DNA of 64,000 nt from assembly GCA_015499995.1 (NCBI GenBank), contig JADNRV010000108.1, positions 124,001 to 188,000 on the forward strand, read 5' to 3'. Made by a program: the position numbers and the translations under genes. Origin of the DNA: Flammula alnicola. Taxonomy: Eukaryota > Basidiomycota > Agaricomycetes > Agaricales > Strophariaceae. Positions 1 to 64,000 of the stretch are shown here, piece after piece; the stretch's first letter is position 1; every line of letters starts with the position of its first letter. Under the pieces are notes generated by a model. That model saw only the letters and a list, made by a program, of their open reading frames with translations. It searched no databases and was not told the DNA's origin.

Positions 1-665
1 CTCTTGTGCAGTTAATGACACCAACTCCCTTTCATGCAGGTAACGACACCGAGGGTATCAAAACCGGTATGTAGCAGCCCAACCTCGCCGGCGCCTCTGC
101 TAACACCCCTTGTGCAGTTAACAATGCCGAGGGTACCCATACCACCCTTTCCTGCAGGTAACGATGTCTCCTGCAGGTAACAATGTCTCCTGCAGGTAAC
201 AATGTCTTGTGCAGTTAATGACACCAACCCCCTTCTCGTGCAGGTAACGACGCCCCGAAACCGGTACGTAGAAGCCCATCCCCGCCAGTGCCGTGCCCCT
301 GCTAACCCCCATACCCCTCTCATGCAGGTAATGACACCGCTTGACCACCTAGCTGGTACCCATACCCCCCTCTCGTGCGGGTAACAACGCTGAGGGTACA
401 GAAACCAGCGTAGCAGCCCAACCCTGCCGGCACCTCTGCTAATACCCCGCTTGCGCAGTTAACGATGCTGAGGGTACCCATACCCCCTTCTCCTGCAGGT
501 AACGACACTGAGGGTATCGAAACCGGTACGTACCTGCAGGTAACGACATTTTGTGCAGTTAATGATGCCAACCCCCTTCTCGTGCAGGTAACGACGCTGG
601 GGGGACCAAAACTGGTATGTAGCAGCCCAACCCCGCCAGTGCCGCCCCCTACTATACAGTTGGCT
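1..665. repeat. degenerate minisatellite at left edge
   Basis: Short modules recur throughout: TGCAGGTAACGAC, TGTGCAGTTAATGA, GAGGGTAYCGAAACCGGTACGTA and AGCAGCCCAACCCCGCC. They follow one another in variable order, giving several higher-order copies of roughly 60-100 bp. No coding pattern is credible; long open frames here simply translate the repeat. The array continues off the left edge. Confidence 0.8.
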
Positions 666-666
666 G

Positions 667-3600
667 GTGCAAGCTGAATGGTACTGGTTGAATACCGCGG
701 GTAACCCGCCAACCCCTGCTGAGGGTACGGGTAAGGTATGGGTCAGAAAAACTCAACCCGTACCCTTACCCCACTGTACCCTACCCGAAACCCGCACGGG
801 TTCTCAAACCCGTGACAATCCCTACGAGCAACACCCAAACACTCAAAAGCCAGACATAATGTTGGGAGACTTTAATATGGTAGAAGATGAAATTGATCGA
901 CTACCGATGCACGCAGACCTTGAAGAAACTGTAAATGAACTTGATGAATTAAAGTCAGAACTAGGACTGAGGGATGGATGGAGAGACACATTCCCAACGA
1001 CGAAATCCTACACTTTTCTCCAAACAAACCAGACACATTCACAGTCGAGGATTGACAGAATATACACCACTAATACCATACTCAGGACGGCCAGAGAGTG
1101 GAAAATAGAGACAAGTGGAATCACAAATGCTGACCATAGGATGGTTACCGTGAAAATAGTTGACGAGAATAGTCCTGACACAGGAAAAGGGAGATGGTCC
1201 ATACCAGCCCACCTTCTCAAGGATAAACCACTTCAAGACTATATCCAAGAACGGGGGAAAAAAGCTGAAACAGATATTCAGGACCTGGAAAAGCGCCCAG
1301 ATAGATGTCCAAATCACAACCCACAAACCATATATGCAAAATTCAAACGAGATATCATGGATATGGCTAGGAAAAGAGACCGTGCAATAGTTCCAAAAAT
1401 TACTCAAGCTATTCGAAATTATGAAAAAGACCTTGAGCAAGTGAATAATGATGAGGAACGAACAGAAGCCGAAAAGGCTGAAGAATCATCCAAAATTACA
1501 GAGAAAATAGCGGAGTTGCAGAGAAAAAAACACGCCAAGAAACGAATTGATGTCGCTGTAAGAAATCGGATTGAAGGGGAAACAGTGAGCAAATACTGGA
1601 CCCAAATTAACAAGGAAGTAAAACCACGAGACATGATCTATGCACTGGCCAAGCCAAATGCGAACCCGAATGAGGATCCCTATGAAAAACAATCACAAAA
1701 GATGGCCGAGTTGGCTCGAAATTATCATGCTGAACTACAAGGAGTCGGAGCTGAAGTGGAACCACAAGTACGAGATGAGAACACAAGGAAAGTTCTACAG
1801 GCAATTAAAGCCAGAACGACAGAGGAACAGAGGAAGATTCTAAGTGCTAAAGTAACTGAGGCAGAAGTTGAACAGGCTCTGAAAAAGACCCATAATGGAA
1901 AAGCAGCTGGAATCGATGGAATAACTTATGAACTCTGGAAGTCAATTGATAGTAAGTATCAGAAAAGTAAGGATACGGAAACCCCAGCCTTCAATCTGAT
2001 CAAATTAATAACAAGTGTCTTCAATGACATCGAAGCAAATGGGGTTGTTCCCTCGACAAGGTTCTCTGAGGGGTGGATGTGTCCTCTCTATAAGAAAAAT
2101 GACCGTAATGATATCGCAAATTATTGTCCCTTGACGATGCTGAACACTGATTATAAAGTGTTCACAAAGGTCCTCGCCACAAAATTATCTCAAGTAGCCC
2201 CATCATTATTACATAAAAGCCAAGCTGGATTTGTACCAGGACGAAAAATAGTAGACCAAACCAAGCTTATCGAAACAATGATCGACTACGCAGAAGCGAA
2301 TGAAGAGAATGGGTTGATAGTGGCATTGGACCAGGAAAAGGCATATGACAAAGTTGCCCACGACTACTTGTGGAAAGCTCTACAAATCTTCGACATCCCT
2401 AAAGAATTCATAAACACGGTCAAAGCCCTATATGAGCACGCGGAAACTCGTGTCATGATTAATGGACACCTGAGCTCAACCTATAGAGTGATACGTGGAG
2501 TAAGACAAGGAGACCCGATGTCATGTCTCCTATTTGACCTGGCAATTGAGCCGCTGGCTACAAGAATGCGAGAATCAGATCTCCAGGGATTTAAAATTCC
2601 AGGGAGTGAGGAAAAACTAATCGCAAATCTTTTTGCCGATGATACAACAACCTTTCTATCCGAAAGTGATAGCTTTGAGGATTTACAAAAGATACTGGAT
2701 GAATGGTGCACAGCATCAACAGCGAAATTTAACATTCAGAAAACGGAAATCATACCCATTGGAACACCAGAATTCTGAGACCAAGTGTTCGAAACAAGAA
2801 AGGTTAAGCCTAACCAGGAAGAAATCCCCCGGAACATGCACATAGTCAAGGATGGTGAAGCCGTTAGAATTTTGGGAGCCTGGATAGGAAACAACGTAAA
2901 TGTCGAGGAAATTTGGGCACCCATGCTCGAGAAAATTGACCACAAACTAGACAATTGGGCAAAAAATAATCCTACAATAGAAGGACGCAAGTTAATAGTG
3001 CAAATGGTAATAGGCGGCATGACTCAATATCTGGCTGTTGTTCAAGGCATGCCGGCATCAGTTGAAAAACGTATTGTTAAAAGAGTACGCAAATTCATAT
3101 GGAATGAGAAGAACTTCTCGCCTGTGAATGAACAGACACTATATGCACCTATTGAAGTTGGTGGTAGAGCCGTATTGGACATTGCGGCAAGAAATGAAGC
3201 AATAAGTCTTATGTGGCTTAAAACTTACCTTGAATTTGGATCGGACAGACCGATGTGGGCGCTGGTAGCAGATGCCTTGATGGCCAAGAAGACACCTAAA
3301 TCGGAAAAAGGGGTCAAAATGGAAGTAAGACAAAACACCTACTTACAATCTTGGAAAACGTCACAAGGAACCCATGCCGTCAAAAGTGTTCGTGGGCTTC
3401 ATAAGGCGGCAGAAAAATTTGGACTACGTCCAGAAGGACTTGCATTCTCGCAAGAAATACGGAGAGCAATGCCAATATGGTATCACAGGGAAGCAGATCC
3501 CAAAGTTCGAAGCATGGCTCGTTCTAATGTGAGCCAATGTTTAATGTTCAAACACAAAATAAGAACAGTAGGGGAAATGGAGAGGGAAGCAAATACCTTG

Positions 3601-5196
3601 GATGACCCAAACCATGAACCTGACGAAAATTGCCGATGTGAAGGCTGCCGCCGCGCAAAGGAAAACCAGATCAACTGTGCTAACCCACATGCATGCTCCA
3701 CGAGAGCCAGAAATATATTAAACACACTACCTCCAAAATGGCACCCTGAAACGTCAACAGAACAATATGAAGATAACGAAAACAGTGAAGATTCGTTCCG
3801 AAAAGGAATAATCACAACAGGTGGCCTCACAAATGTATTCCGGGTCTTCACGGAGGGAGAAACAACGAATGAAATGCCCCTCCTACATGAAAATGTAGAG
3901 GAGGAAAACCAAAGTAAGACCGTGACAGTCGACACTGTGATTTTCGACAATGGCAAAATCACAGGAGTTGGCATATATTACGACGAAGACGATGAACAAA
4001 ATCAAGCCATTAGGCTACCGAATAGGTTCAAGCAAACCGCACAAACAGGAGAATTATCTGCAATTAAAATAGCATCGGAAAACCTGACAAATGTGGGCGA
4101 ATTGTGCGTGAATATAAACTCAAGAATGACAATAGACTCACTCTTAAAAAGGAGAGCGAAAATGGAAGACCAAGGCTACGTGGGAGTCCAAAATAAGGAG
4201 CTCATACAAGCAACGGTGGCGAGTATGAGAAAACGTCGCAAAAGAACTAAACTCAAATTAGTTCGGAATAAACAAAAAGACGCGAGGGCTCAAGAAGCGG
4301 ATACTCTGGCTGATGAAGGGGCCTTGAAACATACCTGTGACGAGATTGATTTGGCGATTGACCAAACAATGAAACTTACAGGTGCGACGTTAAGTAAAAT
4401 GACTCAGTCACTAGCCTATAAGATGATCAGAGAACGGAAGATGTTAAAATACACGAAAAGAAACCGTACAAAAGTGAACATAAAAGCGACACAAAGTGCC
4501 GCAAAAGCCGCCTTTGGAGTTGACATTGCAGAAGAGAAAATTTGGAGGTCGATAAGAAATAAAGACCTGTCGAGGAACATCAGATACTTTATGTGGATGG
4601 TAACCCATGACGCGTACATGATAGGGACACAATGGCTACGACCAACTCTCTCTGCTGAAATGCAAGAAAGGAGCAAATGTCGACACTGTGATGATGCCAT
4701 CGAAACGATGGAGCACATCCTAACGGAATGCAAAGCATCAGGTCAAGAAGAAGTATGGCAATTAGTAAAGAACCTATGGGAAATGAAAAGTGACACACCG
4801 TGGCCCGAACTCTCTCTAGGGACAATACTAGCGAGCGCCAGCGCTAAATTCCCACTACAAGGAGAAGCACGACTCTACCGAGTGATGGTCCCCGAAGCGG
4901 CACACTTAATATGGAAAATGAGATGCACAAGAGTAATCCAGAATGAGAATGAAGCCACGACCGAAGTCGAAGCTAATAGGAAACTATTGAAAAGCATTAA
5001 CGCAAGACTTGAGATGGATTGCAAAATGACCAACCCAAAGTACGGGAAGAAAGCACTTAGGAAAGACATAGTGTTAGACACATGGAAAGGTACCCTCAAG
5101 AATGAGGAGGCTCTCCCTCAGGACTGGACCAGGGAGAGTGGGGTTTTAGTGGGTATCGAGCCGCAGGAGAACGATGGAAGGGGAAGAGATAGATAG
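667..5196 (+). pseudogene. LINE polyprotein: endonuclease / reverse transcriptase / RNase H, one in-frame stop
   Basis: One reading frame runs from the flanking DNA to 5196, broken only by a TGA at 2776-2778; the frame is the same on both sides. Endonuclease remnant: LGDFNMVED near 860-890. Reverse transcriptase: about 1850-2760, with the catalytic FADD motif near 2632-2643. A Cys cluster (CRCEGC...CANPHAC) lies near 3630-3700. An RNase H-like domain with acidic residues spans about 3930-4340. A Cys/His zinc-binding motif (CRHC...H..C) lies near 4677-4730. The stop falls where related LINEs have Arg (motif IG..E[F/Y]R...TRK), so CGA to TGA is the simplest change. The first ~50 codons are host or repeat sequence, not LINE. 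The copy is probably dead because it is both truncated and interrupted. Confidence 0.88.
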
Positions 5197-5410
5197 ATAA
5201 GGTAAGGCACAGATATGGGATGGAAGCGGCTCCGAGTCCCACACTTCGTGCGTAAAGCATTTCCTCACGGTGACAACTAACAAATCTCGGGGTTTAAATC
5301 CCCTGAACAACACAAGCGGGCCCGAAGTGTCGATTTTGTCGTATGCTGACAGGCTGGGATCTTAACGGTCTCAACGCTCCACCAAAAAAAAAAAAAAAAA
5401 AAAAAAAAAA
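815..5410 (+). mobile_element. 5'-truncated non-LTR retrotransposon (LINE) with poly-A tail
   Basis: A LINE in sense orientation. It starts inside the apurinic endonuclease domain, so the 5' end is lost, as is usual for target-primed reverse transcription. It ends in 27 consecutive A residues at 5384-5410. Domain order is endonuclease C-terminus, reverse transcriptase, Cys-rich cluster, RNase H and a C-terminal Cys/His zinc-binding region, resembling Tad1-like fungal elements. The 5' limit is approximate, set where endonuclease-like coding begins. I found no clear target-site duplication. The 3' end lies 45 bp from the stop codon of the convergent MFS gene, so the element probably landed in that gene's 3' UTR. 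Confidence 0.9.
5384..5410 (+). other. LINE poly-A tail
   Basis: An uninterrupted run of 27 A residues directly after the LINE 3' UTR (5197-5383). Its length and lack of decay suggest a fairly recent insertion. Confidence 0.9.
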
Positions 5411-5454
5411 GTTACGATATCCAACGACCATGACAAGAAAGAGTGCTGATTTCA

Positions 5455-8400
5455 TTAATTGGTGTCCCCAACTGAATATCCGATGTCTACCCATGCTCTC
5501 AATCGTTCTCCGTGGCATATGATAAACCAAAGCGCCCTGTGGAGGATCAGATACATATAGCTTTCATGTGACTGAGAGAGTAGGCTTACCCATAAGATAT
5601 CCATACCAGTACAGCGCACAGGGCATTAGTTTCAACGACGCCAAAGCGGTCGATCATGGGAAGGGAAATTGCTACCGCTACCGAAATTATCAGAGACCGT
5701 AGGGCGCTTGAATAATATAGTCAATGGTAGAAATCTGAGCACCGCATTGAATGATAAATACCTGTTGGCTGCTAAGCTTTCCGCACTTCGAGAATGCATG
5801 ATGTCGACGAGATATGCAGCGCATGGACCAAACGCCATATCGACCTGTGGCAACACAGAGAGGTTACGTTAAGAATGAGGAATCGAGATGAGACGGCATG
5901 GGACCACTCACTCCTACACCATTGGCGAATAAGCAGATTAAACTCAGAACCAGACCAGGAGTTCCATCAACAAACCGGTTCACTAAACCGGAGACGAGAA
6001 TCGAGGTAGGAACAATGGTCAGGATTGGGAAGAGAGCGGCCCTCAGCCGGTCCTCGGGATACCAGATTCCACCGCGTTTTTGTCGCCACCGGATGACTGT
6101 GCGATCCGATACGGGCCCTATTATGACTGCCCCCACTGTAATCAAAGGGTAAGGTTCGCTGGACGAGACCTTATGAAGCAGCATTGACGACGAACCCAAA
6201 TTTCCAAGCCCTGAGGGCAGAAAACAGGCCCCAATCAAGGCCTCATTGTGTACATTATAGCGCTCGCCCTTGACAGTATCAAAATCCAATATGAGATGCT
6301 TGTTCTCCTTTATAGATAGAACAAACGACATACGATAGTGTACGCCAGGGGTATCAGTTGCACTAGAAATTGCTCAATGTTAGCTAATGCTTTCTCCGGA
6401 GACCGGCATATACGTACCCCAAACAGTTGTAATGCAAGCAGATAAGATTATCGCCTAAGTACAATCAATAGTGTCAATAATCCGCAGCAGTTTACGGTGC
6501 ATAGGACTCACAATCGCGAATAAAGTCGGACCGCGAAGAAGCCACAGAGGTCGGAGAGGGTTGACAAATGTGAACCCCTTCTTTTGTTTCATTTTATCGA
6601 TATCTCTTTCGCCCGGTTGACTCGTCTCGGGCAGTAGAAAATACAGAAAAGAGAATGCAATAAGACCGAGAACGCCTAGGGTTCCTTGCATAGCTCTCCA
6701 CGAGTAATAATGGGTTGCGTAACCTTCGTTAATTAATAACGTCAAGATTCATGGCCCTCTCGCATTTAATAGAGGTACAGATCAACTCACCTCCAGCGAG
6801 AGGAGCGAGAGATGGGCCGACGAGTGTAGCCTTGACGAATCCGCTGTCATTCTCACTCAGAAAAGTTGGTTTGAGGTGTACTCACAGCGAAAAATACACT
6901 CATCGCCCGGCCTCTTTCTTCGATTTTGAAGATATCTCCGATGACGCCTGTGCCAACGACAGATGCTGGAGAGGCACCCATGGCCTGAATAAATCTCCAT
7001 GTCAGGAGAGATGGTATACTTCTGGCAGTAGAAACACCAATGGAGCCGATGAAGAGGACAGGCAGAGTACAGAGATAGACAGGTCTTCGTCCATCTACCA
7101 CGAGTAATGAAGGAGTTGGCCAAAAAAATGAGAGTAAGGCGCATTAATTACTTACAGAACGTGGAATAGGTGGCACCGACAAGAGCCCCAATCGACATTG
7201 CAAACATAGATAGACTGACAGCTAGACTAATAGAATATAGATCGTTCATTATTTAATATCGATCTCCAAGAATAATAAATAAATAACTCACTTGACGATT
7301 TCGCCTGTTGATCCTAGGTCTTAGGAGAAGTCCTGTGAACCGATCAAACTTTGAAAGTCCGACCGTGAACCGTGAACCGCGCGCTGCCCCGCCAACAGCA
7401 CCGCCACGCTCCCACAAAGACTTCGCCATCGATTCACAAGACTTCGCCACGGTTCACAACTTGTTGGCGGGTGGGAACGGCGATTCACAACTTTGGCAGG
7501 TGCGATTCACAATTTGGGACCCTCAATTCACAATTTGATTCACGACTTTTGGCAGGGGATTGGGTCCGAATGGCGAAGTCTTAGCAGGACTTGACAGACT
7601 TCGCCATTCCCACACTAGGCTTCACCTAGGCTTCACCGCTGCCTCCCTCCTCTCGTCTCAGCCTCCCTCACCCCTCTTCAGCCTCCCTCACCCCTCTCGC
7701 TCATCGCAATCACTCATCGCGTTATGTGGCATTCAGCTAGATTGCCCAGCAGCTAGATTGCCCAGCGCCACCTACTCACTCACCGTCGTACTCACCATCG
7801 TCACTGTTACATTGTATCTACATGGTGCTCACGAGCGCCGTCGTCAGCCAGATCGAATGACGAGGACAGTGGTGCTGACGACGGCGCACCGTCTGCCTTG
7901 GCCACGCCTCCCTCGCTGCCTTGGCCACGCCTCCCTCGCTGCCTTGGCCACACCTCGCTGCTCGCTGCTTCGCCACACCTCGCACCTCGCTGCTTCGCCA
8001 CACTTCGCTGAACCTCGCCACACCTCGCTGCCTACTACTCGCGACTCCACCACTACTCGCGACTCCACACCTCGCTGAACCTCGCCACACCTCGCTGCCT
8101 CGCCACACCTCGCTGCCTACTACTCGTGACTCCCACCACTCGCGACTCCACACCTCGCTGAACCTCGCCACACCTCGCTGCCCACTACTCGCGACTCCCA
8201 CCACTACTCGCGACTCCATCAGTCCACCTCGCTGCCTACTACTCGCGCTCGCTGCCTACTACTCGCGACTCCACCACTACTCGCGACTACTCGCGACTCC
8301 ACCCGTCAACAATCGCGGAAACGTTAACCACCTCGCCACACCTTGCCGCCTACTACTCGCGAGTAGTTCGCGACTACTCGTGACTCCAACTCGCGACTCC

Positions 8401-11400
8401 ACCACTCGCGACTCCACCACTACTCGCGACTCCACCAGTCAACGTCTCCGTTAGCAGATCATAGCAGATCACCTCGCCACCTACTACTCGCGACTCTACT
8501 TCAGTCAACAAATCCGCGGCAGTCGGCGGCACTGGGCGCCTTCACATTTTGTTGACTGACTTATCATACCCTCTCTCCCTCTTCAGCCCTTTCACCATTC
8601 ACAGCCCTATTCACAGCATTCATTTCGGGGCATGTGCCCTGTCGCACCACCGGGCATGCCCGTCGCACCACCGGGCATGCCCGTCGCACCACGTCGCACC
8701 ACTTCTCGTGTCGCACGTTCAGCGGCTCTCTCACGTCGCGCCTCCTCCCTCTCGTGTCAGCGCGACATGAGTACCTTACCTCTTGCAGTAGCCTCATCCG
8801 CCCTTCTCGTCACCATTACCTTATCTCTTGCAGTAGCCTCATCCGCCCTTCTTGCCACCATAGCCTTGTTAATAGACATTGAATGTCATTATTAAATTGT
8901 ATAATAGATAAGATAGATACGAGTAGATATGAGTAATATAGACAAGTAATATAGACAAGGTAATATAGACAAGTAGTTATAGACAAGTAGTATAGACATG
9001 AAAAATATGATTGATACAAAAGAAAGCATATAAACAGAGGACGGTGCACGTTGTATGAGTAGATTGATCAGTTGTCGTCGCTTATGGATCGTTTCCGTTT
9101 CTTGGGCTGTATGCTTCGTTGAAATTGACTCAAACTTCTCCCATCTCGCAAATCATCAAAATGGGAGACAGCTTCAGCGGAGCTATGTCCGGACTTGATC
9201 CTGTCCTCAACGCGGTGAATAAAGAAAAAGAAATTTGACCAGATCTTGCGAGCCTGCAAGTGATATAAGTGATATATAAACTGTCAGAGATAGCGTACAT
9301 ACCTTGTCATCGTTTCGAGGTCTCCAGGATGGAAATCTCCCTCGATGTGTCTCCTGGCTTTTTAAATTACCCCATCTTGCATCGATCAATCGCAAGGGAG
9401 GTTTTCGGCCAATATCAATCACAAAGGTTCCCTCGTCCCAGGCTTGCCAAAGTGATTTGACATCGGAATAGTCACCGAGACTACCAGGTGCATAAGAAGG
9501 CCAAAGATCTGAAGGGTTTGCAATCTTTTCGAATATGTATTGCCATGTGCAATCGTGGATAGTGAAAGATGGATAACTCGAGGATGTGAACGCACTGCAA
9601 GGGGGAAGAATCAAGTCGTGCTGAGTTTGCGGGGGTGGTTGACCTGGAGAAGCCGGTAATGATAAGGGAAGAACGTGATAGATATGATGACCAGATGTTG
9701 AATCATTTGCGGGGTTAACAGATTAGATGCACTTAGACTCGGAGATGGCGCGGGCGCGGACACAACTGAGCTTGGACCGGCAGACGTAGCGCTAACAGCT
9801 ATAGAGAAACCTGATCGTGTTGGTGACTCAGGAAGAGATGTTCGTGTCAGAGATGTTCGTGTCGGTGGAGCAGGTTGGAAATGCGGCATTGCGTGAGACG
9901 GCCCAGCAGATATGAATGATGGTGATGGTGACGGATTGCGGCAGTGTGAGCGGTGTTTTGACGGTGAGAAAGGTTCTGTACGTCGGGTAATGACTGACAG
10001 TCGGGAATTGGTGGTCTCCATGACCTGCCTTAATCCATGGAGTTCAGCAGAAACGGAGGAGAATGCATTTCGTGTTGGGGTTTCTTGAAATGTTCGTTCA
10101 ACAAGTGATGATTGATGTCGTGCGAGCTCTTCTTGCTCAAGTAAGCCTGGCCACTGTTGAAGGAATGATTTCGCTTCACTACTGGAAAGAACTTTGAGGC
10201 GCTTTATGATTCCTGACTCTGGGAATTGGGTTTGAATGGCGCTTATTGCCTAATATGTGGTGGGAATTTTAGCATACAGTCAATGAACGCCACAAATCTC
10301 TGACTTACTCGCCAGAAAAAAGGCCGAAGACTCTGTAAAAGCTCCAAGAAATTAATGGTTCCTTGATTCTTACAGCCCCCTACTCGGAGGGTTGCAAGGG
10401 CATCCTCACAAAATGGGAAAATTTGCCTTTGCAGTGATTCTGGAACCTGAACTTCTGCCCAGGGCACAAAATAGCTCTCGCCTACGGGGAAACCGGCTAA
10501 AGCTACGGCCGCCTATGGTGAGAAATAGTTAGATGGATTGTAAATTATAATTATCTCCTGAGAATGTTAGCATACCACTTTGGGGATTTTTGACCCATAT
10601 ACCTCTCGTCTCGTATTTCCTTCCCAATGGCCCGTTGCGTCAACTTGATCTGCTGGAACACTGCATGAAATTTATGAGATTTATTTATTTTGAATAAATA
10701 ACTCAATGATACTTACCCCATTTCTTCGAGAACTGGGGGCAAGCTCCGGCGAGCGAGATGGGTTTTTTTGTTGGAAGTTATTGAAGTAGGCTCTAGAAAT
10801 GAGCTATACATACGTCCTAGGGCATCTCCAGTGATTGGACGACCAACAGCTCTTCCAAATAATAGAGGAACCTAATTCCATGCATATAAGGAGGAATTCC
10901 CATACAGCATAATAAACAACATACCCTGCGCCATGAGGCTGCATTTTTCCAGTCCCAGTCCGGTACGTGAGAGAGAAGCTTCTCTTGATCAAACATAAAA
11001 TGAAGGAGAATTGCAAGAGCACCAACTGGGCACCTCAGAGGATTGCGATGCGGTAAAGCGAAGCTGTAAGTAGGTTCGGTTTTCTAGATCACAAATCAGC
11101 ATTCTATTTTTAAATAAAAAATTAATTACATACACCTGGTTGAGCTGTTTTTGTCTCGTAAAGCATAGATAGAACTCCAAAAACTTGCCGATTTACTGGT
11201 GAAATTTGTCCATTATGGTCAGTGTAATTTGGAAGGCGCAGGTAGAATGGCTGAATACACGCCATCAGCATAGAGACAAGCTCATCGCTTCGATTGAGCG
11301 TTGAGCACTGCCATGTCCATGCAAAATGTGCTTTAATAATTGATGGCACTAGTGCAAATTTATACGTATAAGAAAGCAATAAGAAGGCATGAGAAAATCT

Positions 11401-13400
11401 GACATACATTGATTGACTTCTTGAAATATTGCTGCAGTTACTTCGTTAAAGTGTTCGGGACGAAGTTCTGAGTCCAAAATTGTGCCTTTCGTGACGTCAA
11501 AGTCCTTGCTTCTATTTTAAATTTTAGCTGAAAGAAATGATGCCATGAAACTCTCACGTACTCCAGACGAAGCCGCTGAGATTGTATCATGACCGCTTTG
11601 TAGAAATCTTCAGTCCGTGATGTCTTTGCCGGTCTTGACACTCGAATTTGAGGGTTCTCATCTTCTTGACGTCGGCGGACACGGCCTAGCATAGTCATGA
11701 TTTTTTTCAGAGAAGACTTATGTTACATGTTAGCCTCGAGATGTGCATATGACCAATTATACACGCACTGCGGAGAGCCTGTCAGTTGTTGGCTTCTTTT
11801 GGCCTCGTCTACTGAATAGTTGACGGGTTGCGGCATATTTGAGATATTCAATCATATGGTTTGCATCGACAATTATGTCGGGTAGTTGACCAGAGTTTAT
11901 TGCCTCAGAAGCCCATGACTAAATAAATCACATGAGAAGGGAACACTTTTCCGTGATTTAGACGTACCTTCCATAGCTTAAGGACTGAATTCTCAGTTTG
12001 ACGCCCACTCTTTCGTCGTGTTTCGAGAATAAATCTATCGGCCCATGCTAATGCATCATGTGTCTTCGTGTTATCTACAACTTGTGATTCCTCTTCATTT
12101 TCTGTATCCCCTGGCTCCTGTTCCTCTTCTTCATCCTCGCTCTCCTGCTCATCCTCTTGAAATCCGGCTTGAAAATATGTATCGAGAGCCCTAGACTCCA
12201 CGTTAACTTGCGCGGAGTTTATTTCGACGGCCTGCGGATCAGGCCCATTGAGTGCAGCACCAGGTGTTCTCCTTTGTCCTGCGCGAGACTCCGAAGATGT
12301 CGACCTCACATGGGTTATGTTGGAATTCACACGCGGGGCGGCAGCCGATTGGGAATGCGTTGAGATGCTGGAGAAGAAGACATATCACTTCTTTGATGTC
12401 ACTTAAGCTTGAACGGAATGGAACGTACCTTGACTCGGACATTTGGCGCTTGTCATCGCCCTCAAGACGGCTCACCAGGTCATTTTTCCTTCCACTTACT
12501 CTCAATTTCCGTTCTTTACACTGAGCTTTCAACTCGCTAACCATGAGCCCCGCACTATAATAAATAATAAATCACTGTTAGCGCCGTGGTAACTAAACGC
12601 GAGAATAAGATGCCTTACTAGTTCACAGGAACCGTGCGTGGGTCAATTGGCGTCGTGCCTAGAGGTGCCGAGGGAGCGTCCACCTGCATGGCATCCGTCT
12701 GGACCGAGGACTGAGCCTGAAATGACATCATGGATCCTGGACAATAAGCCGCGGTTCAGCGTTGCGAGAACAAAGATACGCCGAGCGATGAACTGGCTCA
12801 CCTCCTGTCATGGAATTCCCATCAGTGCCATTGCCATCTTGAGAAATGAACTGATTCGCTGCGGGGTTTAGTGTGCTTTGAATGTTGTGAAGAGCAGGAT
12901 CAATGTCGGAAAGTGAAGCCATGTCGGTCAGTGAACGATGGCGAGCAAAGTCACGTTGGAGAGGGACGTGTCTCATATTTTTTCCTTCGCCTGCGGCGCG
13001 CCCCCTTACTGCTTACCTGATTTGGGACTTCACCTGCGGTTTCCCGCGCCCCAGGACAGGTCACAACTTTTTCGTGAACCGCCCACCAATTCACACGTCA
13101 CAACTTGTGAATTACCGCATTCGACTTTTACTAGGGTTCGCAGATCATGCGCGACTTGAGGCAACAAAGGCGTAAATGTCCCCGTCACGAAAACTACGAC
13201 GGTGGTTAGATTTACACAGAAAATTAACCTGACTATAACTATTAGGAGAACTGACATGGCAGTAGTCCACAGCCAGCAACGACGATCAAGATATTCCTCT
13301 TCTGTTTCGCGGAAAACCGAAGATAGACATCCTCACGTTTGGTGGTAGCGGCGCCGAACTCGAGAGTCGACGAGAGGAGGGGCGATTCTTCTGAGGCCAT
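5455..13400 (-). CDS. MFS transporter, interrupted by a Crypton-type insertion
   Basis: Major facilitator transporter of the fungal polyamine/drug-efflux type, acting in the plasma or vacuolar membrane; substrate unknown. Start ATG at 13398-13400, followed by an acidic/dileucine N-terminus and the conserved DVYLRFS...KR entry into TM1. Exons: 13400-13256; 13193-13131 plus 7313-7292 (one exon split by the insertion); 7214-7156; 7094-6886; 6830-6791; 6723-6512; 6454-6418; 6362-6334; 6268-6196; 6135-5912; 5844-5762; 5706-5590; 5536-5455. All splice sites are GT-AG. With the element and one CTAGG removed, the exons total 1395 nt, giving 464 aa with no stop. Signature motifs are FYGRRPVYL (loop 2-3), the THYYSWRAMQ motif and WYPEDRLRA. 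The present allele cannot make this protein unless the element excises. Low decay of the exons suggests a young insertion. Confidence 0.9.
7319..7560. repeat. Crypton left sub-terminal repeats (TTCACAA / GTGAACC)
   Basis: GTGAACCG occurs at about 7333, 7364 and 7371. TTCACAA or TTCACGA occurs at about 7433, 7453, 7484, 7504, 7527 and 7540. The same motifs recur in the right arm at 13060-13113, including the inverted pair AATTCACA (13088-13095) and TTGTGAATT (13105-13113). Clustered short motifs near both ends suggest recombinase-binding sites. That function is inferred. Confidence 0.6.
7890..8480. repeat. minisatellite, CTACTACTCGCGACTCCAC / CTCGCCACACCTCGCTG units
   Basis: Dozens of imperfect copies of two short words, CTCGCCACACCTCGCTG and CTACTCGCGACTCCAC, in variable order. 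Long open frames across it on both strands are low-complexity artefacts. It lies in the non-coding left arm of the Crypton-type element. Confidence 0.85.
8628..8870. repeat. two small tandem duplications in the Crypton left arm
   Basis: CGCACCACCGGGCATGCC occurs about three times at 8642-8700. At 8769-8862 a ~50-bp unit (TACCTTACCTCTTGCAGTAG...CACCAT) is repeated twice. No coding function is seen. Confidence 0.75.
9068..12922 (-). CDS. Crypton-type tyrosine recombinase with SAP and GCR1_C-like domains
   Basis: Integrase of the host element, about 1000 aa, 15 exons. Exons 2-15: 12716-12619, 12554-12429, 12367-11968, 11918-11769, 11716-11562, 11511-11408, 11348-11134, 11083-10925, 10871-10717, 10660-10576, 10512-10309, 10249-9692, 9620-9303, 9253-9068. 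They total 2913 nt with no stop until the terminal TGA. N-terminal region: a SAP motif (VSELKAQCKERKLRVSG..., about 12540-12440), then an acidic linker. Catalytic core: Arg in NRSDEL (about 11290), RCPVGALA block (about 11035-11010), THLARR (HxxR, about 10765), GHW and REVYG with the nucleophilic Tyr (about 10625-10590). C-terminus: a GCR1_C-like DNA-binding region (SLWQAWDEG...RKPPLRLI, 9500-9380) and a basic tail (KKRKR). The start is uncertain: ATG 12922 gives exon 1, but the obvious GT donor (after 12802) is out of phase and a weaker one near 12793 is needed. An exon-2 ATG is possible. Confidence 0.85.
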
Positions 13401-13739
13401 GCAGAGCAGAAGAGGTTGAAAGGCGAAAGAAGTGGTCCGAGAGTCCGGTACTTTATCTCGCCAACTTTTGTAGGATCATTGACTCAGGTGGAAGATACAG
13501 AATCGAGGATGCCCTGAACGACGATAGCGGATTTAGAAGACTAATATAAGCTCGGGAGCTGGGCCCGAACCCGCAGCATACTTATGCATGAGACGTCACA
13601 GTGGTCAGGCTCGGCACAGAGCACCCTGCAATTGTCGTAAAGCGCAACAACCTCTCCGCCCCCACCCCTCAAGCCACACTGATCATGGGAGATAGATAGA
13701 AGTCCATCATGCGCTTTCGAGAATTGACAATCCTATATA
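13401..13739. other. upstream region of the MFS gene
   Basis: Intergenic DNA between the MFS start and the first MITE. No gene is recognised. A tRNA-like stretch around 13555-13625 was considered and rejected. Confidence 0.5.
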
Positions 13740-14326
13740 CAGTCGAACCTCTCATAACCCATGCCTTAGATAACCCATAACCCCTTATATCCCATAGATT
13801 TTTTGGTCCACCAAGTCGGTGGGCGGGGATTTTCAACCCATAACCCATAAGTCCGCGATAACCCATAATCCATACCCCTCCCCGACCAAAACCCATAGGT
13901 TTTGGTACTATATCGGACCTATAAGCGTAGGTTTACGGTTGAATAATTATTTTGCCAGGTATCCATCACAAATGATACGCCACAGCAGCCACTTAACAGC
14001 TCAAAACTGACCTTTTTGACCTAATTCCACCCCGAAAGCACCACCCCCAACAATTTTCTCACGACTCTGATGGTGTCAAACCTCCTCCCTGCCCACCGTC
14101 ATAAGGCCATCAAGGCGTAGATGATGAATGATCTCCTTTCAAGCATGTTAGAGGCACTCGTGAATGACAACCACCATATTTTAGCAGAAATCCGACCGTC
14201 AGTGGCCGTAATTTTTTTTGATATTTTTCGAATCTATTTTTAGCTTCCCTCTCGCAGCCCATAACCTCTGATAACCCATACTCTGAGCCGTCCACCGAGA
14301 GGTATGGGTTATGAGGGGTTCGACTG
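13740..14326. mobile_element. pogo/Tc1-like MITE, copy A
   Basis: A non-coding 587-bp element. Terminal inverted repeats begin CAGTCGAACCYCTCATAACC at both ends (13740 onward; 14326 backward). The element is flanked by TA dinucleotides (13738-13739, 14327-14328). The TIR type and TA target match pogo/Tc1-mariner elements. AACCCATA words recur inside. A shorter relative lies at 30340-30504. Confidence 0.88.
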
Positions 14327-14374
14327 TATAGCGAAAGTGCCTCGGGCTCTCTGACGGCATCTGCGATATGAGAA

Positions 14375-14615
14375 GTATGGCTTTTCGGCTGAGAAGTCAG
14401 GGAAATTGAGCACCAGCATCGGCAGAGAGTGGTCCATATTCACCTATTCACGCGCACATTCTATGCCTCCCAATCTCGAAGAACAGCACGAGATGCACGG
14501 CTTTCGGCTGAAAAGGCACGTAAATAGTGGGAAATTGCGCACCAGAATTGGAGGAGAGCTGTCCGTATTCACCTCTCCAGGTTACTGTTCTATCTCTCTA
14601 AGTCTCGAAGAAGTA
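14375..14615. repeat. two-unit tandem duplication (~115 bp units)
   Basis: Two diverged copies, starting at about 14379 and 14497, share GCTTTTCGGCTGAGAAG / GCTTTCGGCTGAAAAGG, then GGAAATTG.GCACCAG, GTCC.TATTCACC and TCTCGAAGAA. No protein family is recognised. Confidence 0.7.
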
Positions 14616-14859
14616 GGGTGGATAGGTCATGGTAGGATGAGAGTCACCATGCGGACCCGTCTTTGAGTGTAGAGAAGTAGTTGATGAATGATGAAATCGA
14701 TTGATTAGACGTCATATCGAGGATTGAATCTTCCTAAGGTACAATGACCGTAATCATCGAATATGACCGTGTACGCCTACCGAATCTAGAAGATCGACGA
14801 AATGTCAGTATCGTGAAGCGTGGTGTGAAGCGAGCTACATAGGAGGGTTAGATGAATAA

Positions 14860-15412
14860 GCCTGAGAAGACAATGGTAAGCTGGATAGAGGGATACGTAC
14901 ATATCTTCGCGGTCCATGTCATCGCAGTTTGCACCCATGCCGGTTTCCGTACTTCATAATCAAAATACCGCAAAGCCCGATCCGAAAGCACCAACACCAC
15001 CTGTCGTCCCAACCTTCCCCATAAATCCCGGCTGACCGAGCCTCGCCACAAAAAGCCAGAAGAACTCCGATACACAGGTCGGAAGAGCCAAGGATAGGAT
15101 CCTGAAAAGTTTCCATAAGATTTGGGCTAGGTCATAATCGACCAGCAGCAAAGTTTCGGGTATTGAGATGAACCAGTTTCTAGTGAACCGATGAAGAAAA
15201 GCCTAGAGTAGGTAGAATGATCAAAGCCAGCGGCATTTCAGTGTTTGAACATCCTGTGGCATGGACGCATGGACTCACGCGAGAAATAACACAACGCCTG
15301 CTATCCACTCAATCATGATCGACACGTAGTTTTCGCCTAGAGATGCTGTGATGGCTTTTGCTGACCCAAGGCCAATGGTGGTGGTGGTCAACACGAGCAG
15401 ATGATAGCGCAT
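14860..15412 (-). CDS. possible membrane protein (uncertain exon structure)
   Basis: A hydrophobic reading frame opens with ATG 15412-15410 and encodes two likely membrane segments (LLVLTTTTIGLG and IEWIAGVVLFLA) before a GTGAGT donor near 15276. Downstream open stretches at 15215-14915 are also hydrophobic, but no splice choice joined all parts in one frame. It may be a small basidiomycete membrane protein or a decayed gene. No family is assigned. Confidence 0.3.
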
Positions 15413-16034
15413 GATTTTTCGGTGCTATTTCGTTGTCGGCGTCAACGCTAGCTCTTGCGTTGGGAGTGGTTCTTCAACATGTACCGCATCCCCAACACTG
15501 TTTGCAGTGGGACGGCCCTTGGACGTTTGAAAGAAGGATGGTCCTGATTCTGCGCCCGAGTGTAGGACTAGCCATCTATGTATACTGAATAAAGAGTGGA
15601 CAATGTCGAAAGTGCCAGGTTCATGGTTGTGCTTTGCAATGCCAGTGTTTGGGGCGGTACCCGCAGTGGATCGTTTTCGGAAAACCTGAGACGGCCTTTA
15701 GACGCCCAATCCATATGGGAGAAGATAACGAGACTTCTAAATAGGAAGCATAATGAACAGAAGGATTGGTCAAAAAATGGTGGCAAAAGCTTCGAACAAC
15801 TTGGAGAATTTCAGTGCTTCATGAATTTCAAATTGAAACACACGTCTGGTATGTTCGATTATTATGTAATATAGCGGGCCGTGCAGCCGGCGCAACCCGT
15901 CCTACTGGTTTTAAAAAGATGCTAGAGCAGCTTTCGCGGTACATGGCCTCGTGATTAATGGAGAACAGATCTATATTAAAATACAGTAATTGTGATACAA
16001 TCTCTCAGTTCTGACATCTTGTCATGGAATTCTC

Positions 16035-17386
16035 TCAGACGTTGTCCCCGAGGTGGATGGAGCTGTACGTTTCTCCCGCACTGTGATGGAAGCATAAAAT
16101 TGATGGTTCCGCATTATGTTTTCCATCCTCGTCTCTGTGCCCAATGCTTATCCTGTTGTTGAGTAAAACCATCATAGAGTTCGAATACAGTTTACTCAAA
16201 ACGGTGACACTGGTCTCATAGTACGCCAGATGTCCTGGGAGGAAAGCAAGGATGAGACTGACAATTGCCGTTGCGGCTAATCAAGAAGAACAGGTTTTGG
16301 AGCATTGGTGAGTCACAACTTTGCAATTCCAAAAGTCTTCCTTACCTGTTAATGTACCTGTCTCTACGGTCAGGCGGATAATTCTTTTTAGAAGTTGGCT
16401 TGTTTTCAATATGTTGGTCTCGCTGCGAGAGAGCTGCATCGGTTAATGAGGGGCGATGTGTCGAAAATATCAAGTATGTACTCACCGTGTAGGTCATACA
16501 GACGGCAACTATCACATCACATAGAGCACTACTGGGGTACCAGACCTAGAGTCATCCGCTGTCAGATATGGTAACACTGAACCTTGCATACTTACAGCTA
16601 CTGTCGTGCGCACATTTTGAGCAAAGAGCCCTGACAAATGTCCTATAAATTTTGCCTGTATGCCGATAGCAATGGCAGCGCCCAGCTGAACGAGGCAGCA
16701 CTTCAGAAAGGTCAAGCATATTAGCTGCTGCCCCAAGAGTTGTTAAGGAAGTCTTACACAGGCGATTACACATCCTACTGCTTTGTTCTGCATGAGCACG
16801 CTGATTCGATAAGCATAGAAGCCTTGGCACGTAAAGGTTACTATGAAAATGAATAATGAGGTGAAATGAACATATTCGTAAATCGTCTAAAAAGGCACGG
16901 ACCTATTCCAGTAAGGATCGGAATACTAAACCAAAGTGCATTGACTTCGTTTAGAGAAGCCAGATCGGCAAATCCCCGAATAAATGTTTCGAAGAGGTCG
17001 TGGATCAAAAGAACTGTCTGGGATGCCTCAAGGAGGTACACCCAATAGACCAATCCTCGCGTAACCGCTCGATCTTTTGGGAAGGCGAGGTAGTATAAGT
17101 CTTTGACGACAGTATTGGGGTTCAGAAGCAGCTCAGGTAAGAATTTTTGAGACACACACAAACTTGTACCGTTAGAATTCCAAATAAACCTGAGTTTAGA
17201 AGGCCGGCGAGTAGCTGGCCATGACTGGTCAGTAATGGGAATCTTCTAAAAGATAGACACTACTCACCCAAGGTCCTGCTCTATAAAAGTGGAAATGATT
17301 ACCAATCGTCGAAATATTCGTGAAAACGTCGAAACTAACATTTTGCTCAACTCCAAAGAGCCTGGTGCATCAGGAAGAGAAGCCAT
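16035..17386 (-). CDS. DUF6534-type multi-pass membrane protein, paralog 1
   Basis: Member of a large Agaricomycete family of seven-helix-like membrane proteins of unknown function, annotated DUF6534. ATG at 17384-17386; stop at 16035-16037. Exons joined by eye include the entry IAGPW, LLAGLLNSGLFGILTVQ, then LYYLAFPKD, WVYLLEASQTVLLIHD, ALWFSIPILTGI, FYAYRISVLM, a helix containing QLGAAIAIGIQAKF, WYPSSALCDVIVAV, LSRSETNILKTSQLLKRIIR and a final helix ending in YETSVTVLSKLYSNSMMVLLN. All introns are GT-AG and about 45-70 nt. The C-terminal tail is short. It is related to the gene at 60956-62488. Function and ligand are unknown; a role in signalling or transport is not established. Confidence 0.85.
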
Positions 17387-17448
17387 GAAGGGTGGATGAG
17401 AAAGGATCTGACACACCAAAAGAGCACTGTCATGGCAGACTTATATGA

Positions 17449-17977
17449 TTACTGTGCCACCGTTTCTTCGTCGGGGTGTTCGCAAAGCGTGGAACTTAGA
17501 ATCGGAGAATGCAGATGTTGATCCCAAATGGCGACGCGTTCTACCTTACAGCTAACTGCAAAACGATAGGCCAGTTTTGATAATCGTTGATGCATGATGT
17601 TCAGCGGGGTTTGGCCTTTTCGGAGGGAGACACTGCTTTGCATCCAGCCGTTCAGGCGCGGCCAGCGCCTTCCGTTGCCAGGCACCACCGTGACGTACAA
17701 ACAAACAAAATGAACATCAACGCTAGGCGAAACTGGCCGCCAATCGTTTTGCAGTGAGCTGTAAGGCGGCTTCTAAAATGGAATGACCTTCAGCGTCAAA
17801 TATTGAGCATCGCTTGCACAGCTGCCCAGCAGAAATGGTCTCCCAGAACATCCGAGACTGATTGAACGACACCTCGACCAAGATCCACCGAGCGCGGCCG
17901 TCAGATTCATCCATGACAGAACAGCACCAGTGATTTCCGGGAGACGGCATGTCAGCGGCATGGGCTTTTCCCATCAA
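17449..17977 (-). pseudogene. unidentified coding remnant
   Basis: Two adjacent minus-strand open stretches (17977-17723 and 17700-17449) have protein-like composition, for example ILVEVSFNQSRMFWE, LEAALQLTAKRLAA and LAYRFAVSCKVERVAIWD. No GT-AG intron joins them cleanly. It may be a decayed gene; no family is recognised. Confidence 0.3.
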
Positions 17978-17999
17978 ATTTGAATCAACTCCGCTGCAG

Positions 18000-18756
18000 G
18001 CTATGCGAGCGCTGGGCCGCTGGCACAGACCGCGATATGCGCCCAGCTTGACTATCTTTTGAAGTCAAAACATCATTTATTTATGGTTTGAGACTACAAG
18101 CATATAGTAATAGGTCTATAAATCCGTTGTGCAAATTTTTTTTTTTTTTGTGTTTAGCCCAAAAAAGTTGTGGGCCGAACAGTCTGCAGACTGCAGTATG
18201 TGGGCTCTTTGTTTCCTCTCCTTGTTCGTGGGCCGTCAGTACAATGGGACACGATGTGACATGCAGGCCTCGGGAAAACAAGTTAATTAGCATTATAAAT
18301 ACGATGGAAGCTAAATTGAAATGAATGAGTGGAATGATAGTTAATCCTGAGTTGGTCAATGGTAACATTGGTAAGTGACTTGAAATGAAAGATTATATAT
18401 GACGCAAATATGACGAGTAATTTAGAGAAACACATCTGAAGTACTAAATGCAGGCAGTGGCTGCATACTGGAAGTATAACTAGTAGTCAGATTCGAGAGG
18501 AAAGATGGAGAGGTATGAACAGATGAGTTGTGCGATAAGTGGAGTTCGCAGCTGAAGAGTTATGGGACAAAGAACTTCACAGTCGGAAAGGAATATGGTT
18601 GATATGGGACACTATATTTATCAACTTGCCATGTTGAGAAGGATATGTCGATGTGGATGCGTCTGCAGATACGCGTCCAACCATCTGAGGTAACGAAAAT
18701 GAGAAGAGAGTACCGAGCTTCAATGATAAGTTGACCTTGCCGAGACGTCTCACTTG
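18000..18756. other. no gene recognised
   Basis: AT-rich intergenic DNA with a T-run near 18137-18150. Nothing else is supportable. Confidence 0.4.
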
Positions 18757-20035
18757 GGCAAGAGAAAATTGGCGTGCCTTGAGCATGCACGAGCGTGCCT
18801 GAGCGTGCCACGCTCAGCACGCTCAGCCCTTTTGGCGTGCGGTGCGTGCCATGTTCAGCACGCTCAGCCCATTTGGCGTGCAACCGTCTCTTTTAGCGTG
18901 TTGCTACTTTTCGTCACGTTGTACGCATTTAATAGAGTATAATAAATTTCTTTGATATTTTGCACAAGAGATTGCAGAAATGTACACAGTGCAGGTATAC
19001 ATGTAACAGGTAAATTGTAGGTAGTAAACTTATATATTGCTAGTCTCTAAGAGGCCTGTATAAATACCTTTTACAGAGTATCTAGAATACACTACTAACT
19101 TCTAAGTGCTATGAAATACTAAATAAGTAAGTAACGATTAGGCCGTGCAAGTTGAATCAGCGAGGTAAGCGCTCAATAAGCGCTCGAGTCAATCAAGCCG
19201 CATGAAATGTCCAAGTACATTCCCAACACATACCACTGGGTGTTATGAACATCCTGAAGAGCGTGCGAACTGTGCTAACGAGCGTGCGTGAGTTTTCCCA
19301 ATTGGCGTGCAAGCGTGCATAGGTTTGCCCAATTGGCGTGCAAGCGTGCGTTGGCGTGCATCATGACGTGTGAGCGTGCGTGAGCGTGCCACGCTAAAAA
19401 TCGTTAAAATTCACACGCGTGCACCTGCGTGCATCCGCGTGCCACTTTTGGCGTGCTGATGCATATATTCATATTATGTATTTCAAAGGCAAGGATGTTG
19501 CGGACTGCAGTTACTGTAGGTACACTACGATGTACTCGAGTTTTATTTGAGTACATCATTGGTATATCATGGAGCACTGGTTTTTCTGCGTAGCACGCAG
19601 GTGCACGCACTGTGCAAGTATGCAAGTACACAGATGTTGGACAGGTCAGATAGTGTCAATGGGTATATCAGCTGCCACAACAATTCAGAGTACTTATAAA
19701 TAATTTTTATGTTTAATGTACTACCAATCAAATTCATTCTACCTAATTTTGAAGAGGGAGGGCACATGTTGCTGTTTTTGCACGAGGTTTTGTGTTCCAG
19801 GTGCCGTGGGAACATGTCTCACCAGGAGCATTTCCGTGGAAATGACTGACAATCCCTCGGCGAAATGAGAAGAGAGTGAGTAGAGGATAGAATCTGCTCG
19901 CATTGTTGTAGGTACAGGTAATATTTCTCATAGTATGTTTATTTTTTAAAGTACCATGTTCTGTGTACTAGCGTGTGTGGCGTGCATTGGCGTGCATTGG
20001 CCACGCACGCTCGTGCACGCTGATTTTCTCTTGCC
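18757..20035. mobile_element. non-autonomous DNA transposon with 11-bp target-site duplication
   Basis: A 1279-bp element. Perfect 13-bp terminal inverted repeats GGCAAGAGAAAAT start at 18757 and, inverted, end at 20035. It is flanked by the direct repeat CGTCTCACTTG (18746-18756 and 20036-20046). Both subterminal zones are packed with GCGTGC/GCACGC words in both orientations (18771-18890, 19255-19460, 19965-20025), typical of transposase-binding arrays. It has no coding capacity. A TSD of 9-11 bp points to Mutator-like elements, but the superfamily cannot be fixed without its autonomous partner. Confidence 0.88.
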
Positions 20036-21103
20036 CGTCTCACTTGAGTCTTGCCGTTTGCTTGCCTTGCTTACATGTGGGTGGCAAGGCCGATCAGTGG
20101 ACCTCTTCACCTCGACAGTATATAGGGACTTAGTCGGTTTGCACCCGATGCAGCCTGCAAAGAGTTGAAAAAACTCCATCAAATTCAGACACGGACCTAG
20201 GACAACGGCACTTATGAAGTTCCGGTCCACGTAAGATATCTGATGGAAATGAGCGCTCTTGTCTTTTGCGGCGGAGGTTAAGTAGTGATGAGCGGTTGAT
20301 AGAATCCTGACGATGATAACAAAACTCCAAAAAATGAAAGCGCGAAAGTAATGAATTGTTTGATGAGAAAGAGAGCAATTAATACAATTCTAAAGCAGAA
20401 AATCATACCTACATAAGTATGAGAACGCACGCTGACAGAAGACCGAAAGCCGTGCAGAGGAAAAAGAAAGCAAAACGGAAAGGAAGAAGAAACCTTACTT
20501 GATTGTTTCGTTTCCGAGCGATCTCAAATTGCCTTTTCAGTCTCCTGTAAGTATACAAATGAGAAATTTAGAAAGAAAGAAAAAGACGGAGCAGACAGTA
20601 AGACGACTGACTTTGGATTGTCCTCCAGCTCGATCTCTCTCTCGCACCCTCTCTTCGGCAGCTTTCAACCTCTCCTTGTGCTCCTCGAGTCAGGCTTCTC
20701 ATTTGCTATGCGCCGGGCTTCTTCATGCTCGAAAGTTGGGCGCCATTTCAGCGTTACTGTTCATAGAATAAATGTAACGGATTGTTGATTATGTTGAAGC
20801 AATGCACGCAAAAGAAGAAAAAAGTGGAACATTCCTTCTTCCAATCTCGGCGAGTCGAGGTGACTTCTTTACCACTTGAAGCACCTCCTTCCAGGTTGTT
20901 TGGAACGCGAGGTGACTGCAGGTGTTTCAGACATGCATTGTCGTATTCGTTTTGGCTGACTCCGACTGAGTATATTAAGCCTTGACAATAGGGTGTCGTC
21001 TCCTGTGCACTTGGAGAATGCCGAGATGCATGGAGGTGATACTAGGGTGGATAAAGATGCAGAGGATTGGGTGGTCGTTCGTGAGGATATTGAGGGCACA
21101 GGG

Positions 21104-23051
21104 CATCAGGAAGAAACAACTTTGATTAGTAGCGCACAGTAGTCTACGTAGCTGAGGTAGCTCAGTACACAAGTACCCCCGTTAGGTAACATGCGGTAGT
21201 CAACACACCTACAACGTAGCCCGTCATAGCTACACCCAAGTGTACGTAGACACCAGTAGCTGCACATAGATAATCTCTACACAGGACTATGCTGGCTACT
21301 ATGCCTACTAATCAAGCAACATTTTCAAGAATCAAGCAAATGACACAGTAATGATTTTTTATTATTAACAATAACTACTAACAAGGTAAAGTTGGTAAAC
21401 TAGGCAGCATGAACCTAAGAGAGTCATGCAGCATGGAAGGCGCACAGCGAGCAGGCCAGCACCTTTGATCATGCTCCGAAAAGTGTGTATGAGCAGCAGC
21501 ATGCAAGGGTAGGAAGGGGCCACTTACAAGTTGGTGTTCCCGGGGCGTGCTCATGCGCCGCTGATTTCCCATTTTCTACATACATGAGGGGGGTGGGGAT
21601 GATACGCCACATATTAGTTGTATCGGTGTCACTCCTGGCTTCCCATTGAGTGACAGGTGGTAAGCTTTGTCTCCACAACCGTCTCGTCAGTTAGTGTTTG
21701 TGCTATGTACCTTGGGAGTTCGCTGGACCACCTGTTGTTGGTGTTGGGTGTTACCGGAGAGCCGCCGGGGGGCCCAAGGGTTGGAAGGTGAGGCATTAAC
21801 CTCGAGCCCTGTGTTCTGCTGGAAAGAGGGAGTGTAATGGTGAGTAGTGGGATGCGGGGTGTCTGCTACGTACCTGGGGTTCTGCCAGCTCATAGTTGGT
21901 GGTGTTGGGTGTTACCTGGAGAGTTGCTAGGGGAGTGTGTGTGCTTTCAGCGATGTTTCCTGTTGGCCGTTCATAGCAGTCAGCAACATGAGCGCTGAGG
22001 TGCTGAGGCCTGAGTGTGGTATGGTGGTTGTGGTTGAAAAGGAAGAGACGCGTGTTGCATCAAGTTGGATTTCATTTTTCAACGTTCAACAAATACAATC
22101 ACGTGATCGAGCTGAGTCTGAACTGACTTAACGAAAATTCATGAATATGTTCAGAACTAGGGTTGCGGAACTTATTCCTCGGCCTACATGTAACTATGTA
22201 ATTTACAAAGTCCGCAATTTTCGACGGCATGTAATGTAATTTACATCGTAATTTACAAAGCCGGTATTTTCCCACGCTGAAAAACGTGACTCCGCCTGCT
22301 GGCTGCAGAAATCGTAATCTGATAAGATTACCGTGCTCCAACCGTGCTCGAACCACCTCCCAACGTCTCTAGACCCACTCACCGCGCTCGAAAGTACCTC
22401 CCAGTGCTCAGCCTCATCCTGTATAGATGTAACGTTAATGTAACGCGTAACAGGCCAACATAGGCCTTTGCCACAAAATAAATCACGTGAGAATTTTATG
22501 TATAAAATGCAAGGCCAATTTCTGGACTTGCATAAAATAGGTAATTTACATGTAAATTACATTGTAACTTACACTTGGGAACTTATTCGGAGTTTTTTCC
22601 GCAACCCTATTCAGAACAACTTGAACTTGTACTCTGCTCCCTCTGAGTCCTCTTGCCTCCCCCGCTCATCTGCTCAGATTCTCTTCTGGGCTAGTTATCC
22701 TGTTGCCACACCTTTTTTCTTTGGAAAGTAATTTTATTTATGTTGGCTGTGTACGTAGAAATGTACCCAAAATATATTTATGTAAATTCATACTAACAAA
22801 AGTTAGTGTAATAGTAATCCACATTTACGTAGCACTACTGTGAGCCCTCCGCCAACTATTAAAGATACTGACCCATGTGCCAAGACAACTGTGTCTATGG
22901 GCAGTACTCTCACGGCTACCTTGCTGTACTAATAATAACCTTGCACTATGTACGGCTACTGGAGCTACTGTTAGCAATGTAGATAAGGTGTTGACTACGT
23001 GGTCTCCATAATCAGAGCTCAATCTACCGATCAATTTATTGTTTCCTGATG
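21104..23051. mobile_element. CATCAGGAA-family DNA transposon, 1.95 kb copy
   Basis: It begins CATCAGGAAGAAACAAC and ends in the inverted equivalent (TTGTTTCCTGATG at 23039-23051). It is flanked by the dinucleotide GG (21102-21103, 23052-23053), identified by comparing the split pseudogene with its parent. Subterminal GTAGC/GCTAC words occur at 21125-21290 and 22835-22995. Internal direct repeats containing GTGTTGGGTGTTACC lie at 21735-21760 and 21902-21925. No transposase is seen. A hAT-like MITE is nested at 22158-22609. The 2-bp TSD and subterminal repeats suggest the CMC group (CACTA/Mirage/Plavaka-like). Confidence 0.8.
22158..22609. mobile_element. hAT-like MITE
   Basis: A 452-bp non-coding element with TIRs starting TAGGGTTGCGGAA at both ends. 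It is flanked by the 8-bp direct repeat TTCAGAAC (22150-22157, 22610-22617). TGTAATTTACA-type words recur subterminally. The TIR type and 8-bp TSD are diagnostic of hAT. It is nested in the 1.95-kb element. Confidence 0.9.
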
Positions 23052-23568
23052 GGAAGCCTGATCTACCAAGTGTGGTCGACAAGTTGGCCATAGTGAAAGT
23101 TCCGGGTGGCCGATATGAAATCTCCATAGTCTTTAGTGCGGTTCGGCGGCTCGCATCTAGGCTTGTTTCAATACTTACTAGACATGCCTGCATATCGAAT
23201 AGCCACCGCCATTCTCACCATGGAATTAAAACGCCAACAAATCCTTCTCATCCTCCTTGCCAGCCTCCTAATATGTATAAAAAGGAGCTACAGTACCAGC
23301 ATACGCAGTAACAAAAGCAGCGCCACGGGCAAAAGCAGTGCGACAACCACGTAAATAGGCAAGCATACGAGCTGACGATGGGTTCCTCCTTGGCTTGTGC
23401 TTTGTGGGACATGCAGAATGGGATACCGAGGAAGAAGGAGGAAGAAAGGACGCATGCGGCCGAGTACTAGAGGGTGAATGCGGCGATGTGGATAATAAAG
23501 CGCCGTGTAAAGCGATCTACGAGGAGAAGAAGGGATACAGGGATAGAGTGGACTCTTGACGAATAACA

Positions 23569-23681
23569 CAACTATCCTCGAGCCAGCGACCAGCTCTGAG
23601 GCAGTAAAAACGGAGCAAATTTTGCAATGCGGAGACCTCTTGGGTCTCGGCTAGGAGAACGACGTGAAAGGACGAGTCCAA
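23569..23681. repeat. distal end of inverted segmental duplication, copy 1
   Basis: CAACTATCCTCGAGCCAGCG... through GGCTAGGAGAACGACG matches the reverse complement of 48395-48264. The match then resumes at 27739, across the 4-kb insertion. Confidence 0.8.
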
Positions 23682-25482
23682 CATCAGGAAAACTACACAT
23701 TCCTTATAGGGCTTACATCACTTGAGAACGCTTGAGAGCTGGCTTGGATCACTTAGCACTTGAGGTTACAACTACAAACAAACCCAAGTCAATCCAAGTG
23801 AGACCCCAAGTGCATAAGCTGTCAGAGCTCGATCCACCATCCAAGTGAGAATTCCCATCAGTAAATCGTGGAAAAATTGGTATGTGGTTGTGGCTCCGAC
23901 AACCCGGTGGCAGTGTTGCGACTTCTGACAATGCCAGATATGGCATTATACCTTGGTTGCCGATATGGTCGAGACGTTATCGGAATGTACTCTTCTGGTC
24001 AGATTTTTGTAAGCTCATGTCAATCTTATAGATCCATATATTGCCTCTCTCAGAATGATATGAAGGTTATGAGCGACTGATCATTATTAGACATTAATTA
24101 TACTCAGTTGCAAAGGTAGTACCAGCATTTCTGGGGTCATGTAAATGCTCGTCAGTATGATTGAATTTTATAATGAAGTTTTCATAATTGCCAGAGGATT
24201 GCGACTTTCCAATCAGTATTTCAGGTTGGGTATGACCTCTTTGAATCTCGCCAACTTGAAGAAAGCCTTCGGCAGTCCATTTATGGACGAGACATCCGAG
24301 TCGCGCTCCGAGGACCGAGCGAGGTCAGAACTATTTCTCCCTGTAAGTCTGTAAACTCACAACTGCCAGCAGATATGAAGTCAACCCAAGCATCATCCTT
24401 ATGCCTGCCTTATTCTATTGCAGAGCCAGGTGGCAGTGCTTGGAGTAGATTACTGGACATTACTGAATGTTGAGTCGCGGACTTAAGAATCGGAGTCGGG
24501 AATGACGGATACAAACAAAATTTAAATTACTCCCAGTCCTTAGAACTCATCCAGACCCCTTCAAACCTCTTCAAATCAGTGCAAGAATATTTCTGTCAAG
24601 TCGTAAGAGGGACTTAGAGAATTATTGAGGGAAACCAGGCACGTGCACATCGACAATGGAACGGAACGGAACGCGCTAAGCCGGAGATCATGTGAACACA
24701 TTCAACGGTCGGAAAAGGAAATTGATGTAAGTTGATTCGTTGAACTTCGGAATCGTTGCTTGCCTCCCACCAATATGTTCTCACTCCCCCACCCTCGGTC
24801 TGCTGCTACTCTCCCCCAAGGTCACTCACTCTAGGATGCGAAAAACCTATATAACAAGAACCAGAGAACTCCTGATCGAGCCCGTCTCTCCTCCTATGTC
24901 GTTGTTGGGCTTGCGACGCTGACGAGCGCCCCAAGCCCAACTCCGACATTGGTTTGGTTCATGGATGGTGGAGATGGCGCTGATGGGCGTACATCTCTTC
25001 CATTCATTGCCACTAGACCGCCGCAGTCAGCAGCTCTTCAGTTTCTTTCACGTCGTCGGAATCGTTGCAAGTTGCCTCGTTTACAAGCAATTGGTATGTT
25101 TGTTCTTGGATCATCATTGTCTCCTTCACTAATCCTTGTTTATTTTAGAGCTTCCAAGTTTTCAACAAGCTCGTCACTTTTGTGCTCGAGCCACGCACCG
25201 CCTTGTCATCGAGTCGTCTTCAAGTACAAGCTTGTTGTATCTTGAAGCTGGAATTATGGGTGCACCTCTGGTACATTGTCGATGTCTCGTTTTCTTATTT
25301 ACCGTTCCAATCACATTCATAGCAGTGTCCATTCTGTAGAGTCTACTCTCCAGTATTGTATCAGTAGTATTGAAATAAATCATATTTGAAACCTGCTACC
25401 ATATTCTCGAAGCGACGCAAGCAATATTAAACCGATGGAATAGCGTTGCATTGCCATTACAAATGCTACTCAGAAATACCTA

Positions 25483-26271
25483 AGGTAGACGACTTTCATG
25501 TACGATTAACATCACGTGATTGGGTGTGACAACTCCGAAATAGGAAAGTTTCCTGTAATTTAGCTAGAAAACGCATTTTGCACAACTTCAAGCAACCCTG
25601 CACCGATTTATGGACCTAGTTTCCATAATGAAAGTATTTTGACACGTAAAGGAGCGAGAACGTCGCGCGAAAATGTAATTTTCGTGGAGGAGTAGGGATT
25701 ACAAGTTAAGGATACACTAATTCGGTTTACTACCCTCATGTCTCGTGTCAAAATCTCGTGTCAAAAGCTCCTAAATCTCATGATTTTTCAATGCCTCGTA
25801 GAAGACGAGGCTTGAATGGACGGCAAGCGGCATGGGCTGCTAGGAAGTACAGAGGCCATCGTGTACTTCCAGAGGGGATCATGGAGGAGCTGGACAAGAA
25901 GGGGATCGTTTAAAATCCACCGTAGTTTCCCATGTCATCGTTCGAGACAACAAAGTTCATGGCATGCACATGTCGACGGACATGAGAATCGATATCATGC
26001 ATCTTCTTATCTGATCCGCGGGTCAACATAAAGACACCTTTTTAAAAATGCTAAGGCTCACTCAATTTTTGCTCAATGGATGTCACGTTTGACCAGCCTA
26101 CGCCTAAGATGTATACCTACGAGAACTAGGTCCTAAAACCGTGCCATGTCTTCAGGAGAAAGCAAGAGAAGATTTCCGTTGTTTCTCCGTGGATTACTTT
26201 CCATATCCGTCTGGGAAGTCACAGAAAAGTAACAGCACGTGACGTTAATCGTACATGAAAGTCGTCTACCT
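25483..26271. mobile_element. TA-flanked TIR element (Tc1/mariner-like, non-autonomous)
   Basis: A 789-bp element with 36-bp inverted repeats beginning AGGTAGACGACTTTCATGTA (one mismatch between ends). It is flanked by TA (25481-25482, 26272-26273). A shift of one or two bases between TIR and TSD cannot be excluded. It is nested in the 4.06-kb element and contains one short basic ORF. Confidence 0.8.
25791..25913 (+). CDS. 40-codon basic ORF inside the TIR element
   Basis: ATG 25791 to TAA 25911-25913. The Arg-rich start MPRRRRGLNGRQ resembles a DNA-binding or transposase N-terminus, but no family is recognised. It may be a remnant of a longer transposase. Confidence 0.25.
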   Translation: MPRRRRGLNGRQAAWAARKYRGHRVLPEGIMEELDKKGIV

Positions 26272-26563
26272 TAGCAATACAAGGCCTTGAAATGCCTTCT
26301 CAACCTTACAGCAGTGACACATTGCTATCGGAATGGCAGCAAAATGGCGGCAAAGATATTAAGGAGGGGTGTCGATGTATTGCCATTGTAACGGATGCTG
26401 CCATATGATTGGAAATTATACCGGTGACATGATATGGCAGCACGGATATTCCCCTTATAAGGCATTACACAAATTTCCACAATTTACTGATGCCAACACT
26501 GCAAGAACACAAGAAATAAACGCCTAAGTTCGTTGAAACTCCGCTTCACATGACCGCGTTTCC

Positions 26564-26945
26564 TCATCGTGAAATTTTCACCCTTATCTTTTGTTTATCA
26601 ACTACATCGATCCCCCTCCGCAATCCCAATCCCAATGCTTCCTCTACCGCAGCTACCGCTTCCTGCTTTGTGAAGACTTGTGCCATCCTTTGGGTTGAAT
26701 CAACCAGCGCACCCTCCAATTCGGAATGGCTACTCCTAATGTCTCGGGTTTGTAGGACATTCTGAAGCTCTGACCACCCGACGAGGCGCCATCCACTTGG
26801 TTTCCATTTTGCGCACATCGCTAGGAATGTCGTTTCGATGGTGAGCTTGATTTATTATCTGCGAATATCCATCTAACTCTTGCTGCTTGATAGAGGCAGG
26901 ATTACGTGGATACTTCCTCGCCCAGCAGGCTCTTGCGCAATGCAT
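26564..26945 (-). other. protein-like open stretch inside the 4.06-kb element
   Basis: Overlapping minus-strand frames (26945-26736 and 26818-26564) look protein-like, including SELQNVLQTRDIRSS and TKQEAVAAVEEALG. No conserved domain is recognised. It could be captured host DNA or a transposase relic. Confidence 0.25.
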
Positions 26946-27080
26946 ATTGGAGGACGGACCGGTAGTCGGTGACTACTGAAGTACGGGAGAATTCGCCGGT
27001 TGAGCATCACAGGGCTGCGCCTGTCATAGTAAGCTCGGTCTGCATCTTAGCTTCGAGAGGCCGTTAGCAAGCACGTCGCC

Positions 27081-27543
27081 ATGTCCTCGGACATCTGGTA
27101 TGTAATCTATGTTGCTTTACCTCTATTTCTAGCTGCTACTAACAAATATCTATTATATCCTGACCAGTATGCATGCTCAGAGTGTCACCGCCAGAATCTC
27201 AAAGAATTTGGTCGAACGAAGCACGAGCAACGACAGCCACGACCCACCACGTTCTGCCCCTAGACCCCCGACAATGAACTGCCACCTGTTGTCACCCTCG
27301 ATAGGCATAATCAAGCACGGCGGCGTGATGGATGTGGTGAGCAGGACGGGAATGAAGACAATATCTCAATGGGTGATGGTGCCTTTATTGCGGGAGGATC
27401 ACAAGTACTTAGATATATTAATTGGGGATCGAGGACCAATGTGTAGTAGACAGACACTGCAATCCATTATTTTAACCCATTCATACCATTTTTACCGTGA
27501 ACCGTGCACAGTTACGACCCGGAATTCAGTCTCTTATTCACTT
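27081..27543 (+). other. short open frames, unidentified
   Basis: ATG 27081 opens a frame with a possible 67-bp GT-AG intron, followed by a CSECHRQN stretch. A second frame runs from 27169 to 27546. There is no family match; it lies inside the 4.06-kb element. Confidence 0.2.
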
Positions 27544-28219
27544 TGAGAGTCACTTGATAGACAACTTATTCACTTGAATGCTCACTTGAGCTGACATATA
27601 TAAGAGAATCCACTTGCTAAGAACGGAACCTCCTGAAACAAGTGAACATTGCTTAACTACTTGAGCTCACTTTCGTCACTTTATCACTTGCCAAAGTGAT
27701 ATAAGCTGCCAAAGAGAATGTGTAGTTTTCCTGATGAAGAGCGAACAGGCTATATAGGACAAACGTTAACGAGAAGGGCCTGCGGAGCTGGTTCGCGAGT
27801 GCGAGGCTCACTGAACAGTCTGCTAGAGGCGTACAGTGTGTTAGTATTGGCGAGAATGAGCCTGAGGAGCGTGTGTATGGGATCGCTTATGGCCATAAAG
27901 CGATTGCTTGCATGTAAAGCTCGTGGATGCTTTCAGAATCGGATTCTTGGAATAGACGAGCTCGCGTCTGCATGCCATTTTGTGCGGGGTTGTCGCTCCT
28001 TTTCGATACCAGGTAACAAGTATATTTAAATAGCTAATCTACCGCGTTCAGACTTCGAATGATCAGGACCTGTAGAATGGAGGAATTGCGCGGTATTGTC
28101 TCCAAAACAGATCGTAAGAGTCAATCTTCTGCGTGAACAAGAACTACCCAAATCATGGGTATCTACAAACTTCTCGTACGCTCCTTCCATGTTGGGTCAG
28201 GCTGTGGGATACATCTGCC

Positions 28220-29646
28220 TCAAAACATATTTTGATTCTTGAGCAATGCACTTACCGATCCGTATTCTTGCCAAGGAATCATCTGCAACACCACAATCCC
28301 CATTTCTTCAAGTTGCCGTATTCCTGGAGCCCGACGCAGTGCCTCAACGTACGGACCGGGTTTCTCGCCATCCACCACATAATATCCCACACCAACAGCG
28401 ACCGTCTTCAAATTCTGGAACATATCCTGCGACCGCCCAACGAGGTCCAACCAAGAAAAACTTTCCAACTCTGCCGCCCGCTTCTCGAGGTTTTGACCAG
28501 ACGGTCTGACAATGAGTACAATTTCCTCTAGCGAGGGCGAATTAGAAGCTAGATTGGAGAGCAATGTCCACATCGTTGACAGCATTGGCAACATCTCCTC
28601 CCCTGATCGGAAGATGCGATCCAATGTGATGGTTCCGATGTGAATAATGCGTACGTTAACGCATCGCGAGAGGTCCACAGAGTTGTAATAAGGCAAGCAA
28701 TCTGCAAACAGACTTAGTGAAGTCATATCGGGGGGTATCGAAACGTTTGCTTACGCATATCAACATATGGATCGGACAACTTTATGAAAAGATGGTGGAG
28801 AGATGGCCCAACATGTTGTAAGAACCTTGAGATGAAAGGAGTGTATGCCTCGCTATTCCACCTGCCCATAGGACGGAGCCGAAGCTGGAACGATTCAACT
28901 GTAACATCAAGATGGTTAGTGCCCAGTGGATCCCATACATCTTTCAAAAGCAAGAGCGAACAAGCATCGAGTGACTTTAAGTGAATTTGGCGTCGGAAGG
29001 TCGAGGAGTTATGAGAGAGATCGGGAATGTTGTCATCGTCGAACTGTAGGTTGTACAGTGTAATTGTCTTTGTAGACGGTCGGAGCCTCACGAAAAACTC
29101 CACCAAGTCGATTTGCTGGTACGTTGTGAACTCCACAGAGTCAAGTTGGAATTCTGTGATATCGAGCTGGAAGAAGAAGTCTCGAATGTGGGGCGGGATG
29201 TAAGGCCACGATATCGATGTCAGCCGGAGCGTCTTCAGGTTTGGCAAATTAGCGGTGATACGAGGAATATTCCTGGTCGGACGGTACTTATACGTGAGCC
29301 GAGGATGGAATCGCTCTTTGAGGTGAAGGGACTCGACAGCATGTGTAAAGCTCGTCCAAGGAGCATCAAGGAGGGCGAGGAAAGCGTCGAACTTCTTATC
29401 GCTATCGTTGAATTCCAGCGTGGCAAAGAGATGAAGGCGACTTCTGATCAGGGTCTGCTTGGATGTGCGACCCAGAGCTAGTAAAGTCAGCCTATCATTA
29501 TGGAGGTGATCGGTAATCCGATCCAAAAGTTCAGGGGGAATGGTACTGGAGGAGGTATTGTTGTCGTCACTGGAATTAAAGAGCCGTTCAAGAGATGCAG
29601 GAAGGATCCTTCCAATGAATCCTTGGGGGAGGGATAAGTTGAACAT
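28220..29646 (-). CDS. F-box protein, copy 1
   Basis: A 457-aa protein in two exons (29646-28755, 28701-28220) joined by a 53-nt GT-AG intron. Near residues 35-75 it has an F-box-like start, IPPELLDRITDHLHND..TLLALGRTSKQ, typical of the short Agaricomycete F-box superfamily. The rest is leucine-rich and irregular, as in substrate-recognition parts of these proteins. The expected role is substrate adaptor of an SCF ubiquitin ligase, inferred from the family. Its paralog at 46334-47748 shares intron position and nearly all residues. Both are open, so both may be expressed. The start was chosen at MFNLSLPQG, conserved between the copies. Confidence 0.85.
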
Positions 29647-29960
29647 TTTCGCGGTGGTATATAGAACTTGCAGTAACCTATTATAACCACTCAGCGCTCA
29701 GCAACGGCGGTGCAGTGATGGGATTGGATGCGATGGGACGATGTGAAGTAACCTTTACGTCAAGGAGGCCAGCGGTCCAACGGGATTGACAGGGGATATC
29801 GATAATGTCTGATCCCCAAATTTTCTCCTTTTTTGTAATCGTCACGCATCCGGCTTGGGTAGATCAAAATTTCATCATACGATCTGATTCGAGTCGCCGA
29901 ATTTTGATAGCATTTCAATGCCACAAGCAACTGTGCAATCAAGGTAACGAGCACCCCTTC

Positions 29961-30651
29961 CAAGGGGCTGCCAGCGGGCAAATCGGCGAAATCAACCCAT
30001 CCCATGGGGTCGAAGGAATGACGTGGGATGTCACAACCATCACAATCATGGATGTCACCGCGGCAATGCGATCACTGATCAATCCGATAGATAACATGCG
30101 ATTTGCGACTCTCCCTCTTCCCTCACCGTTTACTTCCTCTTCTTTCCATTCACCGCCCTATAATCAGCATAGATATTTTTCTCGATGCCAAAGGCTCTCT
30201 CCCCAGTCACCAACAGACAGTTTCCGTGGAGCAAGTTAAGGAGGAGGAGCCAGAGAAGGACTGGCAGAAATGCGAGAGATGTCAGCAGTGCAGTCTGTGC
30301 AGCCATCGGGGAAAGGGCTCGAAAACGTTGAGTACGGTACAGTCGAATACTCTTAATCCATAGCCCTAGTAGCACATATCCCCCCATAACCCATAGTTTT
30401 TTTTGGCTACCAAATCATCAGTTTGCATTAAAAGTTGCCTCTGATAACCCATAACCTTCAATAACATATCCACGGAGGGGTATGGGTTAGAAGAGTTTCT
30501 ACTGTATTTCGCAGCGTGCACCATCTCATTTTGATCTCATCTACGCGAGCAGACCCTGGCAAGACCCTGAGGCGTGACAGAGGCAGGGATTCCCACCCTA
30601 TGACCCATGGGATGGGTTGATTTCGCCGATTTGCCCGCTGGCAGCCCCTTG
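29961..30651. mobile_element. hAT-like MITE with 48-bp perfect TIRs
   Basis: A 691-bp element. Its inverted repeats start CAAGGGGCTGCCAGCGGGCA and are identical for 48 bp. It is flanked by ACCCCTTC (29953-29960, 30652-30659). The 8-bp TSD supports hAT. A pogo-type MITE is nested inside (30340-30504). The element is missing from the paralogous segment near 46180. Confidence 0.9.
30340..30504. mobile_element. pogo/Tc1-like MITE, copy B
   Basis: A 165-bp element with TIRs CAGTCGAATACTCTTAATCC / CAGTAGAAACTCTTCTAACC, flanked by TA on both sides. The internal CCCATAG-T-run-GG..CACCAA-like block matches copy A (13740-14326). It is a shorter, more diverged member. Confidence 0.8.
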
Positions 30652-30909
30652 ACCCCTTCTCGGCATTCTGAAATGAGCGGTGCTAAGCCAAAAAAAAATA
30701 TAGGGATTTTGGAAGTTCTTCAGCGTTTGGACAGATCCAGCAGCGGATTGACCGATGATGATCGGACTACATGTTTGTGGGTGAAACTGCGTATGCATTT
30801 GTATCGGACATCAGAGAGCGAGGACCCACTTCTTTGCGAATTGAAACGAACAAAATGATCCAGCATTAATGCGGCCATTGCGAAAGAGAGTTTAGAGTTT
30901 AATCACACC

Positions 30910-31236
30910 TTAACTCAGTCCTAACTCTGCATGCATTGGAAATGTTTGCTCAAACGTCGTTGTGATGCTGGCCTTGATATTGAATATTGATCGATGGTCT
31001 CTTATGTGTACAATGCAAAGATCGAGAACGCCGCCCATGGAGTTGTGGATACTCCCATCTAACTTTCCGCCCACAATTGCAAGTGTGTAATCTATTATGT
31101 AGTTGGAATATTCGGAAGCTGTGCGTGCGCATGTGTGGGCAATCTCCGGTGTCACCCCGTGAGAATAATCTGCCTGACTCGGATGTAGCAAGCGCTCCAC
31201 CAGTACTGTGCGAGCTTCGCTCGCATACAAATTCAT
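30910..31236 (-). CDS. hypothetical protein fragment shared by both duplicated segments
   Basis: A protein-like frame containing AIVGGKLDGSIHNS and GGVLDLCIV. The same block appears on the plus strand at 46025-46175 next to F-box copy 2. The upstream sequence (to ~31310) is also protein-like but in another frame, so exons are likely. The family is not recognised. Confidence 0.35.
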   Translation of the reverse strand: MNLYASEARTVLVERLLHPSQADYSHGVTPEIAHTCARTASEYSNYIIDYTLAIVGGKLDGSIHNSMGGVLDLCIVHIRDHRSIFNIKASITTTFEQTFPMHAELGLS

Positions 31237-31309
31237 TCTTAGGGAGCTTATCCGTGAAGAATGGATATGTTTTGATCAGACCCGCCGGCGGGTTTGAGTA
31301 TTTCACGAC

Positions 31310-32120
31310 AATTTTTGTGCTTCAATCAGGAAGTAAATTTCACAGCAGGTATGATTCGAAAGTGGCCTGTTAGTTTACTGAATCAGTGAAGAAGAACATA
31401 GATGCACAGTGAAAGAGGGAGAATTGAGGCAGAGTGAGGGACGGCAAAGGGACCGGAGACGACTATCACCGCTGAGTCCTGACCAGTCGACCAAGACTGA
31501 TGCGGACCCTAAAACGAGGTTTTGTGGGCCTCTGGGACGTTTGTGCGGTCTAAACTGTGATTGCGCTTGGAGGGGGGTGTCGAGGCCTCCTTCAGATTAA
31601 ATTTTAGAAAGACCACAGGCTTGACAAGCGGAGCGGAAATCTCAATATCTCGACAACACTTAGCGGCATCACTCGGTTAAAGCTGTTTAGAAAATAATCT
31701 GCGTTTCTAAGCTCGACAGGAAGCCACCATAGTTCATTTACTCTTTTAGTTGAGCCTACAATATGTAAAAGCCAGTTTGCAAGGTCTAGCGTTATTATAC
31801 ATCTGTTTGTCTCCTTGTTCAACTGAAATATCATTTCCTTGATTTATGTATTCTTGGGCAGTGGACGCAAAGGAATGATGTACCTGTATTGCGTCCACTT
31901 CATATCGGATGTGGGCAATGACACCATGAGAAAGTGCTACATATTGTCGGTCCAATTCGCGCACACAGATGCCGTGTGTACAGCTTCCGGTTCCCACGTC
32001 AGATGTGGGCGTATAGCCCAATCGAGAAAGAAGTACTTATATCGAGGACCCCATTTGGAATTCTCGTACGAAGCGTATCTTAGAAGTTCGGGCGATATAT
32101 GAGCGATACTGTATTCTTCC
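31310..32120. other. intergenic; minus-strand open stretches of unknown meaning
   Basis: Open minus-strand frames at 31746-32122 are in conflicting frames and match nothing recognised. They may belong to a decayed gene or to the promoter of the plus-strand gene at 32215. Confidence 0.3.
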
Positions 32121-32124
32121 ATCC

Positions 32125-32132
32125 TATAAAAT
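32125..32132 (+). promoter_or_regulatory. TATA box for the secreted kinase-like gene
   Basis: TATAAAAT lies 83 bp upstream of ATG 32215, a normal distance for fungal genes with short 5' leaders. Confidence 0.5.
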
Positions 32133-32214
32133 AGCCACGCATCACTCAGAAAGTTCTTCAGGCTGGACCTCTCACGTTATCCCTGGTGGAAATCGGTAAA
32201 TCACTTCCTTCACG

Positions 32215-32998
32215 ATGCATCACAAAACCCTACATATCTTCTTTGTGTTTCTGTCCTTTCTTGTATACGCCGCATTCGGGGCTCCAGTTCAATCATCCCA
32301 GGTGCGTCCTTCAATTCGCTATATTCCCTTACACCATTTTTAACGCCTTGTCGGGTTTTTGAAGGGCCATGTTTCATCCCATAGCCTTGCAAAACGGAAA
32401 TACAATACAGTCCATCAAGCGGTACATGGCATACATCATAAGGTCGGGGCGGGGATGACTGGCGAAGTCTTCGCTCTGAAACACACGTATAAAGGCCACC
32501 CCGCTGTTGTCAAGGTCATCAACAAGGTTAGAACGCCCACGGCTGGTGACCCTGCGACAGAAGCCCAAAATCTCCACCATGTGGATCAGTTGCTCGGCTG
32601 GGGACACGACACCACCCACGGCAAGGACACTCACTACCTGGTTATGAAGAACATGGGTGTTCCTGCAAGAAAGACCGGATTGAATAACGATGACATTATA
32701 TCTCTCAACAAAGAGGCTGAGGTAAAATATGACCATCAATTTGGGATGGAAAATCGGTGAGATCCACGAGTCGATACTTCGTCGTTGGACTGTGGCTCAT
32801 ATTGCGAGAATTTCTAGCGACAGGAACGGAAATAATTATGTGTATCGTGGGGGTAACGGTCATTGGAAAGCGGAAATCGTTGACTGGGCCCGCGCTAGCC
32901 ACACAAAGCAACATAATCCGCCAAATGGCTTCCACCCGGAGCCAGTTCGCCTCGGCCATTCAGGTCGTCGGAAGTGTCCCACTTGCGTTATAGGATAG
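32215..32998 (+). CDS. small secreted protein-kinase-like protein
   Basis: A 222-aa protein in three exons (32215-32301, 32365-32756, 32809-32998), all GT-AG. Residues 1-22 form a clear signal peptide (hydrophobic FFVFLSFLVYAAFGA), and the first intron falls just after it. The mature part resembles a compact kinase fold. It has a glycine-loop-like VGAGMTGEVFAL, a Lys strand (AVVKVINK), an acidic helix (TEAQNLHHV), a hinge-like YLVMKNMG, an N-containing loop (DRNGNNYVY) and IVDWARA in place of DFG. The HRD motif and most of the C-lobe are missing. The C-terminus has a CPTC motif. This may be a degenerate secreted kinase-like protein of a kind found in Agaricomycetes; catalytic activity is unproven. 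Confidence 0.8.
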
Positions 32999-33266
32999 AT
33001 TAGTCGCTAGTAGTATCGCATACATGTACGGGCTCGATCGTGCTATAACTGGTCATTATTTTATTTTCGTCTCACGGCCGGAGCACAAAGGTCGAAAATT
33101 CTTCAATCAGAGCTCACTCTATGCACTCTCTAGGTAATAATGGATGGTTACTAAAAGCGAGTCATAGGCTTCCCGCAGGCTGCCAAAAATGTAGTAGATA
33201 TACTATGCAGAAAGGTATTTAAGAGAGGTAAGGCTTGCGCAGCGTTGCAAACAGCCTAGGAAATTC

Positions 33267-34302
33267 TTATTCTCTCAGTTTAAGGACTGCGCACACATCG
33301 TAGGCTGTTAAACACTGGACCGAGCCTGCAAGACGCCGAGGAAGATGTAGAGCACGTGGAAATGATATCGACCAAGAATTCGACATTGCGGATTGAGGGA
33401 AGCCTGAAAGATTCATAGAACACAATCCGTGCCCCTCCGGAATAGACGGTGGTGGACAGGGACACAAGAAAAGGGCCCGAAATGACTCCAATTCTTCGTG
33501 GTCTATCGATATCAGCAATTCCAACATCAGCACTGAGGCATTGCATTGCCTCAGGACGTTGACGATGACTGACAGGGATTCATGTTCCGTTTTTCTTCTC
33601 ATGGCAAGGGATTGACGATCGAAAGTGTCTTGGGTGTCGGCAACTGGGATGGTTGTATTCAGGCGATAAGTACCTAACATCACTTGGTAAGTCGCCCATG
33701 TGAGCGAGATCTCGCGCCGCATTTTTGAAAATGAGGTGTTAGCATCCCAAGACTTTTTCCCAATCCTGAGGAACTCTCACGGATGTGCTGAGGGATCGAA
33801 ATATTGAGGAGGGGAGGCTGTCCTGAGCGAGACAAGGCCGCGCCGACCTACGCTGCCAAGCCCTCATACGCATCTTTCTTCGAAATAAGAATATGTATCG
33901 ACGTTACATGTGCCAACTGCCTGCAATGATGGCACACGAGTGTGCCAAGCAGAAGCAGGGCTCGATTCCATCGCATACGACACTGGGAAACTTCTGTGTG
34001 CAGGCCCTTCTGGAAGATCGCTTGAGCCTTGCAGGACGTCATTAGGCAACCGGTGGATGGGGAAACGCAGCTGGCGATGGATAACGGCTTGCGTGTTTCA
34101 AATTTCTCATTCAGTGTAGCCTGAATCTGAGTGATTTCTTCGTCCACTTCTGCCAGCTTTGCGAAGTGTTCGAGAATGAATTCTTTGGTTTTGTTCGTCT
34201 CCTGGTCGGTAGGGATATAGTTGGTGCCCAATACAGAAGTGAGTGGGCCAAGTTCACCAACTTTGAACTTGGAGGGATGAGGGCCATTGCTTCGCATGGC
34301 AA
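33267..34302 (-). pseudogene. decayed F-box protein gene
   Basis: The N-terminal part (34240-34090) shows the usual basidiomycete F-box opening: LGTNYIPTDQE...AKLAEVDEEI..IQATL. The next block continues in another frame with the HRLPNDVLQ-like F-box start near 34045. A leucine-rich stretch with LRQCNASVLMLELLISIDHEELES follows at 33555-33470. Frame changes and stops separate the pieces, and no set of short introns repairs them. It differs from the duplicated F-box genes nearby. Confidence 0.6.
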
Positions 34303-34388
34303 AACGAGGACCAGGTGGCCCAGGCCATCTCGAAAATCTCAGGTAAACAAGAGTAAATAGAAAAACTTTGAATATATTTCATAAGGTA

Positions 34389-34418
34389 CTAGCGCATTCC
34401 CGTGCTTTGCACGGGTAC
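34389..34418 (-). mobile_element. Helitron-like 3' terminus
   Basis: Read on the minus strand: hairpin CCCGTGCAAAGCACGGG, spacer AATGCG, then CTAG followed by T. A short GC-rich hairpin a few bases before a CTRR end inserted 5' of T is the Helitron 3' signature. The element would extend to higher coordinates; its 5' TC end was not located. Confidence 0.5.
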
Positions 34419-34419
34419 T

Positions 34420-35865
34420 TGCGGAATTCAATAGCGACCGGTCAGATTCAAAGAGGTTTTCCTGCAGTATTCACTCATGGCATTGTGTCATATTCACAAT
34501 TGCCACTGAACTTGACCTCAGTAATTTTGCCCATGGACGGTCATGGCAATCCTGCTACCAACCGGCCTGACGATACCACAGGATTTTTTTATTCGGTAGG
34601 CATCCAACTTTTTAGGATCTGCCATACACTCATACTTTCTGTATCTTACAGACAATGATGACAATAACCGAGAGTGTTTTCATATTGACAGTTCGATGCT
34701 GTAATAGTTGTACATAGACTCAGAATGCATGTTGCTTATGCCGTTTCCGCTGCAACGAACAGCTTGTATCTTCGTCAAACCTACAGAATGGACTTGTATT
34801 AGATACAGGGTCTTGTTTCTCACATGCTATCAGCAAATGTAACTATCTTTCGAGCCCAGGTCGAAAGATATACTCATGGACACACCCAACTTGAAGACAC
34901 TGAAATGTTGGTTCCTCTCCAAATACCACATATCTATTTCTCCAGATGCACATCATCACTCGGAAGTGCTTCTATTCTGACCCTTGACTGAGTACCAAGC
35001 CGTGCACGGTGACATCCACTCACCGGCAAGACCTTCGCCTCGACCCCCAATTCCAATTCCAATTCCAATTCACCAGTGGCAATGGGGATCTCCAAAAAAG
35101 CACATAAGATGCAATGCATCACCCCATCAAGTATCTTGTCAGGCGCTAGAATAAGTTGCGCAAGAAGGTTTTGCCTGCCAGAATCTTCGTTGCACCTGGA
35201 GATCGCGTGTATTGCTACGCATGGAATACGTTCTAATCGTAAATTCAACGGGATTCGTTAAACTGGGGACGGTCTGATATCCTAGGTGCTCAGGCAGTGT
35301 GATAGGCCAGTGAGTGAGGTCCGGAGAAACTGTAAGTGAAGGTGAGGATGAGTTTTGCCAAACCATTGCAGGTACTGTATATAGGACTCTGGCAAGCGCA
35401 GATTAGAATTGAAACCTTGAAGAAACCTCCTCTTGATGCGAGATATCTTTTATGATAGGTTGAAATCTGTGAAGTAAATGCACCAGTTAACACGTAGACA
35501 ATGCTAGACAAAGGTAGAGGAGCACACGATAATGAGACGGAGAGATGCACGCCGTGTGGACAAGTGCTAATCAAATGTTCATTTCATTTGAACAACTCGA
35601 TTATATTCTGCTACTTAGCCCACACATGTACGTACAATGGGTGTCAGAATCATATAAAGGGAGCAAAAGACTTTACCTCGTCTCTTCATCCCTTTCCTTG
35701 TCTCCTCTCCACCCTCTCGTAAGCCATCTAGTCATCTCACCCATTCTCTTGACCCAACGCTGCTGCCCGTCATCTTACTTGACTTGTAGGTCTCAATGTT
35801 TATCGTTCGTCATGTAGAGCACCTTATTATGGTCAGCAAAGCTATCATGCGAGTAAGTGATGTAT
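34420..35865. other. no confident gene; short AATTCC microsatellite
   Basis: CCAATTCCAATTCCAATTCC lies at about 35047-35070. A protein-like minus-strand frame at 35366-34934 has no recognised family and may be the 3' end of the gene at 35871-36740. Confidence 0.4.
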
Positions 35866-35870
35866 AATAC

Positions 35871-36740
35871 TCACCTTTGCCTCGGTACCTCGGTACTGAC
35901 CCCTCCTCTTTTTCCCGTCGTACAGGACTTTAAGGCGACCTCTAATGGACGCGTAACTCTCCCGTTGCGTTTCTGGCGATCGATGTAGTGAACCGCAGCA
36001 GCGTCTGCAAACCACGAGCGGGCCACGAAACCGCCCACACCCAGAAGCTGCATCGCTCGATCTTCATGGTTGATCTGGCGCTAATATATTCTATGCCTAG
36101 AACATGTGTAGCCATCAGCAGGCCATATCATGCAGGTGCAATGCTCGATACTCACCTCGAAATGTCTCTGAAATCCGCACCCTACAGTCCTCGAGAAACC
36201 GAATAAACCGCCGCTCGATCTCGGCTGTGGACGTCTCTCCATCCCTGTCTGTTTGTCTGTCATTCTACGAGCATGAAGACCCCGCAAGGGCATCACCGTA
36301 CCTCAAAAACCAGGCTGAACTGCAGAGGAACAGCGCTGGAGGACAGCAGACGACACGGAGGTCGCACAAGGCTTGGCTGGTATGCTGCTCTCGAGGGTTG
36401 CAGAGCCATTCCTCAGATGATGCGGACCAGATGGCAACTAGAGGATGAGAACACTGCAAAGCAAGACACATAAGTACCTTGAATTCTGTTCTCATGGTGG
36501 ATCTCATACATATCTTCGGCACCTGCGAGCCTCATATCCCAGCTTTGAGTCCGCAGCAACGCGCTTCGTTTGCCTATGAATAATGGATAAATGACTGCGT
36601 GGGCAGCTATGGGTACGCGCCGCTGTATTCTGCCCTCAAATGAGCTTGCTGACTCCTGTTCAACAGCGCTGATGTCATCGATGAGGATGAAAGGCCTAAG
36701 GAAAGAGGTCAGTAAAGCTCGCCCCGTACCGAAAACGAGA
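35871..36740 (-). CDS. hypothetical multi-exon protein
   Basis: Several minus-strand blocks look like real exons bounded by GT-AG. One is 36696-36595, with FILIDDISAVEQESASSFEG and IAAHAVIYPLFI. The next is 36594-36482, ending at a GTACTT donor, with RLAGAEDMYEIHHENRIQ. Another, near 36240-36155, has STAEIERRFIRFLEDCRVRI and ends at GTGAGT. The last, near 36055-35875, has LGVGGFVARSWFADAA. The joins are not fully resolved, and the family is not recognised. The region overlaps a two-copy tandem duplication. Confidence 0.4.
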
Positions 36741-37260
36741 ACTTACCAGACAGTAGAGGTCTGCAAGTTCATCCCATCATCTCTGTGCTTCGCATGCTAT
36801 ACTCGTCATATCCAACGTTCGAATGACTGGTAGGTTGCGGAGGGAGCAGTGCGAGGTGTTGTTGTTGTGAGGCTGGTAAATGCAGAACAAGGTGAGTACT
36901 TGAACATCGTATTCTGTGTCGGGGGTGGCTTACCTCGTAGACTCTGCATTTCCTGCTCCTTTTTCCCATATCCGCTGCTATCCTTTGAATGCACAAGGGT
37001 GGGCAGCACCTGGGTTCCTCTGTTACCCCGCTCTGAGCATAATGGGCTCCTCTCCTCCTCAACAACACAATGCCTGCACCTCGAAAGCCAGGTTGAAGAG
37101 AAGAAAACAACGCTGGAGCACAGTGTACGATAACACGGAGGTCGTACGTACGTGCCTCCGCTTCTGCGCTGTTATGGACCGTTGTGGGGCCGATTTATTG
37201 GATGATGCTGGTACAATGGGGCTGGACGAGAACATTGCAAAGCAAGTCAGGTAAGTCCCT
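36270..37260. repeat. two-copy tandem duplication (~0.78 kb apart)
   Basis: 36280-36477 and 37050-37256 share ordered blocks: the CCTC.AAA.CCAGG...GAAC region, AACGCTGGAG.ACAG, ACACGGAGGTCG.AC and GAGAACA.TGCAAAGCAAG..A.GTA. The copies are strongly diverged. Confidence 0.65.
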
Positions 37261-37339
37261 CATCCCAGCGTCCAGCATGCAACTTCACACTTCGGATGAT
37301 GAAGGACTGAGGGCAGGGATAACGTCAAAAGGTGATTAA

Positions 37340-38185
37340 CGATCCACCCTGGCCACTCGCACGCGAGGGAGGTGGAGGAGGTGCGAACGGTGTCGAAATG
37401 ACCTCCAGCTTGCCCTAACAGCGTCGAAACGCGACAGAACCACCTCCGACTCGCATTTGCATGCGAGGGAGGTGGAAGATGTGAGAACGGTGTCGAAACA
37501 CCATAAAGGTCCACCTCCGGCTTGCTTTTGCACGCGAGGGAGGTGGAGGACGCACAAACGGCGTCGAAACACAATAAAAACCACCTCTGCCTTGTTTTTG
37601 CATGCGAGGGAGGTGGAGGATCCACAAATGTTGTCGAAACGTAATAAAAACCACCTCCGGCTCGCTTTTGCATGCGAGGGAGGTGGAGAACGCGTGAACG
37701 GTGTTGAAACATGATAAAGGCCCACCTCTGCTCGCTTTTGTACGCGAGGGAGGTGGAGGACACATGAACAGCGTCAAAACGCCATAAAGGTCCACCTCCG
37801 GCATGCGAGGGAGGTGGAGGACGCACAAACCGCGTCGAAACGCAGTCAAAACCACCTCCGGCTCGCTTTTGCACGTGAGGGAGGTGGAGGACGCACGAAC
37901 ATTGTCAAACACAATAAAAAACCACCTCCAGCTCGCTTTGCATGCGAGGGAGGTGGAGAACGTGCGAACGGCGTCGAAACGTGATAAAGGTCCACCTCCG
38001 CTCACTTTTGTACATGAGGGGGTGGAGGAGGTGTGAACACCGTCGAAACGCCACAAAACCACCTCCAGCTCACTTTTGCATGCGAGGGAGGTGGAGGACA
38101 CCCGAACGACATCGAAACACGGTAAAAATCCACCTCCGGCTCGCTTTTGTACGCGAGGGAGGTGAAGGACGTGTCCTGACATATT
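37340..38185. repeat. minisatellite, ~70-bp unit, about 12 copies
   Basis: Each unit contains CCACCTCCGGCTCGC, TTTTGCAYGCGAGG, GAGGTGGAGGACGCA and GAACGGCGTCGAAAC. CCACCTCC and GGAGGTGG are complementary, so every unit can form a hairpin. Unit starts fall near 37363, 37461, 37531, 37601, 37671, 37741, 37802, 37873, 37941, 38013, 38078 and 38151. Long open frames across the array are artefacts. Confidence 0.92.
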
Positions 38186-39487
38186 GTCGTCGTGTGGAGG
38201 TACGGCGTGAACCTGTGCCGTGTTGTGCTGTGTACAGAGTGCGTGAGAGGGCGGTGCATGTCCTAACCTGTTTCAATGTTAGTAGGCAGCAGGGAAGGTA
38301 GGTAAAGGGAGGCGAACCAATTATGGCTTGCCTCCTTGCGTACCTCGCGGGTCTCCCACACCATGGGTCTCCCCTCGTGTTTACTAGAAGGAATTTAAGC
38401 AAATCATGTTGTTCAACACGATTTGTCACGTACCCAGCGGGTCTCCCTCTGCCAGGGTCTCCACTCATATACTCCAATCCCCTCCACTCCACTCGCATCG
38501 TTCCCTAGTCGGCCCACATGCACACGACGTTGCAGTGCACATTGCTCGATTCATGTAATACCTAGTAAATAACACTCAAGAACTGTAAGAAAATGTGAAT
38601 AACAATGAAAGAATAACTTATCTATGCTTTTTGAGGGCCTTCGAGGTCGGGAGAGGTAAGGGAAAGACGAGAGGTACTTAGGTAGACTGGAGGTAGTATC
38701 GCTTTATCCGATTATCGTTTGGCTCGCAGTGATGGATGCGGACGTGATGACGTACAGTCATCATGTCCAGTCCAGTACATGCTGACTGATAGAGATCACG
38801 TCAGCATTTTTCCAGCCAAAATCTTCTAAGTATAATATCACGTGTTAATACTCATGTGACTATAGATAAGATAAATCTGTCCATCAAACAAACATGTACA
38901 AAATTTCCCTCAGTTTTGATGCCAAAGGGTCCTCCTGCAGAAGTCGGGTTAAAAAACGAAGCCCCTAACGGGTCCTCGTAACTGTAGCTTCAGAATATCG
39001 TTTCGCAGCTTGCGTAAATCTATGATACACGTACTGATTCAGATAGTCTCTTAAAACAGGAAGAAGGCAACAGAATGAGATTGCGAGAGGGTGAAAGTTG
39101 TGTACTCGTTTCAGAGGGGATCTGACTCGGCACAATACACATCTCTTCCCAAGTCTTGTCTAAATGAGCGCGTCGCACTGGGAAAAAGCGGAGGGCGCCG
39201 GACAGAAAATAACGTTGGATGGATGGCTATGCTATTGTTTGGCAATGACTCACATCCCAAATATATTGGTTGCCCAATTTGCGTGCGAAAATAATATCTG
39301 TGAGAGCCATCTCTTTGACTCCTGCATTGTGTCCTATATTCGACCATACCACCGAATATGTATCAGCTCGTTCCTCCTTTATTGTCATATGGCCACCCAC
39401 GAAAGCACGCGCAATCACTGCGCAAAGGGGCCCATTTTTGGCTGGACAAAGAGAGTGTGAACGCTTTATCTTGTGCGTCGTTGACCG
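38186..39487. other. intergenic; palindrome between two related blocks
   Basis: Blocks TACCTCGCGGGTCTCCCACA (38341) and TACCCAGCGGGTCTCCCTCT (38430) flank an imperfect palindrome, AAATCATGTTG/CAACACGATTT (about 38401-38425). The rest up to the Ste6-like start shows nothing recognisable. Confidence 0.5.
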
Positions 39488-42400
39488 ATGCCTTTCGCGA
39501 AGCCCTCTGCCTCTGCGATGACCCCCAACGAACTGCATGATGACTCTACACGAACGTCTATTGAATCTAACGACCTCAAGCACACGAACACGTCACCCAT
39601 GTCTCCTCCCCCTCCTTCGATTTCTCCCTCCATTCATCTTCTCTTTTCTTTCATTCCCCGAAAACACCTCCTCTGCCTCGTTCTCCCCGCCATACTCTCT
39701 TCCATTATCACTGGAGGCATCGCACCTTTCATGACTTACGTAGTCGGGCAAGCATTCGATGCCTTTGCCCATTTTCCTCTTTCACCGAACCCCCCTCGAC
39801 AAGCCAAAGACGACCTGCTCCACGGCATCGGTGTTGCCGCGCTGGAGCTCATCGGGCTGACTGTTGGCTCCCTAGCACTGAGCAGCATCACGTCGTGCCT
39901 GTGGATATGGACCGGCGAGACGAACGTAATGGCGTTGCGCAAAGCGATATATAGCGCTGTCGCGCAGAAGGACATGACGTGGTTCGATATGCACATGGGC
40001 GCCACCGACACGCCGACTACAGACGACGGACAAGGTCCTCTTGGGGCTGGAGGCCTTATGGCTAAATTCTCGAAGTATGTACTGCTACTTTCTTTATTTC
40101 CTTTTCACGAAACTCACATGTTTTCTTTCATGACACACAGAGAAACAGACGACGTCCGGACAGCGTCCTCCCTCGCCTCGGGTTTGCTCCTCCAACACCT
40201 CATGACCTGCCTCACCTGCCTACTTCTCGCGTTCCTGCGCTCCTGGGCGCTCACGCTTGTCATCCTCTCTGCCGTCCCGCTCCTCCTACTCATCCAAGCC
40301 CTCACCCAGGCCCATGCGGCCCCCCTCCTCGCCACCGAACGTACCCAAGCAGGCGTCGCGGCAACATTCATCGAGCGCGCTGTCGCAGGCATCGCCACCG
40401 TGAAAGCGTTCAACGCCCCAGCGCACGAGCACGCGCGCGCCACCGCCCTATTCCTTGGGCTCCAAACTACAGCGCGAAAGCTGAACGCGCTGTGGGCGGG
40501 CACGGCGGGCGCCGCGCAGTTCGCGACGATGGCGATGTTCGTGCAGGGCTTCTGGTTCGGGGGCAAGCTCGTGCGTGAGGGCCGTGCCACGGCGGGCGAT
40601 GTGATGGCGGTGTTTTGGGCGTGCTTGATTGCGACGAGTAATTTGCAGATGTGTGTCCCCCAGCTTGTGGTGCTTGCAAAGGGCAAGTGGGCGGCGGCGG
40701 CATTGTTGGAGCTCGTCGGTGATGCTCAGCCTGGATTTGAACCTAGGGGCGAATGTAGCGAGCCGGTTCAGAGACTCTCACCCCGGAAGCTCAACCCTTC
40801 TCGCTGCTCCGGCAGCCTCGCGCTCCAAAACGTCAGTTTCGCATACCCATCCCGGCCCTCCCTCACCGTGCTCTCCAATGTCTCCCTGTTCCTCCCCGCA
40901 CACGAGACGACGTACATAGTAGGCGCCTCGGGGTCCGGCAAGTCCACCGTCGCGCACCTCCTCTTAAAGATGTACGAGCCAACGAAGGGTACTATCACCC
41001 TAGACGAGAGGGACATGCGGACCCTCGATGATGCGTGGGTGCGCGAAAACGTGGCGTGTGTCAGGCAGGGGGGTGCGGTGATTTTTGAGGGCAGGTCGGT
41101 GTTTGACAATGTTGCCCTTGCAGCTTTGGCTGCGGGTGGGCAAGGACAAAGGAGGGAGCCGAAGAGGAAGGAAGTGGAAGAAGCGTGCCGTGCAGCGCTG
41201 ATGCACGAGTTCGTCAGGGACTTGCCGGAGGGGTACGATACGCGCCTTGGGAGCGCCACGGGGGTGGGGTTGAGTGGGGGGCAGAAGCAAAGGTTGGAGA
41301 TCGCAAGGGCGAGGGTGCGGGATCCGACGGTGTTGATTCTGGGTATGTGCCATACTACTACTACAACTTTTCATCCTTGTGTGCTGATTTTACTTGAATA
41401 AATTACCTATGAACAGATGAACCGACCTCTGCGCTTGACCCCACCTCGCGCATCCTCGTGTTCGAGGCGCTCAAGCGCTGGCGCAAACACAAAACGACTA
41501 TCGTCATCACACACGATTTGTCCCAGATCGGCAGTGGAGATTTCCTGTATGTGATGAAGGACGGGAGGGTGGTGGAGCAGGGGTATCGGGCAGACCTCGA
41601 GGGTGTTGTGCCAATGAAATATGGTAGGGATAATACAGATAAGGTGAGGGATGGGGGTAAGGGAGAGTTTCGGAAGATGTTGGAGGCGCAGCGGATGCAG
41701 GAGAAAGGAAGCTTGGATGAGATATACCTTCAAGAGGAGAGGATGGAGAGGATGGAGGTGATACCCAGCCCCAGCAGCCTCTTGGGAAGGCAGCGCAGTA
41801 CGGTGTTGAGGCCGCTGACATTTGGGAGTTGGATGTTCGACGTCGTTGCTGATTTGACGAGCCACGCCGCGAATCAGAATCGGCTCCGCGTCCAATCCCG
41901 GAACTCTTATAACCCTCCTGTCGACAATTATACCTGGGCCCCAGATCGCCATCGCAGGCCGTCGACGTTATACATCCCAGAGTCGATGAGCCACTCTCGA
42001 TTTGTCCCGCCTAAAGGTCCGTCCGCGGTGGTTACTGTCCATGCGAAGAGGTACAGTTTGCCTGCATCGGGCCTGCTCACACCTACCTCTGCCACACTCA
42101 CGGATGGGACAAGCTGCGAGGAGCGGTTGGCTGGCACGATACTGGACGATGGAGACCGCGGTTTTTTGACTAAGGAGAAAGAGAAGAGTGCATTGGAAAG
42201 GAGCGCCTTCAGGGCTAGGCAGGTGAGGAGTGCGCGTGCGCCGGGGCGGACACGGAGGGGGGATGCGGATGTGTTGTCGTACGTCAAGGTGGAGAAATCC
42301 AGCCTGCGGGAGGGTGGTGATTGGGTGTCGTCCTCTGCGAATGGGCTCCCTGACACCGAAGAACGACTCCCCTCGTTCTGGGCTCTCCTCACGTCTGTTT

Positions 42401-44229
42401 ACCCGTCCATACCCCGCAAACCCCTTCTTTTCGTCGGCGTGGCGGTGTGCGTTTTGAGCGGGGCGATGACGCCCCTCTTCTCCTTCCTCCTCTCCCGCCT
42501 GCTGTTCGAGGTGTCTGTCGGCGCCCAGGACGTGTCTGCCATCAACAAGTTCGGTGCCATCGTGCTGAGCATCGCGGCGCTCGACGGCCTCCTCCTGGGC
42601 CTCAAGTACTTCCTCATGGAGACGTGTGCCATGGCCTGGGTCACATCCCTCCGCACGCTCGCGTTGCACCGCGTCCTGGCGCAAGACAAGAAGTGGTTCG
42701 ATAAACCTGTCAATGGCCCTGCGAGGCTTGTGCAGATGCTCGTCAAGGATGCTGATGATGCGCGGGATCTGGTCGCGGTGGTGCTGGCGCAGGGATGTGT
42801 GGTGTGTGCGATGCTTGGGGTGGGGCTTGTGTGGGCGTTCGTGAGAGGGTGGCAGTTGACGCTGGCGGGGCTGGCGATCGCCCCTGTGTTTGCAGGCATT
42901 ATGGCGGTGCAGAGCAGGCTGGTGGCGAGGTGCGAGGTGAGGAATAAACGCGCAAGGGAGGAGGTTGCGAGGGGGTATTATGAGGTCAGTGTCTTCTCTC
43001 TTTTGTCTGGATGACAGGGGTGCCAATGTTGTTTTTTTAAAGACTATTATCAATATTCGAGCCATACGTTGCATGGCCTTTGATGGTGTGTTCAAGGCCC
43101 AGTTTGAGGAAGCTGTCGAGAAGTCGCTGACTACGGGCGTTCGGGGCGCTTTTGTCGAGGGCTGTACGTATGGAGTTGCCAGTGGCCTTATTTACCTGGC
43201 TGAGGCTCTCCTTTTCTACGTCGGGGCGCTCCTTATCGCGCATGGTCTGTACACCTACCTGCAGATGGTCGAGGTGCTTAACCTTGTTGTCTTTTCGGTG
43301 ACCATTGGGTCGCAGCTTATGGCGTTCAGTAAGTTCGCTATTTTTCTCGCAACACTCTCGCTAATGGTCCTTTCTTACTCATAGCTGAGAAGATCGCTAA
43401 ATCAGTTCAGGCGACGAGCGATTTTGATAAGCTTATGAAGCTTGATATGGACACCTATGAATCTCGGGGAAGCCTTCGTCCTGAAATCGCAGGTGCCATC
43501 AGGTTCACCAAGGTCAACTTCTCATACCCGGAACGAAGAGACGTCCCTGTCCTCAGGGATATGGACTTGAGGATCGCCCAAGGCGAGTGCGTCGCAATCG
43601 TCGGTTCCTCTGGCTGCGGAAAATCCACAATCGCGTCGCTTCTTCAACGCCTCTACGAGCCAACCAGCGGCTCAGTGACCATCGGTGGCATCGACACGCG
43701 CCTCATCGACGTCCACCACCTCCGCGAGCACGTTGCGGTCGTCAGCCAGCAGCCGCACCTGTTCGATGCGAGTGTCGCCGAGAATATCCGGTACGGGCAC
43801 CCTTCCATCTCGGATGCGGACGTGCGGTGTGCGGCGAGGGCGGCGAACATCCATGAGTTCGTCATGTCCCTTCCGGAGGGGTATGACACCACGCTTGGCG
43901 AGAACGCGTCACTTGTCTCAGGCGGCCAGGCGCAGAGGCTGCAGATCGCCCGTGCGCTCGCGCGTCCGTCCCGGATATTGATTCTGGACGAGTGCACGTC
44001 GTCGTTGGACCCGGAGAACCAGGCAGCGGTGCTAGAGACGATACGCGGGGCCAAGTGCGGCCGGACGACGGTTGTGATCACGCATAAGCTGGAAGCGATG
44101 CTCATGTGTGACCGGATTGTGGTCGTTCATGAGGGTGAGGTTGTTGAGGAGGGGTCTTATGAGAGGCTCATGGAACGCAAAGGCGTTTTTGCGACTCTTG
44201 CGCGTGGAGGCGAGTGGGTTGGCGAGTGA
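39488..44229 (+). CDS. STE6: ABC transporter, full-length ABCB type; Ste6-like pheromone (a-factor) exporter
   Basis: Exports farnesylated mating pheromone across the plasma membrane in fungi (family knowledge); the ortholog assignment is inferred from architecture. Five exons: 39488-40074, 40141-41342, 41417-42984, 43043-43328, 43385-44229; 1495 aa. The layout is TMD1-NBD1-TMD2-NBD2. NBD1 has Walker A GASGSGKST (about 40924-40950), signature LSGGQKQR (about 41270-41293) and Walker B LILDEPTSALD across the second intron. NBD2 has Walker A GSSGCGKST (about 43601-43627), a Q-loop in VVSQQPHLFD, signature VSGGQAQR (about 43918-43941) and Walker B LILDECTSSLD. A long charged linker (about 41600-42370) joins the halves. 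An alternative start lies a few codons downstream (MTPNEL). GC content is high for the window. Confidence 0.85.
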
Positions 44230-44801
44230 TGCTGTTGGTTTCTGGCTGCTGCTGCTGCTGCTTGATGCACTTGTGGTGGATGGTTTTTGTTTCGTTCTTT
44301 CTTTTCGTTCCGTGTGACGCGATTTTCTCAGCTTCCGCCCACGTTCTAAATTTTGGCTTTCCTAGTGAAGTCTTTCTTATCTTTTTAATTCGTTGTTCGT
44401 TCGATTTTCATTGTAACACCGCGCGTCAAGACCATTTATAATGCTTTTATGTTTTTTTTATTGCTTCTCATGTCAACATTACCAACCATCTACAATCGTT
44501 CAATTTTTTTTTTGGTATAGATCACGAATGTATTACGAAACCGTTAATGACATCCGCAATTGAATGAACAGAACATAGAATACAAAAAGTTCAACTAATA
44601 GACGTTGAACACGTTGAGGTCTTTGGCCATGTCACGTGGATCGAATCATCCATCGCAAGTTTGAATCGGCTCCGGGCTTGCATCACTTGCCACCGAGGAC
44701 ACGAGCTTGAATCTTGACTGTGAACCTCTCCTACCGACCTTTGGCTTGAAATCTCACTTAGCACCTACACTTAATCTAACACCTTCGATCAATCAGACAT
44801 A
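44230..44801. other. intergenic, 3' region of the ABC gene
   Basis: T-rich 3' flank (T runs at 44450-44460 and 44505-44513). Nothing else is recognised. Confidence 0.4.
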
Positions 44802-45510
44802 ATGGACACGGGTCACCCTCATTTCGAGATAGAGGATGGAGTTGCAAGTGGCAGTGCCTCGACTAGCGAACTGAAAGGAACGCCACCCGAACCTGTCAGA
44901 TCTGGACCTCATCCTGGGCAGAGAGAGGACGTGGCTGGCTCCCTGGAATCCGAAGGTTCACGTACACAGCTTACAAGGACCTCAGATGATACTCTAGGCG
45001 ACGATGTCGGGGACAGCTCATCTACTGATTCCAGTCCTCAAGATTTTCCGAGATCAGATAACCATAGTCCATCCTTCTCTAGCGACTCGCCAAGCTCGCG
45101 GGATCTATCTAGCAGAAGATCCACTGCTTCTATCGGTCCTCCTAATTCGGCTGCCTCTGCGCAGACTACAGACGCTATACGTGGCACTCGGTTTCATCCA
45201 GCGGACGAAATAGGCAAATTTCTTCTAAAGCAGGCAAGAATACTTTTGAGTATCTTCCAAGTCTGGTACTTATGGAGTCTTTGTCTGAGCAGAAACCCGG
45301 CGCGGAAATGGCAATCGTTCCGGATGATGATTGGATATCAGTCCTTAGAAAGGTATGAAACTCGGTTTATCTGAGTGGTAGACAATCTCCGTTCAATTAT
45401 TTTCTTCAAGGACGACTCGGTGCTACCTTCTCCAGAGGAGTTCCTATCCCGAATTCTCGCTGTGAATGACATCATTGTAGATGATCATGGTGAGTAGTTA
45501 CAGCATCCAT
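44802..45510 (+). CDS. hypothetical Ser-rich protein (exon structure unresolved)
   Basis: ATG 44802 opens about 145 codons of Ser/Asp/Pro-rich, disordered sequence. Then a second frame becomes more protein-like (FEYLPSLVLMESLSEQKPG, 45250-45350), ending at a GTATGA donor. An exon with SVLPSPEEFLSRILAVND (45410-45489) follows. One short intron or frameshift near 45235 is required. No family is recognised. Confidence 0.4.
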
Positions 45511-46019
45511 GTATGTTTAAATCTCTCGCAAACCGATGTCTAGGAGTTGTAAGCCTGCAGCGAAGAACCTCAGTTCCGATGGAGTCGGGACAAGATCTCG
45601 GTTAAATCTAGGAGTATAGCTGATGTGGGCAGAGCGAGGTGCAGCTCGATATTCATATGGATGGCGCCGCCTACTTCACAGTACTCCGATATCTTTCATT
45701 GTGAAGTACACGAGACACATTTCTCCCTCCATTCTTGTCATTGCAGCACAATGTAATAATGATTGTATTCCCACTAGATTGTATTCATAGATTCCGTCTA
45801 GGCATCTGGAGTTGTTTTTCCAAAAACAGTCGCGCGCGAGGGAGAATGGACGAAAGTCACTCTTTTTAGTTCACTCAAGATGACAGGGCAGGGATTATGG
45901 TGTTTTAGGATTCTTCCTCCTCGCAGGACCTCCCCTAGGCGGCTACATCCGAAGAAAATGCATCTAGAAAATCGTCTGAACGGGATTACGATAAATAAGT
46001 GTACCTCGCTCAGAATCAC

Positions 46020-48395
46020 TGGGAATGGCAGATTGCCCACACACGCGCAGCTTCCGAATATTCCAACTGATGGATGGCACACTTGTGGGCGGAAAGTTAG
46101 ACGGGAGTATCCACAACTCCGTGGGCGGCGTTCTCGATCTTTGCATTGTACAGATAAGAGATCAATATAAGATAGACATTATCGATATCCTCTGTCAATC
46201 CCGTTGGACCGCTGGTCACCTCCTTAACGTAAAGGTTGCATCACACCGTCCCATCGCATCCAATCCCATCACTGCACCGCCGTTGCTGAGTGGTTATAAT
46301 AGGTTACCGCAAGTTCCATATACCACCGCGAAAATGTTCAACTTATCCCTCCCCCAAGGACTCATTGGAAGGATTCTTCTTGCATCTCTTGAACGGCTCT
46401 TTAATTCCGGTGACGACAACAATACCTCCTTCAGCACCATCCCCCCCGAACTTTTGGATCGGATTACCGATCACCTCCATAATGATAGGCTGACTTTACT
46501 AGCTCTGGGTCGCACATCCAAGCAGACCCTGATCAGAAGTCGCCTTCACCTCTTTGCCATGCTGGAATTCAACGATAGCGATAAGAAGTTCGACGCTTTC
46601 CTCGCCCTCCTTGACGCTCCTTGGACGAGCTTTACACATGCCGTCGAGTCCCTTCACCTCAAAGAGCGATTCCATCCTCGGCTCACGTATAAGTACCGTC
46701 CGACCAGGAATATTCCTCGTATCACCGCTAATTTGCCAAACCTGAAGACGCTCCGGCTGACATCGATATGGTGGCCCTGCATCCCGCCCCACATTCGAGA
46801 CTTATTCTTCCAGCTGGATATCACAGAATTCCACCTTGACTCTGTGGAGTTCACAACGTACCAGCAAATCGACTTGGTGGAGTTTTTCGTGAGGCTCCGA
46901 CCGTCTACAAAGACAATTACACTGTACAACCTACAGTTCGACGATGAGGACATTCCCGATCTCTCTCATAACTCCTCGACCTTCCGACGCCAAATTCACT
47001 TAAAGTCACTCGATACTTGTTCGCTCTTGCTTTTGAAAGACGTATGGGATCCACTGGGCACTAACCATCTCGACGTTACAGTTGAATCATTCCATCTTCG
47101 GCTGGATCCTATGTCCTGGAGGAATAGAGAGGCATACACTCCTTTCATCTCAAGGTTCTTGCAACAGGTCGGGCCATCTCTCCATCATCTTTTCATAAAG
47201 TTGTCCGATCCATATCTTGATTTCTGTAAGCAGACGTTTCGCTACCCCCCGATATGACTTCACTAAATCAGTTTGCAGATTGCTTGCCTTATTACAACTC
47301 TGTGGACCTCTCGCGATGCGTTAATGTACGCATTATTCACATTGGAACTATCACATTGGATCGCATCTCCCGATCAGGGGAGGAGATGTCGCCAATGCTG
47401 TCAACGATGTGGACATTACTCTCCAATCTAGCTTCTAATTCGCCCTCGCTAGAGGAAATTGTACTCATTTTCGGACCGTCTGGTGAAAACCTCGAGAAGC
47501 GGGCGGCAGAGTTGGAAATCTTTTCTTGGTTGGACCTCGTTGGGCGGTTGCAGGATATGTTCCAGAATTTGAAAACGGTCGCTATTGGTGTGGGATATTA
47601 TGTGGTGGATGGCGAGAAACCCGGTCCGTACGTTGAGGCACTGCGTCGGGCTCCAGGAATACGGCAACTTGAAGAAAAGGGAATTGTGGTGTTGCGGATG
47701 ATTCCTTGGAAAAAATACGGCTCGGTAAGTCCATTGCTTAAGAATTGAAATAGGTTTTGAGGCAGATGTATCCAATAGCCCGACCCAACATGGAAGGAGC
47801 GTACGAGAAGTTTGTAGACACCCATGATTTGGGTAGTTCTTGTTCACGCAGAAGATTGACTCTTACGATCTGTTTTGGAGACGATACCGCGTAATTCCTC
47901 CATTCTACAGGTCCTGATCATTCGAAGTCTGAACGCGGTAGATTAGCTATTTAAATATACTTGTTACCCGGTATCGAAATTATGTACAGGAGTCCCTGAG
48001 CGGTACTCACCACAACCCCGCACAAAATGACATGCAGACGCGAGTTCGTCTATTCCAAGAATCCGATTCTGAAAGCATCCACGAGCTTTACATGCAAGCA
48101 ATTGCTTTATGGCCGTAAGCGATCCCATACACACGCTCCTCATTCTCGCCAATACTAACACACTGTACGCCTCCAGCACCTCCAGCAGACTGTTCAGTGA
48201 GCCTCGCACTCACGAACCAGCTCCGCAGGCCCTTCTCGTTTGTCCTATATAGCCTGTTCGCTCTTGGACTCATCCTTTCGCGTCGTTCTCCTAGCCGATT
48301 CCTAGGAGGTCTTCCCTCTATTGCAAAATTTGCTCTATTTTGAGTGGAGTAGCTGAATGCCTCAGAGCTGGTCGCTGGCTCGAGGATAGTTGGTC
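46020..48395 (+). repeat. inverted segmental duplication, copy 2
   Basis: Matches the reverse complement of 31150-30985, 29808-27739 and 23681-23569. It lacks the 4.06-kb transposon (empty site at 48264-48265) and the ~1.18 kb present at 29809-30984 in copy 1. Confidence 0.85.
46334..47748 (+). CDS. F-box protein, copy 2
   Basis: A 453-aa paralog of the minus-strand gene at 28220-29646. It has two exons (46334-47225, 47279-47748) and the same 53-nt intron position. The F-box-like IPPELLDRITDHLHND start and leucine-rich remainder are conserved. Differences are mostly single residues, plus a C-terminus shorter by four residues. An in-frame extension upstream of ATG 46334 exists only because the flanking duplicated block is open. 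Like copy 1, it is an inferred SCF ubiquitin-ligase substrate adaptor. Confidence 0.85.
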
Positions 48396-49040
48396 GACTA
48401 CTTGGGCAAGGAATGTGACGCATACACGATCGCGCCCAAGTGGCTGTATGTAGCGGAAGAAAACCCGCTCAGAGCTTCGGGGGTAAGATGTGACTTAGGG
48501 GGAAAAGCTGTGCATGGCAGAGCGATTCGTTATTATCAAAATCTGGCAATTCGTCAGCGTACCAGGAACGGAGCCAGTCGAGCGCCACACAAAAGGCATG
48601 GAACATACATGGAACACCCGCGCAATACGCAGGCAGGGTTCTTTATCCTGCGTTGGGCTCACAGCGAGCCGTATGATATCAGTGAGCCGCTGCACAATGA
48701 ATTTCAGAGTGGTGGTGCGACCGAGGATCGCTAGGCAGGAGCCACCAAATGCGACATGGAGCGTCGGGCAGCAACATCGGTTGCGCACATAGTCATGTCA
48801 GACCTCTCTTCAACCTAATCGGAATAACGAGTGTGTTGGATGGGACTGACTTCGCGAAGACTCCACGTCCGTCTCATCGAGTAGGATGCTTGGCTTGCGA
48901 GACTGCCTCGGTTGTCACGTCAGCACTTGCTTCCCCGATATTTCTTTTTTCACCTCGGCTATCGCGAGAGGGGCGGAGTGGTGCCGCGATGTCATCAAGA
49001 CATGTTTTCCCATCGCGTCAGGTTCAGTCCCATCCGAGTT
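48396..49040. other. no gene recognised
   Basis: Scattered short frames on both strands without splice support or family motifs. Confidence 0.4.
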
Positions 49041-49047
49041 GACTCCC

Positions 49048-49548
49048 TTAGCCAGAGCACAATTCAGAATGTTGTAGAAGGTCGTAGAGCGGGTATTGAA
49101 CATGTGATACGTAGGTCCTCTTTGAGTCATATCTCATAGAGGGTGAATCCAGAAGCCGAGCTGCGCAGGTGAGAAGGAGAAACGATATGGCTTCCCGCTT
49201 TGACACCTCTTCTGCTGCTTGGGTAAAATCGGTGGGTAGCACAAATGGTGGTGCTTGACTTTTAGGTATCCTAGTGTAAGCAACCATTGAGATATGTTCA
49301 GAAGCACTACGGCGTGGAAATCGCACCTTAAGCTTGTATATCTTGAAGCTAGATGCAGTGTGATTGCGGTAGGATTCGTTGATCTTATTCGCTAGTTCAG
49401 GCATGCACACATCGATAGTTGCAGTGCGAACCACTCTAAGTTCAGTTAATTTGCTAAAGTGGCATGATTCGGAGGCCTGATGTAACGGCCCCGAGTTTGT
49501 GTGAGTCACGAATAAAAAGTTCACTGCACAGCCATGGCTGCCATGCAC
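49048..49548 (-). CDS. hypothetical protein, divergent from Argonaute
   Basis: An uninterrupted 166-codon frame with balanced composition (for example PPFVLPTDFTQAAEEVSKREA and SFLLLTCAARLLDSPSMRYD). Its ATG lies 121 bp from the Argonaute start on the opposite strand. No family is recognised and it may be fortuitous. Confidence 0.3.
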   Translation of the reverse strand: MHGSHGCAVNFLFVTHTNSGPLHQASESCHFSKLTELRVVRTATIDVCMPELANKINESYRNHTASSFKIYKLKVRFPRRSASEHISMVAYTRIPKSQAPPFVLPTDFTQAAEEVSKREAISFLLLTCAARLLDSPSMRYDSKRTYVSHVQYPLYDLLQHSELCSG

Positions 49549-49562
49549 AGCAACCTTATCGA

Positions 49563-49570
49563 TATATAAG
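49563..49570 (+). promoter_or_regulatory. TATA box for Argonaute
   Basis: TATATAAG lies 100 bp upstream of ATG 49670. Confidence 0.45.
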
Positions 49571-49669
49571 CCGCACCCTCTATTCGCTTTCTTCCCAATT
49601 CATGCCACCAACATACTGGTACACGCACACTTTTTTAACATCGCTGTTTGCTGAGATCGACGACAAGAC

Positions 49670-52600
49670 ATGCCCCCACGAAAAGCATCAGGCCGTGGCG
49701 GTCGCGGGAGAGGAAGAGGATTACCTCTTCCTCTCCCTGGTGACCAAGGTGCTGCTGCTGGTCGTGGGAGCAGGCCAGGTGGCCCTCCCAGCGCAGCTGG
49801 TGAGCATGTTTTTGTAGATTTTTTAGACCATATTCAATATTTTACACGTCGTTGCTGATTTTATCAAGCCCACATCACCACAATCGGTGTGAAGCGACCC
49901 AACTATGGGTCTGCAGGGCGGGCCATTCAAATTCTAGTTAATTCCTTTGAGATCACTCACAAAGATGAAGATATTTCTCATTATGATGGTATGTTATGTG
50001 ACTCGTTCGCACTCGTGCACGTTTTCTAACGAGCTTATTTAATCTCCAATCCCAGTCGGTAAGTTTTGCGATGGAGGAATGGTAATGGAACAGGCCGTTA
50101 ATTCAACTGTCAGTTGTGGATCATGAGAGGCTTCCTCGTCGCTTCAAGATGGAGCTCTTCGAGGCCCTTCAATCGCAGGAGCCAATTACTCCCAAGATTG
50201 TCTATGACGGGCAGAAGAATGCGTTTTCCCCTCGCGAGCTTGATCTGGGAGAGACGAACTCTCAGAAGGTAACATTCATGTTAGCCGGAATCCGAATGCC
50301 TCTTCTCATACCTTTCTATTTTCATTCGTCACCCAGTTTGCCGTCAGTTTGCCACAGCCTAACGGAGGTGGAAATTCTGGAGGTCGTCCCCCTCGAGTGT
50401 ACTTCATAACACTCACCAAGGTTGCTACAATCAACACTGAGTAAGTTGCAATGTTCTTGTTACCAGCGACTTACTGAACCGTAATTGATAATAGGACCCT
50501 CCACCGTTATTATGATGGTCAACAATCTCTTGATGAAGCGGTCTCAACCAGTCTCATGGTGAGTGTCATGCATTATAAATCTGGGAATTCGGGTCCATCC
50601 TTTTGAAACTGAACGGTCACTTACAGGCTTTCAACAACGTTGTTAGAATGCAGCCGAACCTGTCTAACCCATCCAGAGCCCGCTCTTTCTTCACTCAAAT
50701 CGACAAGCGGGCCATCGGCGGGGGTCTCGAAGTCTGGCGGGGTATTTTCCAGTCGGTCCGCCCTGCTATAGGACGTCTCATACTCAACGTTGATCTGACG
50801 GCGACTGTGATGTACCAAGAAGGCCCTCTTATTCAGCTATGCAGTGTTTTTTTCGGCCTGCCCATCAAGAAGGCCCCTGCATATCTATCTCCAGCTGGAG
50901 GCTTCACCAATCAACAGAGAATCCGGTTGAAAAGGTTCCTCCGAGGTCTGCGCGTCGTGGTGCCGGCGACTACGGGACCAACCAGACCTCGCGTAATTTC
51001 AGACGTGAGCAGTGAAGGCGCAGATACGTTACAATTCACGATGCGTGGAGGTGCTACAATGACCGTCGCTGAATACTTTCGGCGCTTGGGGCAGCCGTTA
51101 GAATATCCGAAAACCGTTTGTGTCCAGGTAAGCAATCTTCAAGTTGAGACTAGCATCAACTGACCGTCTTGTTTCATGATGCTCTCATCCAGGTCGGAGC
51201 TGGTGCCATGATACCTTTGGAATTATGCATGGTTCTTAGGGGACAATTTATTAACAAGGAAACAATTCTTTCGGACGGTCAGCTCAAGGAAATCCTCCAG
51301 TTTTCTACTAAGCGGCCGAATGAAAAACTTGCACTTATCAAGAGCGGTGTTCGGGTAGGCGAAATCCTTTCTTTGAGTGCTACTCAAATTAGTAACAATG
51401 CTCTTCTGCTCGCATAGGACCTCCAGCATGGACAATCCGACTACGTAAGGCAGTTCGGCATGGCCATCAATCCCGAACCCCTCAAGATTGGAGCACGGAT
51501 CATCGATCCACCAACCATGAAGTATAGTGGCCAAGGCCGTCAGACGAAGCAGGCAAGTTATTCTTTTATCCAGAATACGGATTACCATAGCTCTGTATTT
51601 TAACCAATGAATAATAGACCCCGCGAAATGGCGCCTGGAATATGTAAGTTTTCGCTATCCGTTGGCCACGAAGCTCGTTTACAATCATATCTTAGGATGG
51701 ACAAGAAGTTCTACAAAAGTTCCACTGTTGCCCGATGGATGGTTGTGATCTACGAAAAAGAGGGAAATTTCCCTGAAAGCGCCTGCCAGAACATGATCAA
51801 GGGATTCTTGGAGGAATGTAAGAACGTTGGTAAGAATATTTCAGATTATAAAACGGATATTCTTTACTAACAGATCTCATACATAGGTATCGAGATAAAT
51901 AATAAGAACCCGCTCGTGAAGTACCAAAACGGCCAAGGCAACATTGAACAGGTTAGTGTTTTCGCGACTTTCTTCGACAACCAGTAAATATTTACATACC
52001 TCGACATCTTATTTAAAGCAAATGTACAGCGCTGGCACGGAATGCAAGGAAACGCTTGGTGGTACACCTTCTTTGGTTATCGTTGTGCTCCCAGAAGGAG
52101 GCAACGACATTTATAAGGCGGTAAAACAGTATGTGATAACACCTATTCTATGTTATATATCCAGAGGTCCCTAACATGATAATATTTGCAGCTTTGGGGA
52201 CGTAACAGTATGTCTCACGCGCCTTGTTCGTGGGGTGGCATTGGCTCATTAAACCTTTTTTTTTAGGTCGGGGTCGCGACTCAGTGCCTGAAAGCGAATA
52301 GATGCAGCAATGCGAAACCACAGTATTGGGCGAACGTGATGCTCAAGTAAGTATAATTGACTCTTTAATTATCAGCCGCGCCTCCAATCTGGGTTTAGGG
52401 TTAACGTCAAGCTTGGAGGAATTAACGCAATTCTCGATTCCTCCGATTTCGAGGTCATAACTGATCCTAACAATCCAGCGATTGTCATAGGTTGGTTATT
52501 CCACCTTCTCCGCCACATAAATTTGGCGTAACTGCTCACAATTTTTGTTCAGGCGCTGATGTAATGCATCCTGCTCCTGGCGCTCAAGGGCGCCCTTCCT

Positions 52601-54027
52601 ACACTGCGGTTGTCGGCAGCGTCGACTCCAACGCGGCGAAATATGTGGCCACATCTCGTGTCCAAACTGGACGTCAAGAAATAATAGACGACCTGAAAGA
52701 GATGTGCAAGGTAACCGAGTTTCTTTTTTTACCTTCGGGATTTTCGGCGTTCTAAAGTAATTACAATTTTGTCAGGATGTTCTCCGGCTCTATAAGAGGT
52801 ATCATGAAAAGGTCGAGGGGAAGAGTGCGGAAGGTTCAATCCCGAAAAAGCTTATTTTCTATCGAGGTATGTCTTCTACAGTAGTCTTCAAGTAAGGTGG
52901 GTCAGATGAACTGATTTTATTTTAATCGAACAGACGGTGTTTCTGAAGGGCAATTCCAACATGTGTTGGATCTTGGTAAGAATGAAAGGACTTTGCGCTA
53001 TGCTTGATTGCTGACTGAGTTTCTAGAATTGCCATTGATCAAGGGCGAGTTATATTGTATCTCTTTGACACCCAGTGCTAAGTCTAACTACCGTTGCAGA
53101 GGCCTGCAAGGAGCTTGAAATCGATCCAAAGATTACTTTGATCATTGTCGGAAAGCGACACCACCATCGGTACGTCATACAGAAGTCAATGATCCCTGAG
53201 TGGAGCTGATGCAAGAAATTATAGTTTCTTCCCTCAGGCCGCTGACAAGACAGCGGATAAGAGTGGAAATTGTCCCGCTGGAACTGTCGTGGATACAGAT
53301 ATCACTCACCCGACAGATTTCGATTTCATTCTGCAAAGCCATGCAGGAATTCTGGGTACAAGTCGCCCTGCCCATTACTCTGTGAGTGACACTGGCAGCG
53401 TATTGAACCTTGACAAGCTTGACATCTTACATCAACTCTGATCTTTCTTATGTGACTTGTGTAGGTATTGCACGATGTGAGTCCTATCAATAGTCACGAA
53501 GAACTTGAATGCCCAAGGTTTATCTAACGATTTTCGAATTTAGGAAATCGGCTTCAAGTAAGGACGTTCTTCAGAAATTCTTCGTGTGTTTGCTGACTAG
53601 TTCAATCAGCGCGGACACGCTCCAAGCACTTTCATTTGATTTATGTCATGTATATGCTCGATCTACTCGCTCGGTTTCGATTCCTGCGCCCGTTTACTGT
53701 GCGTTGCTTCTTTCTTTTAGTGAACCGCAAAGTCCGTGGTAACTCACCCTCTTGACAGATGCAGATATAGTCTGTTCTCGGGCGAAGAATCACTTCCATC
53801 CTCAGGAACAGCTCAACTTCTCGGATACCGGCACTCAAACATCTGAGCCAGATTGGAATCTCGAGGCGTACAAAGAGGGTTACAAGCCACTTCACTTAAA
53901 TCAGCGGGTATCAATGTATTTCTCCGTACGTCGGCTGTCGTATCTTCCTCTCCTCTTGCTCACAACAAAGTGTTTAGTGAATGCCATGACACGAAACGAA
54001 GGTGTCCGAATGTGTTACCAACTGTAA
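49670..54027 (+). CDS. Argonaute protein (RNA-interference slicer)
   Basis: Binds small RNAs and cleaves or silences complementary transcripts. About 20 short introns. Gly/Arg-rich [10 protein letters not shown]-terminus (49690-49725); Argonaute N domain from [11 protein letters not shown] (49890); PAZ region around [14 protein letters not shown] (50930-50970); PIWI domain from about 52030. The catalytic tetrad is complete: Asp in IGADVMHP (52557-52559), Glu in GRQEII (52678-52680), Asp in [10 protein letters not shown] (codon split by an intron, 52866/52934-52935) and His in AKNHFHP (53791-53793). Two introns have GC donors (51553-51617 and 53045-53099). A 3-nt microexon TCG near 50055 is possible. 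After the usual MYF end motif the frame runs on ~35 codons to TAA 54025-54027, or a further intron may alter the tail. Symbol not assigned because paralog identity is unknown. Confidence 0.92.
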
Positions 54028-54253
54028 ATTCCACGGCATAATAACCAACGGCCTCTTTATCCCGCATGGTTTATGTTTTATCCCGACTGGTTCGCGGATC
54101 TAACAAGTCTGCAATGCTATCGTCCTATGCTTTCCTGTACATAAGTTTTCTCTTCGTTTGAAATCCAATCATTATATCGTGGATATATGGCATGTGGCGC
54201 AAGTAAGGAAATATGGGCAATTGAACACCTCAAAAAATCCCCAGCGAATTAAC

Positions 54254-54640
54254 TTACATACCCTTTCGTAGCAAAAATGTCATGGTTGTTGATATCATCG
54301 TTCTTCTACATACACCCACGGGCAGACAGTTAAACAACAGGTGATCAAGAAATCCCAGCTCTCGCACAGAGTCGTATTTAAGAGAGAGGAGCGAGATATA
54401 AATGTTGTCTTGGACGGTCCCGTTGTCATTGTCACTCATAAGCAGAAAATTTGATTTTGAAAAGATACTCACAGCAAAAAATACACTCACGGCCTGCCCA
54501 AGTTCTTCGAGGCTGCAGAATCCAGATATCCCCGGCAAGATTGTACCGACCACAGGTCCCATTCAAGCTTCGTTGTGGCGTAAATTTTGTCGGGGAACAA
54601 GGATGGCTCTGAGAAAATCAAGGTAGCTACATCAGATTAA
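54254..54640 (-). pseudogene. short relic of an MFS transporter gene
   Basis: On the minus strand, about 54545-54460 resembles exon 4 of the MFS gene at 5455-13400. It has the GDIF..EE.G.AMSVFFA block followed by a GTGAGTAT donor, as at 6886. Surrounding sequence is not recognisable as MFS. It is a decayed fragment. Confidence 0.55.
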
Positions 54641-55170
54641 CAGGTGCGAAGAGGTGTGAGGGCAGTATCGAAAGGGGAGTGGGCGCTGGGCGCTGAGGCC
54701 TGAGGCCTGAGGCGTTCTCAATTTATCAATTTTATGAGGCAAACGGAAACAGTGCGTTCCACGTGACCCCGATAATCACAACACGCGACGGTCACGTTCC
54801 TGTTTTTGTATACTTGCCGCCAAAGGCCTCGAGGTTGAAGCTCCCAAGTCCAGCTTTTATACCTTTTCTCTCTCTTCTTTGCCTCACTTAACAGGACCTA
54901 CGGGACGCGCAGAGCGTATCTTGCTTCTCTATCTCTTTTGAAATCGGTTCCAAAGATACGAAAGGCAGATATTGAATAAGAAAAGTTTGTGTTTCTATCG
55001 TTCGCCACTCAAAATACATTGACTTTCCAGTTATATTAGTTCTCCACGAATCGTACAGTGTGCACCAATATTTCATCAAGCCACAAAGCTCTCTGATCTA
55101 ACAATCGACAGTGTGCCGAAGACCATAGAACCTGTCATTCCACTTCTAACGACCATTCATACACCTCTAC
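54641..55170. other. upstream region of the centrosomin-like gene
   Basis: Contains a small GCTGAGGCCTGAGGCCTGAGGC repeat near 54690. No gene is seen. Confidence 0.4.
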
Positions 55171-58100
55171 ATGTCTGCGGCGCTGACGACGCACGGAGAC
55201 CTGTCAAATGCCTCCCACCCCGAACTTTCATTAGGCTCTTTGGCCAGCTTTTCGACGACACCCGGTAGACCGGGCTTCCGCGTGCCCTCAACATCCTCAC
55301 GAACGACGGCCCAATCCTCCGCACCTTTATCCACCCCATCACCTCCGAGCATGTCGGCATTCTCCAAGCGCAAAGGAGACGACGCTGTCACATCTCTATC
55401 TTCAAGACTCAACATGCTCAGCCACCAAGACGACGATGGGAATGAAGGTCTGGAGAATGATATCCTTGATACACCCGGAGGTGAGAGGCCCAAGTGGACG
55501 GATGCACCTGAAACACCTGGAGCCGCTTCGCGTTCTAAACGGCCGAAGGGGGGTGCTTCAAATGGCAAAGGAGTCACATTGACTCTCCGAGACCAGGAAA
55601 AGGTGTGTTTCTTTTCTTGAATACATTGCTTCATTATAATTGGCGACTCATAAAATTTATTCTACGAACAGCATATCGACAACCTCAAGAAGGAGAATTT
55701 CAACATCAAGCTGCGGGTGCACTTTCTCGAAGAACGCCTCGCCCAGCTCGCGCCAGACCAGATCGATGCCGCGCTCAAGCAGAACATCAACCTCAAGATC
55801 GAGGTCCAGCAGCGCGGGATGGAGATCAAGAAGCTCAAGAAACTCGTCCTGTCTCTCGAGCATGAGCTCGAAAGGCTGCAGCGGAGCGGGTCCGGATCAA
55901 ACAGGAATCGAGAACGCGAGCTGGAGGAGAAGCTGGAGGAGCGGGAGCGAGAGCTGCGGGAGCTACGGAAGCGGAAGTCGGGGTACGAGGACGACATGCT
56001 GCGAGAGGCAGAGGCCCGGAATGCCGAGCTCGAGGAGGACTTGGAGAACGCGCGAGGCCTGCTCGAGGAGAACATGGACGAGATCGAGAGGCTGCGGGAG
56101 ATCATCGAACGGCGCGGGGAGGAGTCGGCCAACGAGAGCGTTGGAGGCGAGAGTCGACGCGAGAGGCTCAAACGACGGGTGGAGGAGCTAGAAGCGAATA
56201 ACGAGGACCTACGAGCGCGGCTGGATGACCAAGCGGAGCTGCTGGTACAACGGGAAGAGGAGAAAGAGGACATGGCGGACGAGGCTGACGCGCTGCGGCT
56301 GGAACTGGAGGACATCCAGCGGCGGCGGGAGGCGGAGTCTATTGAGCGGAGTGAGAGCAGGGCACAGGTGTTGGAGGAGAGGGACCAGCGGGAGGCGGTG
56401 GAGGACGATTTGAACGCGATGCGGGATAAATTGGCGGCGTTGATGATCGAGCTGCAGCAGAAGGAGGACGAGATCGAGATGAAGAACAAGGAGATCGACG
56501 ACCTTGTGAACGAGCACCAGCGGATCGTGGAGGTTGTAGAGGACGAGTGGCGTGGTGAAGTCGAGGAAGCCCGAGGCCAGGTGGAAGAACTGCGTGATGT
56601 ACGTACCAATAATCTTTCTCTGCTCAAATTGTAACTGACAGCCATTCCGCAGGTTCTGGCAGAAAGAGAAGCGGAATCCAAAGACCTGCGCGTCAATATC
56701 TCCGAACTGGAAGCTAACACCAATGACCTGCACTCTAAATTCGAATCGGCCCTTGCCCACCTTGAGGAAGAAGCCGACCAGAAGGATGCCGAGCTCGAGT
56801 CGCTGCAGGAGACCATCGACAAGCTCGGAGAGCAGATCTACCGGCTGGAGGACGAGAATGACCGGATGAAGGAGGAGCATGCACGGATGCGCGAGGACGA
56901 GGAGGCAGAGAGGGACAGGTTGGAGGCGTTAGCTGCGGCTCTCAAGGAGGTGCATTGTTTCAATTTCATACCTTGCAGAACGTCAGGATCTAATGTATGC
57001 CTTATTGTGGGCTTTCTTTAGAAAATCGCAGACCTCAAAGAGCAACTGCAGCAAACGACGGAGATGTACGAAGCATGCAGCCAGGAGATCCACGCACACC
57101 GTTCTCGACAAGAGGAGCTAGCTCAACACGTCGAAGACCTCGTAGAAGAAGTCCAGCGAGAGCGAACTGCCCGCGAACGACTGGAATCCGACCTCGACTC
57201 CGCCGACAAGGAACACGACGCTGCCATCCGACGCGAGAAACGCGCCCTCGAAGCCAAGGAATCAGCACTCCAAAGCGCCCTGAACGACCTCGCCCGGACA
57301 CAGAGCCTCCTCTCCCAACGCGAGGCCGACTTGCAGGCTGTGCAGACGGCGCTGCAGACCCTCGAGGCGGAGAGCAAGCGTCTCGGAGAAACGCATACGA
57401 CGGCCCGCTTCTCCCTGCAACTCGAGACGGACCGCTTCAAGCGCGACCTCGAGCGACTCGAGGACGAGCTGGCCCGGGCCCGGAAGGAGCTCGATGACAA
57501 GGAGACGAAGAACCGCGAGCGCGACTCGGTCGTGGACAAGCTACATGCGGACAACCGGGATCTGGCAAGCCAGCTCGCGGCGCAGACCCAGGCGAGGCTG
57601 AATTTGTCAGAGAAGCTGGATGCGGTGATGGCGAGCTTGAAGAACGCAGAAGGAGAGTTGGCTGGCTATAAGGCGAAGACTCTTGACCTTGAGCAGAGGC
57701 TGTCGAAGGACCAGAGGTCGCTGCTTAATGCCGAGAGCCAATATCGGGATCAGCTCACTGAGAGGAATACGCTGCTGTTGACGATCTATCAATACCTGGA
57801 TAAGATCCTGGGTGTTGATAAGACTCCTGTAAGCAATATTCTCCCAACATACGGTCATACATGCTGCTGACGTGGAATATTCGTGACACAGAAAAAAGGC
57901 ACTCAGGCCGAAACGAAGCCATTTACGAACTTCAGCGTCTTCCACGACAATCTCATCACACGTCTGAAAGCCCTCAGCCAGATTCAGATGGACTTTGACA
58001 AACGATGCAAAGAGGTCGAAGCGAAGTTCGCCGAGAAGCTGACTGACATGCGGAAGCAGCTGGATAATCGGTGGAAACAAATTGACAAGTTCGAAACCAG

Positions 58101-58711
58101 CCTCAAGGCATACGCGGATACCAAAGCGGCGTGGAAGCGCAAGTTCAGTCAAAAGGAGGCGAGTTGGAGGCGATCAAGGTATGTAACCGTTGATCTCGAC
58201 GGTGTTTCTTTGCGGTATTGAGAGGAGAGGAACGTAGGCGACCAACGTAGAAATGGCCGCTCAGCTTTCGAGCATCAAGAAGCCGGGCGGTGGCGATGCC
58301 ATGGAGATTCGCTCGTTAACAGCTCGGGCGGCCAATGCTGAACGCCGTTTGAATAATGCCCAGAACCAACTGCTAACCAACGAGGAGAAGATGGCTGCTA
58401 TGAGCCAAAGGACCACCGCGGCGGATAACAAGTGGGAAGCCCGAGTCAAGGAGTACGAAGCGAGGTTGAAAGCTGCCGAGGAGAGGGTTAAGAGAGAGAG
58501 ACAGGGCAGCAAGGAGAGGGTGGCCGAGCTAGAGAACAATCTCAAGCCAGTCTTTTTACTATCTGTCTCGTCTGTTTTTTTCTTTCTGACGATTTCGTTT
58601 GCGTACAGGAGTCTGCAAAGGCAATTAGAGGTCGCTCAGAAACGAAATAATCAACTAAACGAGGTCATGGAAAGCAACAAGGCTTCCGGGACGAACTCTC
58701 CTGCACGTTAA
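55171..58711 (+). CDS. centrosomin-motif (Cnn_1N) coiled-coil protein, Mto1/Pcp1-like microtubule organiser
   Basis: Anchors gamma-tubulin complexes at microtubule-organising centres (family knowledge). The CM1/Cnn_1N motif spans the first intron: TLRDQEK, then HIDNLKKENFNIKLRVHFLE (55575-55735). The remainder is almost entirely long coiled coil. Exons: 55171-55602, 55672-56598, 56653-56949, 57022-57828, 57892 onward, 58238 onward, 58609-58711. The fifth exon needs a GC donor at 58159 (GCGAGT) to stay in frame; the GT donor at 58179 gives a premature stop, so the alternative is a 1-bp deletion. A 63-nt intron (58546-58608) with donor GCCAGT is either spliced as GC-AG or retained in frame. With both GC-AG introns the product is 1046 aa. 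A decayed copy lies at 20500-23165. Confidence 0.85.
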
Positions 58712-59094
58712 GCCTTGTCTCCATTATAATTAATTCATCTTCATCATGCCTTTTTTTCACGTTCTGTTTGCTCTCTTTTTTCACTGCATAGCTTTCGGTC
58801 TTTGTCCGGCACTTTCTCATACTCATGTATAATGCTCTGCTTTAGAGATGTATCAACTGCTTTCCTCCTCTCATTTTGTTCAATCCATCACACTTTCGCG
58901 GCCTGTGAAGTAGCAGTATAGCAGTCTCCATTTTTGGGGGTTAGGTCGGCGAGAGCAAGAATCACCTCGGTCTTCACGATGTGACAGGTCTCGCCATACG
59001 TTTGTCATCATCGTCAGGATTCCATCAACCGCCAGTACTCAGTACTATGCTAACCGCCGTTGCAAAGATAAGGGCGCTCGTTTCGATCAATATT
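58712..59094. other. no gene recognised
   Basis: T-rich 3' flank of the coiled-coil gene. Nothing else is visible. Confidence 0.4.
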
Positions 59095-59558
59095 TTAAGT
59101 TGGGCCGGAACGTCGTAAGTGCCTTTGTACTAAGTCCTTGTCTCCATTTGACGGGAATTTGCGACTGCAGGACGACTTGCAAGCTGCATCGACTGCAGAC
59201 TGAATGAGATCCTGGATATCTTCTAAACATCGTCCAACCAGTTTCGTATGCCTAGTCGACAAAAGCTCAAGATTTGACACCGAAAGTGGTTCTCGCGCCA
59301 GGTGTTTCTTTGGCTGTCGTTTTTCACTGAATAACTTGATTCTATTCTCCTTAGCGCTTCATACCGAACCACAAGCTCATCGCTGAGGCCATGGCTGCCA
59401 TCTACCATGCTCGCTTGACTGCCAGTTCCCGCCTCCTTACTGGGCCGAACCGGGCCGAGTACGCTCGGAAAAGTGCTCTGGCATCTTTCCAGAGGTAGCA
59501 ACAACTCGCCAGCGACGAGCGTTGTTTCATCACTCTTTTTGGAAACCTCTCGCCTCAC
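59095..59558 (-). other. possible decayed coding region
   Basis: Two protein-like minus-strand frames overlap: 59558-59223 with SDELVVRYEAL, and 59300-59095 with TKLVGRCLEDIQDLIQSAVD. A one-base frame change separates them. No family is recognised. Confidence 0.25.
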
Positions 59559-59842
59559 ATAGGCTCTTTAACCGTGGCCCTTTCCCACAAACAACATCAA
59601 TTTTGCGAGCTGCAAACAATCTGATGTTGGACCTCTGCCATGTCAGTCGTCGAACCTCGACATGGGCATATCCAAGTAGATAAGGTTCTCGCATTTATTT
59701 AGGGAGGGATATTAAGAAAGCATGTGGCATAAAACTGTAGCGGCGATTTCGGTCATCCATCCAATTTCTTCTGTCAGGTTGCCGACTGCCTTTTCCCCAC
59801 TAAGCATTTCTCTTCGCTTGAACCAAATATATAAGTACTAAC

Positions 59843-60333
59843 TCATAGGATACCCGGACAGATAGTCAGTCTATGCTTGAACGATCCATCAGAACCGGTA
59901 TTGCGAATTTCTGATATATCTGTATGACAGACCTCAACGATTTCAAGGCCACAAGTTTTTGTGATGGCGGAAGCTCTCTCTACACTGTGGAATTGCTCAC
60001 AAGACTCTGCTGCAGGATAAATCGAGACGAGCATAGCGTACACCTGTTCAATGGCTCCCCTCGCAACTTGGAAACTGTAGAAGCCACTTGTTAAGAACAC
60101 CATCGAGTCGTTTAAATAGCTAAATCCATACGAAGTGCCCGAGCTACATCCAATTTATAATTAATCGCGGCGCGAGTGCATATCGCGAAGCATTGTACAA
60201 CCCACGATACCTGAGATAAAGGCCTCAAGCTCAAGTTTAAATGCGAAACGCGACAGGAAGGCGACGATGCCATCAACAAGCGATGATGAACTATTTTGAA
60301 TAATTTCACGAAAATTCTAACAATTTTTGTCAC
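59843..60333 (-). other. unidentified open frames
   Basis: Minus-strand frames 60333-60112 and 60103-59843 (containing EQVYAMLVSIYPAAESCEQF) could be consecutive exons or a gene 3' end. No family is recognised. Confidence 0.25.
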
Positions 60334-60955
60334 GATGTAGCAATTTCATGACAGAATGAGCTTGAGTTGATTGAAAGAAAAGGGCTATCTCTCGTATAGT
60401 TGTACATATGTAAGTATCCAAGCGTAAACAGTATGCTAAAAATAGATTGGGAAGTGGCTCCGACCCTAACGGGCGCTACATGCTGCAAACATTTTGAGAA
60501 CAGAACTGGGACTCGCCAACGAAAAGAAGATAATGTGCTTGAGCGGTTGTGTAAGAAAGCGGAGAGGGCGATGGTAAAGTTCTGTCTATCGTCGGTGTCG
60601 GATGCATAATTAGTGCGGGCAGTGCAACATTTCGTCTGCCAATGCTAGTGCATTTATTTGGAGTTCTAGATCGGATATGGAGGGGAGGGATGCAAGCCAA
60701 TGATTCTCACGGTATTCATAGTTCAAGTTTTAACCTTAAGCTATCACATAAGTACCTGGGTCCGTTTTGTTTCCTTGATCATCGGTAAGAAACAGTCGGG
60801 CGTCCCACGGACAAAGCCCGAAGATCTGTCACATTGAGCACATTGATTTCCCTCGGTATGTACCACGTCGATACTCAGCGTATTATATATCGCTTCATCG
60901 CCCAGTGTCACTTCTTGGCCTTTTCTTTATCCTTTTATTCATTCCTTTCTAAACC

Positions 60956-62488
60956 ATGTCTTCCGGTGCTCCGCCTGTCCTGCCTGACCTCAGCCCAATG
61001 TAGGCCCTACCATAGTAATTGCAACGGCCTAGTGCACTGACATATCCATCCAACATAGCGCCGGTCCCCTGGTACGTACAATAGTGACCCTTCGGCAAAG
61101 GCACCTTCGCTAATACTGCCGATGGATAGCTGGTCGGGTATATCCTGAATTGGGGGTTGTATGGCGTTCTCTCGATGCAAGTCTGTGGGTGCTCTTCAAC
61201 ATTTTAAACTTCTTGCCCGTGAACCCGCCTTTTGAGATCTGTATTACTTGGCATTTCCGAATGATCGACCCAGACACAAGGCCTTGGTTTATGGAGCTTT
61301 TTTGCTTGAGTCGACGCAGACCTTCCTCTTCACGAGTAGCGCGTTTCGGACATTTGCGAAGGGATTCGGGAATCCACAGGTCCTTGACCAAGTTGATATC
61401 CTATGGTTCTCGGTATCTATTATGAGCGGCATTGGTGAGGGTCCAATCTTGTGCTGGGAGTGGTAGCTTACAACAGTTCCTGGATGATGTGCTTCCAATT
61501 AGTTGCCTTCGTCGCTCAATCATTCTATGCCTATCGAATTAGTGTTTTGGCTCAGACCAAATATATTGCTGCAATCATAATGCTGGTACGTGGGATGGCA
61601 CTCGAGATGAATTAAACCTTGACCCGCCTTCCGTTGCATCACAGTTTGCGTTCATCCAATTGGCAGGATCAATCGCCATCGGAATACAAGCAAAACAGGC
61701 CGTACTGTTTAGCAATTTCTTGAAGACAAACTCCTTTGTTACCGCTGGTGTGAGTGTATCTGTCTTTTTTTTGCCTGATTTAAGCTGAAATTTTTTGTAG
61801 ATCTGGGAAGGTGGTAGCGCCGCATGCGACATCATCATTGCAGTCTCCATGTCCTACTACGTTCGAAATTTCGTCTTGGAGTTTTTGCGTTAACTAATGT
61901 TGGAATTTACAGTTAAGACGTCGAGACACTGGCATCAAAGAGACGCAGGTTCTCGTTTCAAGAATCATTCGTTTAACAATTGAAACAGGAACATTAACAG
62001 GTACTTATATCTCTATCACCGTGAATGTAACCAATTTCTGACTTCTGTCCATCCCTACAGCTGCGATCGCCATCGTCACCTTAATCCTGACTTTCCTTCC
62101 CGGGCGACCAACATTCTACCAAGCCAGCGTCAGCGTGCTTGGAAAAGTATACTCGAATTCGATGATGGTTGCCTTCAATAGTCGGATGAGAATTTCCTCC
62201 GTAAACTCGACCAGCACAGCCCACGAAGTCCCTATCCCGCTATCCTACACGAACCCCACATCGGAGAATGGCACGCCGTCAAGGAATGGAGGTATATTGG
62301 TGACCCGCGAAGAGGTTTCATTCCCGCCTACGAGTTATGATCCAAAAGTGAGTGCCTGTTACGCCGTGCTTGAATCTCGAGCGCTGATCATGGAGTGGAA
62401 GCATCACGCGGGCGACAAGAAAGCAGCCGATGATTTCGGAAGTGACAATGCCTTCACTCACTCCAAGCTCGACTCCCAATTCCCCTGA
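60956..62488 (+). CDS. DUF6534-type multi-pass membrane protein, paralog 2
   Basis: A 357-aa protein in nine exons: 60956-60999, 61059-61071 (13 nt), 61130-61184, 61237-61434, 61503-61585, 61645-61749, 61801-61860, 61913-62000, 62061-62488. All introns are GT-AG. Landmarks shared with the gene at 16035-17386 are IAGPL, WGLYGVLSMQV, LYYLAFPND, AFLLESTQTFLF, DILWFSVSIMSGIG, QSFYAYRISVLAQ, LAGSIAIGIQAKQ, WEGGSAACDIIIAVS, LRRRDTGIKETQVL and YSNSMMVAFNSRM. It has a longer, charged C-terminal tail. Molecular function is unknown for the family. Confidence 0.9.
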
Positions 62489-62970
62489 TTGCAGCATGCT
62501 TCGCACGGTTGAACATCTTGTTGCCGCTTTCGATGAGTCCTCGAAGATATTTATCTTTATCTTGGCTTCTGAATAGGACTATGTACTTTACGTTGCTCTT
62601 TCGACACGTACTGCTATCTATTGCCAGGAATTCACCGAATGTCCTATAAATGGCTGAAACACTGTATTATTTAAATGACCTGTCAATCGGAAGAAAAGCT
62701 GCGATACAACGCCGAATCCGAACTAACGCGATTTACCGTCAGAACAGAAAACTCTTGTATAACCCTCTATCCCAAACCCAAAAACCTGTAACAAAAAAAA
62801 CTCATCTAAAAACCCACCAGAAACCAGAGATGCAATGAGGACGACCTGAGATCCAAATAATATAGAATGTTTGTACTGATGATGCCAGGTGAAAAAGATG
62901 CACATCGCGAAAGGGGGAAGGGAAGCCATTTCGTGTATAAGGAGCCCCAGATGCAAAAGCGGAAGCGGCG
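62489..62970. other. convergent intergenic region
   Basis: Lies between the 3' ends of the DUF6534 and kinase-like genes. AT-rich; no further gene is seen. Confidence 0.4.
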
Positions 62971-64000
62971 TTAATGAGCCAAAACCACGGATACAGGGTC
63001 GGCGATTGTGGTAGGAGACATAGGTAGACGATACATGAGTGCTGTTTGCCGAAGGCGGTGCTGCTGTATCAGCTGGAGGTCTCGAAAGAGCGCCAACCAA
63101 TCGATCTCCCCTGGCGACCCTCTAAACCCTCTTCTTGTCCAGCATTCTACAAAGCGAGATTTGAGAAAAGCATAGTCCGATTTCTCTCCAAACGCCAGGC
63201 TTTTGACGTCCTTCCAGAATCCAAGGAAAGACGGATCCATATCACGAAAGAGGACCGATCCTGGAGTCGACATCTTGACACGCCAAACTTGAGGGACAGG
63301 CGACGTCGAGAGTACTCTAGTGCGGGAACGCTTGACGACTTGCTTGCCCACAGGAGGATCCCATGGTAAATAGCCATGGTAGAGGAAGGACAATAGGTAT
63401 CCTAACGACTCTAAATCGTCTCGCTGGGATTGGGCTGTAGATGACAGTTAGGAAGATAAAAGCAATTATAGAGGAACTAGACATACTGATTCCATGATGC
63501 CCTAAAATGCTCAAGAATTGCCTATTTCCAACCGTGTCAGCTCGATGCGCACTCGGTAACGGGGTGTCAGTCTCCAGATCGGAAAAGTAAGAGAGGCCGA
63601 AGTCGATCAGATGTAATTCAGTCGAGCGTTGAGTCGATGCTGAAAGGCAAATGTTCCCTGGCTTCACGCCGTTATGAATAACTCCTACGCTGTGTAAGGA
63701 CGCGTAACGATCGAGCTATTTTGGGTCAGAATCGTATACATTTCCCACGAAGAAAAGGCGTACCATTTGAATAGCTACAGCTAGCACCATCCTCTCGTCA
63801 AATCGTCTAGCGGGAATCATATCGAGAAAATCCTCCAACGAGGGGCCTAATTTCTCGAGGACCAAGGCATAGACTTCGCATTCGTCGTCGTATCCGCTAG
63901 CCCGTAGGGATGGGGTGCCCAGGATTGAACGCATTTTTAAGGCATCGTAGACCCGTCTCTCTGTCTTGCATTCCCCATCGTTCGAGTCAACCCAGGCCTT
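62971..64000 (-). CDS. CK1-like protein kinase, probable pseudokinase (partial at right edge)
   Basis: The C-terminal 309 residues lie in the window, in three exons (64000-63764, 63715-63487, 63434-62971; GT-AG introns). The frame is open to the edge, so the N-lobe continues outside. Features: hinge-like YALVLEKLGPSLEDFLD; then VIHNGVKPGN where active kinases have HRDxKPxN, so the catalytic Asp is Gly; DFG intact (LIDFGLSY); and CK1-type VGNRQFLSILGHHGI and QSQRDDLESLGYLLSFLYHGYLPW. Loss of the HRD aspartate with the rest conserved suggests a regulatory pseudokinase rather than a decayed gene. Stop at 62971-62973. Confidence 0.85.

Follow-up and report, generated by a model that had tools for sequence, protein, structure and literature searches.

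A Crypton-type element in an MFS exon of an agaric, with a probable recombination site readable from its joined ends

An interrupted MFS exon and the gene inside the element

The window, the whole 64-kb stretch of DNA analysed here, comes from an agaric that is probably Flammula alnicola. In it, an exon of an MFS gene is interrupted by an inserted element (Table 1), as judged from the exons around the insertion.

Table 1. Features of the interrupted locus (positions in the window)
Feature	Position	Strand	Basis or remark
MFS exon 2, upstream part	13142..13193	-	sequence reading
MFS exon 2, downstream part	7292..7315	-	sequence reading
Inserted Crypton-type element, 5,826 bp, includes one GAYCT copy	7316..13141	-	unoccupied C412 locus; ends common to family copies
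Left core GATCT, target-derived	13142..13146	-	present in unoccupied C412 locus
Right core GACCT, element-derived copy	7316..7320	-	GAYCT in 5/6 other complete right ends; GACCC in C187
Variable trinucleotide (GCG) between core and left arm	13139..13141	-	most variable triple of left end
Left arm CCTAGTAAAAGTC of att-like site	13123..13135	-	imperfect inverted repeat with right arm, 10/13
Right arm GACTTCTCCTAAG of att-like site	7320..7332	-	one base overlaps right core
Left subterminal TTCAC/GTGAA cluster, 7 in 300 bp	12842..13141	-	motif count
Right subterminal TTCAC/GTGAA cluster, 11 in 350 bp	7316..7665	-	motif count
Predicted recombinase gene, 15 exons	9068..12922	-	hand-made exon model, domain matches
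SAP domain, recombinase residues 80-113	within 9068..12922	-	Pfam match E=2.9e-10
Ndc10/Crypton tyrosine recombinase domain, residues 445-688	within 9068..12922	-	NDC10_II E=3e-21
Weak GCR1_C-like C-terminus of recombinase	within 9068..12922	-	sub-cut-off Pfam match
GC-rich tandem repeats, non-coding 3' part of element	7893..8288	.	sequence

The gene model encodes a putative SAP-containing Ndc10/Crypton-type tyrosine recombinase. The NDC10_II match and the R/H/R/Y residues, all in place, bear out the Crypton-type identity given in the original prediction. Across 18 of 24 homologs, counting rows with a letter at the position, the catalytic residues are R in 12/17, H in 15/15, R in 12/15, H in 14/16 and Y in 13/13, and at E≤0.5 Pfam finds NDC10_II in 14 of the 18 and Phage_integrase in 3. 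The GCR1_C match in the model (E=0.12, 13.1 bits against a cut-off of 23) spans positions 8-80 of the 80-position profile; GCR1_C was not listed at E≤0.5 for the 18 homologs, several of which do not have that region. Relative to two sister copies, the gene in the window carries a one-base frame shift, and exons 13 and 14 of the model probably belong to a single exon whose frame is shifted here. The structure model of the recombinase, with a mean pLDDT of 39, was too poor and was therefore left unused.

Scanning the gene model and five ORFs of the 3' part for a DDE transposase or a reverse transcriptase yielded SAP-type and recombinase matches only, the five ORFs having no Pfam match at E≤0.1. 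RT-like ORFs at 592-5196 of the window lie outside the element.

An uninterrupted second copy and the true borders

A second, colinear version of the locus lies on contig C412 of this assembly, with about 96% identity where the element has inserted. There the MFS exon runs uninterrupted (...GCATGATCT|AGGATC...), confirming that the element lies inside an MFS exon as originally proposed, and the unoccupied locus (L021) reads CGCATGATCT^AGGATCAAC. Comparison with C412 places the left border at 13141/13142 and the right border at 7315/7316, with GATCT flanking the element on the left and GACCT on the right.

The original prediction had placed the borders, to the base, at a CTAGG present at both junctions, and had derived a length of 5,817 bp from the single sequence. 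The pentamer is there, as CCTAG on the minus strand and CTAGG on the plus strand, at 13131-13135 and 7314-7318, and joining at it does keep the MFS reading frame in the adjoining exons. Joined this way, however, the exon retains 9 bp (3 codons) of element, which is why the frame still looked intact. Those bases are absent from the unoccupied C412 locus: its intact exon differs from the CTAGG join, the left border is not at 13131-13135, and the element measured against C412 is 5,826 bp long. The true joined exon reads HDLGSTGEIV, against HDLRTLGSTGEIV across the CTAGG join, and the shorter reading aligns there without a gap to the solved MFS transporter Quinidine resistance protein 2 (E=1.4e-9) and to solved NorA (E=0.017, a weak match), which has DLG at this place.

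Sister copies point the same way. Family left ends are alike outside CCTAG, with AACCC and then GANCT at the same distance, and several have no CCTAG at all. AACCC was part of the left-end search pattern, though BLAST matches also begin there; GANCT is independent of the pattern. The original prediction had named copies with different ends as evidence against itself, and the other copies do end elsewhere. We therefore give next to no credence to an element of 5,817 bp ending at CTAGG on both sides, and read the CCTAG/CTAGG common to both junctions as coincidence. A common 5-mer plus an open frame is, as a caution, insufficient for placing a border.

Its colinearity with the window suggests that C412 is the other haplotype. 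Matching blocks keep their order, at 89-97% identity, from window position 5408 to about 23681; the C412 stretch that was fetched has no match to the window below 5408, one 79% match (to 52082-53938) is out of order, and unmatched stretches occur on both sides. These irregularities would suit a paralog of the locus, or a site repaired once an element had left, in place of a pre-insertion allele. The ordered blocks, the gapless transporter reading at the site and the fully matching unoccupied partner of another copy, C13, argue against this, and we consider it very improbable. The insertion is thus probably heterozygous, splitting the exon in one of two haplotypes (chromosome sets) while the other appears uninterrupted, and it is plausibly recent. 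The segregating insertion that had been foreseen is visible as a polymorphism within a single assembly.

Family copies and the target word GAYCT

Seven complete family copies with common ends are present in the assembly, along with shorter copies that have the same ends. For five of the seven an unoccupied or sister site could be located, the joined flanks of the six complete copies outside the window, built on the GAYCT rule, serving as search queries. Three of these five sites follow the rule exactly, one has a different core base and one a 10-bp right-end remnant. For C13, the predicted empty site is present on C769 at 100% identity over all 280 joined bases, and for C135 the core and junction occur in 4/4 fetched sister repeats. 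C187 has core and junction in one sister site (C112), with GACCC replacing GACCT, one base off the rule. At C612, 5/5 fetched sister repeats carry GATCT^CGAAGCC and lack 9-10 bp present in C612, a site that needs an extra event. No junction-spanning match was found for C268 or C306 among the 40 of 110 candidates scored. GAYCT stands at both element ends and singly in unoccupied sites, C187 and C612 being the exceptions.

GANCT precedes all 11 left ends found by pattern search, in the form GAYCT in 8 of them; in C268 it sits two bases closer to the left end, and in C612 the left copy lies inside the remnant. C282 and C434 represent a single locus in two nearly identical copies; they have only about 57 bp of left end, and were counted as a left end and excluded as a complete copy. 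C27, with a damaged left arm, falls outside the 11. C146 and C369 had right-end matches with three mismatches, but were rejected as family copies, having no BLAST match to the element.

At three loci a mismatch tells the target's core from the element's: left and right cores differ at base 3 in the window locus C11 (T/C) and in C135 (C/T), and at base 5 in C187 (T/C). Such differences are unlike a fresh duplication, and they bear on whether a DDE transposon with a 5-bp target duplication, degenerate inverted ends and an unrelated recombinase gene aboard might explain the locus. The 5-bp cores at the flanks and imperfect inverted arms fit that account; the core differences speak against it, as do the SAP-type and recombinase domains as sole content of the gene model and the five 3' ORFs without a Pfam match at E≤0.1. 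We regard it as highly unlikely. With a probability of roughly 0.85, we hold instead that a Crypton-type tyrosine-recombinase DNA transposon has inserted into MFS exon 2 on one haplotype of the agaric, and that its joined ends make up one recombination site.

The joined ends and the route of transposition

Joined right to left, the ends form what looks like an att-like site, in which GAYCT and three variable bases are framed by imperfect inverted arms. The arms match at 9-11 of 13 positions across copies, a level that shuffled ends equal in 4 to 296 of 5000 trials depending on the copy, the copies being related to one another. Variability of the left end was taken from an entropy count over 9 of the 11 left ends, C268 and C434 having been removed beforehand. 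Visual comparison of the left triples AGA, GGA, GTG, GCG and CGA with those of the right flanks in printed ends showed that the right flank of C612 (CGA) equals the left triple of C27, a match that chance can produce.

In the mechanism we consider most likely, the element would be excised as a circle, and the recombinase would recombine its joined right-left site with a GAYCT in the genome. The target's own GAYCT would stay on the left and the element would supply the one on the right, so there would be no duplication in the strict sense. The expected circle junction would be CCTAAGACCT-NNN-AACCCTAG; binding of the recombinase to the subterminal motifs, the position of strand exchange and the circle itself are inferred, and the ends, target word, unoccupied sites and domain content are directly shown.

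Three loci carry a right-left joint or a loss footprint. R-NNN-L joints with zero mismatches occur at C306 and C612. At up to three mismatches the joint pattern had 15 matches and its reversed control 24, so only the three matches with 0-2 mismatches were used; insertion beside an existing right end also yields such joints, which therefore do not prove a circle. At C449, a 15-16 bp left-end remnant lies in an otherwise element-free stretch, and the homolog on C301 is without it. C449 was rejected as a solo joint: CCTAAGACC is native to C301, which leaves about 19 bp, the left-end part among them, as the only extra sequence in C449. The remnant suggests that an element copy was lost there after insertion; the loss seems imprecise, and a deletion with no link to transposition could account for it. 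A circular intermediate is supported only indirectly.

The same element and ends could also move by one-strand copy-out that leaves the donor in place, as in bacterial SE elements: these rely on tyrosine recombinases, their joined site contains a 6-bp spacer, and no empty site remains where they were (PMC9345347, in excerpt). Clean excision was not observed among the family loci of the assembly, as copy-out would have it; the C449 remnant beside clean C301 points to post-insertion loss, albeit imprecise and perhaps an unrelated deletion. We think copy-out unlikely.

Goodwin 2003 is reportedly the study cited for CryptonF transposons. Like CryptonF as described by Kojima and Jurka 2011 (PMC3212892, in excerpt), the element has an R-H-R-Y tyrosine recombinase, a fungal host and short direct repeats at its ends, with no long repeats; most fungal CryptonF have 6-bp repeats, whereas this one has 5-bp GAYCT, and its N-terminal SAP domain is outside the domain set given there. 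The term 'SAP domain' was absent from the 9 papers listed in one search of the open-licence literature. GCR1_C, the second, C-terminal and DNA-binding domain of CryptonF, is only weakly detectable here, and att-like arms and subterminal TTCAC clusters are present. Cryptons have 4-6 bp direct repeats at their ends that are used for recombination; GAYCT at both ends fits, its role in recombination being inferred. The excerpts of PMC3212892 report non-autonomous families for animal Crypton groups, and describe Ndc10/Cbf2, a centromere protein resembling ours in its best Pfam match, NDC10_II, as not preserving the catalytic site, unlike the element's recombinase, which has the residues.

The captain of a Starship is DUF3435-type, and the gene model has no such Pfam match at E≤1. 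Starships, too, are mobile elements of fungi that carry a tyrosine recombinase, have short direct repeats and show empty sites (PMC12506042 and PMC12134995, in part). Unlike those large cargo carriers, the element is 5.8 kb long with one recognised gene, whose best family match is NDC10_II.

In Tn916-like elements of bacteria, as in the present family, the two ends once joined make a site of two arms with a short, variable spacer between them. Bacterial SE elements are described similarly (PMC9345347, in excerpt). For this fungal family, a donor-site origin of the variable bases is only a candidate.

We judge the element to be a real agaric Crypton of a known kind, probably heterozygous, with an unusually readable recombination site. 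Crypton ends are hard to define and a circular intermediate has been proposed by analogy (PMC3212892); a Starship circle has been proposed, not shown, and a 2025 paper treats the form in which Starships move as an open question (PMC12506042; both sources in part). The parts searched of the open-licence literature held no agaric Crypton with mapped unoccupied sites, and the part of PMC12810828 available names Cryptons in a reference only. In this small family 5/7 loci have an unoccupied or sister counterpart, a single word serves as target, the sequence of the joined ends is defined and there is a footprint; together these offer a specific PCR and binding target. The three variable bases might be coupling bases acquired when the element moved before, like those of some bacterial conjugative transposons, and the C306/C612 joint the attachment site of a Crypton circle, a tentative reading by analogy that we rate as doubtful; if true, the family would document, directly in a eukaryotic genome, transposition by way of a circle.

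The unoccupied site and the borders of the element

A search of the genome (74.4 Mb in 861 contigs) found the same MFS region without the element on another contig, C412, with ~96% identity on each side of the site. Because blocks of 89-97% identity stand in the same order in C412 and in the window, from 5408 to about 23681, we read C412 as the other haplotype of this locus. The comparison also leaves unmatched stretches on both sides, and a 79% match to C412 at 52082-53938 is out of order. Window positions 17000-27000 match many contigs and are split into blocks on C412, so that much of the haplotype difference there looks like repeat insertions.

The unoccupied site on C412 reads GCATGATCT^AGGATCAAC, and the occupied copy reads GCATGATCT-GCG-AACCCTAG...CTAAGACCT-AGGATCAAC; the element therefore has the extent given in the table. 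The original prediction had placed the borders at CTAGG (CCTAG on the minus strand). The right CCTAG proves to be three element bases and two target bases, the left one is internal element sequence, and the CTAGG join leaves three surplus codons in the MFS exon. At the site, the shorter reading based on C412 gives gapless alignments to Quinidine resistance protein 2 (E=1.4e-9) and also, though weakly, to NorA (E=0.017).

The insertion interrupts exon 2 of the MFS transporter gene, which the window carries on its minus strand; the occupied frame reads 36 codons beyond HDL into the element and then stops. The exon pieces flank a recombinase gene whose product contains a SAP domain (E=2.9e-10) and a tyrosine recombinase domain of Ndc10 type (NDC10_II, E=3e-21) and, at its C-terminal end, matches GCR1_C only weakly. 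Relative to the copies on contigs C13 and C306, this gene has a one-base frame shift at modelled exons 13 and 14, which are probably a single exon. A protein search with residues 230-700 matched 24 proteins at E<=1e-3 among 8000 candidates scored, one of them from Flammula alnicola. The organism is given for 22 of them, and in every case it is a mushroom-forming fungus (genera include Panaeolus, Flammula, Galerina, Grifola, Suillus, Lactarius and Armillaria), and the catalytic residues are mostly kept in the 18 of the 24 that were aligned.

Features of the window, in window positions
Feature	Position	Strand	Remark
Crypton-type element	7316-13141	minus	5,826 bp, against the unoccupied C412 site
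Recombinase gene	12922 to 9068		15 exons, hand-made model
Two long adjoining ORFs, non-LTR-retrotransposon-like	592-5196	plus	reverse-transcriptase-like, then RNase-H-like region; directly downstream of the MFS gene; ORF list, by eye
F-box-like ORF	28220-29697	minus	by eye very similar to the next, in opposite orientation; inverted duplication, copies about 16 kb apart
F-box-like ORF	45995-47748	plus	pair of the preceding
ORFs of repeated motif	37260-38272	minus	probably a minisatellite, by eye

Family copies and the target core

DNA and end searches recovered complete relatives on C13, C135, C187, C268, C306 and C612, plus partial ones. The right-end pattern found seven ends with zero mismatches, and the left-end pattern 11 (nine with zero mismatches, two with one). 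Other copies had been expected to end at CTAGG; the relatives' left ends instead have GANCT followed, after about three variable bases, by AACCC; of these, AACCC was built into the search pattern and GANCT is independent of it. The closest sister, the C13 copy (L023; 97.5-98.8% identity in the main blocks), is itself broken by extra sequence at about 5147-5898 and 5981-6247. The copies on C268 (L027, 3,168 bp) and C187 (L028, 2,704 bp) keep the common ends but are reduced in length, with little coding sequence that matches; they are probably non-autonomous.

We joined the flanks of the six complete relatives by the GAYCT rule and searched them genome-wide, scoring 40 of 110 candidates. C13 has an exact unoccupied partner on C769 across all 280 joined bases. 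GACCT^TCAAA stands in 4/4 fetched sister repeats of C135, and GATCT^CGAAGCC in 5/5 fetched for C612, whose sister repeats among the matches listed are more numerous than these five. One sister site of C187, GAGACCC^GTTATG, deviates from the rule at a single base and is identical to the C187 right junction. Among the matches listed from the 40 scored candidates, none spans the junction for C268 or C306.

Core mismatches bear on the position of strand exchange. At core base 3, the target has T in C11 (the window copy), with T at the left junction and C at the right; in C135 the target has C, with C at the left and T at the right. At core base 5 of C187, the sister site has C, the left junction T and the right C. 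These mismatches fit an exchange point lying between core bases 3 and 5, and equally a five-base overlap with the mismatch resolved either way.

End architecture and traces of movement

With the right end written before the left, the termini are GACTTCTCCTAAGACCT-NNN-AACCCTAGTAAAAGTC. As inverted repeats, the arms match at 9-11 of 13 positions in the seven copies; according to the copy, 4 to 296 of 5000 trials with shuffled ends reach this level. Of 5000 pairs taken from inside C11, 36 reached the C11 value. NNN is the left end's most variable triple (entropies 0.99, 1.22 and 0.92, against a mean of 0.21 across the 34 columns that follow; 9 rows), and its bias to NGA indicates that it is not random. 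TTCAC/GTGAA occurs in the seven copies 5-7 times per first 300 bp and 8-11 times per last 350 bp, compared with 0.64-1.11 per 300 bp between the end regions, and sits within a longer motif close to CGATTCACAACTT. By comparison with recombinase arm sites, these subterminal motifs may be binding sites.

A CCTAAGACCT-NNN-AACCC joint occurs with zero mismatches at the C306 right junction and the C612 left junction, and with two mismatches at C449. Such joints fit a circular form. Insertion adjoining an existing right end, which is itself a GAYCT target, yields an identical joint. In C612, the element is preceded by CCTAAGACCT, identical to its own right end, and 5/5 fetched sister repeats are without these 9-10 bases; the simplest reconstruction is insertion beside an older right end whose copy was later lost. 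At C449, the element is absent from the 1.1 kb fetched around the joint. Its homolog on C301 (95% identity) runs from CCTAAGACC directly into flank, so that C449 has ~19 bp extra, holding 15-16 bp of left end; insertion followed by loss is the simplest reconstruction. In the C306 right flank (L022), three variable bases and a 12-base left-end stub come after the right end, and the C449 remnant stops at the same base as this stub.

Relation to CryptonF

According to Kojima and Jurka (PMC3212892), CryptonF combines a recombinase with GCR1_C and has mostly 6-bp repeats, Crypton borders are described as hard to define, and a circle is proposed by analogy. The present family fits the CryptonF kind, although it differs in its 5-bp core, its SAP domain, and its att-like arms and subterminal clusters. 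No new mechanism is shown here. The family is unusually readable, and this makes the circle question testable.
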